The notes under the pieces: generated by a model
What the model was told of the DNA's origin: nothing
The model's input: only the letters and a program-made list of their open reading frames with translations
The model's database searches: none
Shown: positions 1-64,000 of the stretch, piece after piece
Layout of the letters: each line of letters begins with the position of its first letter
Position numbering within the stretch: the first letter of the stretch is position 1
Made by a program: the position numbers and the translations under genes
Assembly: GCA_022870745.1 (NCBI GenBank)
Contig: CP085323.1
Span: forward strand, 2,976,001-3,040,000
Origin: Silvibacterium acidisoli
Lineage (GTDB): Bacteria > Acidobacteriota > Terriglobia > Terriglobales > Acidobacteriaceae
DNA length: 64,000 nt
Reading direction: 5' to 3'

Positions 1-1532
1 GTCGAACCGGCGATGAGCACGTGCGGCATGGTGGCAAGATCGGCGGTAACGATGCGGCCGTTGATGTCCTTGCCCATGGCCAGCGTCAGCTTGCTCTTCC
101 CGTTGCGGAAGCCTTCCGCTTCGATCACATCGCGCAGCCAAATGGTTTCGCGGTCCTCGTTCGGCACCTGGATGCCCACGGTGCTCTTGCCCGCCATGCG
201 CTCGATCAGGATGCTCTCGGCACGCATCGCAAGGCAGAGGTCGTCGGCGAGGCCGGTGACGCGGCTGTACTTTACACCTGCGTCGGGGCGAAATTCGAAG
301 GTCGTGACCACGGGACCGGGGTTGATCTGTACCACCTGGCCCATCACATCGAATTCTGCGCATTTCTCGACGAGGATCTGGGCTTCGGTCCGCAGAGCAT
401 CTTCGCGGACGATCTGTGTGTCCTCGCTGCGATGCAGCAGGGTGCTCGGCGGCAGCTTGAAGCCGCTGACGGATTTCTGCGTCAGGGTTACGGTGCGAAC
501 CTCCGCATCGGCACGCTCGTGAACTTCAATTTCTTCGACCGGCGCAGGTGCGGGCTCAGGCTCGACCGGACGCGGTGCCTCGCGTTTGGGCACCAGCTGC
601 GGACGCATCACCGGCTGAAGAGGCTCGGGAATCGATTCCGCGACAGGCTCGGGTTCGGGATCGGAAACCGCTTCCTGCGGGATCTCTTCCCAGATGGTCA
701 GGCGCTCCTGCGGCTGCTGCATCTCGGCAAAGCCCTGGTGGCGGTGGCCTGCTTCTTCGTACTCCTGCTCCTGCTCGCTGGCCGGGTCGTAGTCGGATAC
801 TGTTTCGGGATGCTTGCGGCGAGCCTTTTCGAGCTTGGCAGCGGCTTTGCGCGCAAGGGCCAGCTCCTTCTCGCGAATCTTTTCCTGCTTCTCTTCCTGC
901 TTGCGTTCCTTCGCCTGGGCCCGGGCGATCTTACGGTTTTCCCAGCGGTCGCGCCACGCCTGGATGAAGGCAAAGCGGATCGCCAGCCACTCGCGGGCGG
1001 TATTGAAGCTGAATGTTGTAGAGAGGTAGAGCGCGATGGCGACCATGGCAACGGCGACAACGCAGGCGCCGGGGTAGTTGAGCCATTGGACAAGGGCATC
1101 GGCGGAGAGCCGGCCGGTGACGCCCTCAATAGGCAGTCCACCGAGGAAGTGCATGTGGCCGGGAAGCAGCGCAGCCAGTGTGGGACCAAAGAGAAAGCAC
1201 AGAACGATGCCAGCCAGCTTGGCGCCGGGCGATCCGGCAGGGCGCGAGAGCATCCATGTCCAGCCCAGTGCGCCTACAAGCAAGGGCAGAACGAAGGACG
1301 TTGCTCCCTCGATCTGCAGAACGATGTCGCTGAAGACAGCGCCGATGGGGCCGATCCAGTTGTGGACCTGTCCGTGCGGCAGCCCGCTGACCGTGTTCAG
1401 CGATGGGTCGAGAGGGCGGTAAGAGACCAGGGCGAGGAAAAGGAGAATCGCCGCAACCAGCGTCAGCAGCCCGATCAGTTCGTTCAGGCGGCGGTGGCGC
1501 GTCGGAGTGGTAACCAGTTTCAGGGGTTTCAT
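1..1532 (-). CDS. ftsK: DNA translocase FtsK/SpoIIIE, N-terminal part (cut by window edge)
   Basis: Reading the minus strand from the ATG at 1530-1532 gives an uninterrupted frame of 510 codons to the window edge. Residues 1-200 hold the hydrophobic membrane segments of an FtsK N-terminus, including the stretch RLNELIGLLTLVAAILLF near the start. A highly charged K/E/R linker and a Pro/Glu-rich linker follow (about 200-320). Then comes the start of the motor domain, with the sequence PGPVVTTFEFRPDAGVKYSRV and, at the very edge, MPHVLIAGS, which is where Walker A begins in this family. The family pumps DNA through the division septum and helps resolve chromosome dimers. The catalytic C-terminus and gamma domain are outside the window. 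Long plus-strand open frames over this gene are shadows. Confidence 0.93.
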   Translation of the reverse strand, partial: MKPLKLVTTPTRHRRLNELIGLLTLVAAILLFLALVSYRPLDPSLNTVSGLPHGQVHNWIGPIGAVFSDIVLQIEGATSFVLPLLVGALGWTWMLSRPAGSPGAKLAGIVLCFLFGPTLAALLPGHMHFLGGLPIEGVTGRLSADALVQWLNYPGACVVAVAMVAIALYLSTTFSFNTAREWLAIRFAFIQAWRDRWENRKIARAQAKERKQEEKQEKIREKELALARKAAAKLEKARRKHPETVSDYDPASEQEQEYEEAGHRHQGFAEMQQPQERLTIWEEIPQEAVSDPEPEPVAESIPEPLQPVMRPQLVPKREAPRPVEPEPAPAPVEEIEVHERADAEVRTVTLTQKSVSGFKLPPSTLLHRSEDTQIVREDALRTEAQILVEKCAEFDVMGQVVQINPGPVVTTFEFRPDAGVKYSRVTGLADDLCLAMRAESILIERMAGKSTVGIQVPNEDRETIWLRDVIEAEGFRNGKSKLTLAMGKDINGRIVTADLATMPHVLIAGS

Positions 1533-1736
1533 CAGGACGCAATTTTGTGCGCGCCGCCGTCGGGCGGTTTGCAGAGCCAGGAATCCCAGAGCAATCCTAT
1601 TATTTCAGGCTGTGTCCCATCCGGCGACCTGAAAACAGGCGTCGAACCTGCCGAGGTACGGTTAGCCAGAGACCAGTCAGCGAAAAAATGGCCCGTCTGG
1701 AAACGGTTAGCCTGTGAATTTGCTTCTAAGCTGACC

Positions 1737-2483
1737 ATGAAAGGCTTCTTCCTCACGACCCTCGCCGCCGGTGCCTTGTTTGCCGGTACGCTCAGCGCGC
1801 AAAGCGATTCCAAGGCCCAGCAGATCCTCGACCTGACCAATAAGGACCGCGAGGCCCACAGCCTGCCTCCGCTCAAGTGGGACGACGCCCTGGCCGCAGC
1901 AGCCCAAAAGCATGCCGAGCGAATGATCCAGGAAAAAACACTTTCGCATCAATATGACGGCGAGCCCGATCCCGGCGCCCGCGCGGCCCAGGCAGGAGCG
2001 CACTTCCAGGCTGTGGCCGAGAACATTGCCATGGGGTACAGCCCGGAGGCGATCGAGAAGGAATGGATGAACTCCGTGCCGCACCGGACGAACATTCTCG
2101 ATCCGCAGATGAATGCCATCGGCATCGGCGTGGCCCAGAAGGGCGGCTACTACTACGCGGTGGAGGATTTCTCGAATGCCACCCAGCAGATGGGAGCCAA
2201 CGACGCCACGAAGCAGGTTGCAGACCTGGTGAAGCAGCTTGGCGTTGACCCGTCTGGTCCGGCGAATGAGGCCCAGCAGGCCTGCGAGAGCGATGGTGGC
2301 GTCCCGAACGGAGTCGCCGCAAAGGCTGTGATCCGCTTCCAGACTCCGGATATTTCGAAACTGCCAGATCAGGTCGCCGACAAGATCCATACTTCGAATC
2401 TGCGAAAGGCCGCCGTTGCTACCTGCAAGCCCACGCAAAATGGCAGCTTCACCATGTATCGAGTAGCGATTCTGCTGTACTGA
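1737..2483 (+). CDS. Secreted CAP (SCP/PR-1-like) domain protein
   Basis: This 248-residue protein starts at the ATG at 1737; the frame is open far upstream over ftsK but lacks coding character there. Residues 1-21 form a typical signal peptide ending in LSAQ. The CAP domain covers about 28-150 and shows the family hallmarks: an early HAERM helix, LSHQ, AENIAMG, and the HRTNILDP segment followed by GIGV. The C-terminal 90 residues are not recognised; they contain two cysteines that could form a disulfide. Bacterial CAP proteins are extracellular or periplasmic and of largely unknown substrate. The gene stands alone between divergent ftsK and a downstream kinase-like gene. Confidence 0.85.
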   Translation: MKGFFLTTLAAGALFAGTLSAQSDSKAQQILDLTNKDREAHSLPPLKWDDALAAAAQKHAERMIQEKTLSHQYDGEPDPGARAAQAGAHFQAVAENIAMGYSPEAIEKEWMNSVPHRTNILDPQMNAIGIGVAQKGGYYYAVEDFSNATQQMGANDATKQVADLVKQLGVDPSGPANEAQQACESDGGVPNGVAAKAVIRFQTPDISKLPDQVADKIHTSNLRKAAVATCKPTQNGSFTMYRVAILLY

Positions 2484-2553
2484 TTTCTAAAATTTGGGTG
2501 CGCGTGGAACGTGTACGTTGCTGTCGATAAGCCGACTTAGCGGGAGTAATCTT

Positions 2554-3339
2554 ATGCGAATGGATATCTATCGAGAAGACGGGGCCGAACAAGCGGAACA
2601 ACTCACGGGAGGCAACACTGCTGGCTCGGTTTTTCGGATTGGATCGACGGTGCGTAAACCTGCAACCTCTGCTACGCCCGCTGTCCATAGCTTCTTGGCG
2701 CACCTTCGCGCCGCAGGCTTCGAATCATCTCCCGATGTGCTGGGAATGGACGAGCAAGAGCGACAAATCCTAGAGTTCGTTCCCGGTCCAACATGGACAG
2801 ACAATGCAACGCACACGCAAACCGATTTTCGCCGCGTCGGTTCCATCATCAGAGCGCTACACGAGGCCTCCATTTCATTTCAGGAGCCTAAGGGGGCCCA
2901 ATGGTATTTCCGCTATGAACGGGACGAGCACGATCTGATTTGCCACAATGACCTCGCGCCATGGAATTTGGTCTGTGGCCCTGATCGGTGGGTATTCATT
3001 GACTGGGATGCGGCAGCACCTTCCACACGACTCTGGGACTTGGCATGGGCTTGTATATCTTTCCCGCCATTCAAACCTGACGCCGACCTTCCGAGTTCCG
3101 CGACAGCTATGCAGGCTCTACTGGATGGCTACGGTCTTGAGGAAGCCAGCTATGCCAACCTCATCAGACTGATGGTGACGAGAGCTCGCGCTGAACACAA
3201 CTTCATTGTTGAGGGGGCTAGGAAGAATGAGCAGCCGTGGGCAAGGCTCTACGCCGAAGGGCATCACCGGTATTGGGGACCTGTGGCGGATTTCATCCAA
3301 CTTCATGCTCTAGCGCTTGAAGAATTGCTGACGTCTTGA
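2554..3339 (+). CDS. Aminoglycoside phosphotransferase (APH)-family kinase-like protein
   Basis: I chose the ATG at 2554, preceded by GGGAG at 2542-2546, giving 261 residues. The kinase core is recognisable from the Brenner-type catalytic loop CHNDLAPWNL near residue 130 and the metal-binding FIDWD about 20 residues later, followed by LWDLAW, as in APH/choline-kinase-like enzymes. These enzymes transfer the gamma-phosphate of ATP to a hydroxyl of a small molecule such as an aminoglycoside, homoserine or choline. The N-terminal nucleotide lobe is short and its ATP lysine is not obvious, so the substrate cannot be assigned and resistance should not be assumed. There is no operon partner. The reading frame looks intact. 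Confidence 0.75.
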   Translation: MRMDIYREDGAEQAEQLTGGNTAGSVFRIGSTVRKPATSATPAVHSFLAHLRAAGFESSPDVLGMDEQERQILEFVPGPTWTDNATHTQTDFRRVGSIIRALHEASISFQEPKGAQWYFRYERDEHDLICHNDLAPWNLVCGPDRWVFIDWDAAAPSTRLWDLAWACISFPPFKPDADLPSSATAMQALLDGYGLEEASYANLIRLMVTRARAEHNFIVEGARKNEQPWARLYAEGHHRYWGPVADFIQLHALALEELLTS

Positions 3340-3416
3340 ATCAACAGAGTCATTGGTCCTGAGAAACGCTTTTTGCGGAAGCAATGCCATCCCACTCATG
3401 CCGCGATGAAGCCGCG

Positions 3417-4175
3417 TCATGAATGGGGCGCCCGGCTGACTCGGAAGCTGGCCGCCAGAATCCATGCGAAAAAGCCAACGATGCCGATCAGCCCCCACTT
3501 CCATTGGCGGTCGGGGTAGAGCAGCATGATCCTGAAACCGCTACCCCACAGAAACATTACAAATGCCGTGAAGCACACAACAATCCAGTGTCTCCGGTTG
3601 CTCATGCCCAGAGCATGGTCCAACTTCGGCAACACCTTGCTTACAAGTACTGCGAAAGCGAACACAAGAAAGGTACTCCCCACGACGAACAGGGGCCACG
3701 GAGAGATCTGCAAGCCCTCATTGAAGCGTCCGGTATCTCCACTGCCAGCCCACGGACGCATCAGGATGTAAGCGACGAGTTCGGTCAGGTTCACAACAGC
3801 AAAGAGGTATACAGCGTAGAAGGTCATCTTCCGCCAGGCGGGCAGGCGTCGCACAAGCAGGTAGAGCGCCAGCGCGACAAAGACGGCGTGCACGAACAAA
3901 GGTATGCCGCCGATGATGGATTCCGCGAGGTTGCCACCTCCAGGGAAAAGCTGGTCGTACGGAACCCCTTCATCCCATCCAAGGATCGTGATCGGATTCC
4001 CCCAGACCACGGTGAATGGTGTTGCCGTTTTTCCGAGAAGCCACGCCGCAGTGCTGTGGGCAAATTCATGGGTGATGACGACAACGGTCTGCAGGGAAAA
4101 GTAGATAAGAAGAGTTTTCAGCGAGAACGTCAGCAGGTCCGCCCAGGATTCCTTCTTGTCCCGCATATTTCCCAA
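3417..4175 (-). CDS. Polytopic membrane protein with an HExxH zinc-protease signature
   Basis: The 252-residue protein has about six hydrophobic segments. Segment 1 (about 15-40) is followed directly by ITHEFAHS at about residues 34-41, an HExxH motif lying inside or beside the membrane, as in M50-type site-2 proteases and related membrane metallopeptidases. A clear M50 NxxPxxxLDG-type second motif is not evident. It could therefore be a divergent M50-like protease or a non-proteolytic relative. MRDKK at codon 4 is an alternative start. It is monocistronic on the minus strand, separated from uppP upstream by a terminator. Confidence 0.6.
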   Translation of the reverse strand: MGNMRDKKESWADLLTFSLKTLLIYFSLQTVVVITHEFAHSTAAWLLGKTATPFTVVWGNPITILGWDEGVPYDQLFPGGGNLAESIIGGIPLFVHAVFVALALYLLVRRLPAWRKMTFYAVYLFAVVNLTELVAYILMRPWAGSGDTGRFNEGLQISPWPLFVVGSTFLVFAFAVLVSKVLPKLDHALGMSNRRHWIVVCFTAFVMFLWGSGFRIMLLYPDRQWKWGLIGIVGFFAWILAASFRVSRAPHS

Positions 4176-4236
4176 GTCTAAGCTGCACTGGAAATTTAAT
4201 CCCTCATAAATTGGATGAGCAGAAACTAAAGCGCAA

Positions 4237-4272
4237 GAAAAAGCCCGCAGAGTAGGACAAACTCTGCGGGCT
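4237..4272 (-). terminator. Rho-independent terminator after uppP
   Basis: A perfect 12-bp stem (4242-4253 pairs with 4261-4272) with a 7-nt loop. On the minus strand it is followed by five T residues. It lies 30 bases beyond the uppP stop and ends that transcript before the next minus-strand gene. Confidence 0.85.
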
Positions 4273-4302
4273 CCTTCTTGCGTTCTTTATTCGTGTCGTT
4301 GT

Positions 4303-5190
4303 TTACAGCCCGGCGATGCGCGCTCCGAAAACAAGCAGCAGGCCGCCGAGAATGATGCGGTAGATCGCAAACGAGGTGAACCCGTGCTTGCGGACGAATT
4401 GCAGGAACCATTCGACGACTCCAAGCGCCACGATGAACGAGACCACCAGGCCGATCAGGAGGATGATCCAGCCATGGCCGGTCATTACCAGGGGAGTCAG
4501 GTTTTCTGCCGCTGCATCTGCCGCGTGCTTGTGCGACGGATGGATCGCCTTGAGGGCCGCGAAAGCGGTCGCGACGATCATCGTCGGGATCGATACCAGG
4601 AAGCTGAACTCGAGCGCCGCCGGACGGGACAGGCCAACAAGCTGGCCGCCGGCAATCGTTGACATAGAGCGCGACGTTCCCGGGAAGACCGCCGAGAAGA
4701 TCTGGCAGAAGCCAATCCATGCAGCCTGCAGGAAGGACATCTGCTCGACCTCGATCGTGGAGGGATCGTTCCTCGAAGACCAGGCATCGACAGCCCACAT
4801 GATGACGCCGCCGACCAGCAGCGACCAGGCCATCACGCTCAGGCTTTCAAGATGTTTGCCGATAACCTTCTGGAGCAGGAATGCGGGAATTGCCGTGACC
4901 ACGAAAGCGATGATGGTGAGCGAGATCGGGTGCGTCAGAATGGTGCGATCACCGCGCTCACCCTTTGGAAATGTCCGGAAAAAATTGAGGATGCGTCCGG
5001 TGAAGACGAACAGCAGGGCAAGGATGGCGCCCAGCTGGATGACGATGGTGTACATCTTCCAATACGGATCGAGCAGGTCGATGTGCAGCAGTGCCTCGGC
5101 GATGCGGAGATGCGCCGTCGAGCTGACGGGCAGGAACTCGGTGAGTCCTTCGACAATGCCAAGAATTACGGAAATTACGTAGTCGTTCAA
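4303..5190 (-). CDS. uppP: Undecaprenyl-diphosphatase UppP (BacA)
   Basis: This integral membrane phosphatase recycles undecaprenyl diphosphate to the monophosphate carrier needed for peptidoglycan and other wall polymers. The 295-residue product has the family length. It shows the first signature EGLTEFLPVSSTAHL at about 14-28 and the second, FPGTSRSMSTI, at about 169-179, with several hydrophobic helices and a C-terminal GGLLLVFGA segment. The start is a TTG at 5190, supported by a GGAGG at 5195-5199 on the minus strand and by the conserved MNDYVISVILGIVEG-like beginning. The usual Gly after SST is Ala here, which is unlikely to matter. Confidence 0.95.
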   Translation of the reverse strand: MNDYVISVILGIVEGLTEFLPVSSTAHLRIAEALLHIDLLDPYWKMYTIVIQLGAILALLFVFTGRILNFFRTFPKGERGDRTILTHPISLTIIAFVVTAIPAFLLQKVIGKHLESLSVMAWSLLVGGVIMWAVDAWSSRNDPSTIEVEQMSFLQAAWIGFCQIFSAVFPGTSRSMSTIAGGQLVGLSRPAALEFSFLVSIPTMIVATAFAALKAIHPSHKHAADAAAENLTPLVMTGHGWIILLIGLVVSFIVALGVVEWFLQFVRKHGFTSFAIYRIILGGLLLVFGARIAGL

Positions 5191-5244
5191 AAAGCCTCCG
5201 TTTTAGTGCAACAGTCCAAAAGACGCCGCCTGGACGGGTTGTGC

Positions 5245-6267
5245 CTATTCCCGGTCGCTGCCGTAGATGGCGATACCCTGCTGAACCTTGTATATCAGAC
5301 TGGCTGCTCGGGCGGCGTATTCCGACTGTTGATACTTATCGAGCAGATGACCGGCGACCTGCATGGCCCGCTCGCGGTCTTCCTTGGCATGGCTTTCGTT
5401 GCCGTCGGCCTGCCACATGTCTCCGGCAGAAGCCAGCCGCCACGCAGCCTTGTAGTACGCCTCGGGAGTACGAATGGAATCGGGATGGTCATCGCCGTAA
5501 TGGGCGTAATATTCGGCTTCTTTTTCAGGACACTTCTCCGAGCCCTGCCAGTCACCGCACAACTTGTTTTCGATCATGTCGTAGGCCGCCAGATCGGCCC
5601 ACTTGGTCTTGGGAAAGTACTTCTGGATCTTCTTCATTTCATCTTCGTCCATCTGCTGGCGAAGATAGTTTTCCTTTTCGTGGGCCGAGGGCAACTGGGA
5701 GGCGTCGGCCTTCTGCAACTGCCAGCGGATATCCGCCGCCCGCCACATGGCCTCGGGTGTCAGAGTCGAGTTGGGAAACATTTCGTAGACGCGGCGGTAA
5801 AGCAGCCGGGCATCGATGGCCGAGCGCGGCGGGGGATGCGGCTGCGATGCTGCTTCCTCCGCGCTGATGCCTTCGCCGAAGAGAATCGCGTCGCCGTGCG
5901 GCGTGTCGGTGGCGATGACTCCCTTGTCGAGCATCCAGCCGGAGACAGGGACCACCTCGGAGCTCTGCTCGTCGAGTATCGGCTGGTCGGCCTGGCGTGA
6001 CTCCGGCGCGTCGATGTTGGCGAAGACACGGATCCAGTGGCCGCTGCGTTCGGAGATGACCATCTCGCGCCCCGGTGTCACGATGGAGACGCGGTCCGAG
6101 GTCTCCGACGGCTGGACGTACAGGTTGGCCTCGCGCACCAGCGTGGCCTTGGGGCCGTTCTTCGGCGGCTCGTCCTGGGGCGGCCGTTTTTGCGCCTCGA
6201 TAGGCAGCGCAAAGGCAATGGACAGGAGCAGGGAGCAGACAGCAGTCGCAACAGGGAATTTCTTCAT
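5245..6267 (-). CDS. Secreted protein with SH3-like domain and helical repeats
   Basis: The 340-residue protein begins with a signal peptide (residues 1-25, ending LPIEAQ). Residues about 40-85 look like a bacterial SH3 domain: LVREANLYVQPSETSDRV, then GREMVISERSGHWIRVF. The C-terminal two thirds are alpha-helical and rich in Trp, Ala and Tyr at intervals resembling TPR/Sel1-like repeats; for example PEAMWRAADIRWQL and PEAYYKAAWRLASAGD are similar to each other. No catalytic motif is visible. Such combinations usually bind peptidoglycan or act as envelope scaffolds, but the function here is unknown. The gene is monocistronic between uppP and the dehydratase. Confidence 0.7.
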   Translation of the reverse strand: MKKFPVATAVCSLLLSIAFALPIEAQKRPPQDEPPKNGPKATLVREANLYVQPSETSDRVSIVTPGREMVISERSGHWIRVFANIDAPESRQADQPILDEQSSEVVPVSGWMLDKGVIATDTPHGDAILFGEGISAEEAASQPHPPPRSAIDARLLYRRVYEMFPNSTLTPEAMWRAADIRWQLQKADASQLPSAHEKENYLRQQMDEDEMKKIQKYFPKTKWADLAAYDMIENKLCGDWQGSEKCPEKEAEYYAHYGDDHPDSIRTPEAYYKAAWRLASAGDMWQADGNESHAKEDRERAMQVAGHLLDKYQQSEYAARAASLIYKVQQGIAIYGSDRE

Positions 6268-6318
6268 CGCAGCACCAGAGGTTGCAGCAGGACTCTCGCT
6301 CGTAGCATACGCTGAAAC

Positions 6319-7260
6319 CTAACGGTTTCGCCCGCTCATGACGACAGCAGCCTTGCGGTAGGGAAGCAGTTCTGCCTCGTGGAAGAGCATGGCCGCGGTG
6401 GTGACCGCTCCGCTCGGTTCGGCGGTTATGCCTGCCTCGTCGAGCACCGCCATCGCCTGCCGGATTTCGTCGTCGGTCACGGTGAGGATGTCGTCGACAA
6501 ACGCTCGCACATGCTCGAAGTTGAGTTCGCCCAGGCTCTGCGTGCGCAGGCCATCTGCGATGGTGCGCGTGGTCATGTCTGCCGGCCAGCTGACGAGCCT
6601 GCCGCTGCGGAAGCTCTCCTGGGCATCTGCCGCCAGTTCCGGCTCGATGCCGAGTACACGCGCTTCCGGGCGCACGTGCTTGATCGCCGCGGAGACACCG
6701 CTCAGCAATCCTCCGCCGCTCACCGGTGCGAGCACGAGGTCCACATCAGGCAGTTCTTCGACGATCTCCAGCCCACAGGTCGCCTGCCCGGTGATGATTG
6801 CGATGTCGTCATAAGGCTCGATCATGACGTAGCCGGACTGCGCTGCCAGTTCCTCGGCCTTCTGTTTCCGCTCGAGGCTCGCCGGGCCGACGAGAACAAT
6901 CTCCGCTCCCAGGGCTTCCGTCGCCTGCCGCTTCACTATCGGGGCGTTCTCCGGCATGACGATGACTGCCTTCGAGCCGACGGCGCGTGCCGCGTAAGCG
7001 ACGCCCTGCGCGTGATTGCCGCTCGAATAGGTGATAACGCCGCGAGCGCGTTCCGAGGCGCTAAGCTGCGAGATCTTGTTGTAGGCGCCACGGAGCTTGA
7101 AGCTGCCGATGGGCTGCTGACCTTCATCCTTCAGATAGACTTCTCCGGCAGCCGATTGCAGAGGGAACTTTATCAGCGGGGTACGAACGGCTACACCGGC
7201 AATCCGGGCCTGAGCCTCGCGGATTGCCTCAAGGGTTGCGAGAGAATGTCCGTTTTCCAT
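6319..7260 (-). CDS. Threonine/serine dehydratase, PLP fold-type II
   Basis: The 313-residue enzyme matches the short, catabolic-type (TdcB/serine-racemase-like) threonine dehydratases without a C-terminal ACT domain. The PLP Schiff-base lysine is K55 in GSFKLRGA. The asparagine loop is SSGNHAQG at about 79-86, and the phosphate-binding glycine loop is SGGGLLSG at about 180. The family deaminates threonine to 2-oxobutyrate, or serine to pyruvate. The C-terminus reads MSGRNR, whereas the family normally ends SGGN-V-D plus several residues; the serine that contacts the PLP ring is kept but the next glycine is replaced by arginine and the tail is short. The gene symbol is left blank because biosynthetic and catabolic roles cannot be separated. 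Confidence 0.88.
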   Translation of the reverse strand: MENGHSLATLEAIREAQARIAGVAVRTPLIKFPLQSAAGEVYLKDEGQQPIGSFKLRGAYNKISQLSASERARGVITYSSGNHAQGVAYAARAVGSKAVIVMPENAPIVKRQATEALGAEIVLVGPASLERKQKAEELAAQSGYVMIEPYDDIAIITGQATCGLEIVEELPDVDLVLAPVSGGGLLSGVSAAIKHVRPEARVLGIEPELAADAQESFRSGRLVSWPADMTTRTIADGLRTQSLGELNFEHVRAFVDDILTVTDDEIRQAMAVLDEAGITAEPSGAVTTAAMLFHEAELLPYRKAAVVMSGRNR

Positions 7261-7276
7261 TGCCTTTAGGATGCCA

Positions 7277-7320
7277 GAAACAAAAGCGGTCTGAGGAGTT
7301 CCTCAGACCGCTTTTGTTTC
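7277..7320 (-). terminator. Strong hairpin terminator after RNase J
   Basis: A perfect 20-bp inverted repeat (7277-7296 and 7301-7320) around a 4-nt loop, 17 bases past the rnj stop. The stem ends in a T-rich run on either strand, so it could terminate in both directions. It also separates rnj from the dehydratase gene. Confidence 0.85.
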
Positions 7321-7336
7321 TGTTTCAACTCCGAGA

Positions 7337-8998
7337 TCAGATCTCCAATATCACCGGCATAATCAGCGGCCGGCGGCTGGTGTTCTTCTGGATGTACCGC
7401 TTCAGGTCGATGCGGATCTTTTCCTTGATGACTCCGTAGTCGGCCTTTTCTTCCGCGCTGGAGTTGGTCAGCGTCTGCGCAATCACCTCGCGTGCGGCGT
7501 CCATAATGCCGTTCTCCGCGTCCACAAATCCGCGGGTAACCAGCTCTGGCTGACTTTCCACCACTCCGGTGAGTTTGTTGATCGTAAGAATCGGCAGCAG
7601 GAAACCATCCTCGGAGAGGTGACGGCGGTCGCGAATGACCAGGTCGCCGACCACATCCACGGCAGAGCCTGAATCGATGCAGACGCGACCGGCTGTGACG
7701 GTGCCGTTCTTGCGGGCATCGTCGCGGTTCAGCTCGAGCACGTCGCCGTTCTCAATGATGAGTGCGTTGTCGACCACGCCGGTTGCCATGGCAAGCTCAG
7801 CGTGCTTTTTCAGGTTGCGATAATCGCCATGCACAGGGATAAAAAACTTCGGCTTGAGCAGGTTGATCATCAGCCGCTGCTCTTCCTGGCTGGCATGGCC
7901 GCTCACGTGGATCAGCCCATGCGAGCCATCGTCGTAGATCACATTCGCATCGCGGCGATACAGGTGATCGATGACGCGATAAATGCTCTTCTCATTGCCG
8001 GGGATCACGCGCGAACTCAGAACCACCGTGTCGCCGGGCAGAACATGTGCGTGCTTGTGGTTGTCCACCGCGGCGCGGCTGAGTGCGCTCATCGGCTCGC
8101 CCTGCGTGCCGCTGATCAGCACCATCACGTTTTCCGGTGAGTGGTCGTTGATCTGGCCGGGGTGGATCAGCAGGCCGTTGGGGATGTCGAGATAGCCAAG
8201 GTCCTGCGCGATCTCCGATGACTCAACCATCGAGCGGCCGATCACGGCCACCTTGCGGTTGTGGTTGTACGCCAGCTCCATCGCAATGCGGATGCGGTAG
8301 ATCGATGACGAGAAGCAGCTGAAGAAGAGCTTCTTCTTCGTGCGCGAGAACAGCTCGTCTAGGCCCGGCTTCACCGACCACTCGCTCGGCGTGTAGCCGG
8401 GGCGGTCGACGTTGGTCGAATCCTGCAGCAGGGCCAGCACGCCGCGCTTGCCGTACTCGGCAAAGGTGTGCAGATCGAAGCCCTTGCCATCCGGCGGCGA
8501 GAAATCGACCTTAAAGTCGCCGGTATGGATGATGATGCCCACCGGCGTTTCAATCGCGAAGGCCACGCAATCAACCAGGCTGTGCGTTACGCGGATCGGC
8601 TCAATGGTAAAAGGCCCGATCGTGAACCTGGTCTTGGGCGTGATCTCGATCAGCTCCGAGTCATCGAGCATCTTGTGCTCGTCGAGCTTGCCTTCGACAT
8701 AAGCCAGCGTGAACTCGGTGCCGTAGACCGGCACATTGATCTCGGAAAGAATCCAGGGAAGGCCGCCAATGTGGTCCTCGTGGCCGTGCGTCAGCAGGAT
8801 GCCTCGCACCTTGTCCTTGTTCTCAACGAGATAGGTAATATCGGGGACAACGATGTCGACGCCCAGCAGTTCCGACTCAGGAAACATGAGTCCGGCATCG
8901 ATTACGATAATGTCGTCCTGCCAGCGAATGGCCAAACAGTTTTTGCCGAATTCGCCCAGCCCGCCCAGCGGAATGATCTGTAAGTTCGTATCTGTCAT
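7337..8998 (-). CDS. rnj: Ribonuclease J
   Basis: This metallo-beta-lactamase/beta-CASP nuclease acts in mRNA decay and 5' processing, with 5'-3' exonuclease and endonuclease activity. The 553 residues match the family length. The metal-binding signature HGHEDHIGG lies at 71-79, with further metal ligands in HTGDFKVD (about 185) and the beta-CASP motif SGHASQEEQ with HGDYRNL near 360-395. The C-terminal domain follows. The start ATG at 8998 gives the conserved MTDTNLQIIPLGGLGEFGKN beginning. The gene is monocistronic with its own terminator. Confidence 0.95.
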   Translation of the reverse strand: MTDTNLQIIPLGGLGEFGKNCLAIRWQDDIIVIDAGLMFPESELLGVDIVVPDITYLVENKDKVRGILLTHGHEDHIGGLPWILSEINVPVYGTEFTLAYVEGKLDEHKMLDDSELIEITPKTRFTIGPFTIEPIRVTHSLVDCVAFAIETPVGIIIHTGDFKVDFSPPDGKGFDLHTFAEYGKRGVLALLQDSTNVDRPGYTPSEWSVKPGLDELFSRTKKKLFFSCFSSSIYRIRIAMELAYNHNRKVAVIGRSMVESSEIAQDLGYLDIPNGLLIHPGQINDHSPENVMVLISGTQGEPMSALSRAAVDNHKHAHVLPGDTVVLSSRVIPGNEKSIYRVIDHLYRRDANVIYDDGSHGLIHVSGHASQEEQRLMINLLKPKFFIPVHGDYRNLKKHAELAMATGVVDNALIIENGDVLELNRDDARKNGTVTAGRVCIDSGSAVDVVGDLVIRDRRHLSEDGFLLPILTINKLTGVVESQPELVTRGFVDAENGIMDAAREVIAQTLTNSSAEEKADYGVIKEKIRIDLKRYIQKNTSRRPLIMPVILEI

Positions 8999-9082
8999 TA
9001 GAAACTTCGATGGTAGCAGGTACGGCGCGGGGCTGGAAACTTCGCCGCCTGAAACGGCTGGTCATTGCCGGTTCTTAATCAT

Positions 9083-9162
9083 TGTTATTCCGAGTGAAAC
9101 GAGGAATCTGCGCCCGCGCTGCTGGCGGGAAGCGCAGATCCCTCACTTCATTCGGGATGACA
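9083..9162. repeat. REP-like imperfect palindrome
   Basis: Two 31-base arms (9083-9113 and 9132-9162) are reverse complements at about 24 of 31 positions, and the 18 bases between them form a small GGCGGG/CCCGC hairpin. It sits in the gap between dapD and rnj. The right arm carries a TTCGGGATGACA-type end of the kind often seen in interspersed palindromic repeats. No other copy is seen in this window, so calling it a dispersed repeat is inference. Confidence 0.6.
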
Positions 9163-9178
9163 AAGAGAGGTGGGACGT

Positions 9179-10024
9179 TTACCGCAGGAGGTCTTCGAGC
9201 GCGAGGCTAAGCTCGGTCTTCTCATCGCGATACTTTACGATGACCGGCGTGTAGACGCTCAGACCCCACTCCTGCCCCTTGCCCTTGTTGATGGCGCGGG
9301 CTCCCGATACAACGACGGCTCCCTCGGGAATGATCAGGGGCTTGTCGCCTTCGGCACGCAGCACTGTGCCGTTGACGACGTCATAAACGGGTGTGCCGCG
9401 GGTGAGAATTGTTCCGGCGGCAAGCACTGCCTTTTTGCGCACGATGGTGCCTTCGTAAACGCCGCAGTTGCCGCCTACCAGCACGTCGTCTTCGAGTACG
9501 ACGGGACTTGCATTTACCGGCTCCAGCACTCCACCAACCTGTGCGGCGGCGCTCAGGTGCACGCGCTTGCCGATCTGCGCGCAGCTGCCTACCAGCGCGT
9601 GGGAATCGATCATGGTTCCTTCATCGACATAGGCGCCGACGTTCACATACATAGGCGGCATGGCGACCACACTGCGTGCCAGGTAGGCGCCGGCGCGCAC
9701 CGACGACCCGCCGGGAACGATACGCACACCGTCTTCGGGCGTAAACCAGCGTGCCGGATAGGTGTCTTTATCGACAAACGAGAGGCCGTTGCCTGAGGCG
9801 GTCAGCTTGCCGAGCCGAAAGCCCAGCAGGATGCCCTGCTTCACCCATGCATTCACCTTCCAGCCAGTCGGTGAGCCGGCGTCGGGCTCCGCCGAACGCA
9901 GTGTTCCAGCTTCCAGGGCATCGCGCAGTTCTTCAAATGCTGCGATCGCCGCCGCATCGCCCATGACGGACGCGCCCGCGGCGAAGAAATCTTCAATCTT
10001 CTTCCGGAGTTCCAAAATTTGCAT
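9179..10024 (-). CDS. dapD: 2,3,4,5-tetrahydropyridine-2,6-dicarboxylate N-succinyltransferase
   Basis: DapD adds a succinyl group to tetrahydrodipicolinate in the succinylase branch of diaminopimelate/lysine synthesis in the cytoplasm. I use the ATG at 10024 ([11 protein letters not shown]), giving 281 residues, the family length; an upstream in-frame extension lacks conserved sequence. An N-terminal helical region is followed by a left-handed beta-helix with hexapeptide repeats, seen as [20 protein letters not shown] and [18 protein letters not shown] (about 140-220). The C-terminus ends in a helix. It faces the plus-strand methyltransferase gene across a 63-base divergent gap and belongs functionally with dapA, dapB, lysC and asd further right. 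Confidence 0.94.
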
Positions 10025-10087
10025 ATGTCGCGAGTGTATCAATCGCGTGTGACAGGCTCTAAAATGACTGCCGCAAGGAGAACCCAA

Positions 10088-10903
10088 ATGGAGGCATCAC
10101 CCACACTGGAGCAGCTTCGTACAGCTGCCCTGAAGAACTGGAGTTCCGGCAACTTCGGCAAGATCGCCGCCTTCGCCGTGAAGGGCGGGGAAGAATTCGT
10201 GGAGAGGCTCGAGATAACACCCGGTCTGAAGGTGCTCGATGTAGCCTGCGGTACGGGCAATACCGCGATTCCGGCAGCTCGCGCGGGCGCCGATGTTACC
10301 GGGCTCGATATCGTCCAGGAGATGCTCGATCAGGCCCGTGAACGCGCCAGGGCAGAGGAGCTGACTATCAGTTTTGACCTGGGAGATGCGGAGGATCTGC
10401 CCTACCCCGATGCGAGCTTCGACCTGGTCATGAGCATGTTCGGAGCCATGTTCGCTCCCCGTCCCGAGGTGGTTGCCGCGCAACTTGCGCGCGTTTGCAA
10501 GCCGGGGGGCCGTCTTGCGATGGGGAACTGGACACCGGCCGGCTTCACCGGCAGAATGTTCCGGCTTGGCGCGGAGTATTCACCGCCGCCCGCCGGTATC
10601 ACGCCTCCGGTGCTCTGGGGCGATGTAACCACGGTGACGGACAGGCTGACGAAAGCCGGCTTCGATGTCCACACCGGGAAGCGCACGGTCAGCTTTCATT
10701 TCCCGTTTCCGCCAGCCGGGGTGGTCCAGTTCTTTCGCGAGCATTTTGGGCCGACAAAGGTGGCCTTCGCGCGCGTCGACGAGCACACGCAGAGACTCTA
10801 TGCCGCGGCCCTCGAGCAGATGTGGCACGAGGAAAACCTTGCCGGTGAAGACGAGACGATGATCGAGAGCGAATATCTCGAAGTCATCGGCGTCAGGCGC
10901 TAG
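10088..10903 (+). CDS. SAM-dependent methyltransferase, class I
   Basis: The start at 10088 is set by AAGGAG at 10075-10080, seven bases upstream; the frame is open further left but without a better site. The 271-residue product has the class I SAM-binding signature [10 protein letters not shown] at about residues 50-59, the acidic ribose-binding loop GLDIVQEML, and [17 protein letters not shown] (motifs II-III). It resembles the UbiE/Methyltransf_11 group. Substrate unknown. Its last four bases overlap the end of convergent dapA. Confidence 0.82.
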
Positions 10904-11826
10904 AAGAGCCGCATATCGCCTTCGGGCTGGGGAGCGTGGACAAGCATTCCCAGCTCTCCGGCCATGCGTTCCAGCCGGGAGCGTGTCGCGCTTGAAACCG
11001 GAACCATCGGGAGCCGATAGTTTTCGCCAATTTTACCCATCATGGCCAGTACTGCCTTCACTGGTCCGGGATTTGTCTCCCAGAAGTTGGCAAGCATCAG
11101 GCGATAGTATTTCCGGTTGATGCGGCGGGCGAGCGACCACTCATTCGTCAGTGCCGCCCGCACCATCTCGGTCATTTCGGCGGGAATTTCGTTCGATGCG
11201 ACGGAAACCAGTCCAGCGCCTCCGGCTGCGATGACTCCCAGGGCAATGTTGTCGTCACCGGAGTAAATCATGAGCTCGCGCGGGGCCTGCGTAATCAGTT
11301 CCGTAATCTGGGGCAGGTTGCCGCTCGATTCCTTGATGGCGCGAATGTTCCATGTTGTTTCGACCAGGCGAATAACGGTTGCCGGTTCGAGATTTACGCC
11401 AGTGCGTCCGGGAACGTTGTAGAGCACCACCGGCACGTCGATTGCGTCGGCAATGGCCTTGAAGTGCTCGTACTGCCCCTGCTGCGTGGGCTTGTTGTAA
11501 TAAGGGCTGGCGGTCAGGATGGCAGTAACGCCCGGAATCGCCGCCGCCTGGCGCGCCCGCTCGACGGCCACGCGCGTGGCGTTGTGCGAACAGCCTGCCC
11601 ATACAGGAACACGTCCCGCTGCGGCCTCGGTCACGATGCGAATGACCTGGAGCGACTCTTCATCGCTCAGTGCGGGCGTCTCCGCTGTTGTGCCGCAGGC
11701 CACCAGCCAGCCAATGCCACTTTCCACCTGCCACCGGGCCAGGGAATAAAGGGCTTGTTCATCCAGGCTTCCATCCTGCTGGAAAGGTGTGACGAGGGCG
11801 GTGCCGCAACCATTCTGCAAATCCAT
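10900..11826 (-). CDS. dapA: 4-hydroxy-tetrahydrodipicolinate synthase
   Basis: DapA condenses aspartate semialdehyde with pyruvate, the first committed step of the lysine/DAP branch. The 308-residue TIM-barrel protein shows the Schiff-base lysine K165 in RAIKESSG, the tyrosine Y136 in VLYNVPGRTG that relays protons, and the CGTTAE segment (residues 44-49) that binds the substrate carboxylate. The start ATG at 11826 lies divergently opposite the glycosyltransferase gene. It is not in one transcript with dapB, since a plus-strand gene intervenes. Confidence 0.95.
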   Translation of the reverse strand: MDLQNGCGTALVTPFQQDGSLDEQALYSLARWQVESGIGWLVACGTTAETPALSDEESLQVIRIVTEAAAGRVPVWAGCSHNATRVAVERARQAAAIPGVTAILTASPYYNKPTQQGQYEHFKAIADAIDVPVVLYNVPGRTGVNLEPATVIRLVETTWNIRAIKESSGNLPQITELITQAPRELMIYSGDDNIALGVIAAGGAGLVSVASNEIPAEMTEMVRAALTNEWSLARRINRKYYRLMLANFWETNPGPVKAVLAMMGKIGENYRLPMVPVSSATRSRLERMAGELGMLVHAPQPEGDMRLF

Positions 11827-11918
11827 AACGAGTCAAGTTTATACCCCGGCCCGGCGCAGAAAGAAACCGTCTTCCGGCCGCTGACGGTAGATGGCACAAG
11901 TGCATTTAGAATGAGCGC

Positions 11919-12740
11919 ATGATCTCCGTATTGGTCCTCACCAAGAACGAGGAGAACGATCTCCCCGCCTGCCTCAGGAGTGTGTCCTGGTGCGACGATG
12001 TGCATGTTTTCGATTCCATGAGTACCGACCGGACGGAAGAGATTGCTCGGGAGCATGGCGCTGTCTTTACACAGCGCGTTTTTGACGGCTACTCCCGGCA
12101 GCGCAATGCCGCGCTCGATGGCCTGCCGTTTCGCCACGAGTGGGTCTTCCTTCTCGACGCCGATGAGCGTCCCACCCCGGAACTGAGCACGGAGATGCTG
12201 GCGGCGGTAAAGGCTGCCGCTGCCGATGTGAATGCCTTCCGCCTGCGGCGCAGGGATTTTCTGGACGGCGCATGGCTCAAGCACGCCCAGATATCACCGT
12301 TCTACGTGCGCCTTGTCCGCAGAGGCAAAGCCCGCTATACGCGTGAGATAAACGAGGTGCTGGAGGTCGATGGCAAAATTCAGGACCTGACCGCGCCGCT
12401 CGACCATTACCCCTTCTCCAAGGGAATGAAGCACTGGATCGACAAGCACAACGTCTACTCCACCATGGAAGCAGAGGTCGTTGCGAAGGGTCTTTCGCGG
12501 GCGGATGCCTCCTGGAAAACGGCGCTTTTCGGTAAGGATTTCGGCACGCGGCGTGTCGCGCAGAAGGCTATCTTCTACAAGATGCCGGGGCGTCCGCTGA
12601 TCAAGTGGCTATACATGATGTTCTTCCGGCGCGCGATTCTCGATGGCCGTGCAGGTATCGCCTACGCGAACCTGCAGACCATCTATGAATACTTTATTGT
12701 GTTGAAAACGCGGGAGATTCTCGCAAAGAAGAACGATTAG
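11919..12740 (+). CDS. Glycosyltransferase family 2 (LPS core-type)
   Basis: This 273-residue protein has a GT-A fold start, ISVLVLTKNEENDLPACL, that matches the GT2 nucleotide-sugar-binding region. A DxD-like metal site, LLDADERPT, lies at about residues 78-86. It resembles the WaaE/KdtX type of glycosyltransferase, which adds a sugar to the lipopolysaccharide inner core. The C-terminal part is basic with a hydrophobic segment (KWLYMMFFRRAIL), consistent with peripheral attachment to the inner membrane. Donor and acceptor are not determinable from sequence alone. It converges with dapB, overlapping by 4 bases. Confidence 0.85.
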   Translation: MISVLVLTKNEENDLPACLRSVSWCDDVHVFDSMSTDRTEEIAREHGAVFTQRVFDGYSRQRNAALDGLPFRHEWVFLLDADERPTPELSTEMLAAVKAAAADVNAFRLRRRDFLDGAWLKHAQISPFYVRLVRRGKARYTREINEVLEVDGKIQDLTAPLDHYPFSKGMKHWIDKHNVYSTMEAEVVAKGLSRADASWKTALFGKDFGTRRVAQKAIFYKMPGRPLIKWLYMMFFRRAILDGRAGIAYANLQTIYEYFIVLKTREILAKKND

Positions 12741-13420
12741 CCAAGCTGCTGTATCACTTCGCTGAAGTCCCATACGCCGTTCTTGCCGGCGATCCACTCC
12801 GCGGCCTTTACCGCGCCGTCGGCAAAGCCGTGTCGTGAGAAGGCCTCGTGGGTGAGTTCAATCCGGTCGTGGGCAGACCGGGCTTCGATGGTGTGCAGTC
12901 CAGAGGCATCGCCCTCGCGCTTCGAAGTGATCTCGACATCGATAGCTGGATTGGCAGCCTGCAGCACCTGCTTGATGGTGAGCGCGGTGCCGGAAGGCGC
13001 ATCCTTCTTGCTGGTGTGATGGGTCTCGCTGATGCTGAACTTGTATTCCGGCACAGCCAGCGCCAGTTCGCGGGCTATGCGGAACAGCGCCTGCACTCCG
13101 ACCGAGAAGTTGGTTCCGTAGAGTAGTCCTGCGTTCTTGCGAAGAGCCAGCGAACGCATGTCTTCGAGGTGTTGATACCAACCGGTGGTGCCCACGACGA
13201 CGCGTGCGCCATTCGCGAGGCAGGCGCGCAGGTTGGGGATCACGGCCTCCGGCGTGGTGAAATCAATCACCGCATCGAAGCCGGCGAGAAATGGAGCCGT
13301 CAGCGCAGATGCCTGGCGGTTTTCCTCTTCACCTAATACCCGGACGCCGTGGCCACGCTGGTGCGCGACCTCGGCGACCAGGCTGCCGGTTTTCCCTTTG
13401 CCAAGTACCAGGAAGAGCAT
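12737..13420 (-). CDS. dapB: 4-hydroxy-tetrahydrodipicolinate reductase
   Basis: DapB reduces the DapA product with NAD(P)H. The 227-residue product has an N-terminal Rossmann segment, FLVLGKGKTGSLV, shorter than the enterobacterial glycine loop. The catalytic ETHHTSKKDAPSGTA motif (about 132-146) carries the paired histidines and the substrate-binding lysine and threonine. It is the last gene of the asd-lysC-dapB operon: only two bases separate the lysC stop from its start. The family is often 240-270 residues, so this is a compact member. Confidence 0.93.
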   Translation of the reverse strand: MLFLVLGKGKTGSLVAEVAHQRGHGVRVLGEEENRQASALTAPFLAGFDAVIDFTTPEAVIPNLRACLANGARVVVGTTGWYQHLEDMRSLALRKNAGLLYGTNFSVGVQALFRIARELALAVPEYKFSISETHHTSKKDAPSGTALTIKQVLQAANPAIDVEITSKREGDASGLHTIEARSAHDRIELTHEAFSRHGFADGAVKAAEWIAGKNGVWDFSEVIQQLG

Positions 13421-13422
13421 CG

Positions 13423-14850
13423 TTACCTCACGCTTTCCTTCAACGCTTCGATGTCGAAGATCTCCGGGTCAGGATTTGCAAAGAATTCGTTGTGCAGCGA
13501 ACGAATCGCTTCCTCAGCTTCCGACTCTTCGACCATGAAGCTCATGTTGATCTCAGAAGCGCCCTGCGAAATCATGCGCACGTTCACATGGCGTACCGCC
13601 TGGAAGACGCGCGCCGCGATGCCGTTCTGTCCGCGAATATTCTCACCCACCATGCAGATCAGCGCTTTCTGGCCTTCGTACTTCACATCGGCCAGCGCGC
13701 TCAGGTCGGCTGCAATCTCGGGCAGCTTCTCGTTTGAGTCAACGGTCAGAGACACGGAGACTTCGGAGGTCGAAACCATGTCCACCGGGCACTTGTGCTT
13801 GTCGAAGACCTCGAAGATCGCCTTCAGATAACCATGCGACATCAGCATGCGGCTGGCGACCACGTCGATGATGGTCAGCCGGCGCTTGACGGCGATGGAT
13901 TTGAACGGGCTCTCGCAGTGCGGAGCCAGCGAGATGATGCGCGTGCCTTCGTTCTCCGGGTTGCGCGAGTTCAGCACCAGCACCGGGATATTCTTCTTCA
14001 CCGCTGGCAGAATTGTTGCCGGGTGCAGCACCTTCGCGCCGAAGTAGGCCAGCTCTGCTGCTTCTTCGAAGCTGATCGTCTTTACGCGCAGCGCATTGGG
14101 GCAGATGCGAGGATCGGTCGTCATGATGCCGTTGACGTCCGTCCAGATCTCGATCGCTCCGGCATCGATGCCGCCGCCAACCAGCGCGCCGGTAAAGTCG
14201 GAACCGCCGCGTCCCAGCGTTGTGGTCACGCCGGCTTCGGTGGAGCCGATGAAGCCGCCCATGACGCAGATGCGGCCAGCCAGGGCATGAGGCAGAACAT
14301 GCTCTTTCAAGCGCGCTTCGATCTGCGCATCCAGAGGAATGGCCTTGCCGTGCTGGTTGTCAGTGATGATGCAGGTGCGCGAGTCTACGTGTACCGCATC
14401 CAGTCCGCGAAACGCGAAAGCGTGCGCGATGATCTTGCTCGAGAGCCGCTCGCCGACGGAGACGATCATGTCGCTGATGCGCAGCGTCAGTTCGCCTACG
14501 GCTGCGAGTCCGCGAAGCACCTCATCCAGCGAGGTGAATTCGGCGTCGATCCATGCGCCAAGCTCGGCCATGGTTTCATCGGCAACAAGAGCCGCAGCCG
14601 TCTCAAGGTGACGGTTGCGCAGCCGGGCGGTAATCGCCAGGGCTCCGGTGCGATCGGCACGAGCCGCCGCCGCCGCCGCTGCCAGCAGCTGGTCGGTGAC
14701 TTTGGACATGGCGGAGACGACGACGACCGGGGTCAGTCCCTTATCGCGTCGCCCGGCAACGATACCGGCGGTGCGGTTGATGGCAACGGCGTCCTCAACT
14801 GAGGTGCCGCCGAACTTCATGACTACCAGTTGCTCCAGCAGCTGACTCAT
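13423..14850 (-). CDS. lysC: Aspartate kinase
   Basis: Aspartokinase phosphorylates aspartate to start the lysine, threonine and methionine pathway. The 475-residue protein has the kinase signature VMKFGGTSV at about 10-18 and GRGGSDFTG at about 213-221. Two ACT-type regulatory domains lie after residue 320 (for example LTIIDVVASRM and ALICMVGENI), the usual site of feedback inhibition by lysine or threonine. The start codon overlaps the asd stop codon in an ATGA arrangement, showing translational coupling. The stop lies two bases before dapB. Confidence 0.95.
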   Translation of the reverse strand: MSQLLEQLVVMKFGGTSVEDAVAINRTAGIVAGRRDKGLTPVVVVSAMSKVTDQLLAAAAAAARADRTGALAITARLRNRHLETAAALVADETMAELGAWIDAEFTSLDEVLRGLAAVGELTLRISDMIVSVGERLSSKIIAHAFAFRGLDAVHVDSRTCIITDNQHGKAIPLDAQIEARLKEHVLPHALAGRICVMGGFIGSTEAGVTTTLGRGGSDFTGALVGGGIDAGAIEIWTDVNGIMTTDPRICPNALRVKTISFEEAAELAYFGAKVLHPATILPAVKKNIPVLVLNSRNPENEGTRIISLAPHCESPFKSIAVKRRLTIIDVVASRMLMSHGYLKAIFEVFDKHKCPVDMVSTSEVSVSLTVDSNEKLPEIAADLSALADVKYEGQKALICMVGENIRGQNGIAARVFQAVRHVNVRMISQGASEINMSFMVEESEAEEAIRSLHNEFFANPDPEIFDIEALKESVR

Positions 14851-15908
14851 ACAGTAACCGCCGCAGGTTCGAGCTTGCCGAGCGAGACCAGCAGTTCCGC
14901 ATTGAGGATGGCTGCGCCAGCCGCACCACGGATGGTGTTATGAGAGAGCACGGTGAACTTCCAGTCGAGCAGCGTGCAGGGGCGAAGGCGTCCGACGCTG
15001 GCGGCCATGCCGCGTCCGCGATTCTTGTCGACGCGAGGCTGCGGACGGTCGTCCTGCGATAGGAATTCGATCGGCTGCGCAGGAGCCATGGGCAGGTCGC
15101 GTCCAGCCAGCGGCTTGAACTCTGCCCAGGCTTCCAGAATCTGCTCGCGAGTGGCCGGGCGGGTCAGCTTGATGCTGACGCTCTCGGTGTGGCCATCTTC
15201 CACCGGCACGCGGTTGCAGTGCGCGGTCATCCTTGCATCGAGAGGACGCACGATCTTGCCGTCGCGCGAGCCGAGCAGGCGCAGTGTTTCCGCCTGCATC
15301 TTCTCTTCTTCATTCTTGATGAAGGGCACGACGTTGCCGAGGATGTCCATCGAAGGAACGCCCGGATAGCCTGCTCCGCTGATCGCCTGCATGGTGCTCA
15401 CGAAGATCGAGTCGATGCCGAAGCGGTCAACCAGCGGCTTGAGCACCATCACCAGGCCAATAGCCGAGCAGTTCGGATTAGTCACGATGTAGCCGCCGTT
15501 CTTCTTGCGGCTTGCCTGCTCTTCGAGGATCGGCAAGTGGTCGGCATTGACTTCGGGAATCACCAGCGGCACATCTTCATGCATGCGGAAGGCGCTGGAA
15601 TTCGAAATGACGGCGCAACCCGCATCGGCGAAGAGCGGCTCCAGTTCGCGGGCAATGTCGGTATCGAGGGCGGCGAAGATCACTTTGGGCGCGCCTTCGG
15701 GCTTCGCCGGCGAAATCGTCATGTTCGCAATCTTCTCGGGCAGGGCCGTGTCGAGCTTCCATTTGACCGCGTCGCCGTACTTCTTGCCGCTCGATTTATC
15801 GCTGGCCGCGAGCCACGCCACCTCAAAGTAAGGGTGGTGTTCAAGGAGTTGAATGAACCGCTGGCCGACCATCCCGGTCGCGCCAAGAATGCCAATCTTC
15901 TGCCGCAT
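14847..15908 (-). CDS. asd: Aspartate-semialdehyde dehydrogenase
   Basis: Asd reduces aspartyl phosphate with NADPH to the semialdehyde, the branch point feeding DapA and homoserine. The 353-residue protein begins KIGILGATGMVGQRF, the Rossmann glycine motif. The catalytic cysteine sits in TNPNCSAIGL at about residue 148 and the acid/base histidine in MTAHCNRVPV. The length and these motifs fit the fungal/archaeal-type branch of the family more than the short Gram-negative type. It is the first gene of the asd-lysC-dapB operon; the 263-base gap upstream should hold the promoter. Confidence 0.95.
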   Translation of the reverse strand: MRQKIGILGATGMVGQRFIQLLEHHPYFEVAWLAASDKSSGKKYGDAVKWKLDTALPEKIANMTISPAKPEGAPKVIFAALDTDIARELEPLFADAGCAVISNSSAFRMHEDVPLVIPEVNADHLPILEEQASRKKNGGYIVTNPNCSAIGLVMVLKPLVDRFGIDSIFVSTMQAISGAGYPGVPSMDILGNVVPFIKNEEEKMQAETLRLLGSRDGKIVRPLDARMTAHCNRVPVEDGHTESVSIKLTRPATREQILEAWAEFKPLAGRDLPMAPAQPIEFLSQDDRPQPRVDKNRGRGMAASVGRLRPCTLLDWKFTVLSHNTIRGAAGAAILNAELLVSLGKLEPAAVTV

Positions 15909-16171
15909 GTTTCTTTGAGCCTGCCTTGTGGCGTCTTCGCTCAGCCCACTACCAATGGCCCCGGTGGCGAAGCAATTTTTTCGGGATGCATCCAGTGTAA
16001 CGTTTTCTTACACGTTGATGAACTTCGGACCCGAATAGAAATCCCGGCTTCCCGAATCCATAAGAACGACGCGGCCTGGTAGTTGCCTGAACCATCTCGA
16101 TTTCAGCCCGGCCCATTACACTGGTCGAGGCATGCCCGCCCGGCAAGCTTCGATGTGTTGAGGGTCTTTGC

Positions 16172-16924
16172 ATGAGCCTGGTTTTTGCAATCATCTCGAA
16201 TCCGCACCTGTGGTGGACCGACTCATCTCCGCTATGGAAACAACCCACCTTCCCGCGGCTTTTGCTTGCGCTCTTCCTCGGAATATGTGTCGGCTCTGAG
16301 CGCCAGTGGAGACAGCGCGCGGCAGGGCTACGAACGAACACACTGGTGTGCCTGGGAGCTGCTGCGTTCGTCGACCTGGGACTGACGGTCGCTCCCAATA
16401 CGACCGGGGTTATCGCATACGTGGTATCGGGAGTCGGCTTTCTCGGCGCAGGCGCGATCATGAAAGACGGTGCCAATGTACGAGGCCTGAATACAGCAGC
16501 GACACTGTGGTGTTCGGCGGCGGTTGGCGCATGTGTGGGCGCCGGTGAGCTGCTGGATGGGGTTTTTGTCGCCGCATTGCTGATCGGCATTAACTCCGCG
16601 CTGCGACCGCTCTCGCGTTACATCGATCAGCGCTCCCTGGCGGCGACTACGCCATATGTGCTGTTCCGCTTGAGAATTCTGTGCGAAGCCGGACACGTCA
16701 AAGAAACGGAGCGTCATCTAACGCGCGCAATTGCCGAACGGTCACTCGTTCTTCGCGAATTGAGGACAGAAGAGGAGCAGGAGTCCGAAAGCTCGGTGCT
16801 GCAGGTGGTCCTGGAGTCGCAGACGCGCAGCGATACCCATGCACAGGAGGTTGCTACCGAGCTCCGCGCATGTCCCTGGGTCGAATCTGTCGATTTGTCT
16901 GGAACCGATCCGGACGCAGAGTAG
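16172..16924 (+). CDS. MgtC/SapB family membrane protein
   Basis: The 250-residue protein contains the MgtC signature: GICVGSERQWRQRAAGLRTN (about residues 36-55) followed by GVGFLGAGAIM and the NVRGLNTAATLW segment, with four to five hydrophobic helices in residues 25-150. The C-terminal 85 residues form a soluble ACT-like domain, as in the longer MgtC relatives. MgtC proteins act in adaptation to low magnesium and modulate ATP synthase or membrane potential in several pathogens; the role here is unknown. The gene is monocistronic, and no recognisable magnesium riboswitch is seen in front of it. Confidence 0.88.
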   Translation: MSLVFAIISNPHLWWTDSSPLWKQPTFPRLLLALFLGICVGSERQWRQRAAGLRTNTLVCLGAAAFVDLGLTVAPNTTGVIAYVVSGVGFLGAGAIMKDGANVRGLNTAATLWCSAAVGACVGAGELLDGVFVAALLIGINSALRPLSRYIDQRSLAATTPYVLFRLRILCEAGHVKETERHLTRAIAERSLVLRELRTEEEQESESSVLQVVLESQTRSDTHAQEVATELRACPWVESVDLSGTDPDAE

Positions 16925-16959
16925 CGGTCACGGTTCGCAGGCATCCCAGCAGGCATCCC

Positions 16960-16991
16960 AAGAAAAACGGCCCGCCCGAAGGCAGGCGGTT
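16960..16991 (-). terminator. Terminator after the lipoprotein gene
   Basis: An 11-bp imperfect stem (16966-16976 with 16981-16991, two mismatches) with a CGAA loop. On the minus strand it is followed by five T residues. It separates the convergent mgtC-like and lipoprotein genes. Confidence 0.65.
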
Positions 16992-17008
16992 TCGACACAA
17001 AACATACC

Positions 17009-17779
17009 TTATTTTTGCGGCGAATCGTAGGTGAAGTCGAGGGTCGCCGTCTGGTGCGCGACTACCGTTACCGTTGCGGTTTTCGGTCCCAGTTTCTCGT
17101 GGTCGGCCAGCATGGTGTAGGTTCCTGGCGGAACACCCTTGATGGTGAAGTGACCGTCTGCATCCGAGACCGCATAGAACGGGCTCGATGACACGTTGAT
17201 GAAGGCTTCCATCCAGGGATGGTTGTTGCAGCGTACCGGGATCATCAGCTCCGCCGTCGCCATCGTGCGCATTTCACCCGTTCCGTTTGGCGGTTCGGAG
17301 ATGTCCACCGACTGGTTGGTCCCGATCGTGGGCGTCATGTGTACGTTGTGCATCGTAGGATCGCTGTTGTTGAACCTTACTGGCTGACCTGCCATCACGC
17401 CGACAACGTGCGGCACGTATCTGCAGCCTTTCTGATCCATCACCACCGGGTCAGAAGGAGCGGCGTAAGCCTTGTTCCCCAGCCCGCTCTTGATCTCGAC
17501 AAATACATTCGCGAGCGCGCCGTCTTTTGCTACGTACTGCTCGGTCATGTTTGTATCGGCCACGGCGCAGGCAGGGTCCTGTGCCATATCGATCTGAACG
17601 CGCTGCGGAGCTTTGCCGGTGAAGTGGATCGTTCCGCTGATGGTGCCGGAGTTCGCCATATCCACGGTCGTATAAGTCACTCCCGAGGCGGTGCCGGATT
17701 TGGCTGCTTCTTTCTTGCAGCCAAGTCCGGCGAGCGCCACGGCGCAGAGTCCCGTTGCTACCCAGCGGGTCTTCAACAT
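17009..17779 (-). CDS. Lipoprotein with cupredoxin-like and carboxypeptidase-regulatory-like domains
   Basis: The N-terminus has a lipobox, LAGLGC, with the lipidation cysteine at residue 21, so the 256-residue protein should be membrane anchored. Residues about 60-190 resemble methylamine-utilisation/plastocyanin-like domains: a buried DMAQDPAC segment, MHNVHMTP with two histidines, and PVRCNNHPWMEAF with a Cys and a His that could bind copper. Residues 195-250 (FYAVSDADGHFTIKGVPPGTY) fit a carboxypeptidase-regulatory-like beta sandwich. The role may be metal binding or periplasmic electron transfer, by inference only. The next upstream gene encodes isocitrate dehydrogenase 27 bases away, possibly co-transcribed. 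Confidence 0.75.
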   Translation of the reverse strand: MLKTRWVATGLCAVALAGLGCKKEAAKSGTASGVTYTTVDMANSGTISGTIHFTGKAPQRVQIDMAQDPACAVADTNMTEQYVAKDGALANVFVEIKSGLGNKAYAAPSDPVVMDQKGCRYVPHVVGVMAGQPVRFNNSDPTMHNVHMTPTIGTNQSVDISEPPNGTGEMRTMATAELMIPVRCNNHPWMEAFINVSSSPFYAVSDADGHFTIKGVPPGTYTMLADHEKLGPKTATVTVVAHQTATLDFTYDSPQK

Positions 17780-17806
17780 GGATGGTCACACTTTCGGTGA
17801 ATCTTG

Positions 17807-18835
17807 CTAGTTAGACTTCTTTGACTGCATCGCCGCAATGACCGCGTCGGCGAAAGCCCTGGTTCCGGATGTGCCGAAGACATCGCGGGTGAGCGTCTTC
17901 TTTTCGGTGTAAACCTGTTCCAGCGCCGACTGGACCGAGTTGGCGGCATCTTCTTCGTCGATGTGACGCAGCATCAGGACGGCCGACTGCAGCAGTGCGG
18001 TCGGGTTCGCGATGTCCTTGCCCGCGATGTCCGGAGCGGAGCCGTGTACGGCCTCGAAGATCGCCGCATGCTCGCCAAGGTTTGCGCCGGGCACGAGTCC
18101 CAGGCCGCCAACGAAGGCAGCGCAGAGATCGCTGATGATATCGCCATAGAGGTTTTCGGTCAGCAGCATGTCGTACTGGTAGGGATTGGTCACTAGCTGC
18201 ATGCAGGTGTTATCGACAATATGCTCGCCGTACGTGATTTCTGGAAAGCCCTTGGCAACCTCACGGGCGCAACGCAGGAAAAGGCCGTCGGAGAGCTTCA
18301 TGATGTTGGCCTTGTGAATGGCGTGAATCTTCTTGCGCTTGTGCTTGCGTGCGTACTCGAAGGCAAACTGCGCGATGCGGGTCGAACCGGTCGCGGTGAC
18401 AACCTTCAGAGCCTCGACTACTCCGGGGACCACTTCGTGTTCGAGACCGACATACAGGCCTTCGGTGTTCTCGCGAACGATGATCATGTCCACGTTGGGA
18501 TAACGGGTCTCGAGGCCGGGCAGATTCTTGATGGGGCGGAAGTTGGCGAAGAGCTCAAACTTCTTGCGCAGCGTTACGTTGATTGAGCTGAAGCCGCCGC
18601 CGATCGGGGTGGTCACCGGCCCCTTTAGAGCCAGCTTGGTGCGCTCGATCGATTCGTAAAGTTCCTTGGGAATGTATTCGCCGTAGGTCTCGAAGGCTTC
18701 GGCGCCGGCAGCAAAGCGCTCCCAGGTAAACTTCACGCCGGTCGCTTCAAGAATGCTGACGACAGCGTCGGTGACTTCCGGACCGATTCCGTCTCCGGGA
18801 ATCAGCGTAACGATGTGTGTTTTCTTTTCGCTCAT
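17807..18835 (-). CDS. Isocitrate/isopropylmalate dehydrogenase family, probable NAD-dependent isocitrate dehydrogenase
   Basis: The 342-residue enzyme starts VTLIPGDGIGPEVTDAV, the family beginning, and has the substrate-binding segment SSINVTLRKKFELFANFRP. The decarboxylation site is TENLYGDIISDL with its paired aspartates, followed by GSAPDIAGKDIANPTA, the nucleotide-binding loop. The serine in SSINVTLR and the short length favour NAD-dependent isocitrate dehydrogenase, which converts isocitrate to 2-oxoglutarate, over isopropylmalate or homoisocitrate dehydrogenase. Leucine pathway genes are absent nearby. Confidence 0.88.
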   Translation of the reverse strand: MSEKKTHIVTLIPGDGIGPEVTDAVVSILEATGVKFTWERFAAGAEAFETYGEYIPKELYESIERTKLALKGPVTTPIGGGFSSINVTLRKKFELFANFRPIKNLPGLETRYPNVDMIIVRENTEGLYVGLEHEVVPGVVEALKVVTATGSTRIAQFAFEYARKHKRKKIHAIHKANIMKLSDGLFLRCAREVAKGFPEITYGEHIVDNTCMQLVTNPYQYDMLLTENLYGDIISDLCAAFVGGLGLVPGANLGEHAAIFEAVHGSAPDIAGKDIANPTALLQSAVLMLRHIDEEDAANSVQSALEQVYTEKKTLTRDVFGTSGTRAFADAVIAAMQSKKSN

Positions 18836-18894
18836 AATCCTTGTAGTGTGCTCCGTTAGAGAGTTACCGGATAAATGCTTTGGCTTGTTGAGGA

Positions 18895-19374
18895 CTACTT
18901 GTGGGCGTTGCGGCGCTGTTCCTTCGCGGTCAGCAGCTCTTCAAGCTCTTCCTTGAACTCGCGCACGTCCTTGAAGTCGCGATATACGCTGGCGAAGCGG
19001 ATGTAGGCGACGGTGTCCAGTGTCTTGAGGCGGTTCATCAACAGCTCGCCGATTTCGCTTGTGCTCCGCTCGCGCTCGGGCGAATCCATGAGGTAGGTTT
19101 CGGCTTCGTCGACCAGCGCCTCGAGCTTGCCGGCCGAAACCGGACGCTTTTCGCAGGCATGCAGCAGGCCGCTCAGAACCTTCTGGCGCTCGAACTTTTC
19201 GCGGCGGCCATCCTTCTTGACGACCATGTAAGGGATTTCGTCGATGCGCTCATAGGTGGTGAAGCGCTTGTTGCAGCGCTCGCATTCGCGCCGCCGACGG
19301 ATGGAATCAGCTTCTTTGCTTTCGCGCGAGTCAACCACTCGATCTTGCTGGAACCCGCAGTAAGGACATTTCAT
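18895..19374 (-). CDS. nrdR: Transcriptional repressor NrdR
   Basis: NrdR senses ATP and dATP and represses ribonucleotide reductase genes. The 159-residue product has the N-terminal zinc ribbon (cysteines 3, 6, 31 and 34 in MKCPYCGF and CERCNKRF) and the ATP-cone domain beginning MVVKKDGRREKF at about residue 49. The C-terminal tail is charged. No ribonucleotide reductase gene is in the window. It is 60 bases upstream of the isocitrate dehydrogenase gene on the same strand. Confidence 0.95.
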   Translation of the reverse strand: MKCPYCGFQQDRVVDSRESKEADSIRRRRECERCNKRFTTYERIDEIPYMVVKKDGRREKFERQKVLSGLLHACEKRPVSAGKLEALVDEAETYLMDSPERERSTSEIGELLMNRLKTLDTVAYIRFASVYRDFKDVREFKEELEELLTAKEQRRNAHK

Positions 19375-19434
19375 TGCGTTTCTTTGATTCTAGCAGCCGG
19401 AAAAAGCAGGCTTCGCTTTCAGCGCTGGCAACGC

Positions 19435-19722
19435 TTATTGAGTGCTTTCGACTAGCCTGGCGAGGGCACTTTCCCAGATAGATCCTGCCTTGTATGGGCC
19501 ATCGCCATCCGCATCGAGTTGCGGCGTATCGAACCAGACCCAATAGACTCGGTGTACTCCCAAGGCGCTCTCTTCCAGGCGGCTAATTTCTCCATCCCAT
19601 GTTCCAGAAATACTGACGACCTCCGGGGGCGTCGCAGTTATAGTTCCGGTTGCTCCCTTTGCCCAAAAGAAGGAGTCCGAAACACGGATGCGATCGCCGT
19701 CAGCGAAAATGCTCTTCTTCAT
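19435..19722 (-). CDS. Conserved hypothetical protein
   Basis: A 95-residue frame starts at the ATG at 19722 (a GTG sits one codon earlier). It is rich in Trp and acidic residues, with WVWFDTPQLDADGDGPY and IWESALARL near the end. The arrangement FADGDRIRVSDSFFWAKGATGTI looks like a small beta-barrel of the KOW/SH3 type. No catalytic residues are evident. Function unknown. It lies 60 bases in front of nrdR, on the same strand. Confidence 0.55.
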   Translation of the reverse strand: MKKSIFADGDRIRVSDSFFWAKGATGTITATPPEVVSISGTWDGEISRLEESALGVHRVYWVWFDTPQLDADGDGPYKAGSIWESALARLVESTQ

Positions 19723-19783
19723 CACTCGTCAATACTCTCGAGCAGAGCAGGATGGGTTAACTCGCAGCTATGGGTTGAACGAA

Positions 19784-20065
19784 CTATTTTGCTGGAATTG
19801 GAGCTTTTACATCGGCAAGTTTCGCCCGGGCTTCGCGCTTGATGTCTTCGACAAGCTCGTGCAGATTTTCGTCATTGTATTCAGTGAAGTTTCCAGTAGT
19901 GATATCTCTCTCTGCTTCTTCCAGAGCTGCCAGAAACTGCAGCCGATTCTTTTCGTCCTTGATCCAAAGGTCGAAGGCTAGCTCGGTCGCCTCTTCCACA
20001 CTTCTTAACCGTCCACGCGCTAATTCCTCGCGAACAAATGCTTCCTGATCGGGAGTCAGATGCAT
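19784..20065 (-). CDS. ParD/CopG-like ribbon-helix-helix antitoxin, solitary
   Basis: The 93-residue product starts LTPDQEAFVREELARGRLRSVEEATELAFDLW in two parts: a short beta strand and a helix-turn-helix typical of ParD-type RHH antitoxins (residues 3-34). An acidic helical tail of the toxin-binding kind follows. In complete modules a parE gene of about 300 bases overlaps or follows parD, but the next frame on this strand encodes an unrelated 95-residue protein. It may be an orphan antitoxin or a plain regulator. Confidence 0.6.
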   Translation of the reverse strand: MHLTPDQEAFVREELARGRLRSVEEATELAFDLWIKDEKNRLQFLAALEEAERDITTGNFTEYNDENLHELVEDIKREARAKLADVKAPIPAK

Positions 20066-20151
20066 TTCAATGAACCCAGCTTATGCTTCGCTGGCAAGCG
20101 AAACAACCAAAGATGTTGCTCTGAGACGCAGCGCACTGCATCCTATATTCC

Positions 20152-20613
20152 ATGTCAAATCGCGAACGATCCATCCTGAAGGGCGCACTCGCCGGAATGG
20201 TCGGCGGACTTGCCGGCGCCGGTGCCAAGGTTCTGGCGGAAAAGCTCTTTCCGCCTCGTGTCGATGGACAGATTCCGCCGCCGGTCGTTTTGGCCGAGCA
20301 GTTTGCCGGGCATCCACTGCCGCCTACTCAGCAGCAGGCTGCGATGCACAGTATCCACTGGACCTTCGGCGCGGTCGCCGGGGCCGTGTACGGTGCGGCG
20401 GTCGAGCTGGAACCCAGCCTTGGAGCCTGGAAGGGAGCCGCGTTCGGCTTGACCCTCAACAAGCTCACTCATGAGTCGGTGCTTCCCAGAATGGGACTGG
20501 CACGCCCCAAAGAACAGCAACCGCCCCAGGAACGTATCAGCGAGTGGGTAAGCCACGCTGTCTACGGCATCTTCACGGATACGGTCAGACGTGCGGTGCG
20601 TCGCGGCCTGTAG
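20152..20613 (+). CDS. DUF1440 (YagU-like) membrane protein
   Basis: The 153-residue protein begins with a positively charged SNRERSILKG and a glycine-rich segment, GALAGMVGGLAGAGAK, then a conserved EKLFPPR stretch. A second hydrophobic segment, WTFGAVAGAVYGAAVE, lies at about residues 64-82 and a third near residue 95 (AWKGAAFGLTLNKL). A terminal helix ends in an R-rich tail. This layout fits the DUF1440 family, annotated as YagU-like inner membrane proteins of unknown function. It is convergent with the flippase-like gene 25 bases downstream. Confidence 0.7.
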   Translation: MSNRERSILKGALAGMVGGLAGAGAKVLAEKLFPPRVDGQIPPPVVLAEQFAGHPLPPTQQQAAMHSIHWTFGAVAGAVYGAAVELEPSLGAWKGAAFGLTLNKLTHESVLPRMGLARPKEQQPPQERISEWVSHAVYGIFTDTVRRAVRRGL

Positions 20614-20637
20614 ATTTCTTGTGTGTCTGGAATCGGG

Positions 20638-21681
20638 CTAGGCAGCCGCTTCGGCGTCCGCGTGCTCGCTTTCTTCTGTAACCTTAGTCAGCGAAATGCG
20701 TTCCACACGCGCCCAGATTAAGCCGACAGGAATGATTCCTAGAAACGTAACGATGAGAAGAGTTGCCGCGCAGGCTGTTGCCGACTCAGGAGAGACGTTG
20801 AAGAGCTTACCGAGTGTCTCTGCCACGATGCCAATCTGTGTGAACCACCCGACGATGGGGAGCTGGATCACGCTCGCGACGCCGCTCGAAACCATTAGAA
20901 CCATTCCCTGCGCGAGCGTCAGAGAGGCGAGCTCAGGGCTGGCGACGAACGAGCGGGCTGTCTCCACATAGGAGACAGTGATGAGGCCCCACATGACCAG
21001 CGAAAGCACCAGGGCGATCAGCAGGTCGGCAGGGGAGCGGAGCGTGTCGAGGCCAACGCGGAAGCTGCGAATTTTGTCTCCGACGGAGGCTCCCACATTC
21101 TTCGAGACAAGCCCGAAGAGACGCTGGAAAAATCCAGCCACAAATTCCCCTGAGATGCGAAGCGCCACGAGGAACACAACTCCGCAGACTGTGCCAAGAA
21201 GGCCCCAGTAGCCAACCTTGCGAAAGACCTCGGGATGGGGCAGAGCGCCTTTAGGGGCCAGCAAAATCACAGACGAAAAAATCAGCGCCATGGAGCCCGC
21301 GTCGAAAAGACGTTCTACGACGTAGACAGCGATCTGCGAGCTGAGAGGGAGCGCCGTTTTCTTCGATACGAGGTACGGGCGTACGAGATCGGCGACCCTG
21401 CCGGTAAGCGCGACGGCAGTAAAGCCGATGACCTGTGTTCCCAGCAGCGAGAAGACAGGAACCTTCTTATTGTGGCGCAGCAATAAGGCCCAGCGTATGC
21501 CGCGTATCACGTAACCCAGGTAGATACATCCAAGAGCGACGGCGATCAGCCTCCAGTCGGCCAGCCTGAACTGCTCTCCAAAGGCGCGGAAGTCGAAAGG
21601 ATGCTTGTGCTGAGCATAGGCCGCAAGTCCGATGAGGACAGCGATCAGGAGTACTCCCAGAATGAGTTGGTTCTTCTTCAA
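20638..21681 (-). CDS. Lysylphosphatidylglycerol synthase TM-region (UPF0104/AglD2-like) membrane protein
   Basis: The 347-residue protein has eight or more hydrophobic helices and the family pattern: a YVIRGIRWALLLR motif near residue 60, then GFTAVALTGRVADLVRPYLV, VVERLFDAG near residue 124, and a late GVASVIQLPIVGWF. These proteins form the flippase-like membrane domain of MprF and relatives and are widespread without a soluble transferase domain, as here. The start is a TTG at 21681 with GGAGAG just upstream. The C-terminus is acidic. The substrate is unknown. Confidence 0.8.
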   Translation of the reverse strand: MKKNQLILGVLLIAVLIGLAAYAQHKHPFDFRAFGEQFRLADWRLIAVALGCIYLGYVIRGIRWALLLRHNKKVPVFSLLGTQVIGFTAVALTGRVADLVRPYLVSKKTALPLSSQIAVYVVERLFDAGSMALIFSSVILLAPKGALPHPEVFRKVGYWGLLGTVCGVVFLVALRISGEFVAGFFQRLFGLVSKNVGASVGDKIRSFRVGLDTLRSPADLLIALVLSLVMWGLITVSYVETARSFVASPELASLTLAQGMVLMVSSGVASVIQLPIVGWFTQIGIVAETLGKLFNVSPESATACAATLLIVTFLGIIPVGLIWARVERISLTKVTEESEHADAEAAA

Positions 21682-21711
21682 TGGCTCTCCAGGCTTACAA
21701 GTGAAAACACT

Positions 21712-22440
21712 CTAAGGTCTTTCAACTACTGCTACAGCAGCCGCAGTTTTTGCACTCGCTAGCTGCCTGCGCCGGGCATCCACCCGGCGATTGAACTCAT
21801 GAATCACCCGCGCCACGTAAGCTCGCGTCTCCCGATAGGGAGGAATGCCGTGCCAGCGATCGACAGCCGCCGGACCGGCATTGTAAGCAGCCAGCGCCAG
21901 GGCGAGATTGTCATGATAACGTCGCAGCATTGCATCCAGATAAGCGGTTCCGCCATTTACGTTTTCGCGCGGTGCAAAGGCGTCGTTTACGCCCATCTGG
22001 GCAGCAGTTCCTGGCATCAGCTGCATCAGCCCACGGGCCCCGGTGCGGCTTACGGCATGGACATTGCCGCCGCTCTCCTGCCGGACCACGGCTGCAAGCA
22101 GGTCGGAGTCAAGATCGTGCGCCTCGCCTGCTGCGGAGAGCATTTCCTTCAGGTCGATTGTTTTCAGCGGAGCGGCAGGAGCAGCTCCGGCTGTTTCATT
22201 TACAACCGGCAGATCGACATGCTCGCTGGCGGAGATGTCAGTGGGATTTACTTCCACAAAGTCTGTGTTGCTGGCGGAGAGATACAGCCGCACCCGGTCG
22301 CCGACCGTCTCGCGATGGTCGCAGGTCAGGTCAAAGCCATTGGCCAGGGTGATGTGTTCGGCTGCCCGTGCCAAACCTGATCCGAGGGTGAGTGCCCCAA
22401 CCAGAACGGCCCATCCCGGCAGTGAAGAGAGTTGTCTCAA
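21712..22440 (-). CDS. Lytic transglycosylase (SLT domain)
   Basis: The 242-residue product has an N-terminal signal peptide (cleavage near LARAAEH) and a disordered linker. An SLT-type catalytic domain starts at about residue 95: VVRQESGGNVHAVSRTGARGLMQLMP carries the catalytic glutamate (in two short parts here), then LALAAYNAGP and ETRAYVARV. This enzyme family cleaves peptidoglycan glycan strands in the periplasm to form anhydro ends. The start TTG at 22440 overlaps the stop of the Cof-type phosphatase gene upstream, indicating coupled translation. Confidence 0.88.
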   Translation of the reverse strand: MRQLSSLPGWAVLVGALTLGSGLARAAEHITLANGFDLTCDHRETVGDRVRLYLSASNTDFVEVNPTDISASEHVDLPVVNETAGAAPAAPLKTIDLKEMLSAAGEAHDLDSDLLAAVVRQESGGNVHAVSRTGARGLMQLMPGTAAQMGVNDAFAPRENVNGGTAYLDAMLRRYHDNLALALAAYNAGPAAVDRWHGIPPYRETRAYVARVIHEFNRRVDARRRQLASAKTAAAVAVVERP

Positions 22441-23336
22441 TTTGCGTTTCCTTCCATGGACGGGACGCGCATCGACTCGATCACGCTCTCCAGCACCTGG
22501 GCTACGCCATCTTCACTGTTGTTGGGGGCGATCTGCCAACCGCGGTCGATCGCCATTTGCACCACTTCCGGCGCGCCATTTGCCATGACAACCGGATTGC
22601 CGGCGAAAAGCAGCATCTCTACGTCATTGAAGTTGTCGCCAATCGCCATGACCTCTTCAGGCTGAATGCCCAGAGACTCGCTCAGCCGCCGGAGCGCGGC
22701 GCCCTTCGAGCAGCCGGGTGGCAGAATGTCGAGGATAGCCAGCTCGCGCAGGGGATACTCGGTGCGATGCGTTTCGATTCTGTCTGCGTAGCCGCCGGTC
22801 ATCAGGGCATCTTCCGCCTGGCGCATGGTGGCGATATCTCCGCAGAGCATGCCTTGCACGGCTTCTTCGCCGCTGTCGAAGGCGCGTTCCAGCGGCTGGA
22901 ACTCTTCGATCGCCGCCCGGTTGGCCTCGACCCACAGGGAGATCCTTCCAGATAGCTTTTCAGCAGACTCGAGCACCAGTTCGCCGCGGCCTTCGCGGTC
23001 AAAGGTGAAGACGGTCAGGCCCCCAAACTCGCGCAAAACAGGGCACAGCTCCCGGCAGGTCTCAACATCGAGGAAAAAGCGGTCGATGCGCTCTCCGCCG
23101 AGAGTGCGCGTGACGGTGCCATTCGAGGTGATCATCACGGTTTCGCTTCGCAGCTCTGCCGGTTCGATAATCGGGGCGGCGTAAGCCTGCCGGCGGCCTG
23201 TAGCGATCACGATTTCGATCCCGGCCTCCTGCGCTTCGCGGAGAGCCCGGCAGGTCCGCTCGCTCATCACGCTGCCGCTCGCAGGCAGAAGGGTCCCGTC
23301 GATATCGATGGCAATCAGGCGGATGGCAGGAGTCAT
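22437..23336 (-). CDS. HAD-superfamily hydrolase, Cof type
   Basis: The 299-residue protein begins IRLIAIDIDGTLLP, with the nucleophile aspartate in the DxDGT motif, followed by VIATGRR (motif II) and MITSNGT. The C-terminal GDNFNDVEMLLFAG is motif IV, with its paired aspartates, and VMANGAPE follows. A capping domain of type IIB lies between them. Such phosphatases hydrolyse sugar phosphates and other small phosphoesters. It forms a run with threonine synthase upstream and the transglycosylase downstream. Confidence 0.88.
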   Translation of the reverse strand: MTPAIRLIAIDIDGTLLPASGSVMSERTCRALREAQEAGIEIVIATGRRQAYAAPIIEPAELRSETVMITSNGTVTRTLGGERIDRFFLDVETCRELCPVLREFGGLTVFTFDREGRGELVLESAEKLSGRISLWVEANRAAIEEFQPLERAFDSGEEAVQGMLCGDIATMRQAEDALMTGGYADRIETHRTEYPLRELAILDILPPGCSKGAALRRLSESLGIQPEEVMAIGDNFNDVEMLLFAGNPVVMANGAPEVVQMAIDRGWQIAPNNSEDGVAQVLESVIESMRVPSMEGNAN

Positions 23337-23391
23337 CTCTTCCAGTGTACGGGAGCAGGAGATGCGGCGCCTTAAAATGCCGCGAAAGTAA

Positions 23392-24606
23392 CTATACCGG
23401 GGTAATAATGCCGCCCACAGCGCTACGCTCCGGATACTTCTTTACCCCGGTCCTCCGCAGCCCCATCGCTTCGGCGAGGGTATCCACGTACTTCAACCCG
23501 GCGCCGGTATTGAAGACGACCACCCGGTCGGAGGTGTCCAGAAAGCCGGAAGTGATCAGGACATCGTAGGCGGCGGTGGCTGCCGCTCCCTCGGGGGATA
23601 GCAGATGACCCTCGTGTTGCGCCCAATCTTTAATGGAATCAAGTATTTGCCCGTCATCTACCTCGACGACCGTGCCGTCGGACCGGCGCACAATATCGAG
23701 GATGATCGAATCGCCGTATGGCTTGGGGACTCGCAGTCCAGCAGCGAAGGTCTGCGCGTTGTCGTAGAAACTCGAAGCTTCGGCGCCGGCCTCGAAGGCC
23801 CGGGCGATGGGGGCGCAGCCCGACGCCTGCACGGCGATCATTTTCGGGCGTTTGCCGGGCTTCACCCAGCCGAGAGCTTCCATCTCTTCAAAGGCCTTCC
23901 ACATGCCGATCAGGCCTACTCCGCCGCCGGTCGGGTAGAAGACCGCATCGGGATACTCCCAGCCGAGCTGCTCGACCAGTTCGTAGCCCATGGTCTTTTT
24001 GCCTTCGACGCGGAACGGTTCTTTCAGGGTTGAGATATCGAACCAGCCTTCGGCGTCCTTGCGCTCCGCAACGATCTTTGCGCAATCGGAGATCAGGCCG
24101 TCGACCAGCGTGACATGCGCGCCATAGGCCACGCCCTCAAGGTAGTTGGCCATGGGAACGTCTTTAGGCATGAAGATATGCGCTTCGATGCTTGCGGCTG
24201 CCGCGTAGGCCGCGAGTGCTCCGGCGGCATTGCCGGCCGAGGGAGCAGCGAGCTTCGTCAGCCCGTAATGCCTCGCCATCGAAACGGCGGCGGACATGCC
24301 GCGTGCTTTGAAAGTTCCGGTGGGGTTGGTCGCTTCTTCCTTCAGGAAAAAGTTTTCGTAGCGACGGCTGGGCAGCATGGGAGTCCAGCCTTCGCCAAGC
24401 GTTACCGGCTCGACCGAGGGGAGTACGGCGGCGTAGCGCCACATGTCCTGCCGTCCGCCGGGTTCAGGCCGCGCGTCGATGGGGATGGCGCGCAGGTCGT
24501 ATCGGACATAGAGCACGCCCGCGCACTTCGGGCAGACGGTCTGGGGCGTTTCCGCCGAAACAAGTGCATGGCAGCGGGAGCACTCTAGCGAGGCAATCTG
24601 AGGCAT
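23392..24606 (-). CDS. thrC: Threonine synthase
   Basis: ThrC converts O-phosphohomoserine to threonine with PLP. The 404-residue protein starts with a zinc-ribbon-like segment (CSRC at 9-12, CPKC at about 25-28). The PLP lysine lies in NPTGTFKARG at about residue 101, and the glycine-rich PLP-phosphate loop is PTGGGVGLIG at about 225. The length and the TFKARG motif agree with threonine synthase rather than a dehydratase. Aspartate kinase and semialdehyde dehydrogenase, earlier in the pathway, are about 8 kb to the left. Confidence 0.9.
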   Translation of the reverse strand: MPQIASLECSRCHALVSAETPQTVCPKCAGVLYVRYDLRAIPIDARPEPGGRQDMWRYAAVLPSVEPVTLGEGWTPMLPSRRYENFFLKEEATNPTGTFKARGMSAAVSMARHYGLTKLAAPSAGNAAGALAAYAAAASIEAHIFMPKDVPMANYLEGVAYGAHVTLVDGLISDCAKIVAERKDAEGWFDISTLKEPFRVEGKKTMGYELVEQLGWEYPDAVFYPTGGGVGLIGMWKAFEEMEALGWVKPGKRPKMIAVQASGCAPIARAFEAGAEASSFYDNAQTFAAGLRVPKPYGDSIILDIVRRSDGTVVEVDDGQILDSIKDWAQHEGHLLSPEGAAATAAYDVLITSGFLDTSDRVVVFNTGAGLKYVDTLAEAMGLRRTGVKKYPERSAVGGIITPV

Positions 24607-24631
24607 TTTCGTTCCGGTCTTTAGACAAAAA

Positions 24632-25495
24632 TCAGAGGTTGAACAGTTCGCGAAGCCGCCGCGTCTGCGCCCGGCTGACGGGGATTTCGGTTTGCTTCTT
24701 GTCGTCCATGCGGAGCTGGTAGCTGCTCTTGAACCATGGCACGACTTCCTTGATGTGGTTGATGTTCACGACGAAGGAGCGGTGGGCGCGCCAGAAGATG
24801 TTCGGATCCAGCAGGTCCAGCAGTTCTTCGAGGGTGCGGGCTTTCGACTGCCCCTCGAGCGTTTGCGTGACGACGGAGATGACCCCTTCATCGATGGATG
24901 CGAAGCAGATGTCTTTCTGGTCGATCAGCAGCAGGCGGGTCTGAGCCTGGACAACGATCTTGCCGCTGTGCGCGTAGCGCGGGGCGATCTGTTGCTGCTC
25001 GATGAGACGCAACAGCGCGTCGATCTTGATGCCGCCGCTGTCGCCGGTCAGCGATCCGCCATCGGGCTGCGAGGTTTCGTGCAGGCGTTGGCGGGCGCGG
25101 TCGAGAGCCTGCATCACGCGCGCTTTATCGAAAGGCTTCAGCAAATAGTCGATGGCATTTACGTCGAAGGCGCGAACGGCGTACTGGTCGTATGCGGTGG
25201 CGAAGATGATCTGCGGCAGGTGATCGGTGTCCTCGAGCAGCTTCTTCAGGACGGCAAAGCCGTCGAGGCCGGGCATCTGTACGTCGAGAAAGACGACATC
25301 CGGCTGGTGTTCACGGACGAGCTCCACCGCTTCGATGCCGTTGGAGCCTTGTGCCAGCACCTCGACATGGCCGACCGATTCGAGCAGATATTGCAGTTCC
25401 TCGCGCGCCAGCTGCTCATCGTCGATGATGAGAGCGGTAATGGTAAGCGCCGAGGTTTGCGTCTGCGAAGCCAAGCTATAAGTATAGGAAGGCAA
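24632..25495 (-). CDS. LytTR-family DNA-binding response regulator
   Basis: A receiver domain spans about residues 18-130 with the acidic pair IIDDE and the phosphoacceptor D71 in VVFLDVQMPG; the conserved lysine is in LLKPFDKAR. A LytTR DNA-binding domain occupies about 180-287 (IFWRAHRSFVVNINHIKEV and the terminal RRLRELF). The start is uncertain: the frame opens with TTG at 25495 and another TTG at 25474, neither with a good ribosome site. LytTR regulators act with LytS-type sensor kinases; none is seen beside it. It is followed 25 bases later by thrC. Confidence 0.88.
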   Translation of the reverse strand: MPSYTYSLASQTQTSALTITALIIDDEQLAREELQYLLESVGHVEVLAQGSNGIEAVELVREHQPDVVFLDVQMPGLDGFAVLKKLLEDTDHLPQIIFATAYDQYAVRAFDVNAIDYLLKPFDKARVMQALDRARQRLHETSQPDGGSLTGDSGGIKIDALLRLIEQQQIAPRYAHSGKIVVQAQTRLLLIDQKDICFASIDEGVISVVTQTLEGQSKARTLEELLDLLDPNIFWRAHRSFVVNINHIKEVVPWFKSSYQLRMDDKKQTEIPVSRAQTRRLRELFNL

Positions 25496-25577
25496 TCAGA
25501 GGGTCGTCCAGTGGCTGCATTGGTGCGGGACGGGAAACGGGGCGAATCCGCCTTCCCTGTGGCGATGGATGTAGCAG

Positions 25578-26129
25578 CTACCCACGCGAAAAAGCCTGCA
25601 GCCTGGCCGGCGGCTTGTTCGCGGTCAGATCGTTCCCGCAATGGACACAGAAGATGTCAGTGATTCTAGCCGTCCGGTAACACTTTGTGCAGCAGGGCGC
25701 TACCTGGTAAGCGCACTGAGGGCAATAGTGGTAATGGCTCTCAAGGTGGGCTCCGCAGGACGGGCACGCGGCTGTGATCGGTTCTCGTAGAAGGAAGTAC
25801 AGCACGACTCCAACACCTCCCGGCATCACCGCGCAAAGCGCCCAAAGACTCTTGCTCATGCCGCGTCGCGGCGCGTCGTTGGTGATATAGCCGATCATGA
25901 GGACGTAAAGGGCGGCCAGAGCGCCCCAGGAAAGGATCAGGTAAAAGCGAAAGGGAACCGGCACGCCACTCGGATGGTGGCGATGTACCGGCAGGACAAC
26001 CCAGAAGTAATACTGGGCCAGAGCGAAGGCGACGAGCGCGCCGGCAATCGACCAGCGCGGAATCAGTCGTAGTTCATCGGTAAATGGAGTTTCAGTCTGC
26101 GAGCCTGAGCGCCCGGTCGAATCGTTCAT
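25578..26129 (-). CDS. Membrane protein with double zinc-ribbon tail
   Basis: The 183-residue product has three hydrophobic helices (about 27-48, 62-83 and 97-116). A C-terminal zinc-ribbon region of four CxxC-type pairs follows: CPSC, CPQC, CCTKC and CVHC, between about residues 122 and 168. Two zinc ribbons are expected. No catalytic motif is seen. Proteins of this shape are common acidobacterial hypotheticals; the function is unknown. Confidence 0.65.
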   Translation of the reverse strand: MNDSTGRSGSQTETPFTDELRLIPRWSIAGALVAFALAQYYFWVVLPVHRHHPSGVPVPFRFYLILSWGALAALYVLMIGYITNDAPRRGMSKSLWALCAVMPGGVGVVLYFLLREPITAACPSCGAHLESHYHYCPQCAYQVAPCCTKCYRTARITDIFCVHCGNDLTANKPPARLQAFSRG

Positions 26130-26213
26130 AGTAATAACCGTGTGGGGAGCCCGGGCATTCGCCGCGAGCCACTCAACCCTTCAAATCGTCAGCCTGCGCG
26201 TGGGGCGCGACAG

Positions 26214-26618
26214 TTAATACTTTTCTTCGTCTCGTACACGGCGGCTGCGCCAGTGCAGAATCAGGGCCGCGAACAATGTCGAGAGCAAAGTCAGCACGAT
26301 CGACATCGTCATCGCCGGCATATCGAAGAAATGTTCATCGGCAAAGACATCGTCAGTGACAGACCACAGCGCTGGAGTCATCAGGATCAACATGCCGAAG
26401 AGGGTGACCAGCATGATGCCGATCTGCTTCCGGCGCTTCAGGCGTGCGGCTTTCAACTGATGGGCCGCTGCCATGACTGCGCGCCGCGTGCGTTGCACCA
26501 CCGCGAGGTTGCTGTCGACATCAAAGCCGGAGAGTGCATCCAGAAGGCCGGAATCGATGAGATCAGGATCGGCCTCCGTGGCACGTGTGTATTTCGGCTC
26601 AAAGGAAGGCGAACTCAT
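26214..26618 (-). CDS. Small membrane protein coupled to an ECF sigma factor, possible anti-sigma partner
   Basis: The 134-residue protein starts with a soluble acidic segment (about 1-60), then two hydrophobic helices (about 66-88 and 100-122) separated by an acidic loop, and ends basic. Its start overlaps the sigma factor stop by four bases (ATGA), so the pair is co-translated. Position and topology are those of an anti-sigma factor, but the zinc-finger HxxxCxxC signature is absent. The role is inference from context. Confidence 0.55.
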   Translation of the reverse strand: MSSPSFEPKYTRATEADPDLIDSGLLDALSGFDVDSNLAVVQRTRRAVMAAAHQLKAARLKRRKQIGIMLVTLFGMLILMTPALWSVTDDVFADEHFFDMPAMTMSIVLTLLSTLFAALILHWRSRRVRDEEKY

Positions 26619-27370
26619 GCTCCCTCCTTCTGATCTGCCTCTGCTATACGAGGCTTCAGCGCAGCCATGCCGCGATACAGCCTCGACTTCACAGTCGATA
26701 GCGGGGCGCGTGTGACCTGCGCGATCTCTTCCAGCGAGAGTTCTTCGTGGAAGCGCAGCACCAGCACTTCGCGGTGCAGCGGTTCGAGCGTCAGCAGTGC
26801 CGCGGCAACACGGCGTCCGGTTTCACGGCTCTGGTACATATCGAACGGAGAAGGATCGTCGCTCGGCATCTCAAACGGGCGATCGTCGTTCTCGTTGTCC
26901 GACATCGCTTCGAGGCTTGCCATCGTACGCTTGCGGCGCAGATCGATTACGAGGTTGCGAGCAATTGTGAAAAGCCAGGTATCGAAGCGAGCGCTGCCGT
27001 TGTACTGCCCGCCACGTATCAGTACGCGCATCCAGGTTTCCTGGAAAACATCCTCGGCCATTTCACGATTGCCGGTAAGGAACAACAGGTAGCGCAACAG
27101 GCGATGCTGGTATTGAACGATCAGGCTGTCGAGTACCGACGGGTCCTGGCGCTTCAATGCCTGCGCTATCAGTGTGTTTTCTGCCCGCGACTGCTCGCTT
27201 ATGGGAAGGGCTGCCGTGCTCATATTGACTGTAGAGACGGACGGAGGCGCGTCGAAGACGCTTTTCGCGACCAGATTTTCTACTTTCCGGGCAAAGCTCA
27301 CGCCGCCAACCTCCGTAGTGACTGAGGACGCAGACCCGAGCCGGGGGGATACGTCTGCTAACCCTACCAT
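26615..27370 (-). CDS. ECF RNA polymerase sigma factor
   Basis: The 251-residue frame carries sigma region 2 (LLRYLLFLTGNREMAEDVFQ with the usual DVFQETWMRV) and region 4 with its helix-turn-helix, LSLEEIAQVTRAPLSTVKSRLYRG. A Met at codon 50 (27223) is a plausible alternative start, since the first 49 residues are not conserved sigma sequence; I keep the long start because the frame is open. The regulon is unknown; the overlapping downstream gene may encode its anti-sigma factor. Confidence 0.85.
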   Translation of the reverse strand: MVGLADVSPRLGSASSVTTEVGGVSFARKVENLVAKSVFDAPPSVSTVNMSTAALPISEQSRAENTLIAQALKRQDPSVLDSLIVQYQHRLLRYLLFLTGNREMAEDVFQETWMRVLIRGGQYNGSARFDTWLFTIARNLVIDLRRKRTMASLEAMSDNENDDRPFEMPSDDPSPFDMYQSRETGRRVAAALLTLEPLHREVLVLRFHEELSLEEIAQVTRAPLSTVKSRLYRGMAALKPRIAEADQKEGA

Positions 27371-27562
27371 TATGAGCCGGATGCGTAGTTGACATCAAGT
27401 GAACTTTCCGGCTTGTCGATGTTGAGATGCTAACTATGACGAAAATACAAACGATTGGAGTCATGGAAAGGCAAATCAGCTTCAGGAATTGTCATTTGAA
27501 GGCGATCATCCGGAATCCCAGGGATTGACCGGGGTCTCGACGCAGCCCTGTAAACTGACCTT

Positions 27563-28357
27563 ATGGAAGTCTTGTACGGCCTGCATCCGGTCGAAGAAGC
27601 GCTGCGCTCCGGAAACCGCAAGTTTGACCACGTTTGTGTCGCCCGGGAACGCAGCGACCGCCATGACCCCCGTCTGCAGCGCATTCTCGATGCCTGCCGC
27701 GAAAACAACATCCGAGTCCGGTCAGAATCCCGCGACGAGCTGACCCGTCTCGCCAAGACGGGGACACACCAGGGCATCGTGGCGATCGTTCGCGACCGCG
27801 AGTTCCTTAACCTGGAAGACCTGTTTGATGGACCGGAGCGGCGGCTGCTGCTGGCGCTGGACGGTGTCGAAGACCCTCAGAACCTGGGCGCACTGCTGCG
27901 TACCGCCGATGCTTCAGGCGTCGATGGCGTGGTTGTCACCGAGCGCCGTGCGGCTCCGCTGAGCGCCGTGGCCGTGAAAGCCTCCGCCGGAGCGGCGGAA
28001 CATGTTCGTATCGCCCGCGTTGTGAACCTTGTCCGGGCACTGGAACAGCTGAAAGAGAAGAACATCTGGTGCGTGGGGCTCGACGAGCGCGGCGAAACCA
28101 GTTACGAAGACTACGATTTCACGTCCAACACGGTAATTGTCCTGGGACGTGAGGGCGATGGTCTCCACGAGCTGGTCCGTCGCACCTGCGACCACCTGCT
28201 CAGTATTCCCATGGCAGGCAAGGTTTCTTCGCTCAACGTCTCGGCCGCTGGAGCTGTCGTGATGTTTGAGGCGGCGCGACAGCGCAGAGCAAAAGCGGTA
28301 GCCGCGCAGAAGCCGGCAGCCGCCCCCCGCAAGGAGCGTAAAGGTCTCGGTTCATGA
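27563..28357 (+). CDS. rlmB: 23S rRNA (guanosine-2'-O-)-methyltransferase RlmB
   Basis: RlmB methylates the 2'-OH of a peptidyl-transferase-loop guanosine (G2251 in E. coli). The 264-residue protein begins VLYGLHPVEEALRSG, the RNA-binding domain of SpoU methyltransferases. The knotted SPOUT domain follows with LDGVEDPQNLGALLRTAD, VLGREGDGL and SIPMAGKVSSLNVSAA, the SAM-binding trefoil motifs. The C-terminal tail is Lys/Ala-rich. Its stop overlaps the start of the next gene. Confidence 0.92.
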   Translation: MEVLYGLHPVEEALRSGNRKFDHVCVARERSDRHDPRLQRILDACRENNIRVRSESRDELTRLAKTGTHQGIVAIVRDREFLNLEDLFDGPERRLLLALDGVEDPQNLGALLRTADASGVDGVVVTERRAAPLSAVAVKASAGAAEHVRIARVVNLVRALEQLKEKNIWCVGLDERGETSYEDYDFTSNTVIVLGREGDGLHELVRRTCDHLLSIPMAGKVSSLNVSAAGAVVMFEAARQRRAKAVAAQKPAAAPRKERKGLGS

Positions 28358-30237
28358 GGATTGGAAGCACGGCGGCAGTTGCCGCCCTCGTATGTTCGCT
28401 GGCAATGCAGGCTCAGCAGCCGGCTACGACACAACAGAATTCTTCGCCTGATCATCAGCAGGCAGCCCCGCACGGAAAGGTTCTCTTTTCCCGCTCGGAG
28501 GACGATACCCAGCAGAACGTCGCGAATGCCGAAGATGCAAAGGCCTCTGAGAATCCCGTCAAAGATGCTCAGCGCGACGCGGTGACGTTTACGGAGTACA
28601 ACCTCGACGTGCACCTCTCGCCGCGCGATCACACAATCGCGGTCCGCGCCCGGCTCGAGGTCCGCAACGACAGCAGCGAACCGATGGCCTTGCTGCCGGT
28701 GCAGATATCGTCTTCGTTGAATTTTGAAGGTATCAGCGCTGCGGGCAAGCGGCTCAACTTCGAACGTCACGCGATCAACAGCGACGTCGATCATACCGGC
28801 CAGCTTCATGAAGCCGAGGTAACGCTGCCTGAACCGCTTGCTCCCGGCGCGAAAACCCAGTTAGAAGTCGTCTACAGCGGCAGGATCGACCAGGACGGTC
28901 GCCGCTTGCTGCAGATGGGTACTCCGGATGAGATCGCCGGCCGCTCCGACTGGGACCGTATTTCGGAAGACTTCACTGGCGTGCGTGGCTTCGGCAATGT
29001 TGTCTGGTATCCGGTCAGCTCGGTACCGGCGATTCTTGGAGACGGGGCGAAGGTCTTCAACGAAATCGGCGCGCAGAAGCTTCGTGAACAGGGCGCCTCG
29101 TTTTCCGTGCGCCTGACCGTTGAATACCTGGGTGAGCCGCCCGCTGCGGCGTTTCTCGATGGCCGGCAGGTTGCGATGGAGAAGCCAACATTGACGCCGG
29201 GGACGGATTACCCAGGCGTAATCTCCTGTTCGCTGCCCGCGGGAGAGATGGGTTTTGAAGCTCCTTCGCTCTTCCTGGTCTCGGGAGCTCCGATTACAGG
29301 CGGCGGTGAAGTGCACGATATCCAGATCTATGCGCGCGAGGCAGACCGCACCAATGCGCAGGGATTGCTTACGGCCGCGACCATGGTGCGTCCGCTCGTG
29401 CAGCAGTGGCTGGGAAAGAAAAATGATGCAGTCCTGAGTATTCTCGACCTGCCGGAGGCCGAGGATGCGAGCTATCAGGAAGGCAACCTGCTGCTTACCG
29501 GCGTAACGGCCGATGCTCCGGAAAAAATGACCAGCATGGTCGCCAGTGCGTTGTCTCACGCTTATTTCCAGTCCAGGAGAGCGTGGCTCCGCGAGGGTGT
29601 GGCTACCTATATGGGAACGCTCTGGACGGAGCAATCGCACGATCGCAATACTGCACTCGAACGGCTGGAGGCGCAGCGGAGTTCACTTGCCTTTGCCGAG
29701 CCTGGAACGCCCGGAGCCGGTCCAGGGCAGGATCTGATTCACGCCTCCGACGCGGTCTATTACCAGACCAAGGCGGCCTACGTTTTCTGGATGCTTCGCG
29801 ATCTTGCCGGAGAGAAGGAACTGGCCGCGGCGCTGACCGCCTATCGCGCCGAGGACGACACGACTCAGGAATACTTCGAGCATTTGGTGGAGAAGAGTAG
29901 TGGCAAGGACCTCAAATGGTTCTTCGACAACTGGGTTTATCGCGACCGTGGCCTGCCCGATCTTTCGATTGCCGGCGTTTATCTAAGCCCCGGTGGCCGT
30001 GTTGGCGAAACGTTCGTTGCTGTCGATATCGCGAACGATGGGTTTGCCGAGGCCGAGGTGCCGGTGACAGTCCACACGCGGGAAAACAGCCTGACGGAAC
30101 GGGTGCGGTTACCGGGCAAGACCAGGACAGTACACCGCATGCTGATTCAGGGACAGCCCGACGAGGTGATCGTCAACGACGGCGCGGTTCCCGAGATCGC
30201 AGCGACGGTACACCGGCGCACGATCATCAACCAGTAG
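28354..30237 (+). CDS. Secreted M1 aminopeptidase-like protein with degenerate active site
   Basis: The 627-residue protein has a signal peptide and a disordered Gln/Asp-rich stretch to residue 60. An M1-like N-terminal beta domain (residues about 75-250) and the helical catalytic-domain relict follow. The zinc motif HExxH is not present: the equivalent position reads SALSHAYF at about residues 396-403, keeping only the second histidine, while the downstream WLREGVATYMG segment keeps the third-ligand glutamate. It is probably catalytically inactive or uses a changed site. A C-terminal beta domain ends near 627. Its start overlaps the rlmB stop by four bases. Confidence 0.75.
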   Translation: MRIGSTAAVAALVCSLAMQAQQPATTQQNSSPDHQQAAPHGKVLFSRSEDDTQQNVANAEDAKASENPVKDAQRDAVTFTEYNLDVHLSPRDHTIAVRARLEVRNDSSEPMALLPVQISSSLNFEGISAAGKRLNFERHAINSDVDHTGQLHEAEVTLPEPLAPGAKTQLEVVYSGRIDQDGRRLLQMGTPDEIAGRSDWDRISEDFTGVRGFGNVVWYPVSSVPAILGDGAKVFNEIGAQKLREQGASFSVRLTVEYLGEPPAAAFLDGRQVAMEKPTLTPGTDYPGVISCSLPAGEMGFEAPSLFLVSGAPITGGGEVHDIQIYAREADRTNAQGLLTAATMVRPLVQQWLGKKNDAVLSILDLPEAEDASYQEGNLLLTGVTADAPEKMTSMVASALSHAYFQSRRAWLREGVATYMGTLWTEQSHDRNTALERLEAQRSSLAFAEPGTPGAGPGQDLIHASDAVYYQTKAAYVFWMLRDLAGEKELAAALTAYRAEDDTTQEYFEHLVEKSSGKDLKWFFDNWVYRDRGLPDLSIAGVYLSPGGRVGETFVAVDIANDGFAEAEVPVTVHTRENSLTERVRLPGKTRTVHRMLIQGQPDEVIVNDGAVPEIAATVHRRTIINQ

Positions 30238-30241
30238 GCGG

Positions 30242-32839
30242 CTAGTTCTGAACGGCCACGGAAGGCTGCCCAAGCTTGCCTTCGACGCGTAGCCGGCCGT
30301 TTTCTGTGGGCCAGTTCAGGTCGAGCGAGCGGTCGAAATCGATCTGGCCTTTCACAGCACCGGAGCCGCTCAGATGGAGCGCCTGGCCTGAGATGGTTCC
30401 GGCGGCAGACCACTGTGCGAAGTGCCGGGGCGAAAAGCTGAGGCTGTCGGCGTCACTTGAGTCGGAAGCCTGCTGATCTGCTGGCGCTTTCGTGGAAGCA
30501 TACGCTCCGGCCCCCAGAGATCCGTCTATCCATGACCAGTGGAAGCTGCCCTTCGCCGAGCGCGCAAAGTCATCGGTGGAGACTCCGGCGAACGCCACTT
30601 GAGCGTCGCCGCTCAAGCTGCCGGAACCCCAGTTTTCATCAAAGATAGCTGCGGCTTTTGCGGGATCGACACCGGTCCAGGTCAGGTTCAATGCATACTG
30701 CGGCGTACCAGAGGCACTGTCCGCCACTCCTCCGGCGTGCAGGGAGCCGCCGAGCGCCATGCCGTCTACGGAAACGAACTGGACCCGGTTCGGGCGGATC
30801 GAAAGCGTGCTGCGGACATTCGTCATGACAAGCTGATCCAGCGTAAGCCTGCCGATAGACAAAGTGCCTTCCGCAGCCGGCCAGGGCGCGGTTTGCCGCT
30901 TGACCTCCGAGAGGATGGCATTCACGAGTTCGCCATGCCCGACGGTGCCGAGGAGATTCGCTTCGAGGGTGGCGGCGTCCACGGCCTGCGATTCCAGTGC
31001 GAATCTGGCGGGGCACCCGTTCTCCGCAGCGCATTGGAGCGGGTAAGAAATATTTCCCCTGGCCGCGATTCCGTTGACCGAGAAGTTGAGATTGCTCCAG
31101 GCGACCGTACCCGGCGTGAAGTTGGCGGTCGCGGTGGCAACATGTATGGGTTCTGGCAGCCAGGGAGTACGGGCCACGGCATGGCTGACGCGCAGCCATC
31201 CAAGAGCCTGTGAGCCAGCCTGGGCTTCATCCGGCTTCATCTGGGCGATCCACGGCGCGGAGAAGGTCAGATCCATCTCGGCCGGCTCCGTGGCTGTCGC
31301 AGATTCCGGAGCAAGGTTCGCCAATGCAACCCCGGCGCGGCCGGTGAGTTTGCTGAAGGCCTGGAGACGTGCAAGTGTGGTCTCGCCGCTGGCGCGAACG
31401 GAGAAAAACTCCTTGCCGAATTGTCCTGAAATTGTGAGCGGCCGGGGCGCGTCCATGTTGAGGGCAACGGGCAGCAATTGCAGGTTGAAGCCGGTGGAAG
31501 GAGCCGGTGCGGCAACGGCATGCGGATGCTTCTGGCCCCTGCTGGCAGAAGGCGCGGCAGGGATCGCGGTCGTCAGCTCGATGGCGGGAAAACGGAGAGG
31601 CGTATCGATGCCGGGCAAAGCGAGGGTAAGGTTGCTGACCTCGGTTCGGCCCGTGATCGCGAGCGGGCTGTCTCCTGCTTCCGCGGAAAAGCTGCCGTTT
31701 ACGATGCCGGCGGCCTTGGGAAGAGTGGTCATGCCGCGACGCAGCAAACCCAGGGCGTTCACGGCGAATGCTGCGGGGATCTGGTTCAGTTCGAGCGACA
31801 GGTGAGACTGAGGATGGGAAAAGTTGGTCACATTCCCGGTCAGAAGCAGGTGACCGTCGCCGACGGGCCAAAGGCAGGTCATGTTGTCGATCGACCGGTT
31901 GCTATGGCTGTAGATGCCGCGGCAGCGTGCATCGATATTCATCGGCGTGTCGGGAGTGAACTCCTCACGGTGTGCGTTGTCCACGCGCAGGCGGGTCTGC
32001 ACGTTCAGCGCATTCAACAGGCCGGAGAGGGTGGCTTCCGCACGCAGGTCACCGCGCCATCCGCTGTCGTCACCCAATAACAAGCGGCTGACCTGCCCAA
32101 GCTGTGCGCCGGTCCATTCGGCACGAAGATTTACCGGCATCTGGTTGATCGAGGTCGCGCGATTGATGGTGCCGTCGATCTTGACCGTACCGGTGTCGGA
32201 AAGATCTAGGTCGAGATCGGTACGGGCGGGCTGAGCCTCCATCCGGAGACTCCACTGGGTCGGCTTGTCGAGCCAGATGGAAAGGTCGGAGTTCAGGAAG
32301 GCGAAGGGCTTCTTTTCGTTGCCATCTTTCAGATTGACGCGGGCAGAGCGGAACTCGATATAGGGAAAGCGCAGTGTGCTGGAAGCATGGTGTTGCGAGG
32401 TGGAAGCCTGCTGGTTTCTCGAAGCATCGAGCAGGAGAGAGCCGATGTTCCAGTCGCCCTGGCTGTTGTGGACCAGGTTCATGCTCGCATTGTCCAGGTC
32501 GATGCGGCTGACTTCTAGGCGTCCTTTCCAAAGCGAAGAGAAGCGGAAGGAGACGACCACGGAGGGCGCACGCAGGACGGGCTCGGCGCCGAAAGCCGGA
32601 GTCTCTTCCACTTCAAAATCGGTTAATGCCAGGCCGGGACGCGGAAATACCTGCAGTTGCACAGACCCGAGATGTACCGGCCGGCCAAGGCTGCGGCTCA
32701 GGCTCTCGGCAATGGTGCGGTGATACCGGCTCAGGTTCACGAGTGGCAGCAGTATCGCCGCAGCCAGCACCAGAACGATCAGGGCGAGGACAATCCATCG
32801 AAATACGGGCCTGCGGCCACCTGCCTGCGGAGTGGTCAT
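30242..32839 (-). CDS. AsmA-family envelope protein
   Basis: The 865-residue protein has a cytoplasmic basic N-terminus, one transmembrane helix (about 13-33) and a long beta-rich periplasmic domain. The start of that domain (LGRPVHLGSVQLQVFPRPGL) is typical of AsmA. AsmA-like proteins are thought to form bridge-like lipid carriers between inner and outer membranes. The C-terminus (NGRLRVEGKLGQPSVAVQN) resembles AsmA repeat ends. It is the last gene of the minus-strand operon TPR-rnc-lepB-lepB-asmA, starting one base after the upstream lepB stop. Confidence 0.85.
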   Translation of the reverse strand: MTTPQAGGRRPVFRWIVLALIVLVLAAAILLPLVNLSRYHRTIAESLSRSLGRPVHLGSVQLQVFPRPGLALTDFEVEETPAFGAEPVLRAPSVVVSFRFSSLWKGRLEVSRIDLDNASMNLVHNSQGDWNIGSLLLDASRNQQASTSQHHASSTLRFPYIEFRSARVNLKDGNEKKPFAFLNSDLSIWLDKPTQWSLRMEAQPARTDLDLDLSDTGTVKIDGTINRATSINQMPVNLRAEWTGAQLGQVSRLLLGDDSGWRGDLRAEATLSGLLNALNVQTRLRVDNAHREEFTPDTPMNIDARCRGIYSHSNRSIDNMTCLWPVGDGHLLLTGNVTNFSHPQSHLSLELNQIPAAFAVNALGLLRRGMTTLPKAAGIVNGSFSAEAGDSPLAITGRTEVSNLTLALPGIDTPLRFPAIELTTAIPAAPSASRGQKHPHAVAAPAPSTGFNLQLLPVALNMDAPRPLTISGQFGKEFFSVRASGETTLARLQAFSKLTGRAGVALANLAPESATATEPAEMDLTFSAPWIAQMKPDEAQAGSQALGWLRVSHAVARTPWLPEPIHVATATANFTPGTVAWSNLNFSVNGIAARGNISYPLQCAAENGCPARFALESQAVDAATLEANLLGTVGHGELVNAILSEVKRQTAPWPAAEGTLSIGRLTLDQLVMTNVRSTLSIRPNRVQFVSVDGMALGGSLHAGGVADSASGTPQYALNLTWTGVDPAKAAAIFDENWGSGSLSGDAQVAFAGVSTDDFARSAKGSFHWSWIDGSLGAGAYASTKAPADQQASDSSDADSLSFSPRHFAQWSAAGTISGQALHLSGSGAVKGQIDFDRSLDLNWPTENGRLRVEGKLGQPSVAVQN

Positions 32840-33613
32840 CTACTTTACCCGGTGAAGCGTGCGGGACCAGCGTGTCTGGTCGAAGAAGTGAAGGATGGTA
32901 TGCAGCGTGAAGCCGATGCGGTCGCCGGCTCCCGTCTTCTCGAACTGGTCGTCGGGAGTGATGAAGGACCAGTAGACGAACAGCGGAGTGCCGACGATGT
33001 TGGCGCGCGGCACAAATCCCCAGAAGCGGCCATCGAGGCTCACGGGGCGATTGTCCCCCATCGCGAAGTAGTTGCCGGGTGGTACGACCAGGTCGCCATT
33101 GTGCACGTAATTCGGGAGAGCCAGCGCCCACTCCGCCGTGACCTCGCTTTGCGGAGGCGGTGCGACGACGGGGAATTCGTCCCGGTATGGGAACTCGTCA
33201 TCTGGCTTCGCCTTCACGGCCTGTGGTTCGACCTGCGGCTTGCCGTTGAGATAGACGGTTCCGTTGACGAGGTGAATGCGGTCGCCGGGCAGTCCGATCA
33301 CGCGCTTTACAAGGTAGAGACCGGTTTCGCGGGGCTTGAAGAAGACGATGATGTCGCCGCGGTGGATCTCATGATACGGCAGGAACGGTGCCCAGGGAGT
33401 GCGCGGAGCGAAGACTGTGCGGTCGACAACCACATGGTCGCCGATGAGCAGCGTGTTTTCCATCGAGGAGGATGGGATGGAGAAGTTCTGAAAGATGAAT
33501 GTGAGCGCGAACAGGCCGAGAACCAGCACGCCACAGATCGAGGCAAATCCTTCCAGCGGTGTTTCGTCAGATTTGCTCTTGGCGCTGCGTTTGTTCTCGA
33601 TGATCTTTTCCAT
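32840..33613 (-). CDS. lepB: Signal peptidase I (first of two)
   Basis: The 257-residue leader peptidase has an N-terminal membrane helix (about 26-44). The catalytic serine is S50 in IPSSSMENTLL and the general-base lysine is K103 in LVKRVIGLPGD. The later box GNYFAMGDNRPVSLDGRFW is also present. It cleaves signal peptides after translocation. A second copy of the family lies 22 bases upstream on the same strand. The two differ throughout, so the duplication is not recent. Confidence 0.93.
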   Translation of the reverse strand: MEKIIENKRSAKSKSDETPLEGFASICGVLVLGLFALTFIFQNFSIPSSSMENTLLIGDHVVVDRTVFAPRTPWAPFLPYHEIHRGDIIVFFKPRETGLYLVKRVIGLPGDRIHLVNGTVYLNGKPQVEPQAVKAKPDDEFPYRDEFPVVAPPPQSEVTAEWALALPNYVHNGDLVVPPGNYFAMGDNRPVSLDGRFWGFVPRANIVGTPLFVYWSFITPDDQFEKTGAGDRIGFTLHTILHFFDQTRWSRTLHRVK

Positions 33614-33635
33614 GCAGGAAACTGGCTTGCGTCGT

Positions 33636-34454
33636 TCAGCGAACGATGCGCAGCATGCGTGTCCATCGTGCGTAATTCACGATGCGGCTGAGCATGTCGT
33701 TCTCCTGTCCGAGTTTATCATCTGGCCTGGGGAGAGCCCGGTCGTGCGGAAGCTCGGGAAGATCGGTGGTCGAGGGTTCCCGTACCGAGAAATAAATGAT
33801 GAACGGACGCCCGACAACCGATGAACGGGGTACGAATCCCCAGTACCGGCTGTCGCGGCTGTGATTGCGGTTGTCGCCCATCACGAAGTATTGCCCGGCA
33901 GGCACGATCAGGTCTGCTCCGCTGGCATCGGCGCGCATCTGCCGCCACCAGTGGGCGTCTACTCCAGGGTCGGTGTAGGGCGCGGAAGGGAACTCATCGC
34001 GAAATGCGTCTTCATTGGCCGATTCGTACACGGCGTAGGGTTCGGTGATCGGCTGACCGTTCCTGTAAACGATCCCATCCTTCAGGTGAATGCGATCACC
34101 CGGCACCCCGATAACGCGCTTGACGATGTGTTCCGGCGGATCGAGCGGGAAATGGAACACAACGATGTCGCCGCGCTGGATCTCGCGATAGGGAAGCAGC
34201 CAGTGCCACTTACCGGGCGGCCCATAGATGTTTTTATTCACCAGCAGGAAATCACCGACCAGCAGGGTTCTCTCCATCGACTCCGACGGAATGCGGAAAG
34301 GCTGGAGGATGAATGTCAGCGCGAAAAGCGCAATCGCAATGATAGTGAGCAGCGAGGCGAAGACATCGAGCGGCGTCGGATAGAGGAGATGCTGCGGCGG
34401 AGCAGGCGGAGGCTCCGCGAAAGAGGTCGTCGTCTCGGCAAGAGGCTCGCTCAT
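33636..34454 (-). CDS. lepB: Signal peptidase I (second of two)
   Basis: The 272-residue protein has a proline-rich cytoplasmic start, a membrane helix at about 31-50, the serine S59 in IPSESMERTLL and the lysine K112 in VKRVIGVPGD. The later motif is GQYFVMGDNRNHSRDSRYWGF, seen in two adjacent parts. The active site looks complete, so both leader peptidases could work on different substrates. Its start overlaps the rnc stop in ATGA fashion. Confidence 0.93.
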   Translation of the reverse strand: MSEPLAETTTSFAEPPPAPPQHLLYPTPLDVFASLLTIIAIALFALTFILQPFRIPSESMERTLLVGDFLLVNKNIYGPPGKWHWLLPYREIQRGDIVVFHFPLDPPEHIVKRVIGVPGDRIHLKDGIVYRNGQPITEPYAVYESANEDAFRDEFPSAPYTDPGVDAHWWRQMRADASGADLIVPAGQYFVMGDNRNHSRDSRYWGFVPRSSVVGRPFIIYFSVREPSTTDLPELPHDRALPRPDDKLGQENDMLSRIVNYARWTRMLRIVR

Positions 34455-35269
34455 TCCTGGCTGTCCGCGGAAGGTGATTTGACTCGTTCGAGCTTGAGCA
34501 GAGCGCGGCGGGCAGCTTCCTGCTCTGCCTTTTTCTTGGTGCTGCCTAATCCCCGTGCAAGCGCCCGGGGTTTGTTTTCGGGAGTGATCAAGGCCACCTC
34601 CACGAGAAAGCGCTTACGGTGGTCGGGACCGCTCTCGGCTTTGACCGCATACTCCGGGTGACCGCGTTTCTCTGCCTGCAGAATTTCCTGCAGTGCGGAC
34701 TTATGGTCTCCGATGCTGTTGCCTCCGGTCATGCGCACCTTGAGGTCGTTCGCGGCTGGGTCCACGACCTCTTTCAGGACGAAGCGTCTGACCGGCCCGA
34801 TGCCTGCATCCAGGTAGAGCGCGGATATTACCGCCTCCATGCAGTTTGCCAGCAGCGCGTGCTTTTTCCGTCCGCCGCTGCGTTCTTCTCCCCGGCCAAG
34901 CAGCATGTAAGAACCGAGATCGAGCCGGGTCGCGACCGATCCCAGATTCTTGCGGCTCACCAGTTCGGCACGCAGCCGCGTGAGTTCGCCTTCGCTCAGG
35001 TCGGGAAAGAGCCGGCAGAGCTCTTCCGCGACAAGGAAGCCTACAACCGCATCGCCGAGGAATTCGAGACGTTCGTTGTCATGTGCCAGCTCTTCGGCCC
35101 TGGTATCGGGGTTCGCCAGCCTTTGTTCATAAGCGAGTGAGCGATGGGTGAGAGCCTGCGTCAACAGTTCCGGCTGCGAGAAACGATGCCCGAGAACATC
35201 CTCCAGCTGGTCGAGTGCGGAGGACCTCTTCGTTGCGCGTATTTTCGGCTGCGGCTCTCCCTTTTTCAT
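34451..35269 (-). CDS. rnc: Ribonuclease III
   Basis: RNase III cuts double-stranded RNA, including rRNA precursors. The 272-residue product has the catalytic signature NERLEFLGDAVVGFLVAEEL (about residues 65-84). The C-terminal double-stranded RNA-binding domain ends in GLGSTKKKAEQEAARRALLKL, in two parts around the KKAEQEAARR helix. The N-terminus is extended by about 20 basic residues. Its start overlaps the stop of the TPR gene by four bases, and its stop overlaps the next gene, so four proteins are translationally coupled. Confidence 0.94.
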   Translation of the reverse strand: MKKGEPQPKIRATKRSSALDQLEDVLGHRFSQPELLTQALTHRSLAYEQRLANPDTRAEELAHDNERLEFLGDAVVGFLVAEELCRLFPDLSEGELTRLRAELVSRKNLGSVATRLDLGSYMLLGRGEERSGGRKKHALLANCMEAVISALYLDAGIGPVRRFVLKEVVDPAANDLKVRMTGGNSIGDHKSALQEILQAEKRGHPEYAVKAESGPDHRKRFLVEVALITPENKPRALARGLGSTKKKAEQEAARRALLKLERVKSPSADSQE

Positions 35270-37032
35270 CGTTGTCCGGGAGGGGTTGTGGCCGGCGCCG
35301 CAGGTTTCGGCGCCGGGGACTTCGACGACGGATCGTCGTCACCATCGTCCGGAACCTCGTGCCTGGGCAGGGCGAATGGCTGCTTGATGCCCTTTTCTGC
35401 CGCGGCCTTGGTGTCGGGCTGCCCGTCGCGCACTGTCAAAGCCGCGTTGTATTCGGTGACGGCTTTGTCGCGGTTATCCTCTACGTCGAGAATGCGGCCA
35501 AGGTAAATGTGCGACCAGGCGAGCATACGAGGATCGCTCGAAAGACGTACGGTTTCCTGGAATGCCGCCTCGGCATCTTCAATCTTGCCCTGCAGCAGAC
35601 TGGCGCGGGCGAGGATGAAGTTTGCACGCGCCGGCTCGGCGGTGTGTTCCTTCAATGCTGTCTGCGCAAGCATGGATGCGTTGCCTGCATCTCCCTTACT
35701 CAGATCCTGCTCGGCAAGGTCGAGGCCATGCGGCTTCGACGAGGTGCGGCTCAATACGTCGGCGGTGCCCTCTTCAACGAACTGTACGTTCTTTGCGCGA
35801 TGGACTTCCTGCTCGACGTCCATGCCGTAGACCATTTCACCGATGCTGTCTTTGAGACCTACCGGACCCTTTTCGAAGGGAATCATCTGGTTATAGAAGT
35901 ACTGGGTCAGAACGTAACCCTGTGCCATATCCTTGGCGACGAGCTTTTCGCGGATGGCGGAATCCCTTTGAACTGCCGCCTGGTGTTCGCGGTAAGCAGG
36001 TTCGAGGGTGTTCAGCGCCTGCCCGGCAGGAATTGGCGGAATGGTCACGCCGGTATCCATGGTGCGGGCTTCGATCGAGAGAATCATCGACTCGATTACC
36101 AGCGAGACAATATCGCTGCGGTAGACGAAATCGAGAGGAGCATCACGAACGACCTTTAGAAATGGCAGCAGGCGGTCGATGGCTCCGGCGCGGGCGTAAA
36201 GCAGCGGCTCGATCTCATAGTGCAGGTAGGTGTGCCGCACTTCCTGCATGCGGATGGTCCCGCCAACAGGAGACGCGACTACGACGTAGTCGGTTCCGTA
36301 GACGCGGGCGTTGGTTTCGGCAGGCGAAAGCAACGGCTCCACGACAACGAGGAACCGGCTGCCGTCATACGTGCTGGCCGGCACCTTCAGATAGGTATTG
36401 GTGTCGACGATCATCTTGGTCAGCGGCGTGTGCAGCTGGTTGATGATTTCGTCGTACGCGGCGTGGTTAGCCACGAAGATCGCGTGGAGCTGGATGTCCT
36501 GGGCAAACTTGCGCAGGATGGGAAGAATCTCAACCACCTGCGTGGAGTCGGGCGGCATGTCCGCCAGGTCGACGCTGGGTGCGAGATCCGGTGGCGGCGT
36601 TACGTAAAGCGAGAGGGAGATGTACTGCGCGAGATCCTTGCTTGCCTCGAGCGAGTGGTGCATGTCGATGAACTGGCAAAGCTGGTCGCGATCTTCACGC
36701 GCGGCCGCGGACTGTGCGGTCGCCTCGTTAACCTCTTCGCGGATGTGCTTGCGGATGGGGTCGGACTCTTCAAGTCCGTTGTCGTAACCGCAGGCATTCA
36801 ACGCAACAGCGATATCGAAGAGCGTTTCGCTGTATTGCAGGCTGATTGCCGGTCCGGCAGGATCCACCAGCGCAGGCGGCTTTGGCTTGGGCGGCATCTT
36901 CGGCGCAGCAGAGGGCGTCTGCCCATTCGGCGTTGTCGCCTTCACCGGCTTTTGAGCGAATGCAAAGGACAGAGCCAGCGAACAGGCTGCCACAGAACTG
37001 AGGAGACGAGTGAGACGAGGAGAAAACCGCAT
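35266..37032 (-). CDS. Secreted TPR-like protein, first gene of the rnc operon
   Basis: The 588-residue protein begins with a signal peptide (1-26) and a proline-rich segment, then about 350 residues of alpha/beta sequence of unknown type. Residues about 440-560 contain TPR-like helices: ANFILARASLLQGKIEDAE and WSHIYLGRILDVEDNRDKA. The C-terminal 40 residues are low-complexity Pro/Ala/Asp. No catalytic motif is recognisable. Overlap with rnc shows co-expression. It may be a periplasmic assembly or tethering factor; this is not supported beyond the repeats. Confidence 0.7.
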   Translation of the reverse strand: MRFSPRLTRLLSSVAACSLALSFAFAQKPVKATTPNGQTPSAAPKMPPKPKPPALVDPAGPAISLQYSETLFDIAVALNACGYDNGLEESDPIRKHIREEVNEATAQSAAAREDRDQLCQFIDMHHSLEASKDLAQYISLSLYVTPPPDLAPSVDLADMPPDSTQVVEILPILRKFAQDIQLHAIFVANHAAYDEIINQLHTPLTKMIVDTNTYLKVPASTYDGSRFLVVVEPLLSPAETNARVYGTDYVVVASPVGGTIRMQEVRHTYLHYEIEPLLYARAGAIDRLLPFLKVVRDAPLDFVYRSDIVSLVIESMILSIEARTMDTGVTIPPIPAGQALNTLEPAYREHQAAVQRDSAIREKLVAKDMAQGYVLTQYFYNQMIPFEKGPVGLKDSIGEMVYGMDVEQEVHRAKNVQFVEEGTADVLSRTSSKPHGLDLAEQDLSKGDAGNASMLAQTALKEHTAEPARANFILARASLLQGKIEDAEAAFQETVRLSSDPRMLAWSHIYLGRILDVEDNRDKAVTEYNAALTVRDGQPDTKAAAEKGIKQPFALPRHEVPDDGDDDPSSKSPAPKPAAPATTPPGQR

Positions 37033-37186
37033 ACGTGTTTCTAGAAACCTGCGCGAAAGTGGGTAGCCTGTCCGGAGTTTATTCGCCTGTAAGGAACAGG
37101 GTCAAACCCGCCCGGCCGGAACCGTATGACGGCAAGGCGATCCGGGGCGGCAGGGAAGTGGGCGAAGATCCGCTTCGGGGAAGCCC

Positions 37187-37921
37187 TTACCCCTGGACGG
37201 CGATACCGGAGAAGGATACGAGCGCAACGCCGCGAACTGGCTCTCCAAAGACGCGGGCCGGTTCGAAGATGCTGAACAGCAGCAGGTTCTCGATTCGCGC
37301 ACGAGCCGCAGCATCATGGGGGCCGGAGATGATGTGGTAGTCGTACACGCGGCCCTCGTCGTTTACGTAGGCTTCGACGATGACGGAATCGGAGTCGTCA
37401 GAAACGGTAACCTTGGCCTCGCCTACATTCTTCACATCGCCGGCGTGATCGACTCCAAGCTCGGGGGCATTGGACTCGTTCATCGAGTACAGGAAGCGTG
37501 GGCTGGTCGCGGCGCCTGCGGGTTCGTCGCGGGCTTCCACGGGTTCCGGAGCTGCAAAGGCGCCGATAAGCAACGCGACCGAACCGATCAAAAGAACGGC
37601 GCTGGCAAAACCGGCTGAGGCACGCAGCAGGAACGGTGCAAAGGTATTCGACCAGCGGACCTGCCAGCGGGCAAGGCTCTGCTTTGTTGTGCGTTGCTGT
37701 TCCTGGGAGATGGCCACACGCAAACGCAGGGCGAGATCTGCCGGAGCTTTGGCCGGGCCCAGATCTGTGAGCACCTGCTGCATGTTGCGCCAGGAGGCGA
37801 ATTCCCGGGAGCAGGCTGCGCAGCTCTCAAGGTGCGCGGCAACCTGCTGCATTGTGACGCCGGTCATGGCGCCGTCAAGATACGAAGAGAACTGGCTCCG
37901 GATTGCGTTGCAGGATTTCAT
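37187..37921 (-). CDS. Zinc-finger anti-sigma factor with TonB-like C-terminal domain
   Basis: I take the ATG at 37921 (MKSCNAIRSQ), with GGAGG-type sequence just upstream and an overlap with the sigma gene stop; the frame continues upstream without support. The 244-residue protein has a zf-HC2 domain with HxxxCxxC in AAHLESCAACS (about 27-37) and a single membrane helix at about residues 100-123. The outer C-terminal domain (VIVEAYVNDEGRVYDYHI to FEPARVFGEPVRGVAL) resembles TonB C-terminal folds. This layout suggests an anti-sigma factor that senses the envelope directly. Confidence 0.75.
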   Translation of the reverse strand: MKSCNAIRSQFSSYLDGAMTGVTMQQVAAHLESCAACSREFASWRNMQQVLTDLGPAKAPADLALRLRVAISQEQQRTTKQSLARWQVRWSNTFAPFLLRASAGFASAVLLIGSVALLIGAFAAPEPVEARDEPAGAATSPRFLYSMNESNAPELGVDHAGDVKNVGEAKVTVSDDSDSVIVEAYVNDEGRVYDYHIISGPHDAAARARIENLLLFSIFEPARVFGEPVRGVALVSFSGIAVQG

Positions 37922-38625
37922 CGGGCCTCCTCCGCACGGAGCGCAGAACCCGTAGGCATGGCCGGTTGAGATGGCCGCTTGCAAACAGCCTCGGCATAGG
38001 GCATCAGGCGCGCCTTCAGATGAGCACGTCCTCGCATCAGGCGGGACTTGATGGTTCCCAGGTTGGTATCGAGGATTTCAGCAATCTCCTCGTAAGCGAA
38101 ACCTTCAATGTCGCGTAGGACAACGACCGTCCGAAAGGGTTCGGGTACCTGCCGCAGCTCTGCTTCCACGCGGCTTCGGATTTCCGACTGGGCAGCGAGG
38201 TCGAATGGCGAATCCTGTTCGTCGACCAGTGTGTCCTTGATGCAGATGCAGGCACCCTCACAGGACGGGTCACCGGTTTCGGTTTCGATCGTGATTTCCT
38301 GCCGGCGATGTCGCGACCACCAGCGGCGCTGATTGGCCGCCTCATGCAGCGCAATGCGATAGATCCAGGTGCGCAGGCTGGCATCGCCGTGAAACCCGGA
38401 AATTCCACGGTAAACCTTGACGAAGACTTCCTGTGTGATATCGGCGGCGTCTGTGCTGACGGGAAGGGTGCGTGCGATCAGGCTGTAGATCGGCTGATGG
38501 TAGGTGGCGATAAGCCACGAGAAGGCCTCTTCCGACCCAGCCTTAAGCTGGGCTACCAGATCGGTCTCTTCCGGACGGATTCCAATGGCGCTGACCAGAT
38601 TACCCACGGCGGTTCCCGCTTGCAT
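37918..38625 (-). CDS. ECF RNA polymerase sigma factor
   Basis: The 235-residue sigma factor has region 2 with AADITQEVFVKVYRGISGF (about residues 60-78) and region 4 helix-turn-helix GFAYEEIAEILDTNLGTIKS near residue 190. An acidic, Cys-containing insertion (GDPSCEGACICIKDT) sits between the regions. The stop overlaps the anti-sigma start, so the two are co-translated. The regulon is not known from this window. Confidence 0.88.
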   Translation of the reverse strand: MQAGTAVGNLVSAIGIRPEETDLVAQLKAGSEEAFSWLIATYHQPIYSLIARTLPVSTDAADITQEVFVKVYRGISGFHGDASLRTWIYRIALHEAANQRRWWSRHRRQEITIETETGDPSCEGACICIKDTLVDEQDSPFDLAAQSEIRSRVEAELRQVPEPFRTVVVLRDIEGFAYEEIAEILDTNLGTIKSRLMRGRAHLKARLMPYAEAVCKRPSQPAMPTGSALRAEEAR

Positions 38626-38762
38626 GGAAAAACTCCTCCTACCTTAACAGGAAGCGGTTGCAACCTGCGAGTCCACGAGGGAAATCTGCCGCCGGCGGCC
38701 GAGTGTCTCGCTCACTCTACCCTTCTTAGACACCGGCAGTTATGGGAATAGTTCCCACAGAA

Positions 38763-39449
38763 TTAGTTATTTGTCGATGGAGCGGGAGCTGGAGGAGGCG
38801 TAGACGGTTGAGGCTTCGGCTTGGCGGCGACCCGCTTCTTTTTCTTGGGAGGTGCCTGTGGGCCGTCGTCGACCACGGCTCCTTGTGTCGCAGCCGCCGG
38901 TGAGGCTGCCGGGGCTGCTTTGGCAGCAGCCTGCAGCTTCACAATGGTCTGCTCCTGCAATTGCGAAATGTTGAGGATGCGTTCGCCCAGCGATTTACGG
39001 ACCGATTCGAGGCTTTGCAGGGAATTCGATAAGGACGCCGAGTCATTCGACGACGCCACCATGGAGGCGGTGCTGGAGATGCGAAGCAGAACGTCATAAA
39101 GTGCATCGAGATTGCGATAGAGAGCAAAAGTGGGCTCGACGGCGTTCGGCGCGGCATCTGCCTGGTTCAGCAGGCCGGGCAGCGTGCCCTGAATATCGCG
39201 CTGGATCGAGGAGATGTTCTGAAACGTCGATTCGCGCACGTCATCGCGGGTCTTCCACTTGGACAGATTCAGGTTAGAGAGAGCCTGCTGGATCTGATCC
39301 AGTGACGGCTGCACCATGCCGGAGGCGGTAGGAAGAGAGGCTGGAGGCGTCTGCTGGGCAGCCGCCGCGGATTGCGCGAGCAGACGCGGAGTGGGAGCTA
39401 CAAAACTCAACGCAACGAAGGCAAAACAGCAGGGAAGAAAGACTCGCAT
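38763..39449 (-). CDS. Secreted Pro/Ala-rich protein of unknown function
   Basis: I use the ATG at 39449 (MRVFLPCCFAFVALS); the longer frame upstream runs across the tRNA gene on the other strand and is not credible. The 228-residue product has a signal peptide to about residue 26, a helical region (about 45-165) of leucine- and serine-rich heptad-like sequence, and a Lys/Pro-rich tail (PPKKKKRVAAKPKPQPSTPP). It may be a coiled-coil envelope protein. Function unknown. It is divergent from the tRNA. Confidence 0.6.
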   Translation of the reverse strand: MRVFLPCCFAFVALSFVAPTPRLLAQSAAAAQQTPPASLPTASGMVQPSLDQIQQALSNLNLSKWKTRDDVRESTFQNISSIQRDIQGTLPGLLNQADAAPNAVEPTFALYRNLDALYDVLLRISSTASMVASSNDSASLSNSLQSLESVRKSLGERILNISQLQEQTIVKLQAAAKAAPAASPAAATQGAVVDDGPQAPPKKKKRVAAKPKPQPSTPPPAPAPSTNN

Positions 39450-39560
39450 AACTAGAGAGACGATGCCTGCCAGGAAAGGGAAGTTGCCACGGAACTGTCG
39501 AAAGCCAAACGAGTTTGACGAAAACGCCCCAGTCAGCGAGAATGAACTTACCCGCCTAGT

Positions 39561-39636
39561 GGGCCTGTGGCGCAGTTGGGAGCGCGCTTCCATGGCATGG
39601 AAGAGGTCATCGGTTCGATCCCGATCAGGTCCACCA
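39561..39636 (+). tRNA. tRNA-Ala (anticodon GGC)
   Basis: A full cloverleaf fits: acceptor stem 39561-39567 pairs with 39626-39632 (one G-T pair), the anticodon stem CTTCC/GGAAG encloses loop 39592-39598 with anticodon GGC, and the T arm is ATCGG-TTCGATC-CCGAT. The 3' CCA (39634-39636) is encoded. It is the integration target of the adjacent integrase: the element starts directly behind it. Confidence 0.95.
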
Positions 39637-39707
39637 ATTCATTCAACAACTTACGAGTTTTGCGGTTAATTCTTAAAGGTCCCGAAAGGTCCATTAAGAG
39701 GCTGCCC

Positions 39708-40913
39708 TCAATTCGCACCGATCTCCTCCCTCAACATTCCCGCCACCCTGGACTGCGCCTGACGCTTGGCAGGCGTGACCGCCTGCGCATAAACCTCAAG
39801 CGTCATCTTGATCGTGGCGTGCCGGAGAAGCTCCTGCACCACCTTGATGTCCTCGCCGTTGGCTTTGAGGAGAGTGGAGAATGTTCGCCGGAATGTATGC
39901 CATCCGACGTGCTTCAGAATCTTCGCCCGCTTAACCGCGGGACGGATATGACGCTTCAGGAGTGAATCGGGGCTATAGGGCTGCTTTCCTCTCATGCGCG
40001 TACTCGCGAAGACCCAGTCCTCCGGCTGGTTATAAGGGGTAGCCCTCTTCCAGGTAAGAAGTTCCTCGGCGATCCACGGATCGAGAGGGACCGGCTTGCG
40101 CGAGATCTCCGTTTTGCAGCGGCCAACCACCTGCCGATAGATCGACCGCGTGACCGCCAGCTCCAACTGCTCGAAATTGACATCGAGCCATTTGAGAGCC
40201 ATCAGTTCACTCCGGCGAAGACCGGTGACGGAATCGAGCAGGACCATCACGCGCTCCCGATGAGATAACTGATCGAAGAGCAGACGGAGTTCCCCAGCAT
40301 CGAGGACGTCCGGAATCTGCATTCGCTTCGCGCTCTGCCGCACCATTGTGATCGGGTTGCTGCCCAGAGGCATCAACTCATGACGGATGGCGTGATTGAA
40401 CAGAACGCTCATGACCGATCGGATCTTCGCCTTGCTTCCGCGCGACAGGTCATCCTTACTCTTACCTGCGCGCTTCAGATTACGAAGCCATTTTTCCACC
40501 TGTGTGGTTCGCACTTTACGCATCTCGATCTCGCCCCAATCGGGAAGAACGTAAGCATCAAGGATGTCGATATAGGTCGTCCTTGTAGCGTAAGAACGGC
40601 CTTCGTCCTCTTCCTCTTCGTTCTTGATCGGGCCAAGCTCGTGCTGCTTGAAGTGACCGATGAGAGCGCCCACCGTGATTGGCTGCTTTGCCGATCCCGG
40701 TTGCTCTTCGTTGATGGTTATGCGTAGAGCTTCCACGGCCTTCATTGCGCTCGTCTCGGTCGGATACTCCTTGACCGTGCCCAGCGTCTTCGTCCGGCGT
40801 ACCCGTTGCCCGCTGGTGTCGATATCCCACCAGCGAAACGCCCAGCAATCCGGGCCGTGCTTCCGCTTCACGCGGCTTAACATTCCTTGTTGATACCGTG
40901 TCCGTCGAAACAT
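39708..40913 (-). CDS. Tyrosine site-specific integrase
   Basis: The 401-residue recombinase has an N-terminal SAM-like/Arm-type region and core-binding domain. The catalytic domain shows R233 in TGLRRSEL, the beta-hairpin lysine near 273, HTFR at 339-342, H365 in ELLRHATIK and the nucleophile Y375 in LEVYAQA. All catalytic residues are present. It ends 72 bases from the tRNA. Its start overlaps the excisionase stop (TAATG). The product should integrate and excise the element at tRNA-Ala. Confidence 0.93.
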   Translation of the reverse strand: MFRRTRYQQGMLSRVKRKHGPDCWAFRWWDIDTSGQRVRRTKTLGTVKEYPTETSAMKAVEALRITINEEQPGSAKQPITVGALIGHFKQHELGPIKNEEEEDEGRSYATRTTYIDILDAYVLPDWGEIEMRKVRTTQVEKWLRNLKRAGKSKDDLSRGSKAKIRSVMSVLFNHAIRHELMPLGSNPITMVRQSAKRMQIPDVLDAGELRLLFDQLSHRERVMVLLDSVTGLRRSELMALKWLDVNFEQLELAVTRSIYRQVVGRCKTEISRKPVPLDPWIAEELLTWKRATPYNQPEDWVFASTRMRGKQPYSPDSLLKRHIRPAVKRAKILKHVGWHTFRRTFSTLLKANGEDIKVVQELLRHATIKMTLEVYAQAVTPAKRQAQSRVAGMLREEIGAN

Positions 40914-41197
40914 TATTTCCTCCCGTTTCGCGCAGCACGGACCGCTGGCTGTAATGGTGCCATATCTTGACCGTTCGCGTCGGCAGTTTCCGGCATCATT
41001 TCCCGTATGCAGGACTCCAGAACGGAGGCGCGAAACCGCCAGAGTTTGCCGAATTTCAGCCCAGGAATCTCTCCCCGGCGCGCTCTTCGTTTCACCGTCT
41101 CGGGATGCACCCCAATCAGATCCGCCACCTGTTGGCTATCCAGAAAGCGCTCGAACTCCTCCAGCCCCATCCTGTGCTCCACGCCATCGTCTCGCAT
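40913..41197 (-). CDS. Helix-turn-helix excisionase-like (MerR/AlpA type) protein
   Basis: The 94-residue product has a winged HTH of the excisionase/DNA-binding domain type: LDSQQVADLIGVHPETVKRR and ARRGEIPGLKFGKLWRF, at about 19-57. Such proteins bend attachment-site DNA and direct the integrase toward excision. It overlaps the integrase start by one base, making an xis-int operon with the promoter in the 215-base gap to the right. Confidence 0.8.
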   Translation of the reverse strand: MRDDGVEHRMGLEEFERFLDSQQVADLIGVHPETVKRRARRGEIPGLKFGKLWRFRASVLESCIREMMPETADANGQDMAPLQPAVRAARNGRK

Positions 41198-41412
41198 GTC
41201 ACCTCTCCTGCCGGCACCGCGCGCTTGATGCAGCCCCCGGTCGCGGAAAATCGCAGCCGGTCGTGCCGATAGACCGACAATAAGGCGGGGTTGAGGCCGC
41301 GATTATTACTCTTTCCGGTGCACTCTTTCATCTCCGTCAATAATCCAGAGGCCACCGTGAAGAACATGGAACTTGATCGTCATCGGCGCTCTACGCGATC
41401 ATCGAACTATCC

Positions 41413-41856
41413 ATGAGCAGCGCGCCGAGCAATCCACCGGGCAGCACACCTCCAGTGCCGGTCTACTGGAGCGAAGAGAAGGACTGGATTGTTCTCATTG
41501 TGTTTCTGCCTCGATATGACGCGCAAGACCGTGAGTGCGCGACTGAAGCGATCGGCTATATGTTCGCTTATGCTCAGATGACCGATACGCTCATGGTGGC
41601 CCTTGTCGGCGATCCCGCAGCCGACGCCTATGAACTACTGTTCTCGTTTTCAACTCCCGATAACAAGGCCGAGTTCCTGCGACTGCTACAGTCGAACGAC
41701 ACCACCGCCTGTGAAGAGGACGAAATACTTGTGCCGCACCAAACCGAGATCGACGCAGCCCAGCCTATCGCGCGTGTGCTACCCGCAGACGTGATGCGAA
41801 AGGTTACCCTCGTCGCAACTATGCTGCTCGGCGGACAGGACGAAGCGATCCAGTAG
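41413..41856 (+). CDS. Hypothetical protein
   Basis: The 147-residue protein is divergent from xis. It has an acidic, hydrophobic-alternating sequence (ECATEAIGYMFAYAQM, TPDNKAEFLRLLQ) and no known motif. No clear ribosome site lies before its ATG. The function is unknown; the position, between the xis-int promoter region and the methyltransferase, suggests an accessory gene of the element. Confidence 0.5.
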   Translation: MSSAPSNPPGSTPPVPVYWSEEKDWIVLIVFLPRYDAQDRECATEAIGYMFAYAQMTDTLMVALVGDPAADAYELLFSFSTPDNKAEFLRLLQSNDTTACEEDEILVPHQTEIDAAQPIARVLPADVMRKVTLVATMLLGGQDEAIQ

Positions 41857-41988
41857 CACTTAATCTTGCATCGACCAACGCCGCGAATGGCTGGCAGAAG
41901 ACCTCTCTGCTGTTGGCGCAGCAATGCCAATACTCTCCTCATCTTCAAAATCCATGGCTCTGCGCATCGCCCGGACACTGCGTCGGGT

Positions 41989-42172
41989 CTTAGCCGCCGC
42001 CCGGCGGCACGGCGCGGCTCTGCTTTTCCGGCTTTCAGAAAATCTTTTTGATCGATCTGCCGCAAAGAGCGCGTGGCAGAAAAAGATTTTCCGAACCTTC
42101 CGAAAAAGCGCCGCTTGGCCTTGGGAGGCGGGCCCCTCGCATCGCTTCGCGTGGTGTGTCCCGGTCGACTTC
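41989..42172 (+). repeat. Long hairpin repeat, copy 1, upstream of the orphan methyltransferase
   Basis: This segment aligns at roughly 75-80 percent with 54117-54302. It contains long imperfect arms (about 42022-42052 and 42076-42109) of AT-rich sequence with a loop that includes CCGCAAAGAGCGCG. A more GC-rich downstream part carries TCGCTTCGCG and GTGTCCC. The whole sits in the 347-base gap before the methyltransferase gene, otherwise without a gene. See findings for the proposed role as a single-strand promoter. Confidence 0.85.
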
Positions 42173-42203
42173 AGAGACATGGGGACCAAAGGAGATTTCA
42201 GAG

Positions 42204-42902
42204 ATGGCAACCACGAGCGCAGCAACCACACAGCAGAGCAGCCTCACCAACACGATCCTTCACGGCAACTGCATCGACGAAATGCACGAGATGCCCGCAA
42301 ACAGTGTCGACTTCATCCTCACCGACCCGCCCTATCTCGTGAACTACCGGGACCGAAGCGGGCGCACGATCCAGAACGACGTAAAGGCAGACTGGCTCAA
42401 GCCCGCGATGCAGGAAGCCTATCGCGTATTGAAGCCGAATCGCGTTGCCATCATGTTCTATGGCTGGACGAAAGTGGATGAGTTCTTCGCAGCCTGGAAA
42501 GAGGCGGGGTTTCAGCCGGTGGGTCACATCGTCTTCCGCAAGACCTACAGCTCGAAGTCGAGGTTTCTCAGCTATCGGCACGAGCAGGCATTCTTGCTGG
42601 CAAAGGGCAGGCCGCCATTGCCGAAGCAGCCGGTAGCGGATGTGATCGACATGCCCTATAGCGGCAACAAGCTGCATCCCACTCAGAAGCCGATACAGCC
42701 TCTAGCGCAGTTGATTCGCAGCTTTACTCTACCGGGCGAGCTGGTGCTTGATCCGTTCGCAGGCAGTGGCAGCTCATGCGCAGCGGCATTGCTGACAGGC
42801 CGCAGATATCTCGGCGTAGAGATGGATGATGAGTATTACCAGCAGGCTAGCGAGCGCATGGCCAGAGTGCATGCAAGGACCGCCATAAGGCGGTCCTCTT
42901 AG
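42204..42902 (+). CDS. Orphan DNA methyltransferase, beta class, DPPY motif (adenine-N6 type)
   Basis: The start at 42204 is supported by AAAGGAG at 42188-42194. The 232-residue product shows the order motif IV before motif I, as in beta-class amino-methyltransferases: LTDPPYLVNY (about 38-47) then LDPFAGSGSS (about 190-199). DPPY favours adenine-N6 over cytosine-N4. No restriction endonuclease gene lies nearby, so it is an orphan enzyme, as often found in conjugative elements for escaping host restriction. A hairpin lies inside the last codons (42878-42897) and may act as a weak terminator. Confidence 0.88.
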   Translation: MATTSAATTQQSSLTNTILHGNCIDEMHEMPANSVDFILTDPPYLVNYRDRSGRTIQNDVKADWLKPAMQEAYRVLKPNRVAIMFYGWTKVDEFFAAWKEAGFQPVGHIVFRKTYSSKSRFLSYRHEQAFLLAKGRPPLPKQPVADVIDMPYSGNKLHPTQKPIQPLAQLIRSFTLPGELVLDPFAGSGSSCAAALLTGRRYLGVEMDDEYYQQASERMARVHARTAIRRSS

Positions 42903-42906
42903 TTCG

Positions 42907-43039
42907 GCATTCCCACCTGGTGGGATGTTGCCGCGTGTTCGCCACGCCTCAAGGCGAGCTGTCTCTGTCAGTCATGGTGCTTGCAGCCTTGACCCGCAGC
43001 GCACCCGCGGATTTCTTTGCTGTTCATGGTGGGAATGCC
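42907..43039. repeat. Inverted repeat pair in the 307-base gap before virB2
   Basis: Two perfect 12-base inverted repeats, 42907-42918 and 43028-43039, are 109 bases apart. The left arm also overlaps a local dyad, TCCCACC-T-GGTGGGA, at 42912-42926. They sit in the gap between the methyltransferase and the virB operon. Otherwise this gap holds no gene that I can support. Confidence 0.6.
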
Positions 43040-43086
43040 CATGTCCGCGCATGCGCACTCCGGTAAAAATCGATGCCTCTGGATTA

Positions 43087-43114
43087 TTGACGCGGATGAA
43101 ATAGCCGGTACGAA
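43087..43114 (+). promoter_or_regulatory. Possible promoter of the virB operon
   Basis: TTGACG at 43087-43092 and TACGAA at 43109-43114 are spaced 16 bases apart, roughly sigma-70-like, about 100 bases before virB2. This rests on weak similarity only and was not tested. Confidence 0.3.
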
Positions 43115-43209
43115 ACGGTAAGAATCGACCGCCTATTTCTCGCCTATCTTCACCAAAGCACGAAACACCGAGAGTGGCCACTCGACGGTACATCACCAAG
43201 GAGACTCCT

Positions 43210-43545
43210 ATGGAGAGCACCCGTCCGTCGATGCGAAGTCGTGTCCTTATGTGGGCACGCCGTCGCCGCCTAACCCGATACGCAGCCCCGCTGCTTCTGC
43301 TGTCCGCCCTTCCGGTCTACGCCCAATCGACGGGCAGCGACCCGTGGGACAACGCAGTCAACGTCCTCAAAACCGCGTTTACCGGAACGATTGCGCAGGG
43401 GTTGAGCCTCGTCGCCATTGTCGTCGGTGGCCTGATGTTCGCCTACGGCGAAGGCCAGTCCAAGAAGACCCTTGCCGGCATTGTGTTCGGCGTGGGCATG
43501 GCAATAGGCGCAGTCAATTTTATGGCCTGGTTATTCCCCGGCTAG
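43210..43545 (+). CDS. virB2: VirB2/TrbC-like prepilin subunit
   Basis: I use the ATG at 43210 with AAGGAG just upstream; an earlier in-frame ATG at 43174 lacks one. The 111-residue protein has a basic N-terminus and a long signal sequence ending ALPVYAQS. Two hydrophobic helices follow, IAQGLSLVAIVVGGLMF and IVFGVGMAIGAVNFMAWLF, the pattern of TrbC/VirB2 pilins. It is the conjugation pilus subunit and the first gene of the operon. Confidence 0.85.
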   Translation: MESTRPSMRSRVLMWARRRRLTRYAAPLLLLSALPVYAQSTGSDPWDNAVNVLKTAFTGTIAQGLSLVAIVVGGLMFAYGEGQSKKTLAGIVFGVGMAIGAVNFMAWLFPG

Positions 43546-43559
43546 AAGGAGGTGATCCA

Positions 43560-43874
43560 TTGTCTCAGTCAGCGGAACGTCGCGTGAACCCTGTGTACAA
43601 GGCCATGAACAGGCCGCTGACTGTCCTGGGAGCAGAGCGGCGATTGTTCTTCGTCGCTCTGATCTCGGGAGGATCGATCTTCTCTCTCCTGCATTCCCTC
43701 ATCGGTGGCATCGGGCTGTTCATCATTGGTGTCATCATCGCCCGCATTGCCACCAAGCACGACGTAGAGATTCTGCGGGTGCTCTTCAACAGCAGCAAGT
43801 TCCGCAGACGTTACGACCCCATGAAGGCCGACACGCTGCAGGTCCGCATAGCGAGGCGCGATGTACAAGATTGA
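43560..43874 (+). CDS. virB3: VirB3/TrbD-like T4SS inner membrane protein
   Basis: The frame has no ATG at the right place. A TTG at 43560 preceded by AAGGAGGTGA (43546-43555) gives a 104-residue protein beginning SQSAERRVNPVYKAMNRP, with two closely spaced hydrophobic helices (residues about 30-62) and a basic tail. This is the short VirB3 topology. The last 14 bases overlap the virB4 start, as is common, since VirB3 and VirB4 often function together and are sometimes fused. Confidence 0.8.
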   Translation: MSQSAERRVNPVYKAMNRPLTVLGAERRLFFVALISGGSIFSLLHSLIGGIGLFIIGVIIARIATKHDVEILRVLFNSSKFRRRYDPMKADTLQVRIARRDVQD

Positions 43875-46317
43875 GCATAAAGACTGGAACGAGGCTGGAT
43901 CGTTCGCCGCCCAGGTAAACCTGTACGGCTTTTGGGACGAGCACTGCTTCTTGACGAAATCGGGCGACCTTGGATGCGCATTGAAGATCGGCGGCATCGA
44001 CTACGAGAGCCTCGACCATGCCGGTCTCGATTACGCAGTGAAGCGTCTGGAAGCTGCGCTCCGCTCGCTCGACGACAAATGCCGCCTGTATCAAATCCTG
44101 TTCAAGCGCAACCGGCCCGCGATACCGCACGCGGAGTATGAGAACCCGCTGGTGCGCGCGGCTGTCGAGCAGCGCAGCGCGTTCCTCGCGTCGAAGTCAG
44201 AGCGTCTTTACTCGATTGAAATCTTCTGGATTCTCATGGTCGATGGCAGCTTCCAGAAGACCGGGCTGTTGCACGCATTGTCGCAGTTACCGAAACACCC
44301 CCGCGCCTCGCTCCGCGAGTTGCGTGCTCTTTTCTCCGGCAACAAAGAACGCTCTCTGCTGTACGAGCAGGTCGAGCGCGACCGGATGCGGTTGCAGCAG
44401 AAGGTGAACAGTTTGAGTGGACAGCTAAACGACCTCATGACGGTCGGGCTGCCAGGGGCGGAGGAGACGTTTCGCATATTGCGCCGTCTCGTGAACCTCC
44501 GCCCCTCCAAAATTGACGATGCGCCGCTCTGCAATGCGCGACATCTCGACTGGCAGGTCTGCGATTCGGAGCTGGAAGCCCACCGTGGTTACCTGCGCCT
44601 CGATGACGACTACGTCCGGGTCCTCACGCTCAAAGAACTGCCGTCCGAGACGCGGCCGCTGCTGTTGCAGGGGCTGCTCGATGTTCCGGCGAACTTCCAT
44701 GTCGTCACCGAATGGCATCCCGTCACCAATGAGAAGGCACGCAAAGAAATCGCCTCGCGCCGCAGGCATCACCACAACTCGAAGACCAGCTTCGTCAGCA
44801 ATCTTCAGGACCGCGATAACAAGGGCAACCAGGACAACCTCGTAGATGACTCCAAAGCCGCTGCCGTCGCGGAGCTTGGCAACGCACTCACCGCGATGGG
44901 CATGGAGGGCAAGAACTTCGGCGAGCTCACGCTATCCGTCGTGATCTATGACGAAGACCACGTGAAGGTGGAACACACCATCGCGGAGTTTCAGAAGCTG
45001 TTCACGCAGCATGACGGGCTGCTGTACCAGGAACGTTACAACCTCCTCAATGCGTTCTTCGCCACCATCCCCGGCAATAGGCAGTTCAACCTGCGCAAGC
45101 AGTGGGCGCTTAACTCGAACTACGCCGATCTGTCGTTCCTTTTCACGGTGGATACCGGCAGCGCGTGGAACCCGCATCTTGAACGCGAGTACCTCGCCGT
45201 CCTCGAATCCACCCACGGCACACCCTACTATCTGAACCTTCACAGCGGCGATGTCGCGCACACATTGATGCTGGGAGCTACAGGCTCAGGCAAAAGTTTC
45301 TGCGCATCGATGCTTCTGCAGTCGGCGCAGAAGTATGAGCCGCTGACGTTCGTCTTCGACCTTGGCGGCAGCTACGAAACATTGACGCGCGCCTTCGGCG
45401 GATCGTATCTCAACGTCGGCCTGAAGAATCCGGGCTTCAGCATCAATCCCTTGTCACTCGAAGCCACACACGAGAACCTGAACTTCCTGTTTCTCTTTCT
45501 GCGCGTGCTGATCGAAGGCGGTGGACGCTATGAACTGACGACAGCCGATGAGAAGGCGCTCTTCGCGGGGCTGGAGCGCATCTATAAACTCCCGCGCGAG
45601 ATCAGGACGCTCACCAACTTCGCATCCATCCTCGGCCCGCTGGGTGAGCGGCTGCACCGATGGACCCAGGCGGGACAGTTCGGCTATCTCTTCGACAACG
45701 TAGACGACACGTTGACCTTCGCACGCTTCCAGACCTTCAACTTCGACGGTTGGTCTGACTACCCGGACATCCTGGAACCGCTGCTGTTCTATGTGCTGCA
45801 GCGTGCGTCTTCGAAGATCGAGATATCCGAAAATGTCGGCACGTTCAAGCCGTTCCTGATCGACGAAGCGTGGATCTTCCTTAAGAACAAGATCATCCGC
45901 GACTGGATCACGCGCGCCGAAAAGACGTGGCGCAAGAAGAACGCCGCCATGATTCTGGCGACGCAGTCGGTCGTGGAACTGGCCGCTTCCGACATGCTGC
46001 ACATCATCAATGAGTCCTGCCCGACGAAGATATTCCTCGCTAACCCCAACATCGACCGCAAGCTCTATGCCGAAATCTTCCAGTTGAACGACACGCAGCT
46101 TGAGTTGCTGGAGTCGCTCGTGCCCAAGCGTGAGCTGCTGGTCATCCAGCCGCGCGGGACTAAGAAATTGGTTTTGGAAGTCGACGCCCTCAGCTACTGG
46201 ATGGCGACGAACAACGCCCGCGACAACATCCGCAAACAGGATTACTTCAATCGCTTCGGCCCAGAGCAGGGACTCCTGCGTCTGGCCGAGGACTACCCCA
46301 ACCCACTCAACCGCTAA
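43861..46317 (+). CDS. virB4: VirB4/TrbE conjugation ATPase
   Basis: The 818-residue ATPase has an N-terminal CagE/TrbE domain and a C-terminal P-loop domain with Walker A GATGSGKS at about residues 471-478 and Walker B FLIDEAWIF at about 665-673. A TQSV motif and SCPTKIFLANP follow, as in the family. VirB4 energises pilus assembly and substrate transfer at the inner membrane. It is co-translated with virB3. Confidence 0.95.
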   Translation: MYKIEHKDWNEAGSFAAQVNLYGFWDEHCFLTKSGDLGCALKIGGIDYESLDHAGLDYAVKRLEAALRSLDDKCRLYQILFKRNRPAIPHAEYENPLVRAAVEQRSAFLASKSERLYSIEIFWILMVDGSFQKTGLLHALSQLPKHPRASLRELRALFSGNKERSLLYEQVERDRMRLQQKVNSLSGQLNDLMTVGLPGAEETFRILRRLVNLRPSKIDDAPLCNARHLDWQVCDSELEAHRGYLRLDDDYVRVLTLKELPSETRPLLLQGLLDVPANFHVVTEWHPVTNEKARKEIASRRRHHHNSKTSFVSNLQDRDNKGNQDNLVDDSKAAAVAELGNALTAMGMEGKNFGELTLSVVIYDEDHVKVEHTIAEFQKLFTQHDGLLYQERYNLLNAFFATIPGNRQFNLRKQWALNSNYADLSFLFTVDTGSAWNPHLEREYLAVLESTHGTPYYLNLHSGDVAHTLMLGATGSGKSFCASMLLQSAQKYEPLTFVFDLGGSYETLTRAFGGSYLNVGLKNPGFSINPLSLEATHENLNFLFLFLRVLIEGGGRYELTTADEKALFAGLERIYKLPREIRTLTNFASILGPLGERLHRWTQAGQFGYLFDNVDDTLTFARFQTFNFDGWSDYPDILEPLLFYVLQRASSKIEISENVGTFKPFLIDEAWIFLKNKIIRDWITRAEKTWRKKNAAMILATQSVVELAASDMLHIINESCPTKIFLANPNIDRKLYAEIFQLNDTQLELLESLVPKRELLVIQPRGTKKLVLEVDALSYWMATNNARDNIRKQDYFNRFGPEQGLLRLAEDYPNPLNR

Positions 46318-46325
46318 GGAGCCTT

Positions 46326-47078
46326 ATGTCCCGTTCGCCTCTCTTTCCATTGCTGCTCGGTCTTGTCGCCACTGTTGCGCACGGCCAGCAGACCGCCCGT
46401 GTCGTGAAGTACCACGCCAACGACATTGTCAACGTCCGCGCGAAGATGCGCTACACCACGCTGATCGAGCTGCCCTCGACGGAGAAGATTCTCGAAGTCG
46501 CTACGGGTGACAAAGACTTCTGGATCATCAACCCCGTGGGCAATTACTGTTTCCTGCATCCGGCCAAGGAAGGCATCCACTCCAACCTCAACCTGATTAC
46601 CGACAAGGGCACGGTCTACTCGTTCACACTCGATGATGTCGAATCGGGCGATCCAGACCTCAAGGTCATCATCGAGCCGTCCGACCCATCTTCACTTGCC
46701 GCAGCGAATGGCGCGGGCAAGCTCGTCTCCGCCGCCGAAGTCACTGCTGCCCAGGAACAGGCGCAGGCAGCGAAGACCCATGCTGCTGCTGCCGTTGAGC
46801 AGTTCCGCTCGGAGTATCCCACGTCCGCTCTCAAGTTCGATTACAGCTTTCGCGACAAGAAGCCGTTCGATGTCTCGGCGATCTATCACGATGACAAGTT
46901 CACGTACATCAAGTCGTCGGCCTCGGAGAAGTTCTCCGTGTATGAACTGAAGGACGGCAAGCCCGATCTCATCACCTTCCAGCTCAAGGACGGCACCTAT
47001 GTCCTGCCCACCGTTGTCGATAAGGGCTATCTCCAGATCGGCAAGCGCAAGCTCGACTTCGAGCGGAAGGGCGAGTGA
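46326..47078 (+). CDS. virB9: VirB9/TrbG outer-membrane core complex protein
   Basis: The 250-residue protein has a signal peptide ending VAHGQQ, an N-terminal domain with VNVRAKMRYTTLIELP (the VirB9/TrbG start), and a C-terminal beta sandwich (PLEVSAIYHDD-type sequence to RKLDFERKG). With VirB7 and VirB10 it forms the outer membrane pore. No small VirB7 lipoprotein is visible next to it. Confidence 0.9.
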   Translation: MSRSPLFPLLLGLVATVAHGQQTARVVKYHANDIVNVRAKMRYTTLIELPSTEKILEVATGDKDFWIINPVGNYCFLHPAKEGIHSNLNLITDKGTVYSFTLDDVESGDPDLKVIIEPSDPSSLAAANGAGKLVSAAEVTAAQEQAQAAKTHAAAAVEQFRSEYPTSALKFDYSFRDKKPFDVSAIYHDDKFTYIKSSASEKFSVYELKDGKPDLITFQLKDGTYVLPTVVDKGYLQIGKRKLDFERKGE

Positions 47079-48349
47079 TGCCGATGGCAGACGAAAAACC
47101 CACACCCGCTCTGGAGTCGCAGGCTGCAAGTCCCTCCCCCGACAACACCACTGGTCTGAAAGATAAGCGGACCAGGCCGGAGGGCGTTGTCCCCAAGCAG
47201 GCCCAGGGCTACGTGATGGCAGGGCTCGCTGTGCTCATCCTGATGGCCGTTATGTTCTCGAAGAACCATGCCAAGCCTGCACCGAAAGAAGCGGTGACAT
47301 CCCCTCTGGCCGTGTCCACCGATGCTAATCAGCGGAAGATACAGGAGCTGGAGCAGGACCTGAGCGCCGACCAGCGCCAGAGCCAGCAGCAGGCGCGGGA
47401 TGAAGCCGCCATCGCTCCCGTTGCCGGTTCCTCCACCATCAATCCCGCTACCGGGCAGCCCGTCCAGCCCGGCGTGGCTCCTGCTGCGCAGTTGCAGCCG
47501 GTCGTTGCGCCAGCGGAGCCGCCACGCGATCAGGTCGCGGATGCAGAGAAGGCGATGGCCTTCCGAGCGCGCTTCGCTTCGAACCTTGTGACCGCCGATG
47601 ATGGCGCCGCGCGCCCATCGGTCGAGTCGCTCGGCGCTGGAGAGAACGCACCGGCTCGCTCTTCGAGCTTGCCGGCGACGCCGCCAACACAGGCCGCAGC
47701 CACTGTGAGCAGCGATGCAAAGAAGCGTGCGCCCGAAGTGAACATCAACAATGCCCATGGCCAGCCCTACGTGGTTTTTGAAGGCACAAGCATCGATACG
47801 GTGCTGGTCAACAGATTGGACGGTGAGTTCGCGGGCCCGCTGAAAGTGATGGTCACCAATCCCATCTACAGCCAGGACAGGCAGCACATGCTTGTCCCCG
47901 AAGGGACCTTCATCCTCGGCGATGTGCAGAAGGTGGGTGGCCTCGGCCAGAAGCGTCTGGCTGTCACCTTTCACCGCATGCTAATGCCCGATGGCTATTC
48001 CGTCGATCTCGACCAGTTCCACGGTCTGGATCAGGCCGGAGCCACCGGACTGAAAGACAAAGTCAACAACCATTACGTGGAGATCTTCGGCGCGTCGATT
48101 GCGCTGGGAATTATCTCCGGAGCAGCCGAGGCAACGAACGCCAACCAGGGCTACAACGAGACCGGCAGCGAAGCCTACAAGCAAGGCATCTCTTCCAGTC
48201 TCGCGCAGTCAGGTGCGACCGTACTCGATCGCTTCATCAACATCCCGCCCACCATCACCATCCGCGAAGGCCACCGGATCAAGGTGTACATCACGCAGGA
48301 CATGCTCCTGCCTGCGTATGAAAACCACACCATGCCCAGCAGCTACTGA
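47078..48349 (+). CDS. virB10: VirB10/TrbI core complex protein
   Basis: The ATG at 47078 overlaps the virB9 stop (TGATG). The 423-residue protein has a cytoplasmic start, one transmembrane helix (QGYVMAGLAVLILMAVMF), a long Ala/Gln/Pro-rich periplasmic linker, and a C-terminal beta-barrel domain with VPEGTFILGDVQKV and the typical RLAVTFHRMLMPDG. VirB10 spans both membranes and links the ATPases to the pore. The extended linker is typical of the TrbI branch. Confidence 0.93.
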   Translation: MPMADEKPTPALESQAASPSPDNTTGLKDKRTRPEGVVPKQAQGYVMAGLAVLILMAVMFSKNHAKPAPKEAVTSPLAVSTDANQRKIQELEQDLSADQRQSQQQARDEAAIAPVAGSSTINPATGQPVQPGVAPAAQLQPVVAPAEPPRDQVADAEKAMAFRARFASNLVTADDGAARPSVESLGAGENAPARSSSLPATPPTQAAATVSSDAKKRAPEVNINNAHGQPYVVFEGTSIDTVLVNRLDGEFAGPLKVMVTNPIYSQDRQHMLVPEGTFILGDVQKVGGLGQKRLAVTFHRMLMPDGYSVDLDQFHGLDQAGATGLKDKVNNHYVEIFGASIALGIISGAAEATNANQGYNETGSEAYKQGISSSLAQSGATVLDRFINIPPTITIREGHRIKVYITQDMLLPAYENHTMPSSY

Positions 48350-48409
48350 CCTTTGTTCGCTCTTGCTTCGCGCCGTTGCTTGCGCCTGCGCTCACCGAAA
48401 GGACTTGTT

Positions 48410-49246
48410 ATGAAACTCCATCTTCCTGTCGCCGCTCTTCTCCTCACGCTCGCGCCGCTGGCGCATGCGCAGTTCGGCAGCGGTATCGTCTTCGACCCCA
48501 CGCAGTCCGCCCACGCTCTGCAACAGATCGAGCAGGCGTCCGAGCTGTACACGACCGCCGTCGATACCCGCAACCAGATTGTCACCATGTACAACCTCGC
48601 CCACCAGATGGCCCAAATGCCACAGAATCTCGAAGCGCGGTACAAGGCTGACTGGTCGCAGTGGACCAGCCTGCAGGCCCCGGCTAACACCTATGGCAAT
48701 ACCGCGGCGCTGGTGAACGCGCTCAACTTCGGCGTTCTCGCCAACGCACAGCAGGGATACAACAGCGCCTACATTCAGGCGCAGAGCTATCCCTCGGGCA
48801 GCTACTCCTCGCTCGATGCCCGGACCCAGGCGACCGTCGCCAATCAGTACGCCACATCGGAGCTGGCGCAGACAACGACCACCAACACGCTTGCGACGCT
48901 CGGCACCATCCGCACGAACGAGCAGCAGTTCGCTGCCAAGCTGTCGAATCTCGATTCGGATACCTTCTCGCTCAATTCCAGCCAGCAGACAGAGGCTGCT
49001 CTGCTCGGCAAGATCAACTCCGCCACGCTGCTGCAGATCCATTCGCAGATGGATGCCAATCAGCTTCTCGCGGCTTCCATTCAGCAGCAGCTCATCGCGC
49101 AGAAGGAGCAGATCGACGCCCGCAATCGGGCACTCAATAACGCCATTTACTTCCAGCAGAACTTTGCAACGGCCATGCAAAACGTGAACAACGGCGTAAG
49201 CGAATCGATGCACTCCATCTCGCTCAGCATCAACGGGAGCTACTGA
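48410..49246 (+). CDS. virB5: VirB5/TrbJ-like pilus-associated protein
   Basis: The ATG at 48410 gives a signal peptide (LLLTLAPLAHAQ) and a 278-residue secreted protein of helical coiled-coil character, rich in Gln and Ala. FDPTQSAHALQQIEQASEL and MAQMPQNLEARYKADW resemble TrbJ. VirB5/TrbJ proteins cap the pilus tip or help recognise recipients. The stop overlaps the next gene start. Confidence 0.8.
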   Translation: MKLHLPVAALLLTLAPLAHAQFGSGIVFDPTQSAHALQQIEQASELYTTAVDTRNQIVTMYNLAHQMAQMPQNLEARYKADWSQWTSLQAPANTYGNTAALVNALNFGVLANAQQGYNSAYIQAQSYPSGSYSSLDARTQATVANQYATSELAQTTTTNTLATLGTIRTNEQQFAAKLSNLDSDTFSLNSSQQTEAALLGKINSATLLQIHSQMDANQLLAASIQQQLIAQKEQIDARNRALNNAIYFQQNFATAMQNVNNGVSESMHSISLSINGSY

Positions 49247-50067
49247 TGGGACAGAACATCATCGCGCAGCTCGGGCAGGCTGTCACGCAACTGCTCTCCT
49301 CGCAGGGCAACACCCTTCAGGCCACGGGACTCGACATCTTCCGTGGCCTGGCCACCATCCTCATCGCATGGTTTGGCATCAAGGCAGCTCTGTCCGCCTC
49401 GCAGGGACTCGGCGGTTTTCACTTTGCCAAATTCGCCGACTTGATTCTGATGATCTCGCTTGGCCTTGGCATGCTCACCTACTACTCAACGCCGATCCCC
49501 GGCACGAGCTACAGCTTCTCCGACCTTGTCACCAAGGAAGGACTCAGCCTGGCTACGAAGATCGAGTCCGACCAGACGCAGGAGATCGCAACCACCATCA
49601 CCAACGCCGAGCAGACGCTCGGCCAGCCTCCGGGCAGCTTCAACATCCTTGAAGACATGACCTATCTGCTCGTGGCAGTCATCCTTGCTGCGATGGAGGC
49701 CGTCGCGTTCTCTGTCATCGCCTACGGCTATGTTGCCGCCGCCGTCTGCGTGCTCATCGGTCCGGTCTTCATCCCCTGGTTCATCGTGCCGAAGATGGAC
49801 TGGCTCTTCTGGGGATGGCTGAAGGCATTTATTGGTTTCAGCTTCTATCAGGTCGTGGCGTCCGCGTTTATTTATGTCTTCGCTCATGTCCTTGCGGCGA
49901 TGTTCCAGATGATCGGCCCCATCACCATCGAAAACGCCCTTACCATCCTGCCCGCACTGTTCATCACTTTGTTCGTGTGCGTCTATGGCCTCTACAAAAT
50001 CCCTGAGCTGACATCCGCTGTTCTGAGCGGTCGCACTGGCACCTGGGTCAACCTTCACGGAGATTAG
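49246..50067 (+). CDS. virB6: VirB6/TrbL inner-membrane T4SS protein
   Basis: The 273-residue protein has at least five hydrophobic helices: GLDIFRGLATILIAWFGIKA near residue 35, LILMISLGLGMLTYY, then LLVAVILAAMEAVAFSVIAYGY and AAAVCVLIGPVFIPWFIV (each in two parts), and a final VSAFIYVF region. It is the polytopic channel component at the inner membrane. Its ATG overlaps the VirB5 stop. Confidence 0.85.
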   Translation: MGQNIIAQLGQAVTQLLSSQGNTLQATGLDIFRGLATILIAWFGIKAALSASQGLGGFHFAKFADLILMISLGLGMLTYYSTPIPGTSYSFSDLVTKEGLSLATKIESDQTQEIATTITNAEQTLGQPPGSFNILEDMTYLLVAVILAAMEAVAFSVIAYGYVAAAVCVLIGPVFIPWFIVPKMDWLFWGWLKAFIGFSFYQVVASAFIYVFAHVLAAMFQMIGPITIENALTILPALFITLFVCVYGLYKIPELTSAVLSGRTGTWVNLHGD

Positions 50068-50069
50068 CC

Positions 50070-50753
50070 ATGCCCACTCAGCAAAAGCCCTTCGCCACCG
50101 AAGCCGGACACAAGTTCCTAGAGCTGTATGCCGAGCCTGTCGTCACCAATAGCTATCTCAAGGTGGCACTGCTCGTACTCTCCGTCGTCACGCTCGCTTC
50201 GCTTGTGCTCCTCTATCGTGCGCAGACAGCAGCCCTCCATCTAAAGCCGATTGTCTTTGCGATTACGGACATAGGGCGAGCGCAGCGGCTGAATCTTGAT
50301 TCCACGTCCATCCCCATCGAGCAGGTCAGCAAATACTATCTCGCGCAATGGGCGGAGCTTTACTACGGGCGCAATCACGCGACGCTGCGGAAGGATTTCG
50401 GAATCTCGCTGAACTTCTTCTCGGACGAGAAGCAGAACGCGACGCTCAATCAGGTCAGGAAGGACAAGACGCTCGACAACTTCCTGCTCGACCCGAGCAC
50501 ACCGAACGTGGACATAGCGATCAAGGCCGTTGTTCTCGACGACACAAGGCAGGCCCCATATCGCGCCCACATCGAGTTCGAGAAGGTTTTCTATTCGCCC
50601 GGCGACCAGCAGGAACAGAGCCGCGAACGCTGGACCGCGAACGTGGTCTACAGCTTCCGCGATGCTGTGCCAAACGACATGCTGCTCACCAACCCTCTGG
50701 GTCTCGTCATCAGCTACGTCCATGAAGACCAGGCATTCGGGAGCGGCTCATGA
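50070..50753 (+). CDS. virB8: VirB8/TrbF T4SS bridge protein
   Basis: The 227-residue protein has a short cytoplasmic start, one transmembrane helix (LKVALLVLSVVTLASLVLLY) and a periplasmic domain with FFSDEKQNATL and the late NPLGLVISYVHEDQA. This is the VirB8/TrbF layout, linking inner-membrane parts with the core complex. It is the last recognisable structural VirB gene of the cassette. Confidence 0.88.
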   Translation: MPTQQKPFATEAGHKFLELYAEPVVTNSYLKVALLVLSVVTLASLVLLYRAQTAALHLKPIVFAITDIGRAQRLNLDSTSIPIEQVSKYYLAQWAELYYGRNHATLRKDFGISLNFFSDEKQNATLNQVRKDKTLDNFLLDPSTPNVDIAIKAVVLDDTRQAPYRAHIEFEKVFYSPGDQQEQSRERWTANVVYSFRDAVPNDMLLTNPLGLVISYVHEDQAFGSGS

Positions 50754-51130
50754 AACCGAAGATCCCTGTTCTCCTCTACTGCGCCGACCGCGAGCTGTTG
50801 TCTTCAACGGCATTCGCGTTGCGCTTGCAGCCGTACGCTGTGACTGCTGTTGACGATAGCCGCAGCGCTACAGCCGTCATGATGTCTAACGACCTCGTCT
50901 GCGGCATCCTCATCCACGCGAAGCAGGGCGATCTCGCTGGTCGGCTTATACACCGGCTGCTCGAAGCAGACCTCCACGTCCCAGTGTTGCTGGTGGACCG
51001 TGCCGGCGACCTCGCACCCGTCCGCTACGCGGACATGGTGCTCTATGGCCGCAATACAACGATGGCGCACATCCTCGGCGCGCTCTCTGTGCTCTGCGCG
51101 CGGAAGCGCGGTCCACGGAGTGCTGCGTGA
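50750..51130 (+). CDS. Pseudo-receiver-like protein
   Basis: The 126-residue protein overlaps the virB8 stop by four bases. Its strand-helix pattern fits a CheY-like receiver (IPVLLYCADRELL, then AVDDSRSATAVMM, ILIHAKQGD, VPVLLVDRAGDL). However, the phosphoacceptor position at the end of strand 3 is His (ILIH) instead of Asp. It would be a phosphorylation-independent receiver or simply a flavodoxin-fold protein. Function unknown; coupling to the next gene suggests a link with it. Confidence 0.5.
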   Translation: MKPKIPVLLYCADRELLSSTAFALRLQPYAVTAVDDSRSATAVMMSNDLVCGILIHAKQGDLAGRLIHRLLEADLHVPVLLVDRAGDLAPVRYADMVLYGRNTTMAHILGALSVLCARKRGPRSAA

Positions 51131-51969
51131 ACGAGGTGGTGTACATCGGCGGATTCTCAGGCGGCATCGACTCGCAGGCCGCCGCGCGGTTCATGCTGAA
51201 CCGATACGGTGCTGCCTGCGTCGTTCTCGTCAATGCCGATGCCGGTGGGAACGAGCATCCGCTCACTGACGAGCACATCGGCTGGTATTCCGAGCACGTA
51301 CAGCCCGTCATCAGAATTACGGCCAAGATCGGCGACTTCCGTACAGACGGCTGGTGCGAACAGAAGGGACTCGACCCGGCAGCTACTTTGACGTTCCCTG
51401 AGCTGGCTCGCATCAAAGGCCGCTTTCCATCACGCCGTGCGCAGTTCTGCACCGAAGCATTGAAGCTGGCTCCCATACGCCGATGGCTTGAAGAGCATTA
51501 TCCAGACGGCAACTATGCGCGCTTCACTGGCGTGCGCCGCGATGAATCGCTGGCACGCTCCGATCGCCAATGGCACGAATGGGACGACTTCTACGATTGC
51601 GAGCTCTATAACCCGGTCTATGACTGGACGAAGCAGATGTGCTTCGACTACGTCCGCGCACAGGGTGAGCAGATCAATCCGCTCTATTCACTTGGATTCA
51701 CGCGCGTGGGCTGCGCGCCCTGCATCAACTCTGGCAAAGACGACATCCTGAATTGGGCGACACGCTTCCCGGAAATGATCGATAAGGTCCGCGCGTGGGA
51801 GCAGTACGTCGGGCGTACGTTCTTCGCGCCCTGCGTGCCCGGCATGGCAGTCAACTGGATCGACGATGTCGTCGCATGGGCAAAGACCGATCATGGCGGC
51901 AGGCAGAACAACCTCTTTCGCATCCTCCCGCCACCGGCGTGTGAGTCGAGATTCGGATTGTGCGAATGA
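51127..51969 (+). CDS. PP-loop ATPase/PAPS-reductase-like protein
   Basis: Starting at GTG 51127, which overlaps the upstream stop, the 280-residue protein has the PP-loop YIGGFSGGIDSQAA (residues 6-19), the nucleotide-binding motif of adenylyl-transferring N-type ATPases. Conserved positions FCTEALKLAPIRR, TGVRRDES and a Cys pair in RVGCAPCINSGK may hold a metal or thiol site. PAPS reductases, DndC and related enzymes share this fold. None of the DNA-phosphorothioation partners is present, so I do not assign a reaction. It overlaps the downstream methyltransferase. Confidence 0.8.
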   Translation: MNEVVYIGGFSGGIDSQAAARFMLNRYGAACVVLVNADAGGNEHPLTDEHIGWYSEHVQPVIRITAKIGDFRTDGWCEQKGLDPAATLTFPELARIKGRFPSRRAQFCTEALKLAPIRRWLEEHYPDGNYARFTGVRRDESLARSDRQWHEWDDFYDCELYNPVYDWTKQMCFDYVRAQGEQINPLYSLGFTRVGCAPCINSGKDDILNWATRFPEMIDKVRAWEQYVGRTFFAPCVPGMAVNWIDDVVAWAKTDHGGRQNNLFRILPPPACESRFGLCE

Positions 51970-53771
51970 GATACCTCTCCGTGTGCTCAGGCATCGAGGC
52001 CGTCTCCGTTGCATGGGGACCGCTGGGCTGGAAGCCTGCCATGTTCGCTGAGATCGATCCCTTCTGCTGCTGGCTCCTTCACTCGCGCTATCGCGCATCG
52101 TGCCCTGTGTACATGCCAAGTCCGCACGACGCGCCCGACCGCAAAGAGGCCAAGCGCCGCGCCGCAGCCATCCGCAACGTGGTTGCTCTGCCAGCTGACG
52201 GCTCGATCGTGAACGCCGGAGATTTCACAAAGATTGGAGCTGACGATGTTGGAGCAATCGACCTTCTGGCCGGAGGAACACCTTGCCAGTCTTTCTCCGT
52301 CGCCGGTAAACGAGCGGGACTGGATGATCCGCGTGGCAACCTTACCATCGAGTTTGCTCGGCTTGCTGGCAGACTCAGGCCCGTATGGTTGGTGTGGGAG
52401 AACGTCCCCGGCGTCCTGTCGATCGACGGAGGGCGGACGTTTGGAGCCTTCCTCGGGATGCTGGTCGAACTCGGGTATGGGATCGCCTACCGAGTTCTTG
52501 ACGCTCAGTACTTCGGAGTACCCCAGCGACGGCGTCGCGTCTTCGTTGTCGGACATCTTGGAAACTGGCGAGCTGCCGCGGCGGTATTACTTGAGCGGTC
52601 GAGCCTGTCGGGGTATCCTCCGCCGCGCCGAGAAGCGCGGAAAGGAGCTGCCGGAGGCATTGAAGTCGGCCCTGGTGGGAGTCGCTTCACGGATACCGCC
52701 CCAACGATCGATACCGGATGCAGGGATGGCCTCACGCGCAATCAACTAGGCGTAGGCATCCTCTCATCGACAGACGAAACATCGCACTGCCTGAACGCCG
52801 GAGGGATGGGCAGACAGGATTACGAGACAGAAACCCTGATTGCACACTCGCTCTCAGCCGATGGCTTCGATGCGAGTGAGGACGGGACCGGGCGCGGCGT
52901 GCCGATGGTGCCTGTCGCCATCAGCACGGCCCATACGAAATCGAATGGCAGCGGCTTCTCCGATCACATCGCGCACACGCTCGAAAGCAGCGGCGCTCAG
53001 GCTGTCGCCTTTGCGCAGAACACACGCGATGAAGTGCGGCTGTACGGCGGTGATGGCAAGACAGTGGGAGCATTGGCCGCACAGCGCGGAGCCAAGCAGC
53101 AGTCCTATGTCGCTTTCTCGGCGGTGGACGATGGCGGTGATGCCGGAACGGTCGCACCTACGTTGCGATCTATGAACGGTAAGGGTGCCCACGCGAATGG
53201 AGGCGGACAGGTAGCCATCGCGTTCGCTCAGAACCAGGCGGGTGATGTTCTCAGCGGAGATGTGATGCACTCGCTCGGAACCAACCCCAACGCCACCGGA
53301 CGTAATGCCGCCACAGTCGCGTTCACTCTGCACGGCAATGATGGGAACGAGAGCACAGCCACCGAGACCGACGTTGCAGGTAGCCTTCGCACCAGAGCGC
53401 CCGGCAGCACCGAGAACAGCTCGACGACCGCCGTGCTGCAGGAGAAACCCGTTGCCTGGTCGGGAGAACTCACCGCATCGACCGATACGCTGGGCACCCT
53501 TCAGCGCGGTGGCGAAGGTGGACGCATGGAAGGCGTGATGATGCCGCAGATGGCCGTGCGCAGATTGACCCCGCGCGAGTGCGAGCGTTTGCAGGGATTC
53601 CCCGACGATTACACGCTGGTGGAGTACCGGGGCAAGCCGGCATCTGATGGGCCACGCTATAAAGCCCTCGGCAACTCCATGGCTGTCCCCGTCATGCGCT
53701 GGATAGGACAACGCATCCAGGCCGTGGATGCAATCCTCCATGACCGCCCCGGCGCCGAGGAGGACGCATGA
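51966..53771 (+). CDS. DNA (cytosine-5) methyltransferase, C5 type
   Basis: The 601-residue enzyme has motif I LSVCSGIEAVS (4-14), the catalytic cysteine C107 in GTPCQSFSVAGKR, ENVPG (145-149), QRRRRVF (187-193), and the late motifs IX (RRLTPRECERLQGFP, about 531) and X (ALGNSMAVP, about 567). Between 200 and 530 lies a very long variable region with repeated TL-G-VAF-like segments, as in phage and mobile-element enzymes of this family. The start ATG 51966 overlaps the PP-loop gene stop. No restriction endonuclease is visible. Confidence 0.93.
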   Translation: MRYLSVCSGIEAVSVAWGPLGWKPAMFAEIDPFCCWLLHSRYRASCPVYMPSPHDAPDRKEAKRRAAAIRNVVALPADGSIVNAGDFTKIGADDVGAIDLLAGGTPCQSFSVAGKRAGLDDPRGNLTIEFARLAGRLRPVWLVWENVPGVLSIDGGRTFGAFLGMLVELGYGIAYRVLDAQYFGVPQRRRRVFVVGHLGNWRAAAAVLLERSSLSGYPPPRREARKGAAGGIEVGPGGSRFTDTAPTIDTGCRDGLTRNQLGVGILSSTDETSHCLNAGGMGRQDYETETLIAHSLSADGFDASEDGTGRGVPMVPVAISTAHTKSNGSGFSDHIAHTLESSGAQAVAFAQNTRDEVRLYGGDGKTVGALAAQRGAKQQSYVAFSAVDDGGDAGTVAPTLRSMNGKGAHANGGGQVAIAFAQNQAGDVLSGDVMHSLGTNPNATGRNAATVAFTLHGNDGNESTATETDVAGSLRTRAPGSTENSSTTAVLQEKPVAWSGELTASTDTLGTLQRGGEGGRMEGVMMPQMAVRRLTPRECERLQGFPDDYTLVEYRGKPASDGPRYKALGNSMAVPVMRWIGQRIQAVDAILHDRPGAEEDA

Positions 53772-54073
53772 ACCCTCGGGCACAGCAGACGATACCCGCG
53801 TGTACTTCCGTAGAGCGGATGGATGGTCTCTTCCCGGTCCTTGTCCTCAAAGCCGGAGGCGCTCTGCGCGCCCTTGACATCGTCGTCCCTTCCCAAGTCC
53901 ATCGCGTTCCGGGTTGCCAGGAAAGATGCAGTGCAAGGGATGGCGTCGTTCACCCGTCCTCTGCTTTTGCAGCCCGTGTAGGTAGCTACCGACATGAGCG
54001 CCCAGTCACCCGTCTGGTTGCATCGGCATCCTGCACCTGGGCCGCACAGCAGGACATTTTCATAGAGCGCCAT
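53657..54073 (-). CDS. Doubtful ORF opposite the methyltransferase end
   Basis: A 138-codon minus-strand frame starts MALYENVLL, like the start of the nearby ssb (ATG GCN CTC TAY GAA AAY), then continues with a Cys-rich sequence of unknown type. It overlaps the methyltransferase by 115 bases. On the other strand, a frame opening at 53768 stays open all the way into ssb without a stop. Neither is convincing. It may be a decayed inverted piece of ssb. I include it because this 557-base gap otherwise holds only the hairpin repeat. Confidence 0.2.
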   Translation of the reverse strand: MALYENVLLCGPGAGCRCNQTGDWALMSVATYTGCKSRGRVNDAIPCTASFLATRNAMDLGRDDDVKGAQSASGFEDKDREETIHPLYGSTRGYRLLCPRVHASSSAPGRSWRIASTAWMRCPIQRMTGTAMELPRAL

Positions 54074-54116
54074 CTCTCCCCGTATTTTCCCTGCTTTCCC
54101 TCGGTCACTCGCTCTG

Positions 54117-54302
54117 TGCTTAATCCCGCGCCCTGCGGCACGGCGCGGCTCTGCTTTTTCGGCTTTCAGAAAATCTTTTCGGCAGATCTCCGCAAAGAGC
54201 GCGGACGAAAAGATTTTCCGAACCTTCCGAAAAAGCGCCGCTTGGCACTTGGGAGCGGGGCACGTCGCGTCGCTTCGCGCAGGAGTGTCCCGAGGGAACT
54301 TC
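54117..54302 (+). repeat. Long hairpin repeat, copy 2, upstream of ssb
   Basis: Similar to 41989-42172. Its arms (54153-54181 and 54206-54236) are near-complementary over about 29 bases, interrupted by a few mismatches and a two-base asymmetry. The loop again carries CCGCAAAGAGCGCG. The 3' part, with TCGCTTCGCG and GTGTCCC, can form a second small hairpin (GGGGCAC with GTGTCCC). The repeat ends 27 bases before the ssb start. Confidence 0.85.
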
Positions 54303-54328
54303 GGGCAAATACAAACAGGAGAAATGCA

Positions 54329-54742
54329 ATGGCACTCTACGAAAACGAAATCAAGCTGAAGGGCTACGTCGGCAAGGACGCCGAGAGCTTCGCAACCAAG
54401 AACCAGAGCATCTGCGTGGTCTTCTCATTGGCTACCAAGACCGGCTACAAGGACAAGCAGACCAACGAGTGGGTGAACCACACCGACTGGCATCGCATCG
54501 TTGCCTTCGGCAAACCTGCCGAGTACGCGAAGGTCCTGAAGAAGGGCAACTACGTGGAAGTCAAGGGCGAGCTGCGCAGCACCGAGCGTGAGCTTGAGGT
54601 CACCAAGGACAAGAAGAAGAGCAAGATCATCATCCACGATTGGGAGGTCCGCGCCAGCACCGTCAAGCTGGTGGCGAAGCCCGAGAGCTCACGCGCCGAG
54701 AACCTCGATGCCGAGCCGGTCACGGAGGACGACGCGGCTTAG
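54329..54742 (+). CDS. ssb: Single-stranded DNA-binding protein (SSB)
   Basis: The ATG at 54329 follows AGGAGAA at 54317-54323. The 137-residue OB-fold protein has the family pattern IKLKGYVGKDAE, NQSICVVFSLAT and the double Trp/His segment HTDWHRIVAFGK, then AEYAKVLKKGNYVEVKGEL. The C-terminus is acidic (VTEDDAA) but lacks the usual DDDIPF-type tail. In conjugative elements SSB is commonly an early protein that protects incoming single-stranded DNA. Confidence 0.9.
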   Translation: MALYENEIKLKGYVGKDAESFATKNQSICVVFSLATKTGYKDKQTNEWVNHTDWHRIVAFGKPAEYAKVLKKGNYVEVKGELRSTERELEVTKDKKKSKIIIHDWEVRASTVKLVAKPESSRAENLDAEPVTEDDAA

Positions 54743-54772
54743 GCCGCGTTGTCCTCCCTCGGGAGGTGACTG

Positions 54773-55171
54773 ATGCAGCTCTTCGAAAACACCGTCAAGT
54801 TCCGTGGCTTCCTCGTCAAAGATGCCGAGGCTCCGTCCTCCGACCACATTCAAGAGAATTCATTCGCAGTCCTGTTGCTGGCAACCGTTTCCGGCGTGTG
54901 GGACCTCGGCAACAACGAGTGGAACCCCCGCACCGACTGGCATCGCATCATCTGCCCCGGCCCGTTCTTCTGTGGCCTCGTCCGCAGGATGCGGCGCGGT
55001 GAATACCTCGAAGTCGAAGGGGAGCTGCGCAATCAGGGCGGGCCTCGCACAGTAGTCGTCTCGGGCGAATCCCATAGGGTCAGCAAGACCACCGACACGG
55101 TTTATGCAACACGCATCCAGCGTCTGGACCGGCCTGATGCTCTCGTTGATTTCGGCGACAGCGATACCTAG
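54773..55171 (+). CDS. Second SSB-like OB-fold protein
   Basis: The 132-residue product begins MQLFENTVKFRGFLVKDAE, parallel to the first ssb, with RTDWHRIICPGP and YLEVEGELRN at the expected places. It is divergent elsewhere and lacks the basic central part. A GGGAGGTGAC ribosome site lies directly before it, 30 bases after the first ssb, and a terminator follows. Its role, such as heteromer or decoy, is unknown. Confidence 0.8.
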   Translation: MQLFENTVKFRGFLVKDAEAPSSDHIQENSFAVLLLATVSGVWDLGNNEWNPRTDWHRIICPGPFFCGLVRRMRRGEYLEVEGELRNQGGPRTVVVSGESHRVSKTTDTVYATRIQRLDRPDALVDFGDSDT

Positions 55172-55186
55172 CGTCGCTTCGCCTTT

Positions 55187-55219
55187 CGCGGAGAGGCCAA
55201 TGCCTCTCCGCTTTTCTTC
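55187..55219 (+). terminator. Terminator after the ssb pair
   Basis: A perfect 10-bp stem (55187-55196 with 55201-55210), a 4-base loop, then TTTTCTTCT. It closes the ssb transcript, 16 bases after the stop. Confidence 0.85.
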
Positions 55220-55257
55220 TGACAGTGCCGCGTACGGAACGCGGCGGAAAGGACATC

Positions 55258-55566
55258 ATGATCGCCAACGCCGTCTTTGTCGCCACGCTGGTCTTTCTCG
55301 CGCTCATCTTTTGGATGTCGCGCGAGTTCGTGTTTCTCACGCCGTGGCGCTCACTGTTGCTGCACGCCTATCTGAAGACCATCGCGCTTTACTGCGCTCT
55401 GCTCTTTACCAACATCCTCGGTCTCACCATCTGGATCGAGCGCAAGTTCTTCCTGCGCGATACAGGCCGCAAGCTAAAGCACTTCGATCAGGAGATCCAT
55501 ACGGGCAAGAGCGAGTTGTCGGCTGAGATTCTGTCGCGCTTCAACGATCAGGAGGAGCAGCTCTAG
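55258..55566 (+). CDS. Small membrane protein
   Basis: The ATG at 55258 has GGAAAGGA upstream and gives 102 residues. Two hydrophobic helices (about 4-21 and 37-57) are separated by an FVFLTPWRS loop, followed by a basic/amphipathic C-terminal helix. Function unknown. It opens the block 55258-57960 of adjacent small and large genes. Confidence 0.6.
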   Translation: MIANAVFVATLVFLALIFWMSREFVFLTPWRSLLLHAYLKTIALYCALLFTNILGLTIWIERKFFLRDTGRKLKHFDQEIHTGKSELSAEILSRFNDQEEQL

Positions 55567-55568
55567 TC

Positions 55569-55841
55569 ATGCACACCGAAGACTCACCCATAGAACGCAC
55601 ACCTGACCTTGTTGCGAAGATTCGTGCGCTACGCCAACAGACCGAAAAGGCAAAGGACCGCTTTACCGACGCCGCTGACTACGACGTTCGCCGTGTCACC
55701 GGCAGAAGGCCGGAGACGGACGCAGATGTTCCACCGCCCGATACCGGAAAGAAGAAGCGCGGTAAGAAGACAGAGCAGGCGTCCATCGACTTCCCACACT
55801 CTGTGTCGCAGGACAGCACCAACGATGGAGATGAGGCATGA
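55569..55841 (+). CDS. Hypothetical charged protein
   Basis: The 90-residue, strongly charged frame starts two bases after the previous stop and overlaps the next start (ATGA). It is rich in Lys, Asp and Thr (TGKKKRGKKTEQ) without a known motif. It may be a small adaptor of the following protein. Genuine because of the coupled start and stop, but not identified. Confidence 0.55.
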   Translation: MHTEDSPIERTPDLVAKIRALRQQTEKAKDRFTDAADYDVRRVTGRRPETDADVPPPDTGKKKRGKKTEQASIDFPHSVSQDSTNDGDEA

Positions 55842-56902
55842 GAATCGATATCCCGCAGGACGTGCCTCGCCGGAGAGAGTCCCCGCCTCAGACCGGCGCG
55901 CCGCGTCCGCAGGAGCCAAGTTCCGTCCAGCGCCACCTTCAGTCGATCAAAGAGCGCGCGGACCAAAGCCGCTCGAACCACACCCCTCCCCGGTCCGCTC
56001 CCCCCAGACGGCCTGACCGTCAGCGTGAAGTGGCTACTCCTCCGCGCAGGGTCAGAGACCCGCGCGAAGGTACGGCCCCGCGGAGGCCCCAGCGCAACAA
56101 GATTCCATCGCAGACCATCGGCATGCAGCTTCGCCCCGAGGAACGCAAGGTCATGCTGGAATTGGGACGGTTCCGCGTGGTCCGCACCCGCGATCTCGGT
56201 GACGCCATCTACGACGGCAAGCAACGCAAACTCGGCGAGGACCTGAGCTATCTCCGCTCCAAGGGGCTGGTAGAGACTCGCCACATCAATCTTCGCCGCG
56301 ATGGAACGCGCCGTCAGATCGACCGTGTCGAGGTTGCGACGCTGACTCGTGATGGCCGCGCGTGGCTCAGCAAGAGCGGCGAAGTCCCGAAGGACCAGAC
56401 CGTTTACTACGGCTTCGTGAAGCCGCGCGAGATTGAGCATGACTCGCTCATCTATCGCGCCTACCGCGATGCGGCCCAGCGCATCGAGCGCGACGGAGGC
56501 ACGAATCTCCGGGTCAAGCTCGACTTCGAGATCAAAGCCGATGTCCAAAAAGACATCTACCGGGCGCGGAAAGCCGACCCGAAGCGTGACATGGGCGAGA
56601 TCAAACAGGAAGTCGCCGCCAAGCATTCATTGCCATTCGTGGATGGCAAGATCCAGATTCCCGACGCCCGCATCGAGTTCGGCCGGAAAGAGGATGACGC
56701 CCGGAGCCAGGAAGCCGACCAGGGTTCACGAACCGGCGGTCATGAAGACATTGAAGTCTTGACGGCGGCGTACCGCCGCGGTCACCTGCGCGCCAAGGCG
56801 CAGGCAGGTTTTCGCGCTTACGCCTCCAGCGCCGACCGTTCCGGTATCACCGCAAAGATCGAAGACGAACACCAGATGATGAGGGACATCTTCGATCTAT
56901 GA
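55838..56902 (+). CDS. Winged-helix-type protein of the replication-relaxation kind
   Basis: The 354-residue protein has a disordered Arg/Pro-rich N-terminus to about residue 90. A winged helix follows (LRPEERKVMLELGRFRVVRT and AIYDGKQRKLGEDLSYLRSKGLV in two parts), then a charged alpha/beta region with IRLKLDFEIK-like sequence. The helix layout recalls Replic_Relax-type proteins near plasmid replication and conjugation genes. A conserved HxH or catalytic tyrosine is not identified. It overlaps the gene before and the gene after. Confidence 0.55.
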   Translation: MRIDIPQDVPRRRESPPQTGAPRPQEPSSVQRHLQSIKERADQSRSNHTPPRSAPPRRPDRQREVATPPRRVRDPREGTAPRRPQRNKIPSQTIGMQLRPEERKVMLELGRFRVVRTRDLGDAIYDGKQRKLGEDLSYLRSKGLVETRHINLRRDGTRRQIDRVEVATLTRDGRAWLSKSGEVPKDQTVYYGFVKPREIEHDSLIYRAYRDAAQRIERDGGTNLRVKLDFEIKADVQKDIYRARKADPKRDMGEIKQEVAAKHSLPFVDGKIQIPDARIEFGRKEDDARSQEADQGSRTGGHEDIEVLTAAYRRGHLRAKAQAGFRAYASSADRSGITAKIEDEHQMMRDIFDL

Positions 56903-57960
56903 CAGTCACCTACGATCCCATCCCGGTGTTGCAGTCGGCTGGCTATACAGAGCGAGAGGCCGCGTTCCTGTACCTCGCCGCCCTGCACTCGGGATACTTT
57001 CTCCGCCGCCAATACCTTCGCTTCATCGAGCGTGGCCGTGGCGCTCTGGCCGCGCAGTTCCTGCGTCGGGCCTTTGCACTCGGCCACATCCAAAGCATCG
57101 CCTGCGGGCAGGCTCGCTTTGTCTACCACCTCACCTCGACCGAAGTGTATGCGGCAGCCGGGCTGGGTGCTTCGCACCATCGCCGGCTGAAGAGTGATGC
57201 CACGATCAAGTCCCGCCTCATGGTTCTGGATTTCGTGCTCGACCATTTCGACGAGGTGATGCTCGATACGGAGGCTGTGAAGGTGAGCCACTTCACGGAG
57301 ACCCGCGGACTCAGCGAGTCCATCCTGCCGCGCTCCCGTGGCGTGACCTTCGCCGAGGAGTTTCCCGTCCTCCTTAATAAGGAGGGCGGTCTCTCATTCA
57401 GCTACACCGACGAGGGCGCGCTCTCTGCCAGCAGCTTCGAGCATTTTCTCGATCGATATACTCCGCTGTTCCGTGCGCTTCCCGGTTTCGAGCTGCTGTA
57501 CCTTTCCGACTCTGCGCAGAACTTTGAACGTGCCCACAACCTCTTCGTCTCGAAGCTTGCCGACGAGCGACCCGGAACGACCGCGGCCACTCCTCGCGGC
57601 GTGGACCACTTCATCGACTACGTCCGCGTGCGTAAGCAGGCCGGCATGAAACAGTCGGCGCTTTCGCTGCGCGATCTCGCCATTCTTCGTGACGGTGATG
57701 CTCTGTACACCGCGGCGGAGCACCAGGCGCTCCTCGCGGCTGGGGACGTCGAGCGCGTCCGGCATCGGTTTCTCGGTGAGGCGGAACGCGGGAAGTTCGT
57801 CCCTGTCGTTCTGCCATACCGCTATCCGCTTCACAACTTCCGCAGAGAGCGCATAGAAGTGTCGGGTCTCGGGTCTAGTGAGCGGTCTATTCAGACATCG
57901 GCTCTTCAACGACAAACTATGCAGGAACAACTATTTAGCGAAGGAGGTGATGAGTGGTAA
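56899..57960 (+). CDS. Second large DNA-binding-like protein of the element
   Basis: The 353-residue protein overlaps the previous stop by four bases. It begins like a winged-helix domain (YTEREAAFLYLAALHSGYFL and HIQSIACGQARFVYHL) and continues with mixed sequence of unknown fold. An internal LLYLSDSAQNFERAHNLF segment might belong to a nuclease-like fold, but no catalytic motif is seen. The cruciform site follows five bases after its stop. Confidence 0.5.
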   Translation: MTVTYDPIPVLQSAGYTEREAAFLYLAALHSGYFLRRQYLRFIERGRGALAAQFLRRAFALGHIQSIACGQARFVYHLTSTEVYAAAGLGASHHRRLKSDATIKSRLMVLDFVLDHFDEVMLDTEAVKVSHFTETRGLSESILPRSRGVTFAEEFPVLLNKEGGLSFSYTDEGALSASSFEHFLDRYTPLFRALPGFELLYLSDSAQNFERAHNLFVSKLADERPGTTAATPRGVDHFIDYVRVRKQAGMKQSALSLRDLAILRDGDALYTAAEHQALLAAGDVERVRHRFLGEAERGKFVPVVLPYRYPLHNFRRERIEVSGLGSSERSIQTSALQRQTMQEQLFSEGGDEW

Positions 57961-57964
57961 GTAG

Positions 57965-58043
57965 GTGCGGAGGGGGGAGCGACCCAGCCCCTTCGGGGCT
58001 GACGCGACGGCTAACGCCGCGCTGGTCGCTCCCCCCTCCGCAC
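57965..58043. repeat. Perfect 20-bp inverted repeat with two inner hairpins (cloverleaf-like)
   Basis: Arms 57965-57984 and 58024-58043 are exact reverse complements. Inside lie a 7-bp stem with a TTC loop (57985-58001) and a second hairpin around TAAC (58004-58022). The structure is too regular to be chance, and no T-tract follows, so it is not an ordinary terminator. Confidence 0.9.
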
Positions 58044-58061
58044 TCACTCGATACACAACGC

Positions 58062-58143
58062 ATCCGCCGCAGATATTTCACGGATGCTCGTCTGATCCGT
58101 ACCGGATACACAGCCCATCGTTGACGGATACCGTTCTCATCCG
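58062..58143. promoter_or_regulatory. Cluster of six CGGAT/ATCCG pentamers
   Basis: Within 82 bases the pentamer occurs six times, on alternating strands, at about 58062, 58081, 58095, 58103, 58125 and 58139. The pair at 58095-58107 forms the dyad ATCCG-TAC-CGGAT. It ends 34 bases before the RHH gene. It is a likely multisite operator or relaxosome-binding region, by inference. Confidence 0.5.
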
Positions 58144-58176
58144 CTGACGATCCAAAGTCACCTACAGGAGATACCC

Positions 58177-58485
58177 ATGAGCAGACTGAAACTACAGCAT
58201 GGCGTCAGCCGCATTCGCCGCGCCAAGTTGCAATCCTCCATCGACCAGACCGTCCTCGACGATATCGAGTTGATGGCAAAGTGGTCCAACAATGAAACGC
58301 AGTACATCGTTAACGAGCTGCTGCGCTTTGCCATTGCGCAGGAAGAAGACTTCCTCAGATACAAGGCGAGCCTTCCTGCGAGTGCCGCAAGTAACGCGAA
58401 GCCAGGCACGTTACCCGTCAAACCCATATCGGCAACTGCCGCGAAGCCGGACTCGCCGGTATCGAGCAACGCCGCTCACGCGTAG
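58177..58485 (+). CDS. Ribbon-helix-helix-like DNA-binding protein
   Basis: The 102-residue product starts with a basic segment, then SIDQTVLDDIELMAKWSNNETQYIVNE (in two parts), the strand-helix-helix outline of RHH regulators such as TraY or CopG. The C-terminal half is Ala/Pro-rich and flexible. Located between the cruciform-and-pentamer region and the coupling protein, it is a candidate oriT-binding accessory protein or autorepressor. It ends 15 bases before virD4. Confidence 0.55.
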   Translation: MSRLKLQHGVSRIRRAKLQSSIDQTVLDDIELMAKWSNNETQYIVNELLRFAIAQEEDFLRYKASLPASAASNAKPGTLPVKPISATAAKPDSPVSSNAAHA

Positions 58486-58499
58486 AGGAGGTGACCCCA

Positions 58500-60536
58500 A
58501 TGCGATCCTCTCCTCGTGTGCAACGAATCATCCGCCCGCTGATTGCATATCGCTTTCTGCTTTCGGTTGGCCTGAGCGCCGTGAGCGGCATCATCCTGAA
58601 CGCGCTGCTTCCTATCGACCATGCCGATCCAATGCTACGGCTGATGGAGATACAGAGGCCGGATATTATGCGCGGCTTACTGACGGCACATCAGTTGTTC
58701 CTTTACTCGACGCCCTTCATTCTGCTGTCGATGGGCTTCTCACTTCTGTATGTCCATCTCTATAAGAGCGAGCTGGAGCTGAACCCCGGCGCACTACCGC
58801 CGTATCCCGATCCGCGCAAGCGCAAAGAACTCTCTCTGATCGTTGGAGAGGTACACAGCAGGCTTGCTCCGAGAGCAGCCGCACTTCCTTCATGGCTCGC
58901 GATCCCCGAGCGCGGTCTCTACACTGGCATCGCGTCTTTCGGCTCCATCGGGTCCGGCAAGACGATGGGCTTGATTCTGCCTGCCATGCGCCAGCTCTTC
59001 GCATATAAGGCGAACGACCCCGAGCGGAAGCTCTCCGGTATCGTCCTCGAAGTCAAAGGCGACCTTTGCCGGCAGCTACAGCGCATCCTGGAGTGGTGTG
59101 GGCGCGAAGAGGATTATGTCGAAATCTCGCTTCACGGCAATATCCGCTACAACCCGCTGAACAACTCGCTCGATGCTTACGCGCAAGCGTTCAACATCGC
59201 CTCCATCATCACCTCCATCTGGGGTAAGGGCAAAGAACCATTCTGGCAACAGAGCTACACGGATCTGGTGCGCTACGTCATCCTGCTGCACCGTATCCGC
59301 GACGGCTACGTCACTCTGGTCGATATCTTCCAGACTGTCATCAGCGCCGGACGGCTCGAAGAAATGCTGGTCGAGGTCGGCTCGCAATTCAGCACGACCA
59401 GCTATATCGGCATCGACAAACAAAACTATCTCAGCGAGGAGGCGCAGCTTGCTCCGCTTGGCTTCACATGGAATGCCAGCGCGAACCTGTATCTGGCGAA
59501 GTGGGATGAGCAACTGGAGACGGCGCTCACCGAGCAGACTTCCATCGAGTTCCTTATCTTCACCCGCAAGCCATCCGACCCCGCTGCGCGCGAACGCTTT
59601 CAGAGCGTCCAGTATTGGTATTGGGAGCATTGGAAGTTCTTCCGCTCCGAAGTGAAGACCTCCATCGTCCAGGGCATCGCAGTCTTCCTTTCTCTCTTCG
59701 AGACCGACCCGGACGTGCGCCGCGTCTTCTGTCCGCCGAAGGAGCTGTATCAGGGCAAGCCATGTGTCACTGATCCCGATGGCATCGTCATGCCAGCATT
59801 CGAAGAGCTGATCGAATCCGGCAAGGTTGTCGGGCTGAACTTTCCCGTTGCCTTGAACCCGGCGCTGGCCAAGACCATCGGCACCATGATGAAGATCGAC
59901 TATCAGCGCGCCATGCTCCTGCGCATCCCACGCATGGATGCCGAACCGGAGAAGCACTACCGCCCATCCGTATTTATCTGCGATGAGTATCAGAACTTCG
60001 CCACCGTGGGCGGCGACAACCCGACGGGGGATGACAGGTTTTTGTCTTTATCACGCCAGCCCCGTTGCATCCCCATCGTAGCTACGCAGTCGGTCGCCAG
60101 CCTCAAAGATGCGCTACCGAACGAGGGTGTGAAGACTCTCCTGCAGGCATTTCGCTCGAAGATCTTCCTTACTACCTCCGATCCTGAAACCGCCCGCTAT
60201 GCATCGGAGCTGTGTGGCAAAGAAGACCGTACGCGGATCGGTTACACACTCTCCGAGACTTCCACCAATGCCAATGTCGGATGGCTCTCGGGCCGAACGT
60301 CCGCCAGCAAAGGCTCCGTCGCCGCAGTCAAGCAATATCAGAAGCAGAAGGAACCGGTCTTCGAGGAGAAGGTTTTCTTCGATCTTAAGAACGCACAATC
60401 CATCGTCGTGGCTTTCGACGGCGTCAGCCCAATGCCTGCAACTTACTGCTATCTCAAGCCAGACTTCCTACCCATCGCCATGAACTGGTTCGAGCAGGAA
60501 AAGATCGGCTTCGATCCTGCGCGGGCGTCCGCATGA
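58500..60536 (+). CDS. virD4: VirD4/TraG type IV coupling protein
   Basis: The start ATG at 58500 follows GAGGAGGTGA. The 678-residue ATPase has two N-terminal hydrophobic helices (about 14-30 and 60-85), Walker A GSIGSGKT at about 147-154 and Walker B VFICDEYQNF near 490, with a VGGDNPTGDDRFLSL loop. It couples the relaxosome to the secretion channel. Walker motifs are intact. Confidence 0.93.
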   Translation: MRSSPRVQRIIRPLIAYRFLLSVGLSAVSGIILNALLPIDHADPMLRLMEIQRPDIMRGLLTAHQLFLYSTPFILLSMGFSLLYVHLYKSELELNPGALPPYPDPRKRKELSLIVGEVHSRLAPRAAALPSWLAIPERGLYTGIASFGSIGSGKTMGLILPAMRQLFAYKANDPERKLSGIVLEVKGDLCRQLQRILEWCGREEDYVEISLHGNIRYNPLNNSLDAYAQAFNIASIITSIWGKGKEPFWQQSYTDLVRYVILLHRIRDGYVTLVDIFQTVISAGRLEEMLVEVGSQFSTTSYIGIDKQNYLSEEAQLAPLGFTWNASANLYLAKWDEQLETALTEQTSIEFLIFTRKPSDPAARERFQSVQYWYWEHWKFFRSEVKTSIVQGIAVFLSLFETDPDVRRVFCPPKELYQGKPCVTDPDGIVMPAFEELIESGKVVGLNFPVALNPALAKTIGTMMKIDYQRAMLLRIPRMDAEPEKHYRPSVFICDEYQNFATVGGDNPTGDDRFLSLSRQPRCIPIVATQSVASLKDALPNEGVKTLLQAFRSKIFLTTSDPETARYASELCGKEDRTRIGYTLSETSTNANVGWLSGRTSASKGSVAAVKQYQKQKEPVFEEKVFFDLKNAQSIVVAFDGVSPMPATYCYLKPDFLPIAMNWFEQEKIGFDPARASA

Positions 60537-60599
60537 GCTCTTTCGTATTGGCGATGGCAAATTATTGTTCTCAACCCTTCAACCATCCGAGGTATACCC

Positions 60600-61505
60600 G
60601 TGAGTTTTGAAATCATCATCCCGTTCCTCAAACCCATCGAGCATCTGCTGATGGACACGGCCATCTCCGAAATCATGGTCAATCCCGATAACACCGTCTG
60701 GATCGAAGAGAAGGGCCACATCGCATTGCAGACCGGAGTGCAGTTCGAGGATGGAGCACTGCTGACCGGACTCGAAGTGATCGCCAACCACTTCGGCAAG
60801 AAGCTGGATGCCGACTCGCCGATCATGAACCTGCGCCTTCCCGATGGCAGCCGCATGGCCGCGCTCATCCCGCCCGTCGTCAACCCTGGCCCCATGATGA
60901 CGATCCGAAAGTTCACCTCGAAAGGATTCACCATTCAGGACCTCATCGACCGGAAGACATTAACGGAGACGCAGGCCGGGATACTGACCGAGCACGTCCG
61001 GCGTGGTGACAATCTGCTCATCTCTGGAAGCACGTCATCGGGGAAAACGACCTTGACCAATGTACTGGCGTCGTTCATCCCGGATGACGACCGCATCCTG
61101 ATCCTTGAAGATGTGGCCGAACTCTACATCAGAAAACCGCACGTTATCTCTGCGGAAGCCCAACTTGATACGCACAAGAGCCAGATTGGATTCGCCGACC
61201 TTCTCAAAGCCGCACTACGCCATCGGCCCGACAGGATCATCGTCGGAGAGATTCGCGGCCCCGAAGCGCGCGTCTTCCTCGACGCATTGAACACTGGGCA
61301 CCGCGGATCGCTTACCACCATTCACGCCAATAGCGCCAGAGATGCGGTACGGCGCCTCGCGCAGCTTGCTATGCGTGGTTCAGGAGCGGGCGTTCCCCTG
61401 CGCGATGTCGAGGAAGAATGCGAGAGGTCTATCGATGTGATCGTGCATGTGAGGAATGAAGATGGCTGGCGTCACGTCGCGGAGATTCGCACACCAACAG
61501 CCTGA
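60600..61505 (+). CDS. virB11: VirB11/TrbB T4SS ATPase
   Basis: Starting with GTG at 60600, the 301-residue protein has an N-terminal domain beginning SFEIIIPFLKPIEHLL and a RecA-like domain with Walker A SGSTSSGKTT (about 142-151). The Asp box is ILEDVAELY, the Walker B-like segment is RIIVGEIRGPEA, and the His box is TTIHANS. It powers substrate export. It is the last clear conjugation gene. Confidence 0.93.
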   Translation: MSFEIIIPFLKPIEHLLMDTAISEIMVNPDNTVWIEEKGHIALQTGVQFEDGALLTGLEVIANHFGKKLDADSPIMNLRLPDGSRMAALIPPVVNPGPMMTIRKFTSKGFTIQDLIDRKTLTETQAGILTEHVRRGDNLLISGSTSSGKTTLTNVLASFIPDDDRILILEDVAELYIRKPHVISAEAQLDTHKSQIGFADLLKAALRHRPDRIIVGEIRGPEARVFLDALNTGHRGSLTTIHANSARDAVRRLAQLAMRGSGAGVPLRDVEEECERSIDVIVHVRNEDGWRHVAEIRTPTA

Positions 61506-61624
61506 ATAAATATGGCAAAATCGCACGAACACAGAGTGATCAAATTATCCAATGCGTTCTGCTAACTCACCAAAGCCAACGATACAGCGGCCAATGATCG
61601 CTGCAGCATCAAGACGAGATGGTG

Positions 61625-61828
61625 TCAGTCGGCTTCGACGTAGCTTCGAATCTCCCGCGGCTCACCGCCTTCATCTATCGTAAGCTTCGCTTCGACGCGA
61701 CTAGTAAGACAGACATTGAATGTGGTGCCGTCTGCGAATTCGAAGTTAACTTCGGGGCCACAGTCACCATCCTCGTATACCGTGACACGCTGGACAATTT
61801 TACCCGCCAATTCGTTGCACTCAATCAT
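61625..61828 (-). CDS. Small protein of unknown function
   Basis: The 67-residue frame lies three bases after the KH-protein stop. It contains a beta-rich core (GKIVQRVTVYEDGD, NFEFADGTTFNVCLTSRV) and an acidic end. Nothing catalytic is visible. It is the third gene of the HD-KH operon. Confidence 0.5.
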   Translation of the reverse strand: MIECNELAGKIVQRVTVYEDGDCGPEVNFEFADGTTFNVCLTSRVEAKLTIDEGGEPREIRSYVEAD

Positions 61829-61831
61829 GGG

Positions 61832-62116
61832 TTAGACCTCATCCTGCCCGAGAATATCCAATGCGTAGCGTCGCTTGTATTTCATGCCGACTGCCGACAG
61901 AATCGTGCGAAGAGAACGTGCCGTACGTCCCTGTTTGCCGATCAGCTTGCCCGTATCGGTGGGAGCGACTTGGATGTTAAGTGTCATCATGCCTTCTTTC
62001 TCCTCGCATTCCACTCGTACGGCATTTTCGTCATCGACCAGCAGTCGCACAATCTCCTGCACAAATTGTTTTATGGGATCTTCATCACTTAGAACGGACG
62101 AGGAGTTGATTGTCAT
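61832..62116 (-). CDS. KH-domain RNA-binding protein (KhpA-like)
   Basis: The 94-residue protein carries one KH domain with the GxxG-type segment GKLIGKQGRTARSLRTIL, typical of KhpA/YlqC. It has an acidic N-terminal extension and a short C-terminus. KhpA-type proteins bind many RNAs and affect cell growth. The start overlaps the stop of the HD-protein gene by four bases. Confidence 0.82.
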   Translation of the reverse strand: MTINSSSVLSDEDPIKQFVQEIVRLLVDDENAVRVECEEKEGMMTLNIQVAPTDTGKLIGKQGRTARSLRTILSAVGMKYKRRYALDILGQDEV

Positions 62117-62745
62117 GAGCTTGATCTCCTTGTACTGTCCTGGAATAGGCTGAACCGTTTCTTAGGGAAATTGATTGCAGTCATCATCGTGGCGAACGCG
62201 GCTAGCAGATCAAGGTCGAGACGTGTTCGCTTCTTCGCCATAGCTGCCAACGCTTCATCCCATTTCATCGCGGCAACATATGGGCGCGGCTCCGTCATCG
62301 CTGCGAACACATCACATAAAGTCACAATCCGCACTGCGATGGAAATATCGGGGGCAGTGAGCTTCCGAGGATAGCCGCTGCCATCAAGCCGCTCATGATG
62401 GTCACGCGTTGTCGTCAGGAGCAGTTCGTCCGTTTCTCCGTCTTCGAGCAGCATTTCGTGTCCGAAATGAGCGTGACCCTGAACAATCTGTGTCTCTTGA
62501 GGCGTGAGAGGAGAAGGCTTTTGCAGGATGGCGGCAAGGACTTTGATCTTTCCGATGTCGTGCAGGAGTCCGGCACGCGTCAGTCCTAGTTGCTGGTCTC
62601 GTGGAAGATCGAGGAACGCGCTGAAGCAGGCGCATAGCTCAGACACGAGGATGCAGTGTAGATGAAGGATCGGGTCATGCGCGCGCGCCAGTTTCATCCA
62701 TCGGGCATCACGACGCGCTTCGGGTTTCGCGTTCAGAGGGGTCAA
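62113..62745 (-). CDS. HD/HD-GYP-like metal-dependent phosphohydrolase
   Basis: The TTG at 62745 (with GAGGAG upstream) gives 210 residues. The HD motif is GLLHDIGKIK, the second His site is GHAHFGH, and DHHERLDGSGYP is the HD-GYP signature. It is a shorter HD-GYP protein without a sensory domain. HD-GYP enzymes hydrolyse cyclic di-GMP, and here the substrate is open. The gene heads the operon with the KH and small proteins. Confidence 0.85.
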   Translation of the reverse strand: MTPLNAKPEARRDARWMKLARAHDPILHLHCILVSELCACFSAFLDLPRDQQLGLTRAGLLHDIGKIKVLAAILQKPSPLTPQETQIVQGHAHFGHEMLLEDGETDELLLTTTRDHHERLDGSGYPRKLTAPDISIAVRIVTLCDVFAAMTEPRPYVAAMKWDEALAAMAKKRTRLDLDLLAAFATMMTAINFPKKRFSLFQDSTRRSSS

Positions 62746-63134
62746 GCTCGGCTCCTCGACAGCGGCCTCAGAGCAAATCGCTTGCGGTGCGCCCCCGCAA
62801 ACATGCCCTAAAACCCTTGGTCGGGGAGTTCGAAAGCCGTTAAGACGCGGCTCCTGTGACCTTTAGCTTTAGGGGCCTGGACATACGTCACAGGCTCCCC
62901 GACGCAAAAGGCGTAGGGAATCCAGCAACACGCAATGAAGCGTGTCAACTTGTCTTAAGGGGTTTCGACACCCCAGGACGGTGCGTGCCCGTCCCACTCT
63001 CCATCATCCTTGAAAGGCCATGCTTTGGGCAAGATGAACCGTTACTTGCCGAGCAATGTACACTTTCGCCTAGCTGCTGCCATCGAAGCGGCCGAACTGC
63101 GAATGCCACATTGCCAAGTAGGACGGAGGGGCCA
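62746..63134. other. Intergenic stretch without a supported gene
   Basis: This gap between divergent genes shows no credible frame. It contains an imperfect hairpin (GGGGCCTG with CAGGCTCCCC, about 62871-62900) and a small hairpin, GGGGT-TTCGAC-ACCCC, near 62957-62973. The plus-strand frame that runs through it into the DUF1801 gene is not convincing. Confidence 0.6.
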
Positions 63135-63602
63135 TTGGCAGTAAAAAAGGGCACGAGAACGCCGCAGGCAAAAAACGCCGAGCTTCTGGTAGCGATGACC
63201 GGCAAGGCGAGTCCCGCGAAGGCGGCCGAAGGCGACAAGCCGGTATTTGCCTATATCGAGAGCCTTCCCGAACCGCAGAAGAGCATCGCCAAACGTGTCG
63301 ATGCCTTGGCCGCCAAGGCACTGCCGGAACTCAAACGCGCGGTGAAATGGGGAATGGCGTACTATGGCGTTCCTGATGGGTGGTGCTTCACTTCCGGCGC
63401 CTTTGTCGGTCACCTGAAGCTGATGTTCATCCGGGGGAACGAACTGCAACCAGAACCCCCAGTGACACCGACCGGAATGGGTAAGGCAACACGAGGCGTC
63501 GAGTTGGCCGCCATGGACGAGCTCGACGAGAAACAGGTGCTTTCGTGGATGGTTCAGGCCGCCGAGAAACCGTTCGTCACAGCGGCGATGAAGAAGAAAT
63601 AG
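63135..63602 (+). CDS. DUF1801 domain protein
   Basis: The likely start is a TTG at 63135 behind GGACGGAGGGG; the frame extends upstream but the sequence there is not protein-like. The 155-residue protein has the DUF1801 pattern VFAYIESLPEPQKSIAKRV, LPELKRAVKWGMAYYG and a small C-terminal helix region. It resembles the YdhG/YdeI family of unknown function. It is not obviously linked to conjugation. Confidence 0.75.
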   Translation: MAVKKGTRTPQAKNAELLVAMTGKASPAKAAEGDKPVFAYIESLPEPQKSIAKRVDALAAKALPELKRAVKWGMAYYGVPDGWCFTSGAFVGHLKLMFIRGNELQPEPPVTPTGMGKATRGVELAAMDELDEKQVLSWMVQAAEKPFVTAAMKKK

Positions 63603-63718
63603 GCTTCCCGCCGGCTCAGCAGGCTACCTAAAATGCAGTTCTATTCTTTCGGCTTCGAGCTAGATTTAGGAGAGCGCGGTCGCCCGCGATTGGCATTCTA
63701 TTGAGATCTATTTCTCTC

Positions 63719-63859
63719 CTAAGCCTCCGTACCCTCACGAATGAGCAAACTCTTTTGCACCTCATATGACTCCCCAGATTTTGTGATCCGGATCTTCGAT
63801 CCTTTGGCACATTGTCGTGCAACCTTCCCATTATGTGGTACTGTACGGTCTAGTTCCAT
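63719..63859 (-). CDS. Very small possible ORF
   Basis: A 46-codon minus-strand frame from ATG 63859 ends in TAG at 63719-63721. Its sequence (MELDRTVPHNGKVARQ, KIRITKSGESYEVQ, IREGTEA) looks amphipathic and protein-like, in contrast to the overlapping longer minus frame. No strong ribosome site is seen. It is the only candidate in the 347-base gap before the last gene. Confidence 0.3.
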   Translation of the reverse strand: MELDRTVPHNGKVARQCAKGSKIRITKSGESYEVQKSLLIREGTEA

Positions 63860-63949
63860 ATGGTTCCGGTTGGGGTTTCCCAATGCAATCGCTGTGGTTC
63901 GAAGAGTGAGAAATTGAACGTTGGAAATGGGAATGGTTTGTCTTAACTC

Positions 63950-64000
63950 ATGAAGATCAAGCGGATCATCCCCAACATCGCGGCGCAGGACACCACAAAG
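63950..64000 (+). CDS. VOC/glyoxalase-family protein, first 17 codons (cut by window edge)
   Basis: The ATG at 63950 opens KIKRIIPNIAAQDTTK, the typical start of short glyoxalase/bleomycin-resistance fold proteins, in which a beta strand with IPNI-like sequence is followed by a D at the helix start. The rest lies outside the window, so the call rests on 17 codons. Confidence 0.45.
   Translation, partial: MKIKRIIPNIAAQDTTK

Follow-up and report, generated by a model that had tools for sequence, protein, structure and literature searches.

To our knowledge, most work on Frpo-type single-strand promoters has concerned plasmids of enterobacteria. In the leading region of the F plasmid, the transferred strand has long stable hairpins ahead of ssb, Frpo1 and Frpo2, and Frpo2 is described as necessary if ssb is to be expressed early in recipients (PMC9849209). 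Further Frpo-like promoters have been predicted as T-strand hairpins located before anti-defence, methyltransferase or SSB genes (PMC11541004), the predictions being described as based on similarity to known Frpo/ssi sequences or on a -35/-10 plus UP consensus. M.EcoGIX and M.BceJIII are reported to be single-strand-specific methyltransferases (PMC7736820); the methyltransferase discussed below is likened to them by placement, that report describing a plasmid-borne methyltransferase oriented like leading-region genes.

The window analysed here, a stretch of 64,000 nt from Silvibacterium acidisoli, contains two copies of a leader that resembles these hairpins in preceding a methyltransferase gene and an SSB gene, both presumed to guard DNA that has just entered a cell. 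The first-pass annotation had described them as a repeat of about 185 bp, with an inverted repeat, some 12 kb apart. A repeat search recovered both copies at those places as 61-nt and 52-nt blocks with 90% identity, separated by approximately 12.13 kb, and these blocks are the two longest among the direct-repeat families listed for the window. The 28-nt sequence CCGAACCTTCCGAAAAAGCGCCGCTTGG occurs exactly twice in the window, against 0.00 occurrences expected by chance with as many as three mismatches allowed. The genes named for the two copies were also found as described, copy 1 being followed by a DPPY methyltransferase of the PRK13699 family (42204–42902, plus strand; Pfam N6_N4_Mtase, 1e-34; NCBIfam NF010253, 304.7 bits against a cut-off of 244) and copy 2 by ssb (54329–54742, plus strand; SSB family, PF00436, 2e-16). 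The conserved cores match covariance model R1 at 41970–42165 (176.5 bits) and 54100–54294 (212.7 bits), both on the plus strand. The repeat of approximately 185 bp stands, but the inverted repeat does not end there: the upstream flank of each copy has further complementarity, to the stretch of its gene that contains the Shine-Dalgarno sequence and the start codon, and the foldable unit therefore extends from about 41885 to 42258 for the methyltransferase gene and from about 54041 to 54365 for ssb. The foldable leader is thus about 330 nt per copy, larger than first described, and its outer arms span the ribosome site and the start codon in both copies. On the minus strand the two leaders fold with -172 and -167 kcal, respectively, and in both the gene's own flank pairs better than a swapped one. 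The 5' arm includes a TCT triplet (54150–54152, plus strand, in the ssb copy) that is unpaired and near-invariant in the column conservation of 96 copies; on the minus strand it forms an AGA bulge, a candidate recognition feature. The genome has a third copy, located beyond the window, which precedes another ssb within another T4SS element.

The covariance model has matches in 124 of the 398 Acidobacteriaceae genomes, and the leader family probably resides in conjugative elements of this bacterial family. It had been proposed that further copies would lie just upstream of ssb, anti-restriction or methyltransferase genes, persist in homologous elements and be absent before unrelated genes. The copies agree well with this. 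As assigned by tblastn, the gene after the copy is ssb in 73 and a DPPY methyltransferase in 19 of the 96 examined, so that 92 have the predicted neighbor, and the other four are interrupted or isolated. The leader is kept in homologous elements, 23 of 25 stretches showing it among T4SS genes, and no copy was found to drive a chromosomal gene of another kind; inserted ORFs now follow two copies, L012 and L119, and two others, L051 and L055, are remnants with no gene. An in-frame ATG lies 30–47 nt past the core (median 35) in 86 of the 87 non-redundant gene-linked copies. The linkage also holds in the reverse direction when the covariance model is not used, as leaders are present at all 14 of the primase-like genes of class 2 that are near full-length and at 17 of 19 methyltransferase genes. 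The gene frame is open through 28 of 35 ssb1 copies, but with the other two frames often open too (23 of 35 and 16 of 35) this is not taken as a sign of a fused protein. None of 4227 Rfam families matches the leaders, blastn gives no match to them in 72,556 plasmid records, F included, and a pattern scan of viral contigs gave three hits, all lacking a model match and judged to be chance.

Comparison with F shows resemblances of organization. As in F, the inner stem of the class 1 copies, the class to which the window's element belongs, is A/T-rich, and in F too a DNA methylase homologue and ssb lie on one strand and point to oriT. The leading-region DNA methylase of F is 56% identical to the methyltransferase of the window, which matches at least 5000 plasmid records. 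The acidobacterial leaders differ from F Frpo in having no sequence similarity detectable by blastn, in a fold that extends across the start codon, in the inner stem, which is very short in several class 2 copies, and in their host family, the Acidobacteriaceae. At the level of sequence they are not recognisably homologous to F Frpo. The published predictions of Frpo-like promoters, as far as that report describes them, do not appear to draw on covariation or strand polarity, and the term "acidobacter" is absent from its main text (PMC11541004).

Pairing in the leaders has been maintained through extensive sequence change. Changes on both sides are observed at 55 of 65 pairs, giving 628 covarying cells as compared with 187 ± 12 in shuffles. 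Pairing of the start-codon flank is stronger with its own partner (-54.4 kcal) than with swapped partners (-44.1 kcal), the own partner being within the best 5% in just 32 of the 91 copies in this test. In the window, the minus strand folds better than the plus strand, with z of -4.1 for the ssb copy. The raw difference in strand energy was dropped as evidence, because 300-nt windows in 39001–64000 already show an average advantage of 7.9 ± 12.1 kcal for the minus strand.

The folding strand is instead indicated by the polarity of mismatches. Read on the gene-sense strand, the 1x1 mismatches comprise 83 A.C and 4 G.T, where composition leads one to expect 42 and 45, whereas control DNA farther downstream, available for 89 of 91 copies, has 24 A.C and 46 G.T. 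The A.C skew is present in each of the ssb1, ssb2 and methyltransferase groups. These groups were formed by start letters and are rough: L119 would be counted in ssb2, and L012 probably among the methyltransferases. A count of changes along a tree gave 90 to A.C and 34 to G.T. The nine related F-type leaders taken as a control have the same skew (A.C 15, G.T 1), a further likeness to F. Deamination of the minus strand was considered as the cause; it fits the excess of G-to-A over C-to-T changes (51 and 25) but is insufficient, because T-to-C changes also exceed A-to-G changes on the sense strand (28 and 5 events). The polarity is the signature of selection for folding on the template strand, complementary to the genes. 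A test of this kind needs nothing but sequence to indicate the strand of a hairpin on which folding is under selection, and its expected sign on the nine F-type leaders means that it could be used to seek elements of single-stranded DNA elsewhere among mobile DNA.

These results bear directly on the two alternatives that had been raised at the outset, both of which are disfavored because of the mismatch polarity. A structured 5' UTR acting as a riboregulator in the ssb and methyltransferase mRNA would account for the constant place of the leader before the start codon and for the ribosome site within the hairpin, but RNA pairing would tolerate the G.T mismatches that are depleted here (4 observed, 45 expected) and not the A.C mismatches that are enriched, and we regard this reading as very improbable. 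The sense-strand fold could nevertheless silence read-through RNA as a secondary effect. A double-stranded operator, or a cruciform, bound by a shared regulator would be expected of an element common to two operons of one mobile element; the persistence of pairing through sequence change argues against it, as does the strand asymmetry of the mismatches, a duplex site being expected to be symmetric, and we consider it very improbable. It is similarly hard to credit that the leader is a single-strand recombination site or a miniature mobile element, comparable to attC, that moves these genes. The conserved unpaired triplet, the strand-specific fold and the two remnants that have no gene are of the kind such a site would have, but the copies examined go with ssb and methyltransferase genes in T4SS elements.

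Two further explanations would yield the identical mismatch polarity. The main rival is a priming site for second-strand synthesis, used by the host primase, RNA polymerase or a RepB-like primase of the element, with the linkage to genes being secondary. It is consistent with the strand polarity, and a RepB_primase-family gene adjoins ssb in class 2 elements. This role appears unlikely, however, in view of the near-fixed distance to the start codon in both ssb and methyltransferase copies; moreover, class 1 elements have two or three leader copies, nearly all gene-linked, which priming does not require, and a scan of class 1 proteins gave no RepB_primase. A folded antisense leader RNA, transcribed as the minus strand and regulating the genes, would have a mismatch polarity equal to that of minus-strand DNA; as no Rfam family matches and single-stranded DNA accounts better for the context of T4SS and oriT, we consider it improbable.

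The reading that we favor, with reasonable but limited confidence, is that the leader is an analogue of Frpo of F, a strand-specific, single-strand promoter-like element that serves expression in the recipient. The strand complementary to the genes would enter the recipient single-stranded, and the leader would fold up as a hairpin some 330 nt long, supplying a double-stranded stretch with conserved bulges as the place for transcription to start. RNA polymerase, or a similar enzyme, would then transcribe towards ssb or the methyltransferase gene with the entering strand as template, before second-strand synthesis. Once the DNA had been made double-stranded, the hairpin would be lost and the genes would fall silent. 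In the donor, RNA reading through from upstream would hold both arms, and its fold would mask the ribosome site and start codon and keep the genes off. In protection of the IS10 type, RNA that reads in from outside has its ribosome site and its start codon masked by an inverted repeat, and the inverted repeat of the leaders would act similarly, with the difference that the masking would be a by-product of a fold of single-stranded DNA. Of this scheme, the sequences show the conserved fold with its pairing across the start codon, the strand on which it is selected and its fixed place before the two genes in T4SS elements; the entry of that strand, the start of transcription at the leader and the silencing are inferred.

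The original proposal of a single-strand promoter holds as regards fold, position and selected strand, whereas recognisable -35/-10 boxes were not found: a search of both arms for sigma-70 -35/-10 pairs gave nothing beyond shuffles, a weak test, because it misses the F-type leaders, Frpo of F among them, and the difference from F Frpo in this feature is to be read accordingly. A more tentative possibility, which we would place on the unlikely side, is that the leaders are switches unrelated in sequence to Frpo that act only in single-stranded DNA and do not use sigma-70 boxes, with another enzyme, such as a primase of the element or an alternative form of polymerase, recognising the folded entering strand through the near-invariant bulges, and the fold also keeping read-through mRNA silent in a cell where the element is established. 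Recognition is directly testable through these conserved bulges. The existence of a separate family in the Acidobacteriaceae suggests that using the entering strand for expression is a more general solution or a convergent one.

The first-pass annotation had also placed the hairpin on the strand that enters first. Its folding on the template strand agrees with this, and the order of entry is suggested in class 2 by likeness to MOBF systems and in class 1 by position. Class 2 elements encode a TrwC (MOBF) relaxase and a TrwB-like coupling protein (Pfam, L122) and also have VirB T4SS genes; a relaxase homologue is present in 10 of 12 class 2 stretches, and the other two may be cut or lack it. 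A conserved block reads GTGGAGTGT on its minus strand in 10 of the 12 and resembles the nic region of F, GTGGGGTGT. The MOBF relaxase and the F-like nic motif suggest that in class 2 the template strand, which is the folding strand, is probably the one transferred. For the class 1 element of the window, the order of its genes together with an oriT-like repeat is the basis on which the transferred strand is proposed.

The window's element has an integrase, a T4SS and a coupling protein, and no known relaxase was detected among the class 1 proteins scanned. Its probable integration end is marked by a tRNA gene (39561–39633, plus strand) beside a tyrosine recombinase gene (39708–40913, minus strand), the two together spanning 39561–40913; no exact repeat of at least 13 nt that could represent a second att copy was found at the tRNA end. 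Downstream of the methyltransferase gene, the T4SS genes at 43251–50753 (plus strand) encode VirB3, VirB4, VirB9 (CagX), VirB10 (TrbI), orf297, to which no family was assigned, VirB6 (TrbL) and VirB8. A second, divergent SSB-like gene (54773–55171, plus strand; PF00436, E 0.0044, under the curated cut-off) is in tandem with ssb. It is followed by orf354 and orf353 (55838–57960, plus strand), which have no family; class 1 elements conserve the two in the interval from ssb2 to the oriT-like repeat, and they are possible relaxosome proteins. The oriT-like inverted repeat (57969–58039) has arms at 57969–57984 and 58024–58039 and is conserved among class 1 relatives. Between it and the genes for the type IV coupling protein and the VirB11 ATPase (58491–61505, plus strand) lies a gene for a small protein of 102 residues (58177–58485, plus strand), which from its position is a possible accessory protein.

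The two-copy element proposed in the first-pass annotation was confirmed by a repeat search, in which two direct-repeat blocks, one of 61 nt and one of 52 nt, link the two copies at 90% identity; a 28-nt stretch has exactly two occurrences against a chance expectation of 0.00. Each copy is part of a leader, a foldable inverted repeat of about 330 nt, whose core, the part matched by a covariance model, lies at 41970-42165 in one copy and at 54100-54294 in the other. The genes named as following them were correct: a DPPY methyltransferase (42204-42902, plus strand; NCBIfam NF010253/PRK13699) begins after a gap of 38 nt, and ssb (54329-54742, plus strand) after one of 34 nt. The inverted repeat is also present, but its proposed extent was too short because the ribosome site and start codon are also complementary to the upstream flank of the leader. 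On the minus strand, the template strand of both genes, a single foldable unit spans 54041-54365 in the ssb copy and about 41885-42258 in the methyltransferase copy. The ssb frame (53768-54742) is open across the whole leader, starting at an ATG overlapping the stop codon of a C5 methyltransferase gene; this may be chance, given that relatives often have other frames open as well.

The further copies expected beyond the window were found with the covariance model, built from nine leader copies, which matched 124 of the 398 genomes searched in the family, across 28 of 79 genera. Searches of the order (109 of 298 genomes) and phylum (26 of 396), which share some genomes with each other and with the family search, listed only matching genomes from the window's own family (taken as Acidobacteriaceae). 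Among 27 stretches from a pattern scan of genome contigs, the model matched all 14 labelled as acidobacterial and none of the 13 others. We examined 96 copies (91 without near-identical ones), a part of the matches listed from the family search. According to tblastn of the following 500 nt, the next gene is ssb in 73, the methyltransferase in 19, and neither in 4, and the ssb-linked copies comprise three SSB types (36, 34, and 3 copies). In some relatives the third type (L037, L039, and L060) comes with a leader of its own. Copies in front of unrelated genes had been named as evidence against the proposal; 92 of the 96 precede ssb or the methyltransferase, and none was seen driving an unrelated chromosomal gene. 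Two copies now precede inserted ORFs: in L119 a 397-residue ORF is inserted at the ssb start, and in L012 an ORF reading like an IS110-type transposase separates the hairpin from the remaining ssb leader. Such an ORF splits the leader in both L012 (1472-1674) and L018 of Silvibacterium bohemicum. Homologues of type IV secretion system (T4SS) genes were present in 23 of 25 longer stretches; the remaining two hold L051 and L055, isolated copies without a gene outside any recognized T4SS region, which are remnants or scars.

An in-frame ATG follows the core at 30-47 nt, with a median of 35, in 86 of the 87 non-redundant copies linked to a gene; the remaining copy, L109, has an ssb with ambiguous letters. 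In a reverse test, genes were located by protein alone and then checked for a leader. All 14 near full-length primase-like genes of class 2, a second class of element with a MOBF relaxase, have a leader at the neighboring ssb (in L187 the match is cut by the locus end), as do 17 of 19 methyltransferase genes. The two exceptions are L216, with an internal stop, and L217, the most divergent (49% identity); no unusual fold was found upstream of either gene. The seven primase matches that were short or divergent comprise one with a leader (L199), one with a weak leader match that does not precede the gene (L193), and five with none (L192, L194, L195, L201, and L202).

The leader is a selected fold. 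In 95 aligned copies, 89.0% of cells pair as compared with 76.1 ± 0.3% in shuffles, both sides have changed in 55 of 65 pairs, and there are 628 double-changed cells versus 187 ± 12 in shuffles; slid structures are less than 50% paired. Fitting to the model biases the alignment toward structure, yet the slid and shuffled values are far lower. Outside the model, the flank pairing over the start codon gives -54.4 kcal with its own partner versus -44.1 with swapped partners, and copies of ssb1, one of the groups of ssb-linked copies, give -40.3 kcal with a methyltransferase flank versus -59.1 with their own. Only 32 of the 91 copies had their own partner within the top 5%, a low count that may reflect flanks common to close relatives.

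A mismatch that reads G.T on one strand reads A.C on the complementary one, and G.T(U) is tolerated by RNA and single-stranded DNA. In folds of the 91 copies made without wobble pairs, single mismatches on the sense strand number 83 A.C and 4 G.T in the core (composition predicts 42 and 45). Over the full leader the counts are 184 and 30 (101 and 90 predicted), whereas DNA taken 400-600 nt downstream in 89 of the 91 copies, most of it coding, has 24 and 46. The A.C:G.T skew recurs in ssb1 (105:11), methyltransferase (32:5), and ssb2 (39:13) copies, grouped by start letters, and in well-supported model pairs (183 cells versus 48). On a tree of the copies there are 90 changes to A.C versus 34 to G.T. 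Cytosine deamination is insufficient as the sole cause because T-to-C changes also exceed A-to-G changes (28 versus 5). A control set of nine F-type leaders, made up of F itself and eight chosen among 60 matches listed of at least 5000 records, has 15 A.C and 1 G.T and folds better on the minus strand in every case, although its members are close relatives whose events are not independent; ssb is annotated in the stretch for seven. The raw strand-energy difference was set aside as evidence, since such differences also turn up in windows chosen arbitrarily. That the leader family is template-strand-specific is well supported.

The region with the two window leaders looks like an integrative conjugative element. 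It has a tRNA and a tyrosine recombinase, the T4SS genes VirB3, B4, B9, B10, B6, and B8, the C5 methyltransferase, ssb, an ssb-like gene, orf354, orf353, a small protein, a coupling protein, VirB11, and, between orf353 and the small protein, an oriT-like conserved inverted repeat (57969-58039). All named genes except the integrase are on the plus strand. A second attachment site was looked for without success, and no known relaxase was recognized among the scanned proteins of this element. In class 2 (e.g. L122) the order is VirB4 ... VirB11, leader, ssb, RepB-like primase, small protein, coupling protein, and TrwC relaxase, with a relaxase homologue in 10 of 12 stretches. A conserved block upstream of the coupling protein includes a short inverted repeat in 12 aligned elements, after which the minus strand reads GTGGAGTGT in 10; in F, GTGGGGTGT adjoins an inverted repeat on the minus strand, in the region that we take to be the nic site. 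Because of this likeness, the class 2 minus strand would leave first, with ssb in the leading region. The F ssb and DNA methylase, the latter 56% identical to the window methyltransferase, point to oriT. In class 1, the window type, the folded strand may be the transferred one, which fits the gene order.

The leader anatomy matches an element that works only while its template strand is single-stranded. It would have promoter-like activity in the recipient while that strand is single, duplex formation would silence it, and read-through RNA would have its ribosome site hidden. The same mismatch polarity would be expected if the leader were a priming site or if it were folded as a minus-strand RNA; the fixed spacing to both ssb and the methyltransferase, two kinds of gene, argues for a role in gene expression. 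Single-strand promoter-like elements are the most likely identity of the family. The Frpo-type reading of the first-pass annotation, after the F single-strand promoters, is partly supported. Sigma-70 boxes were not recognized in the leaders, by scoring that misses F as well, and the family is analogous to Frpo without recognizable homology to it. Published work describes the Frpo1 and Frpo2 stem-loops as needed for early leading-gene expression (PMC9849209), Frpo-like elements as lying on the T-strand ahead of genes for SSB and anti-defence (PMC11541004), and plasmid methyltransferases as active on single strands (PMC7736820). Among the papers listed in searches of open-licence literature on single-stranded promoters in Acidobacteria, on Frpo, and on Frpo in integrative conjugative elements, no title or abstract opening concerned an element of this kind.

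Several further genes are of note. The tandem SSB-like genes (54329-55171) have a leader before the first only. The genes orf354 and orf353 (55838-57960), without Pfam or NCBIfam match, are positioned where class 1 elements miss a relaxase; orf354 is 48-88% identical to its relatives (L022, L024, L025, L027, L028, L131, and L133), and the stretch IQIPDAR is invariant among them. The RepB_primase-family gene immediately 3' of ssb in class 2 (L122 10325-11275 and relatives) possibly serves priming in the recipient. Between the window leaders (51127-53771), a PAPS-reductase-like gene adjoins the C5 cytosine methyltransferase; among the class 1 stretches compared, some of them partial, the latter occurs in seven (L022, L024, L025, L026, L131, L133, and L134) and the former in two (L025 and L133). 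About 12-14 kb past the window end (L020), ORFs resembling by eye a second C5 methyltransferase and a Vsr-type endonuclease form a possible restriction cluster.
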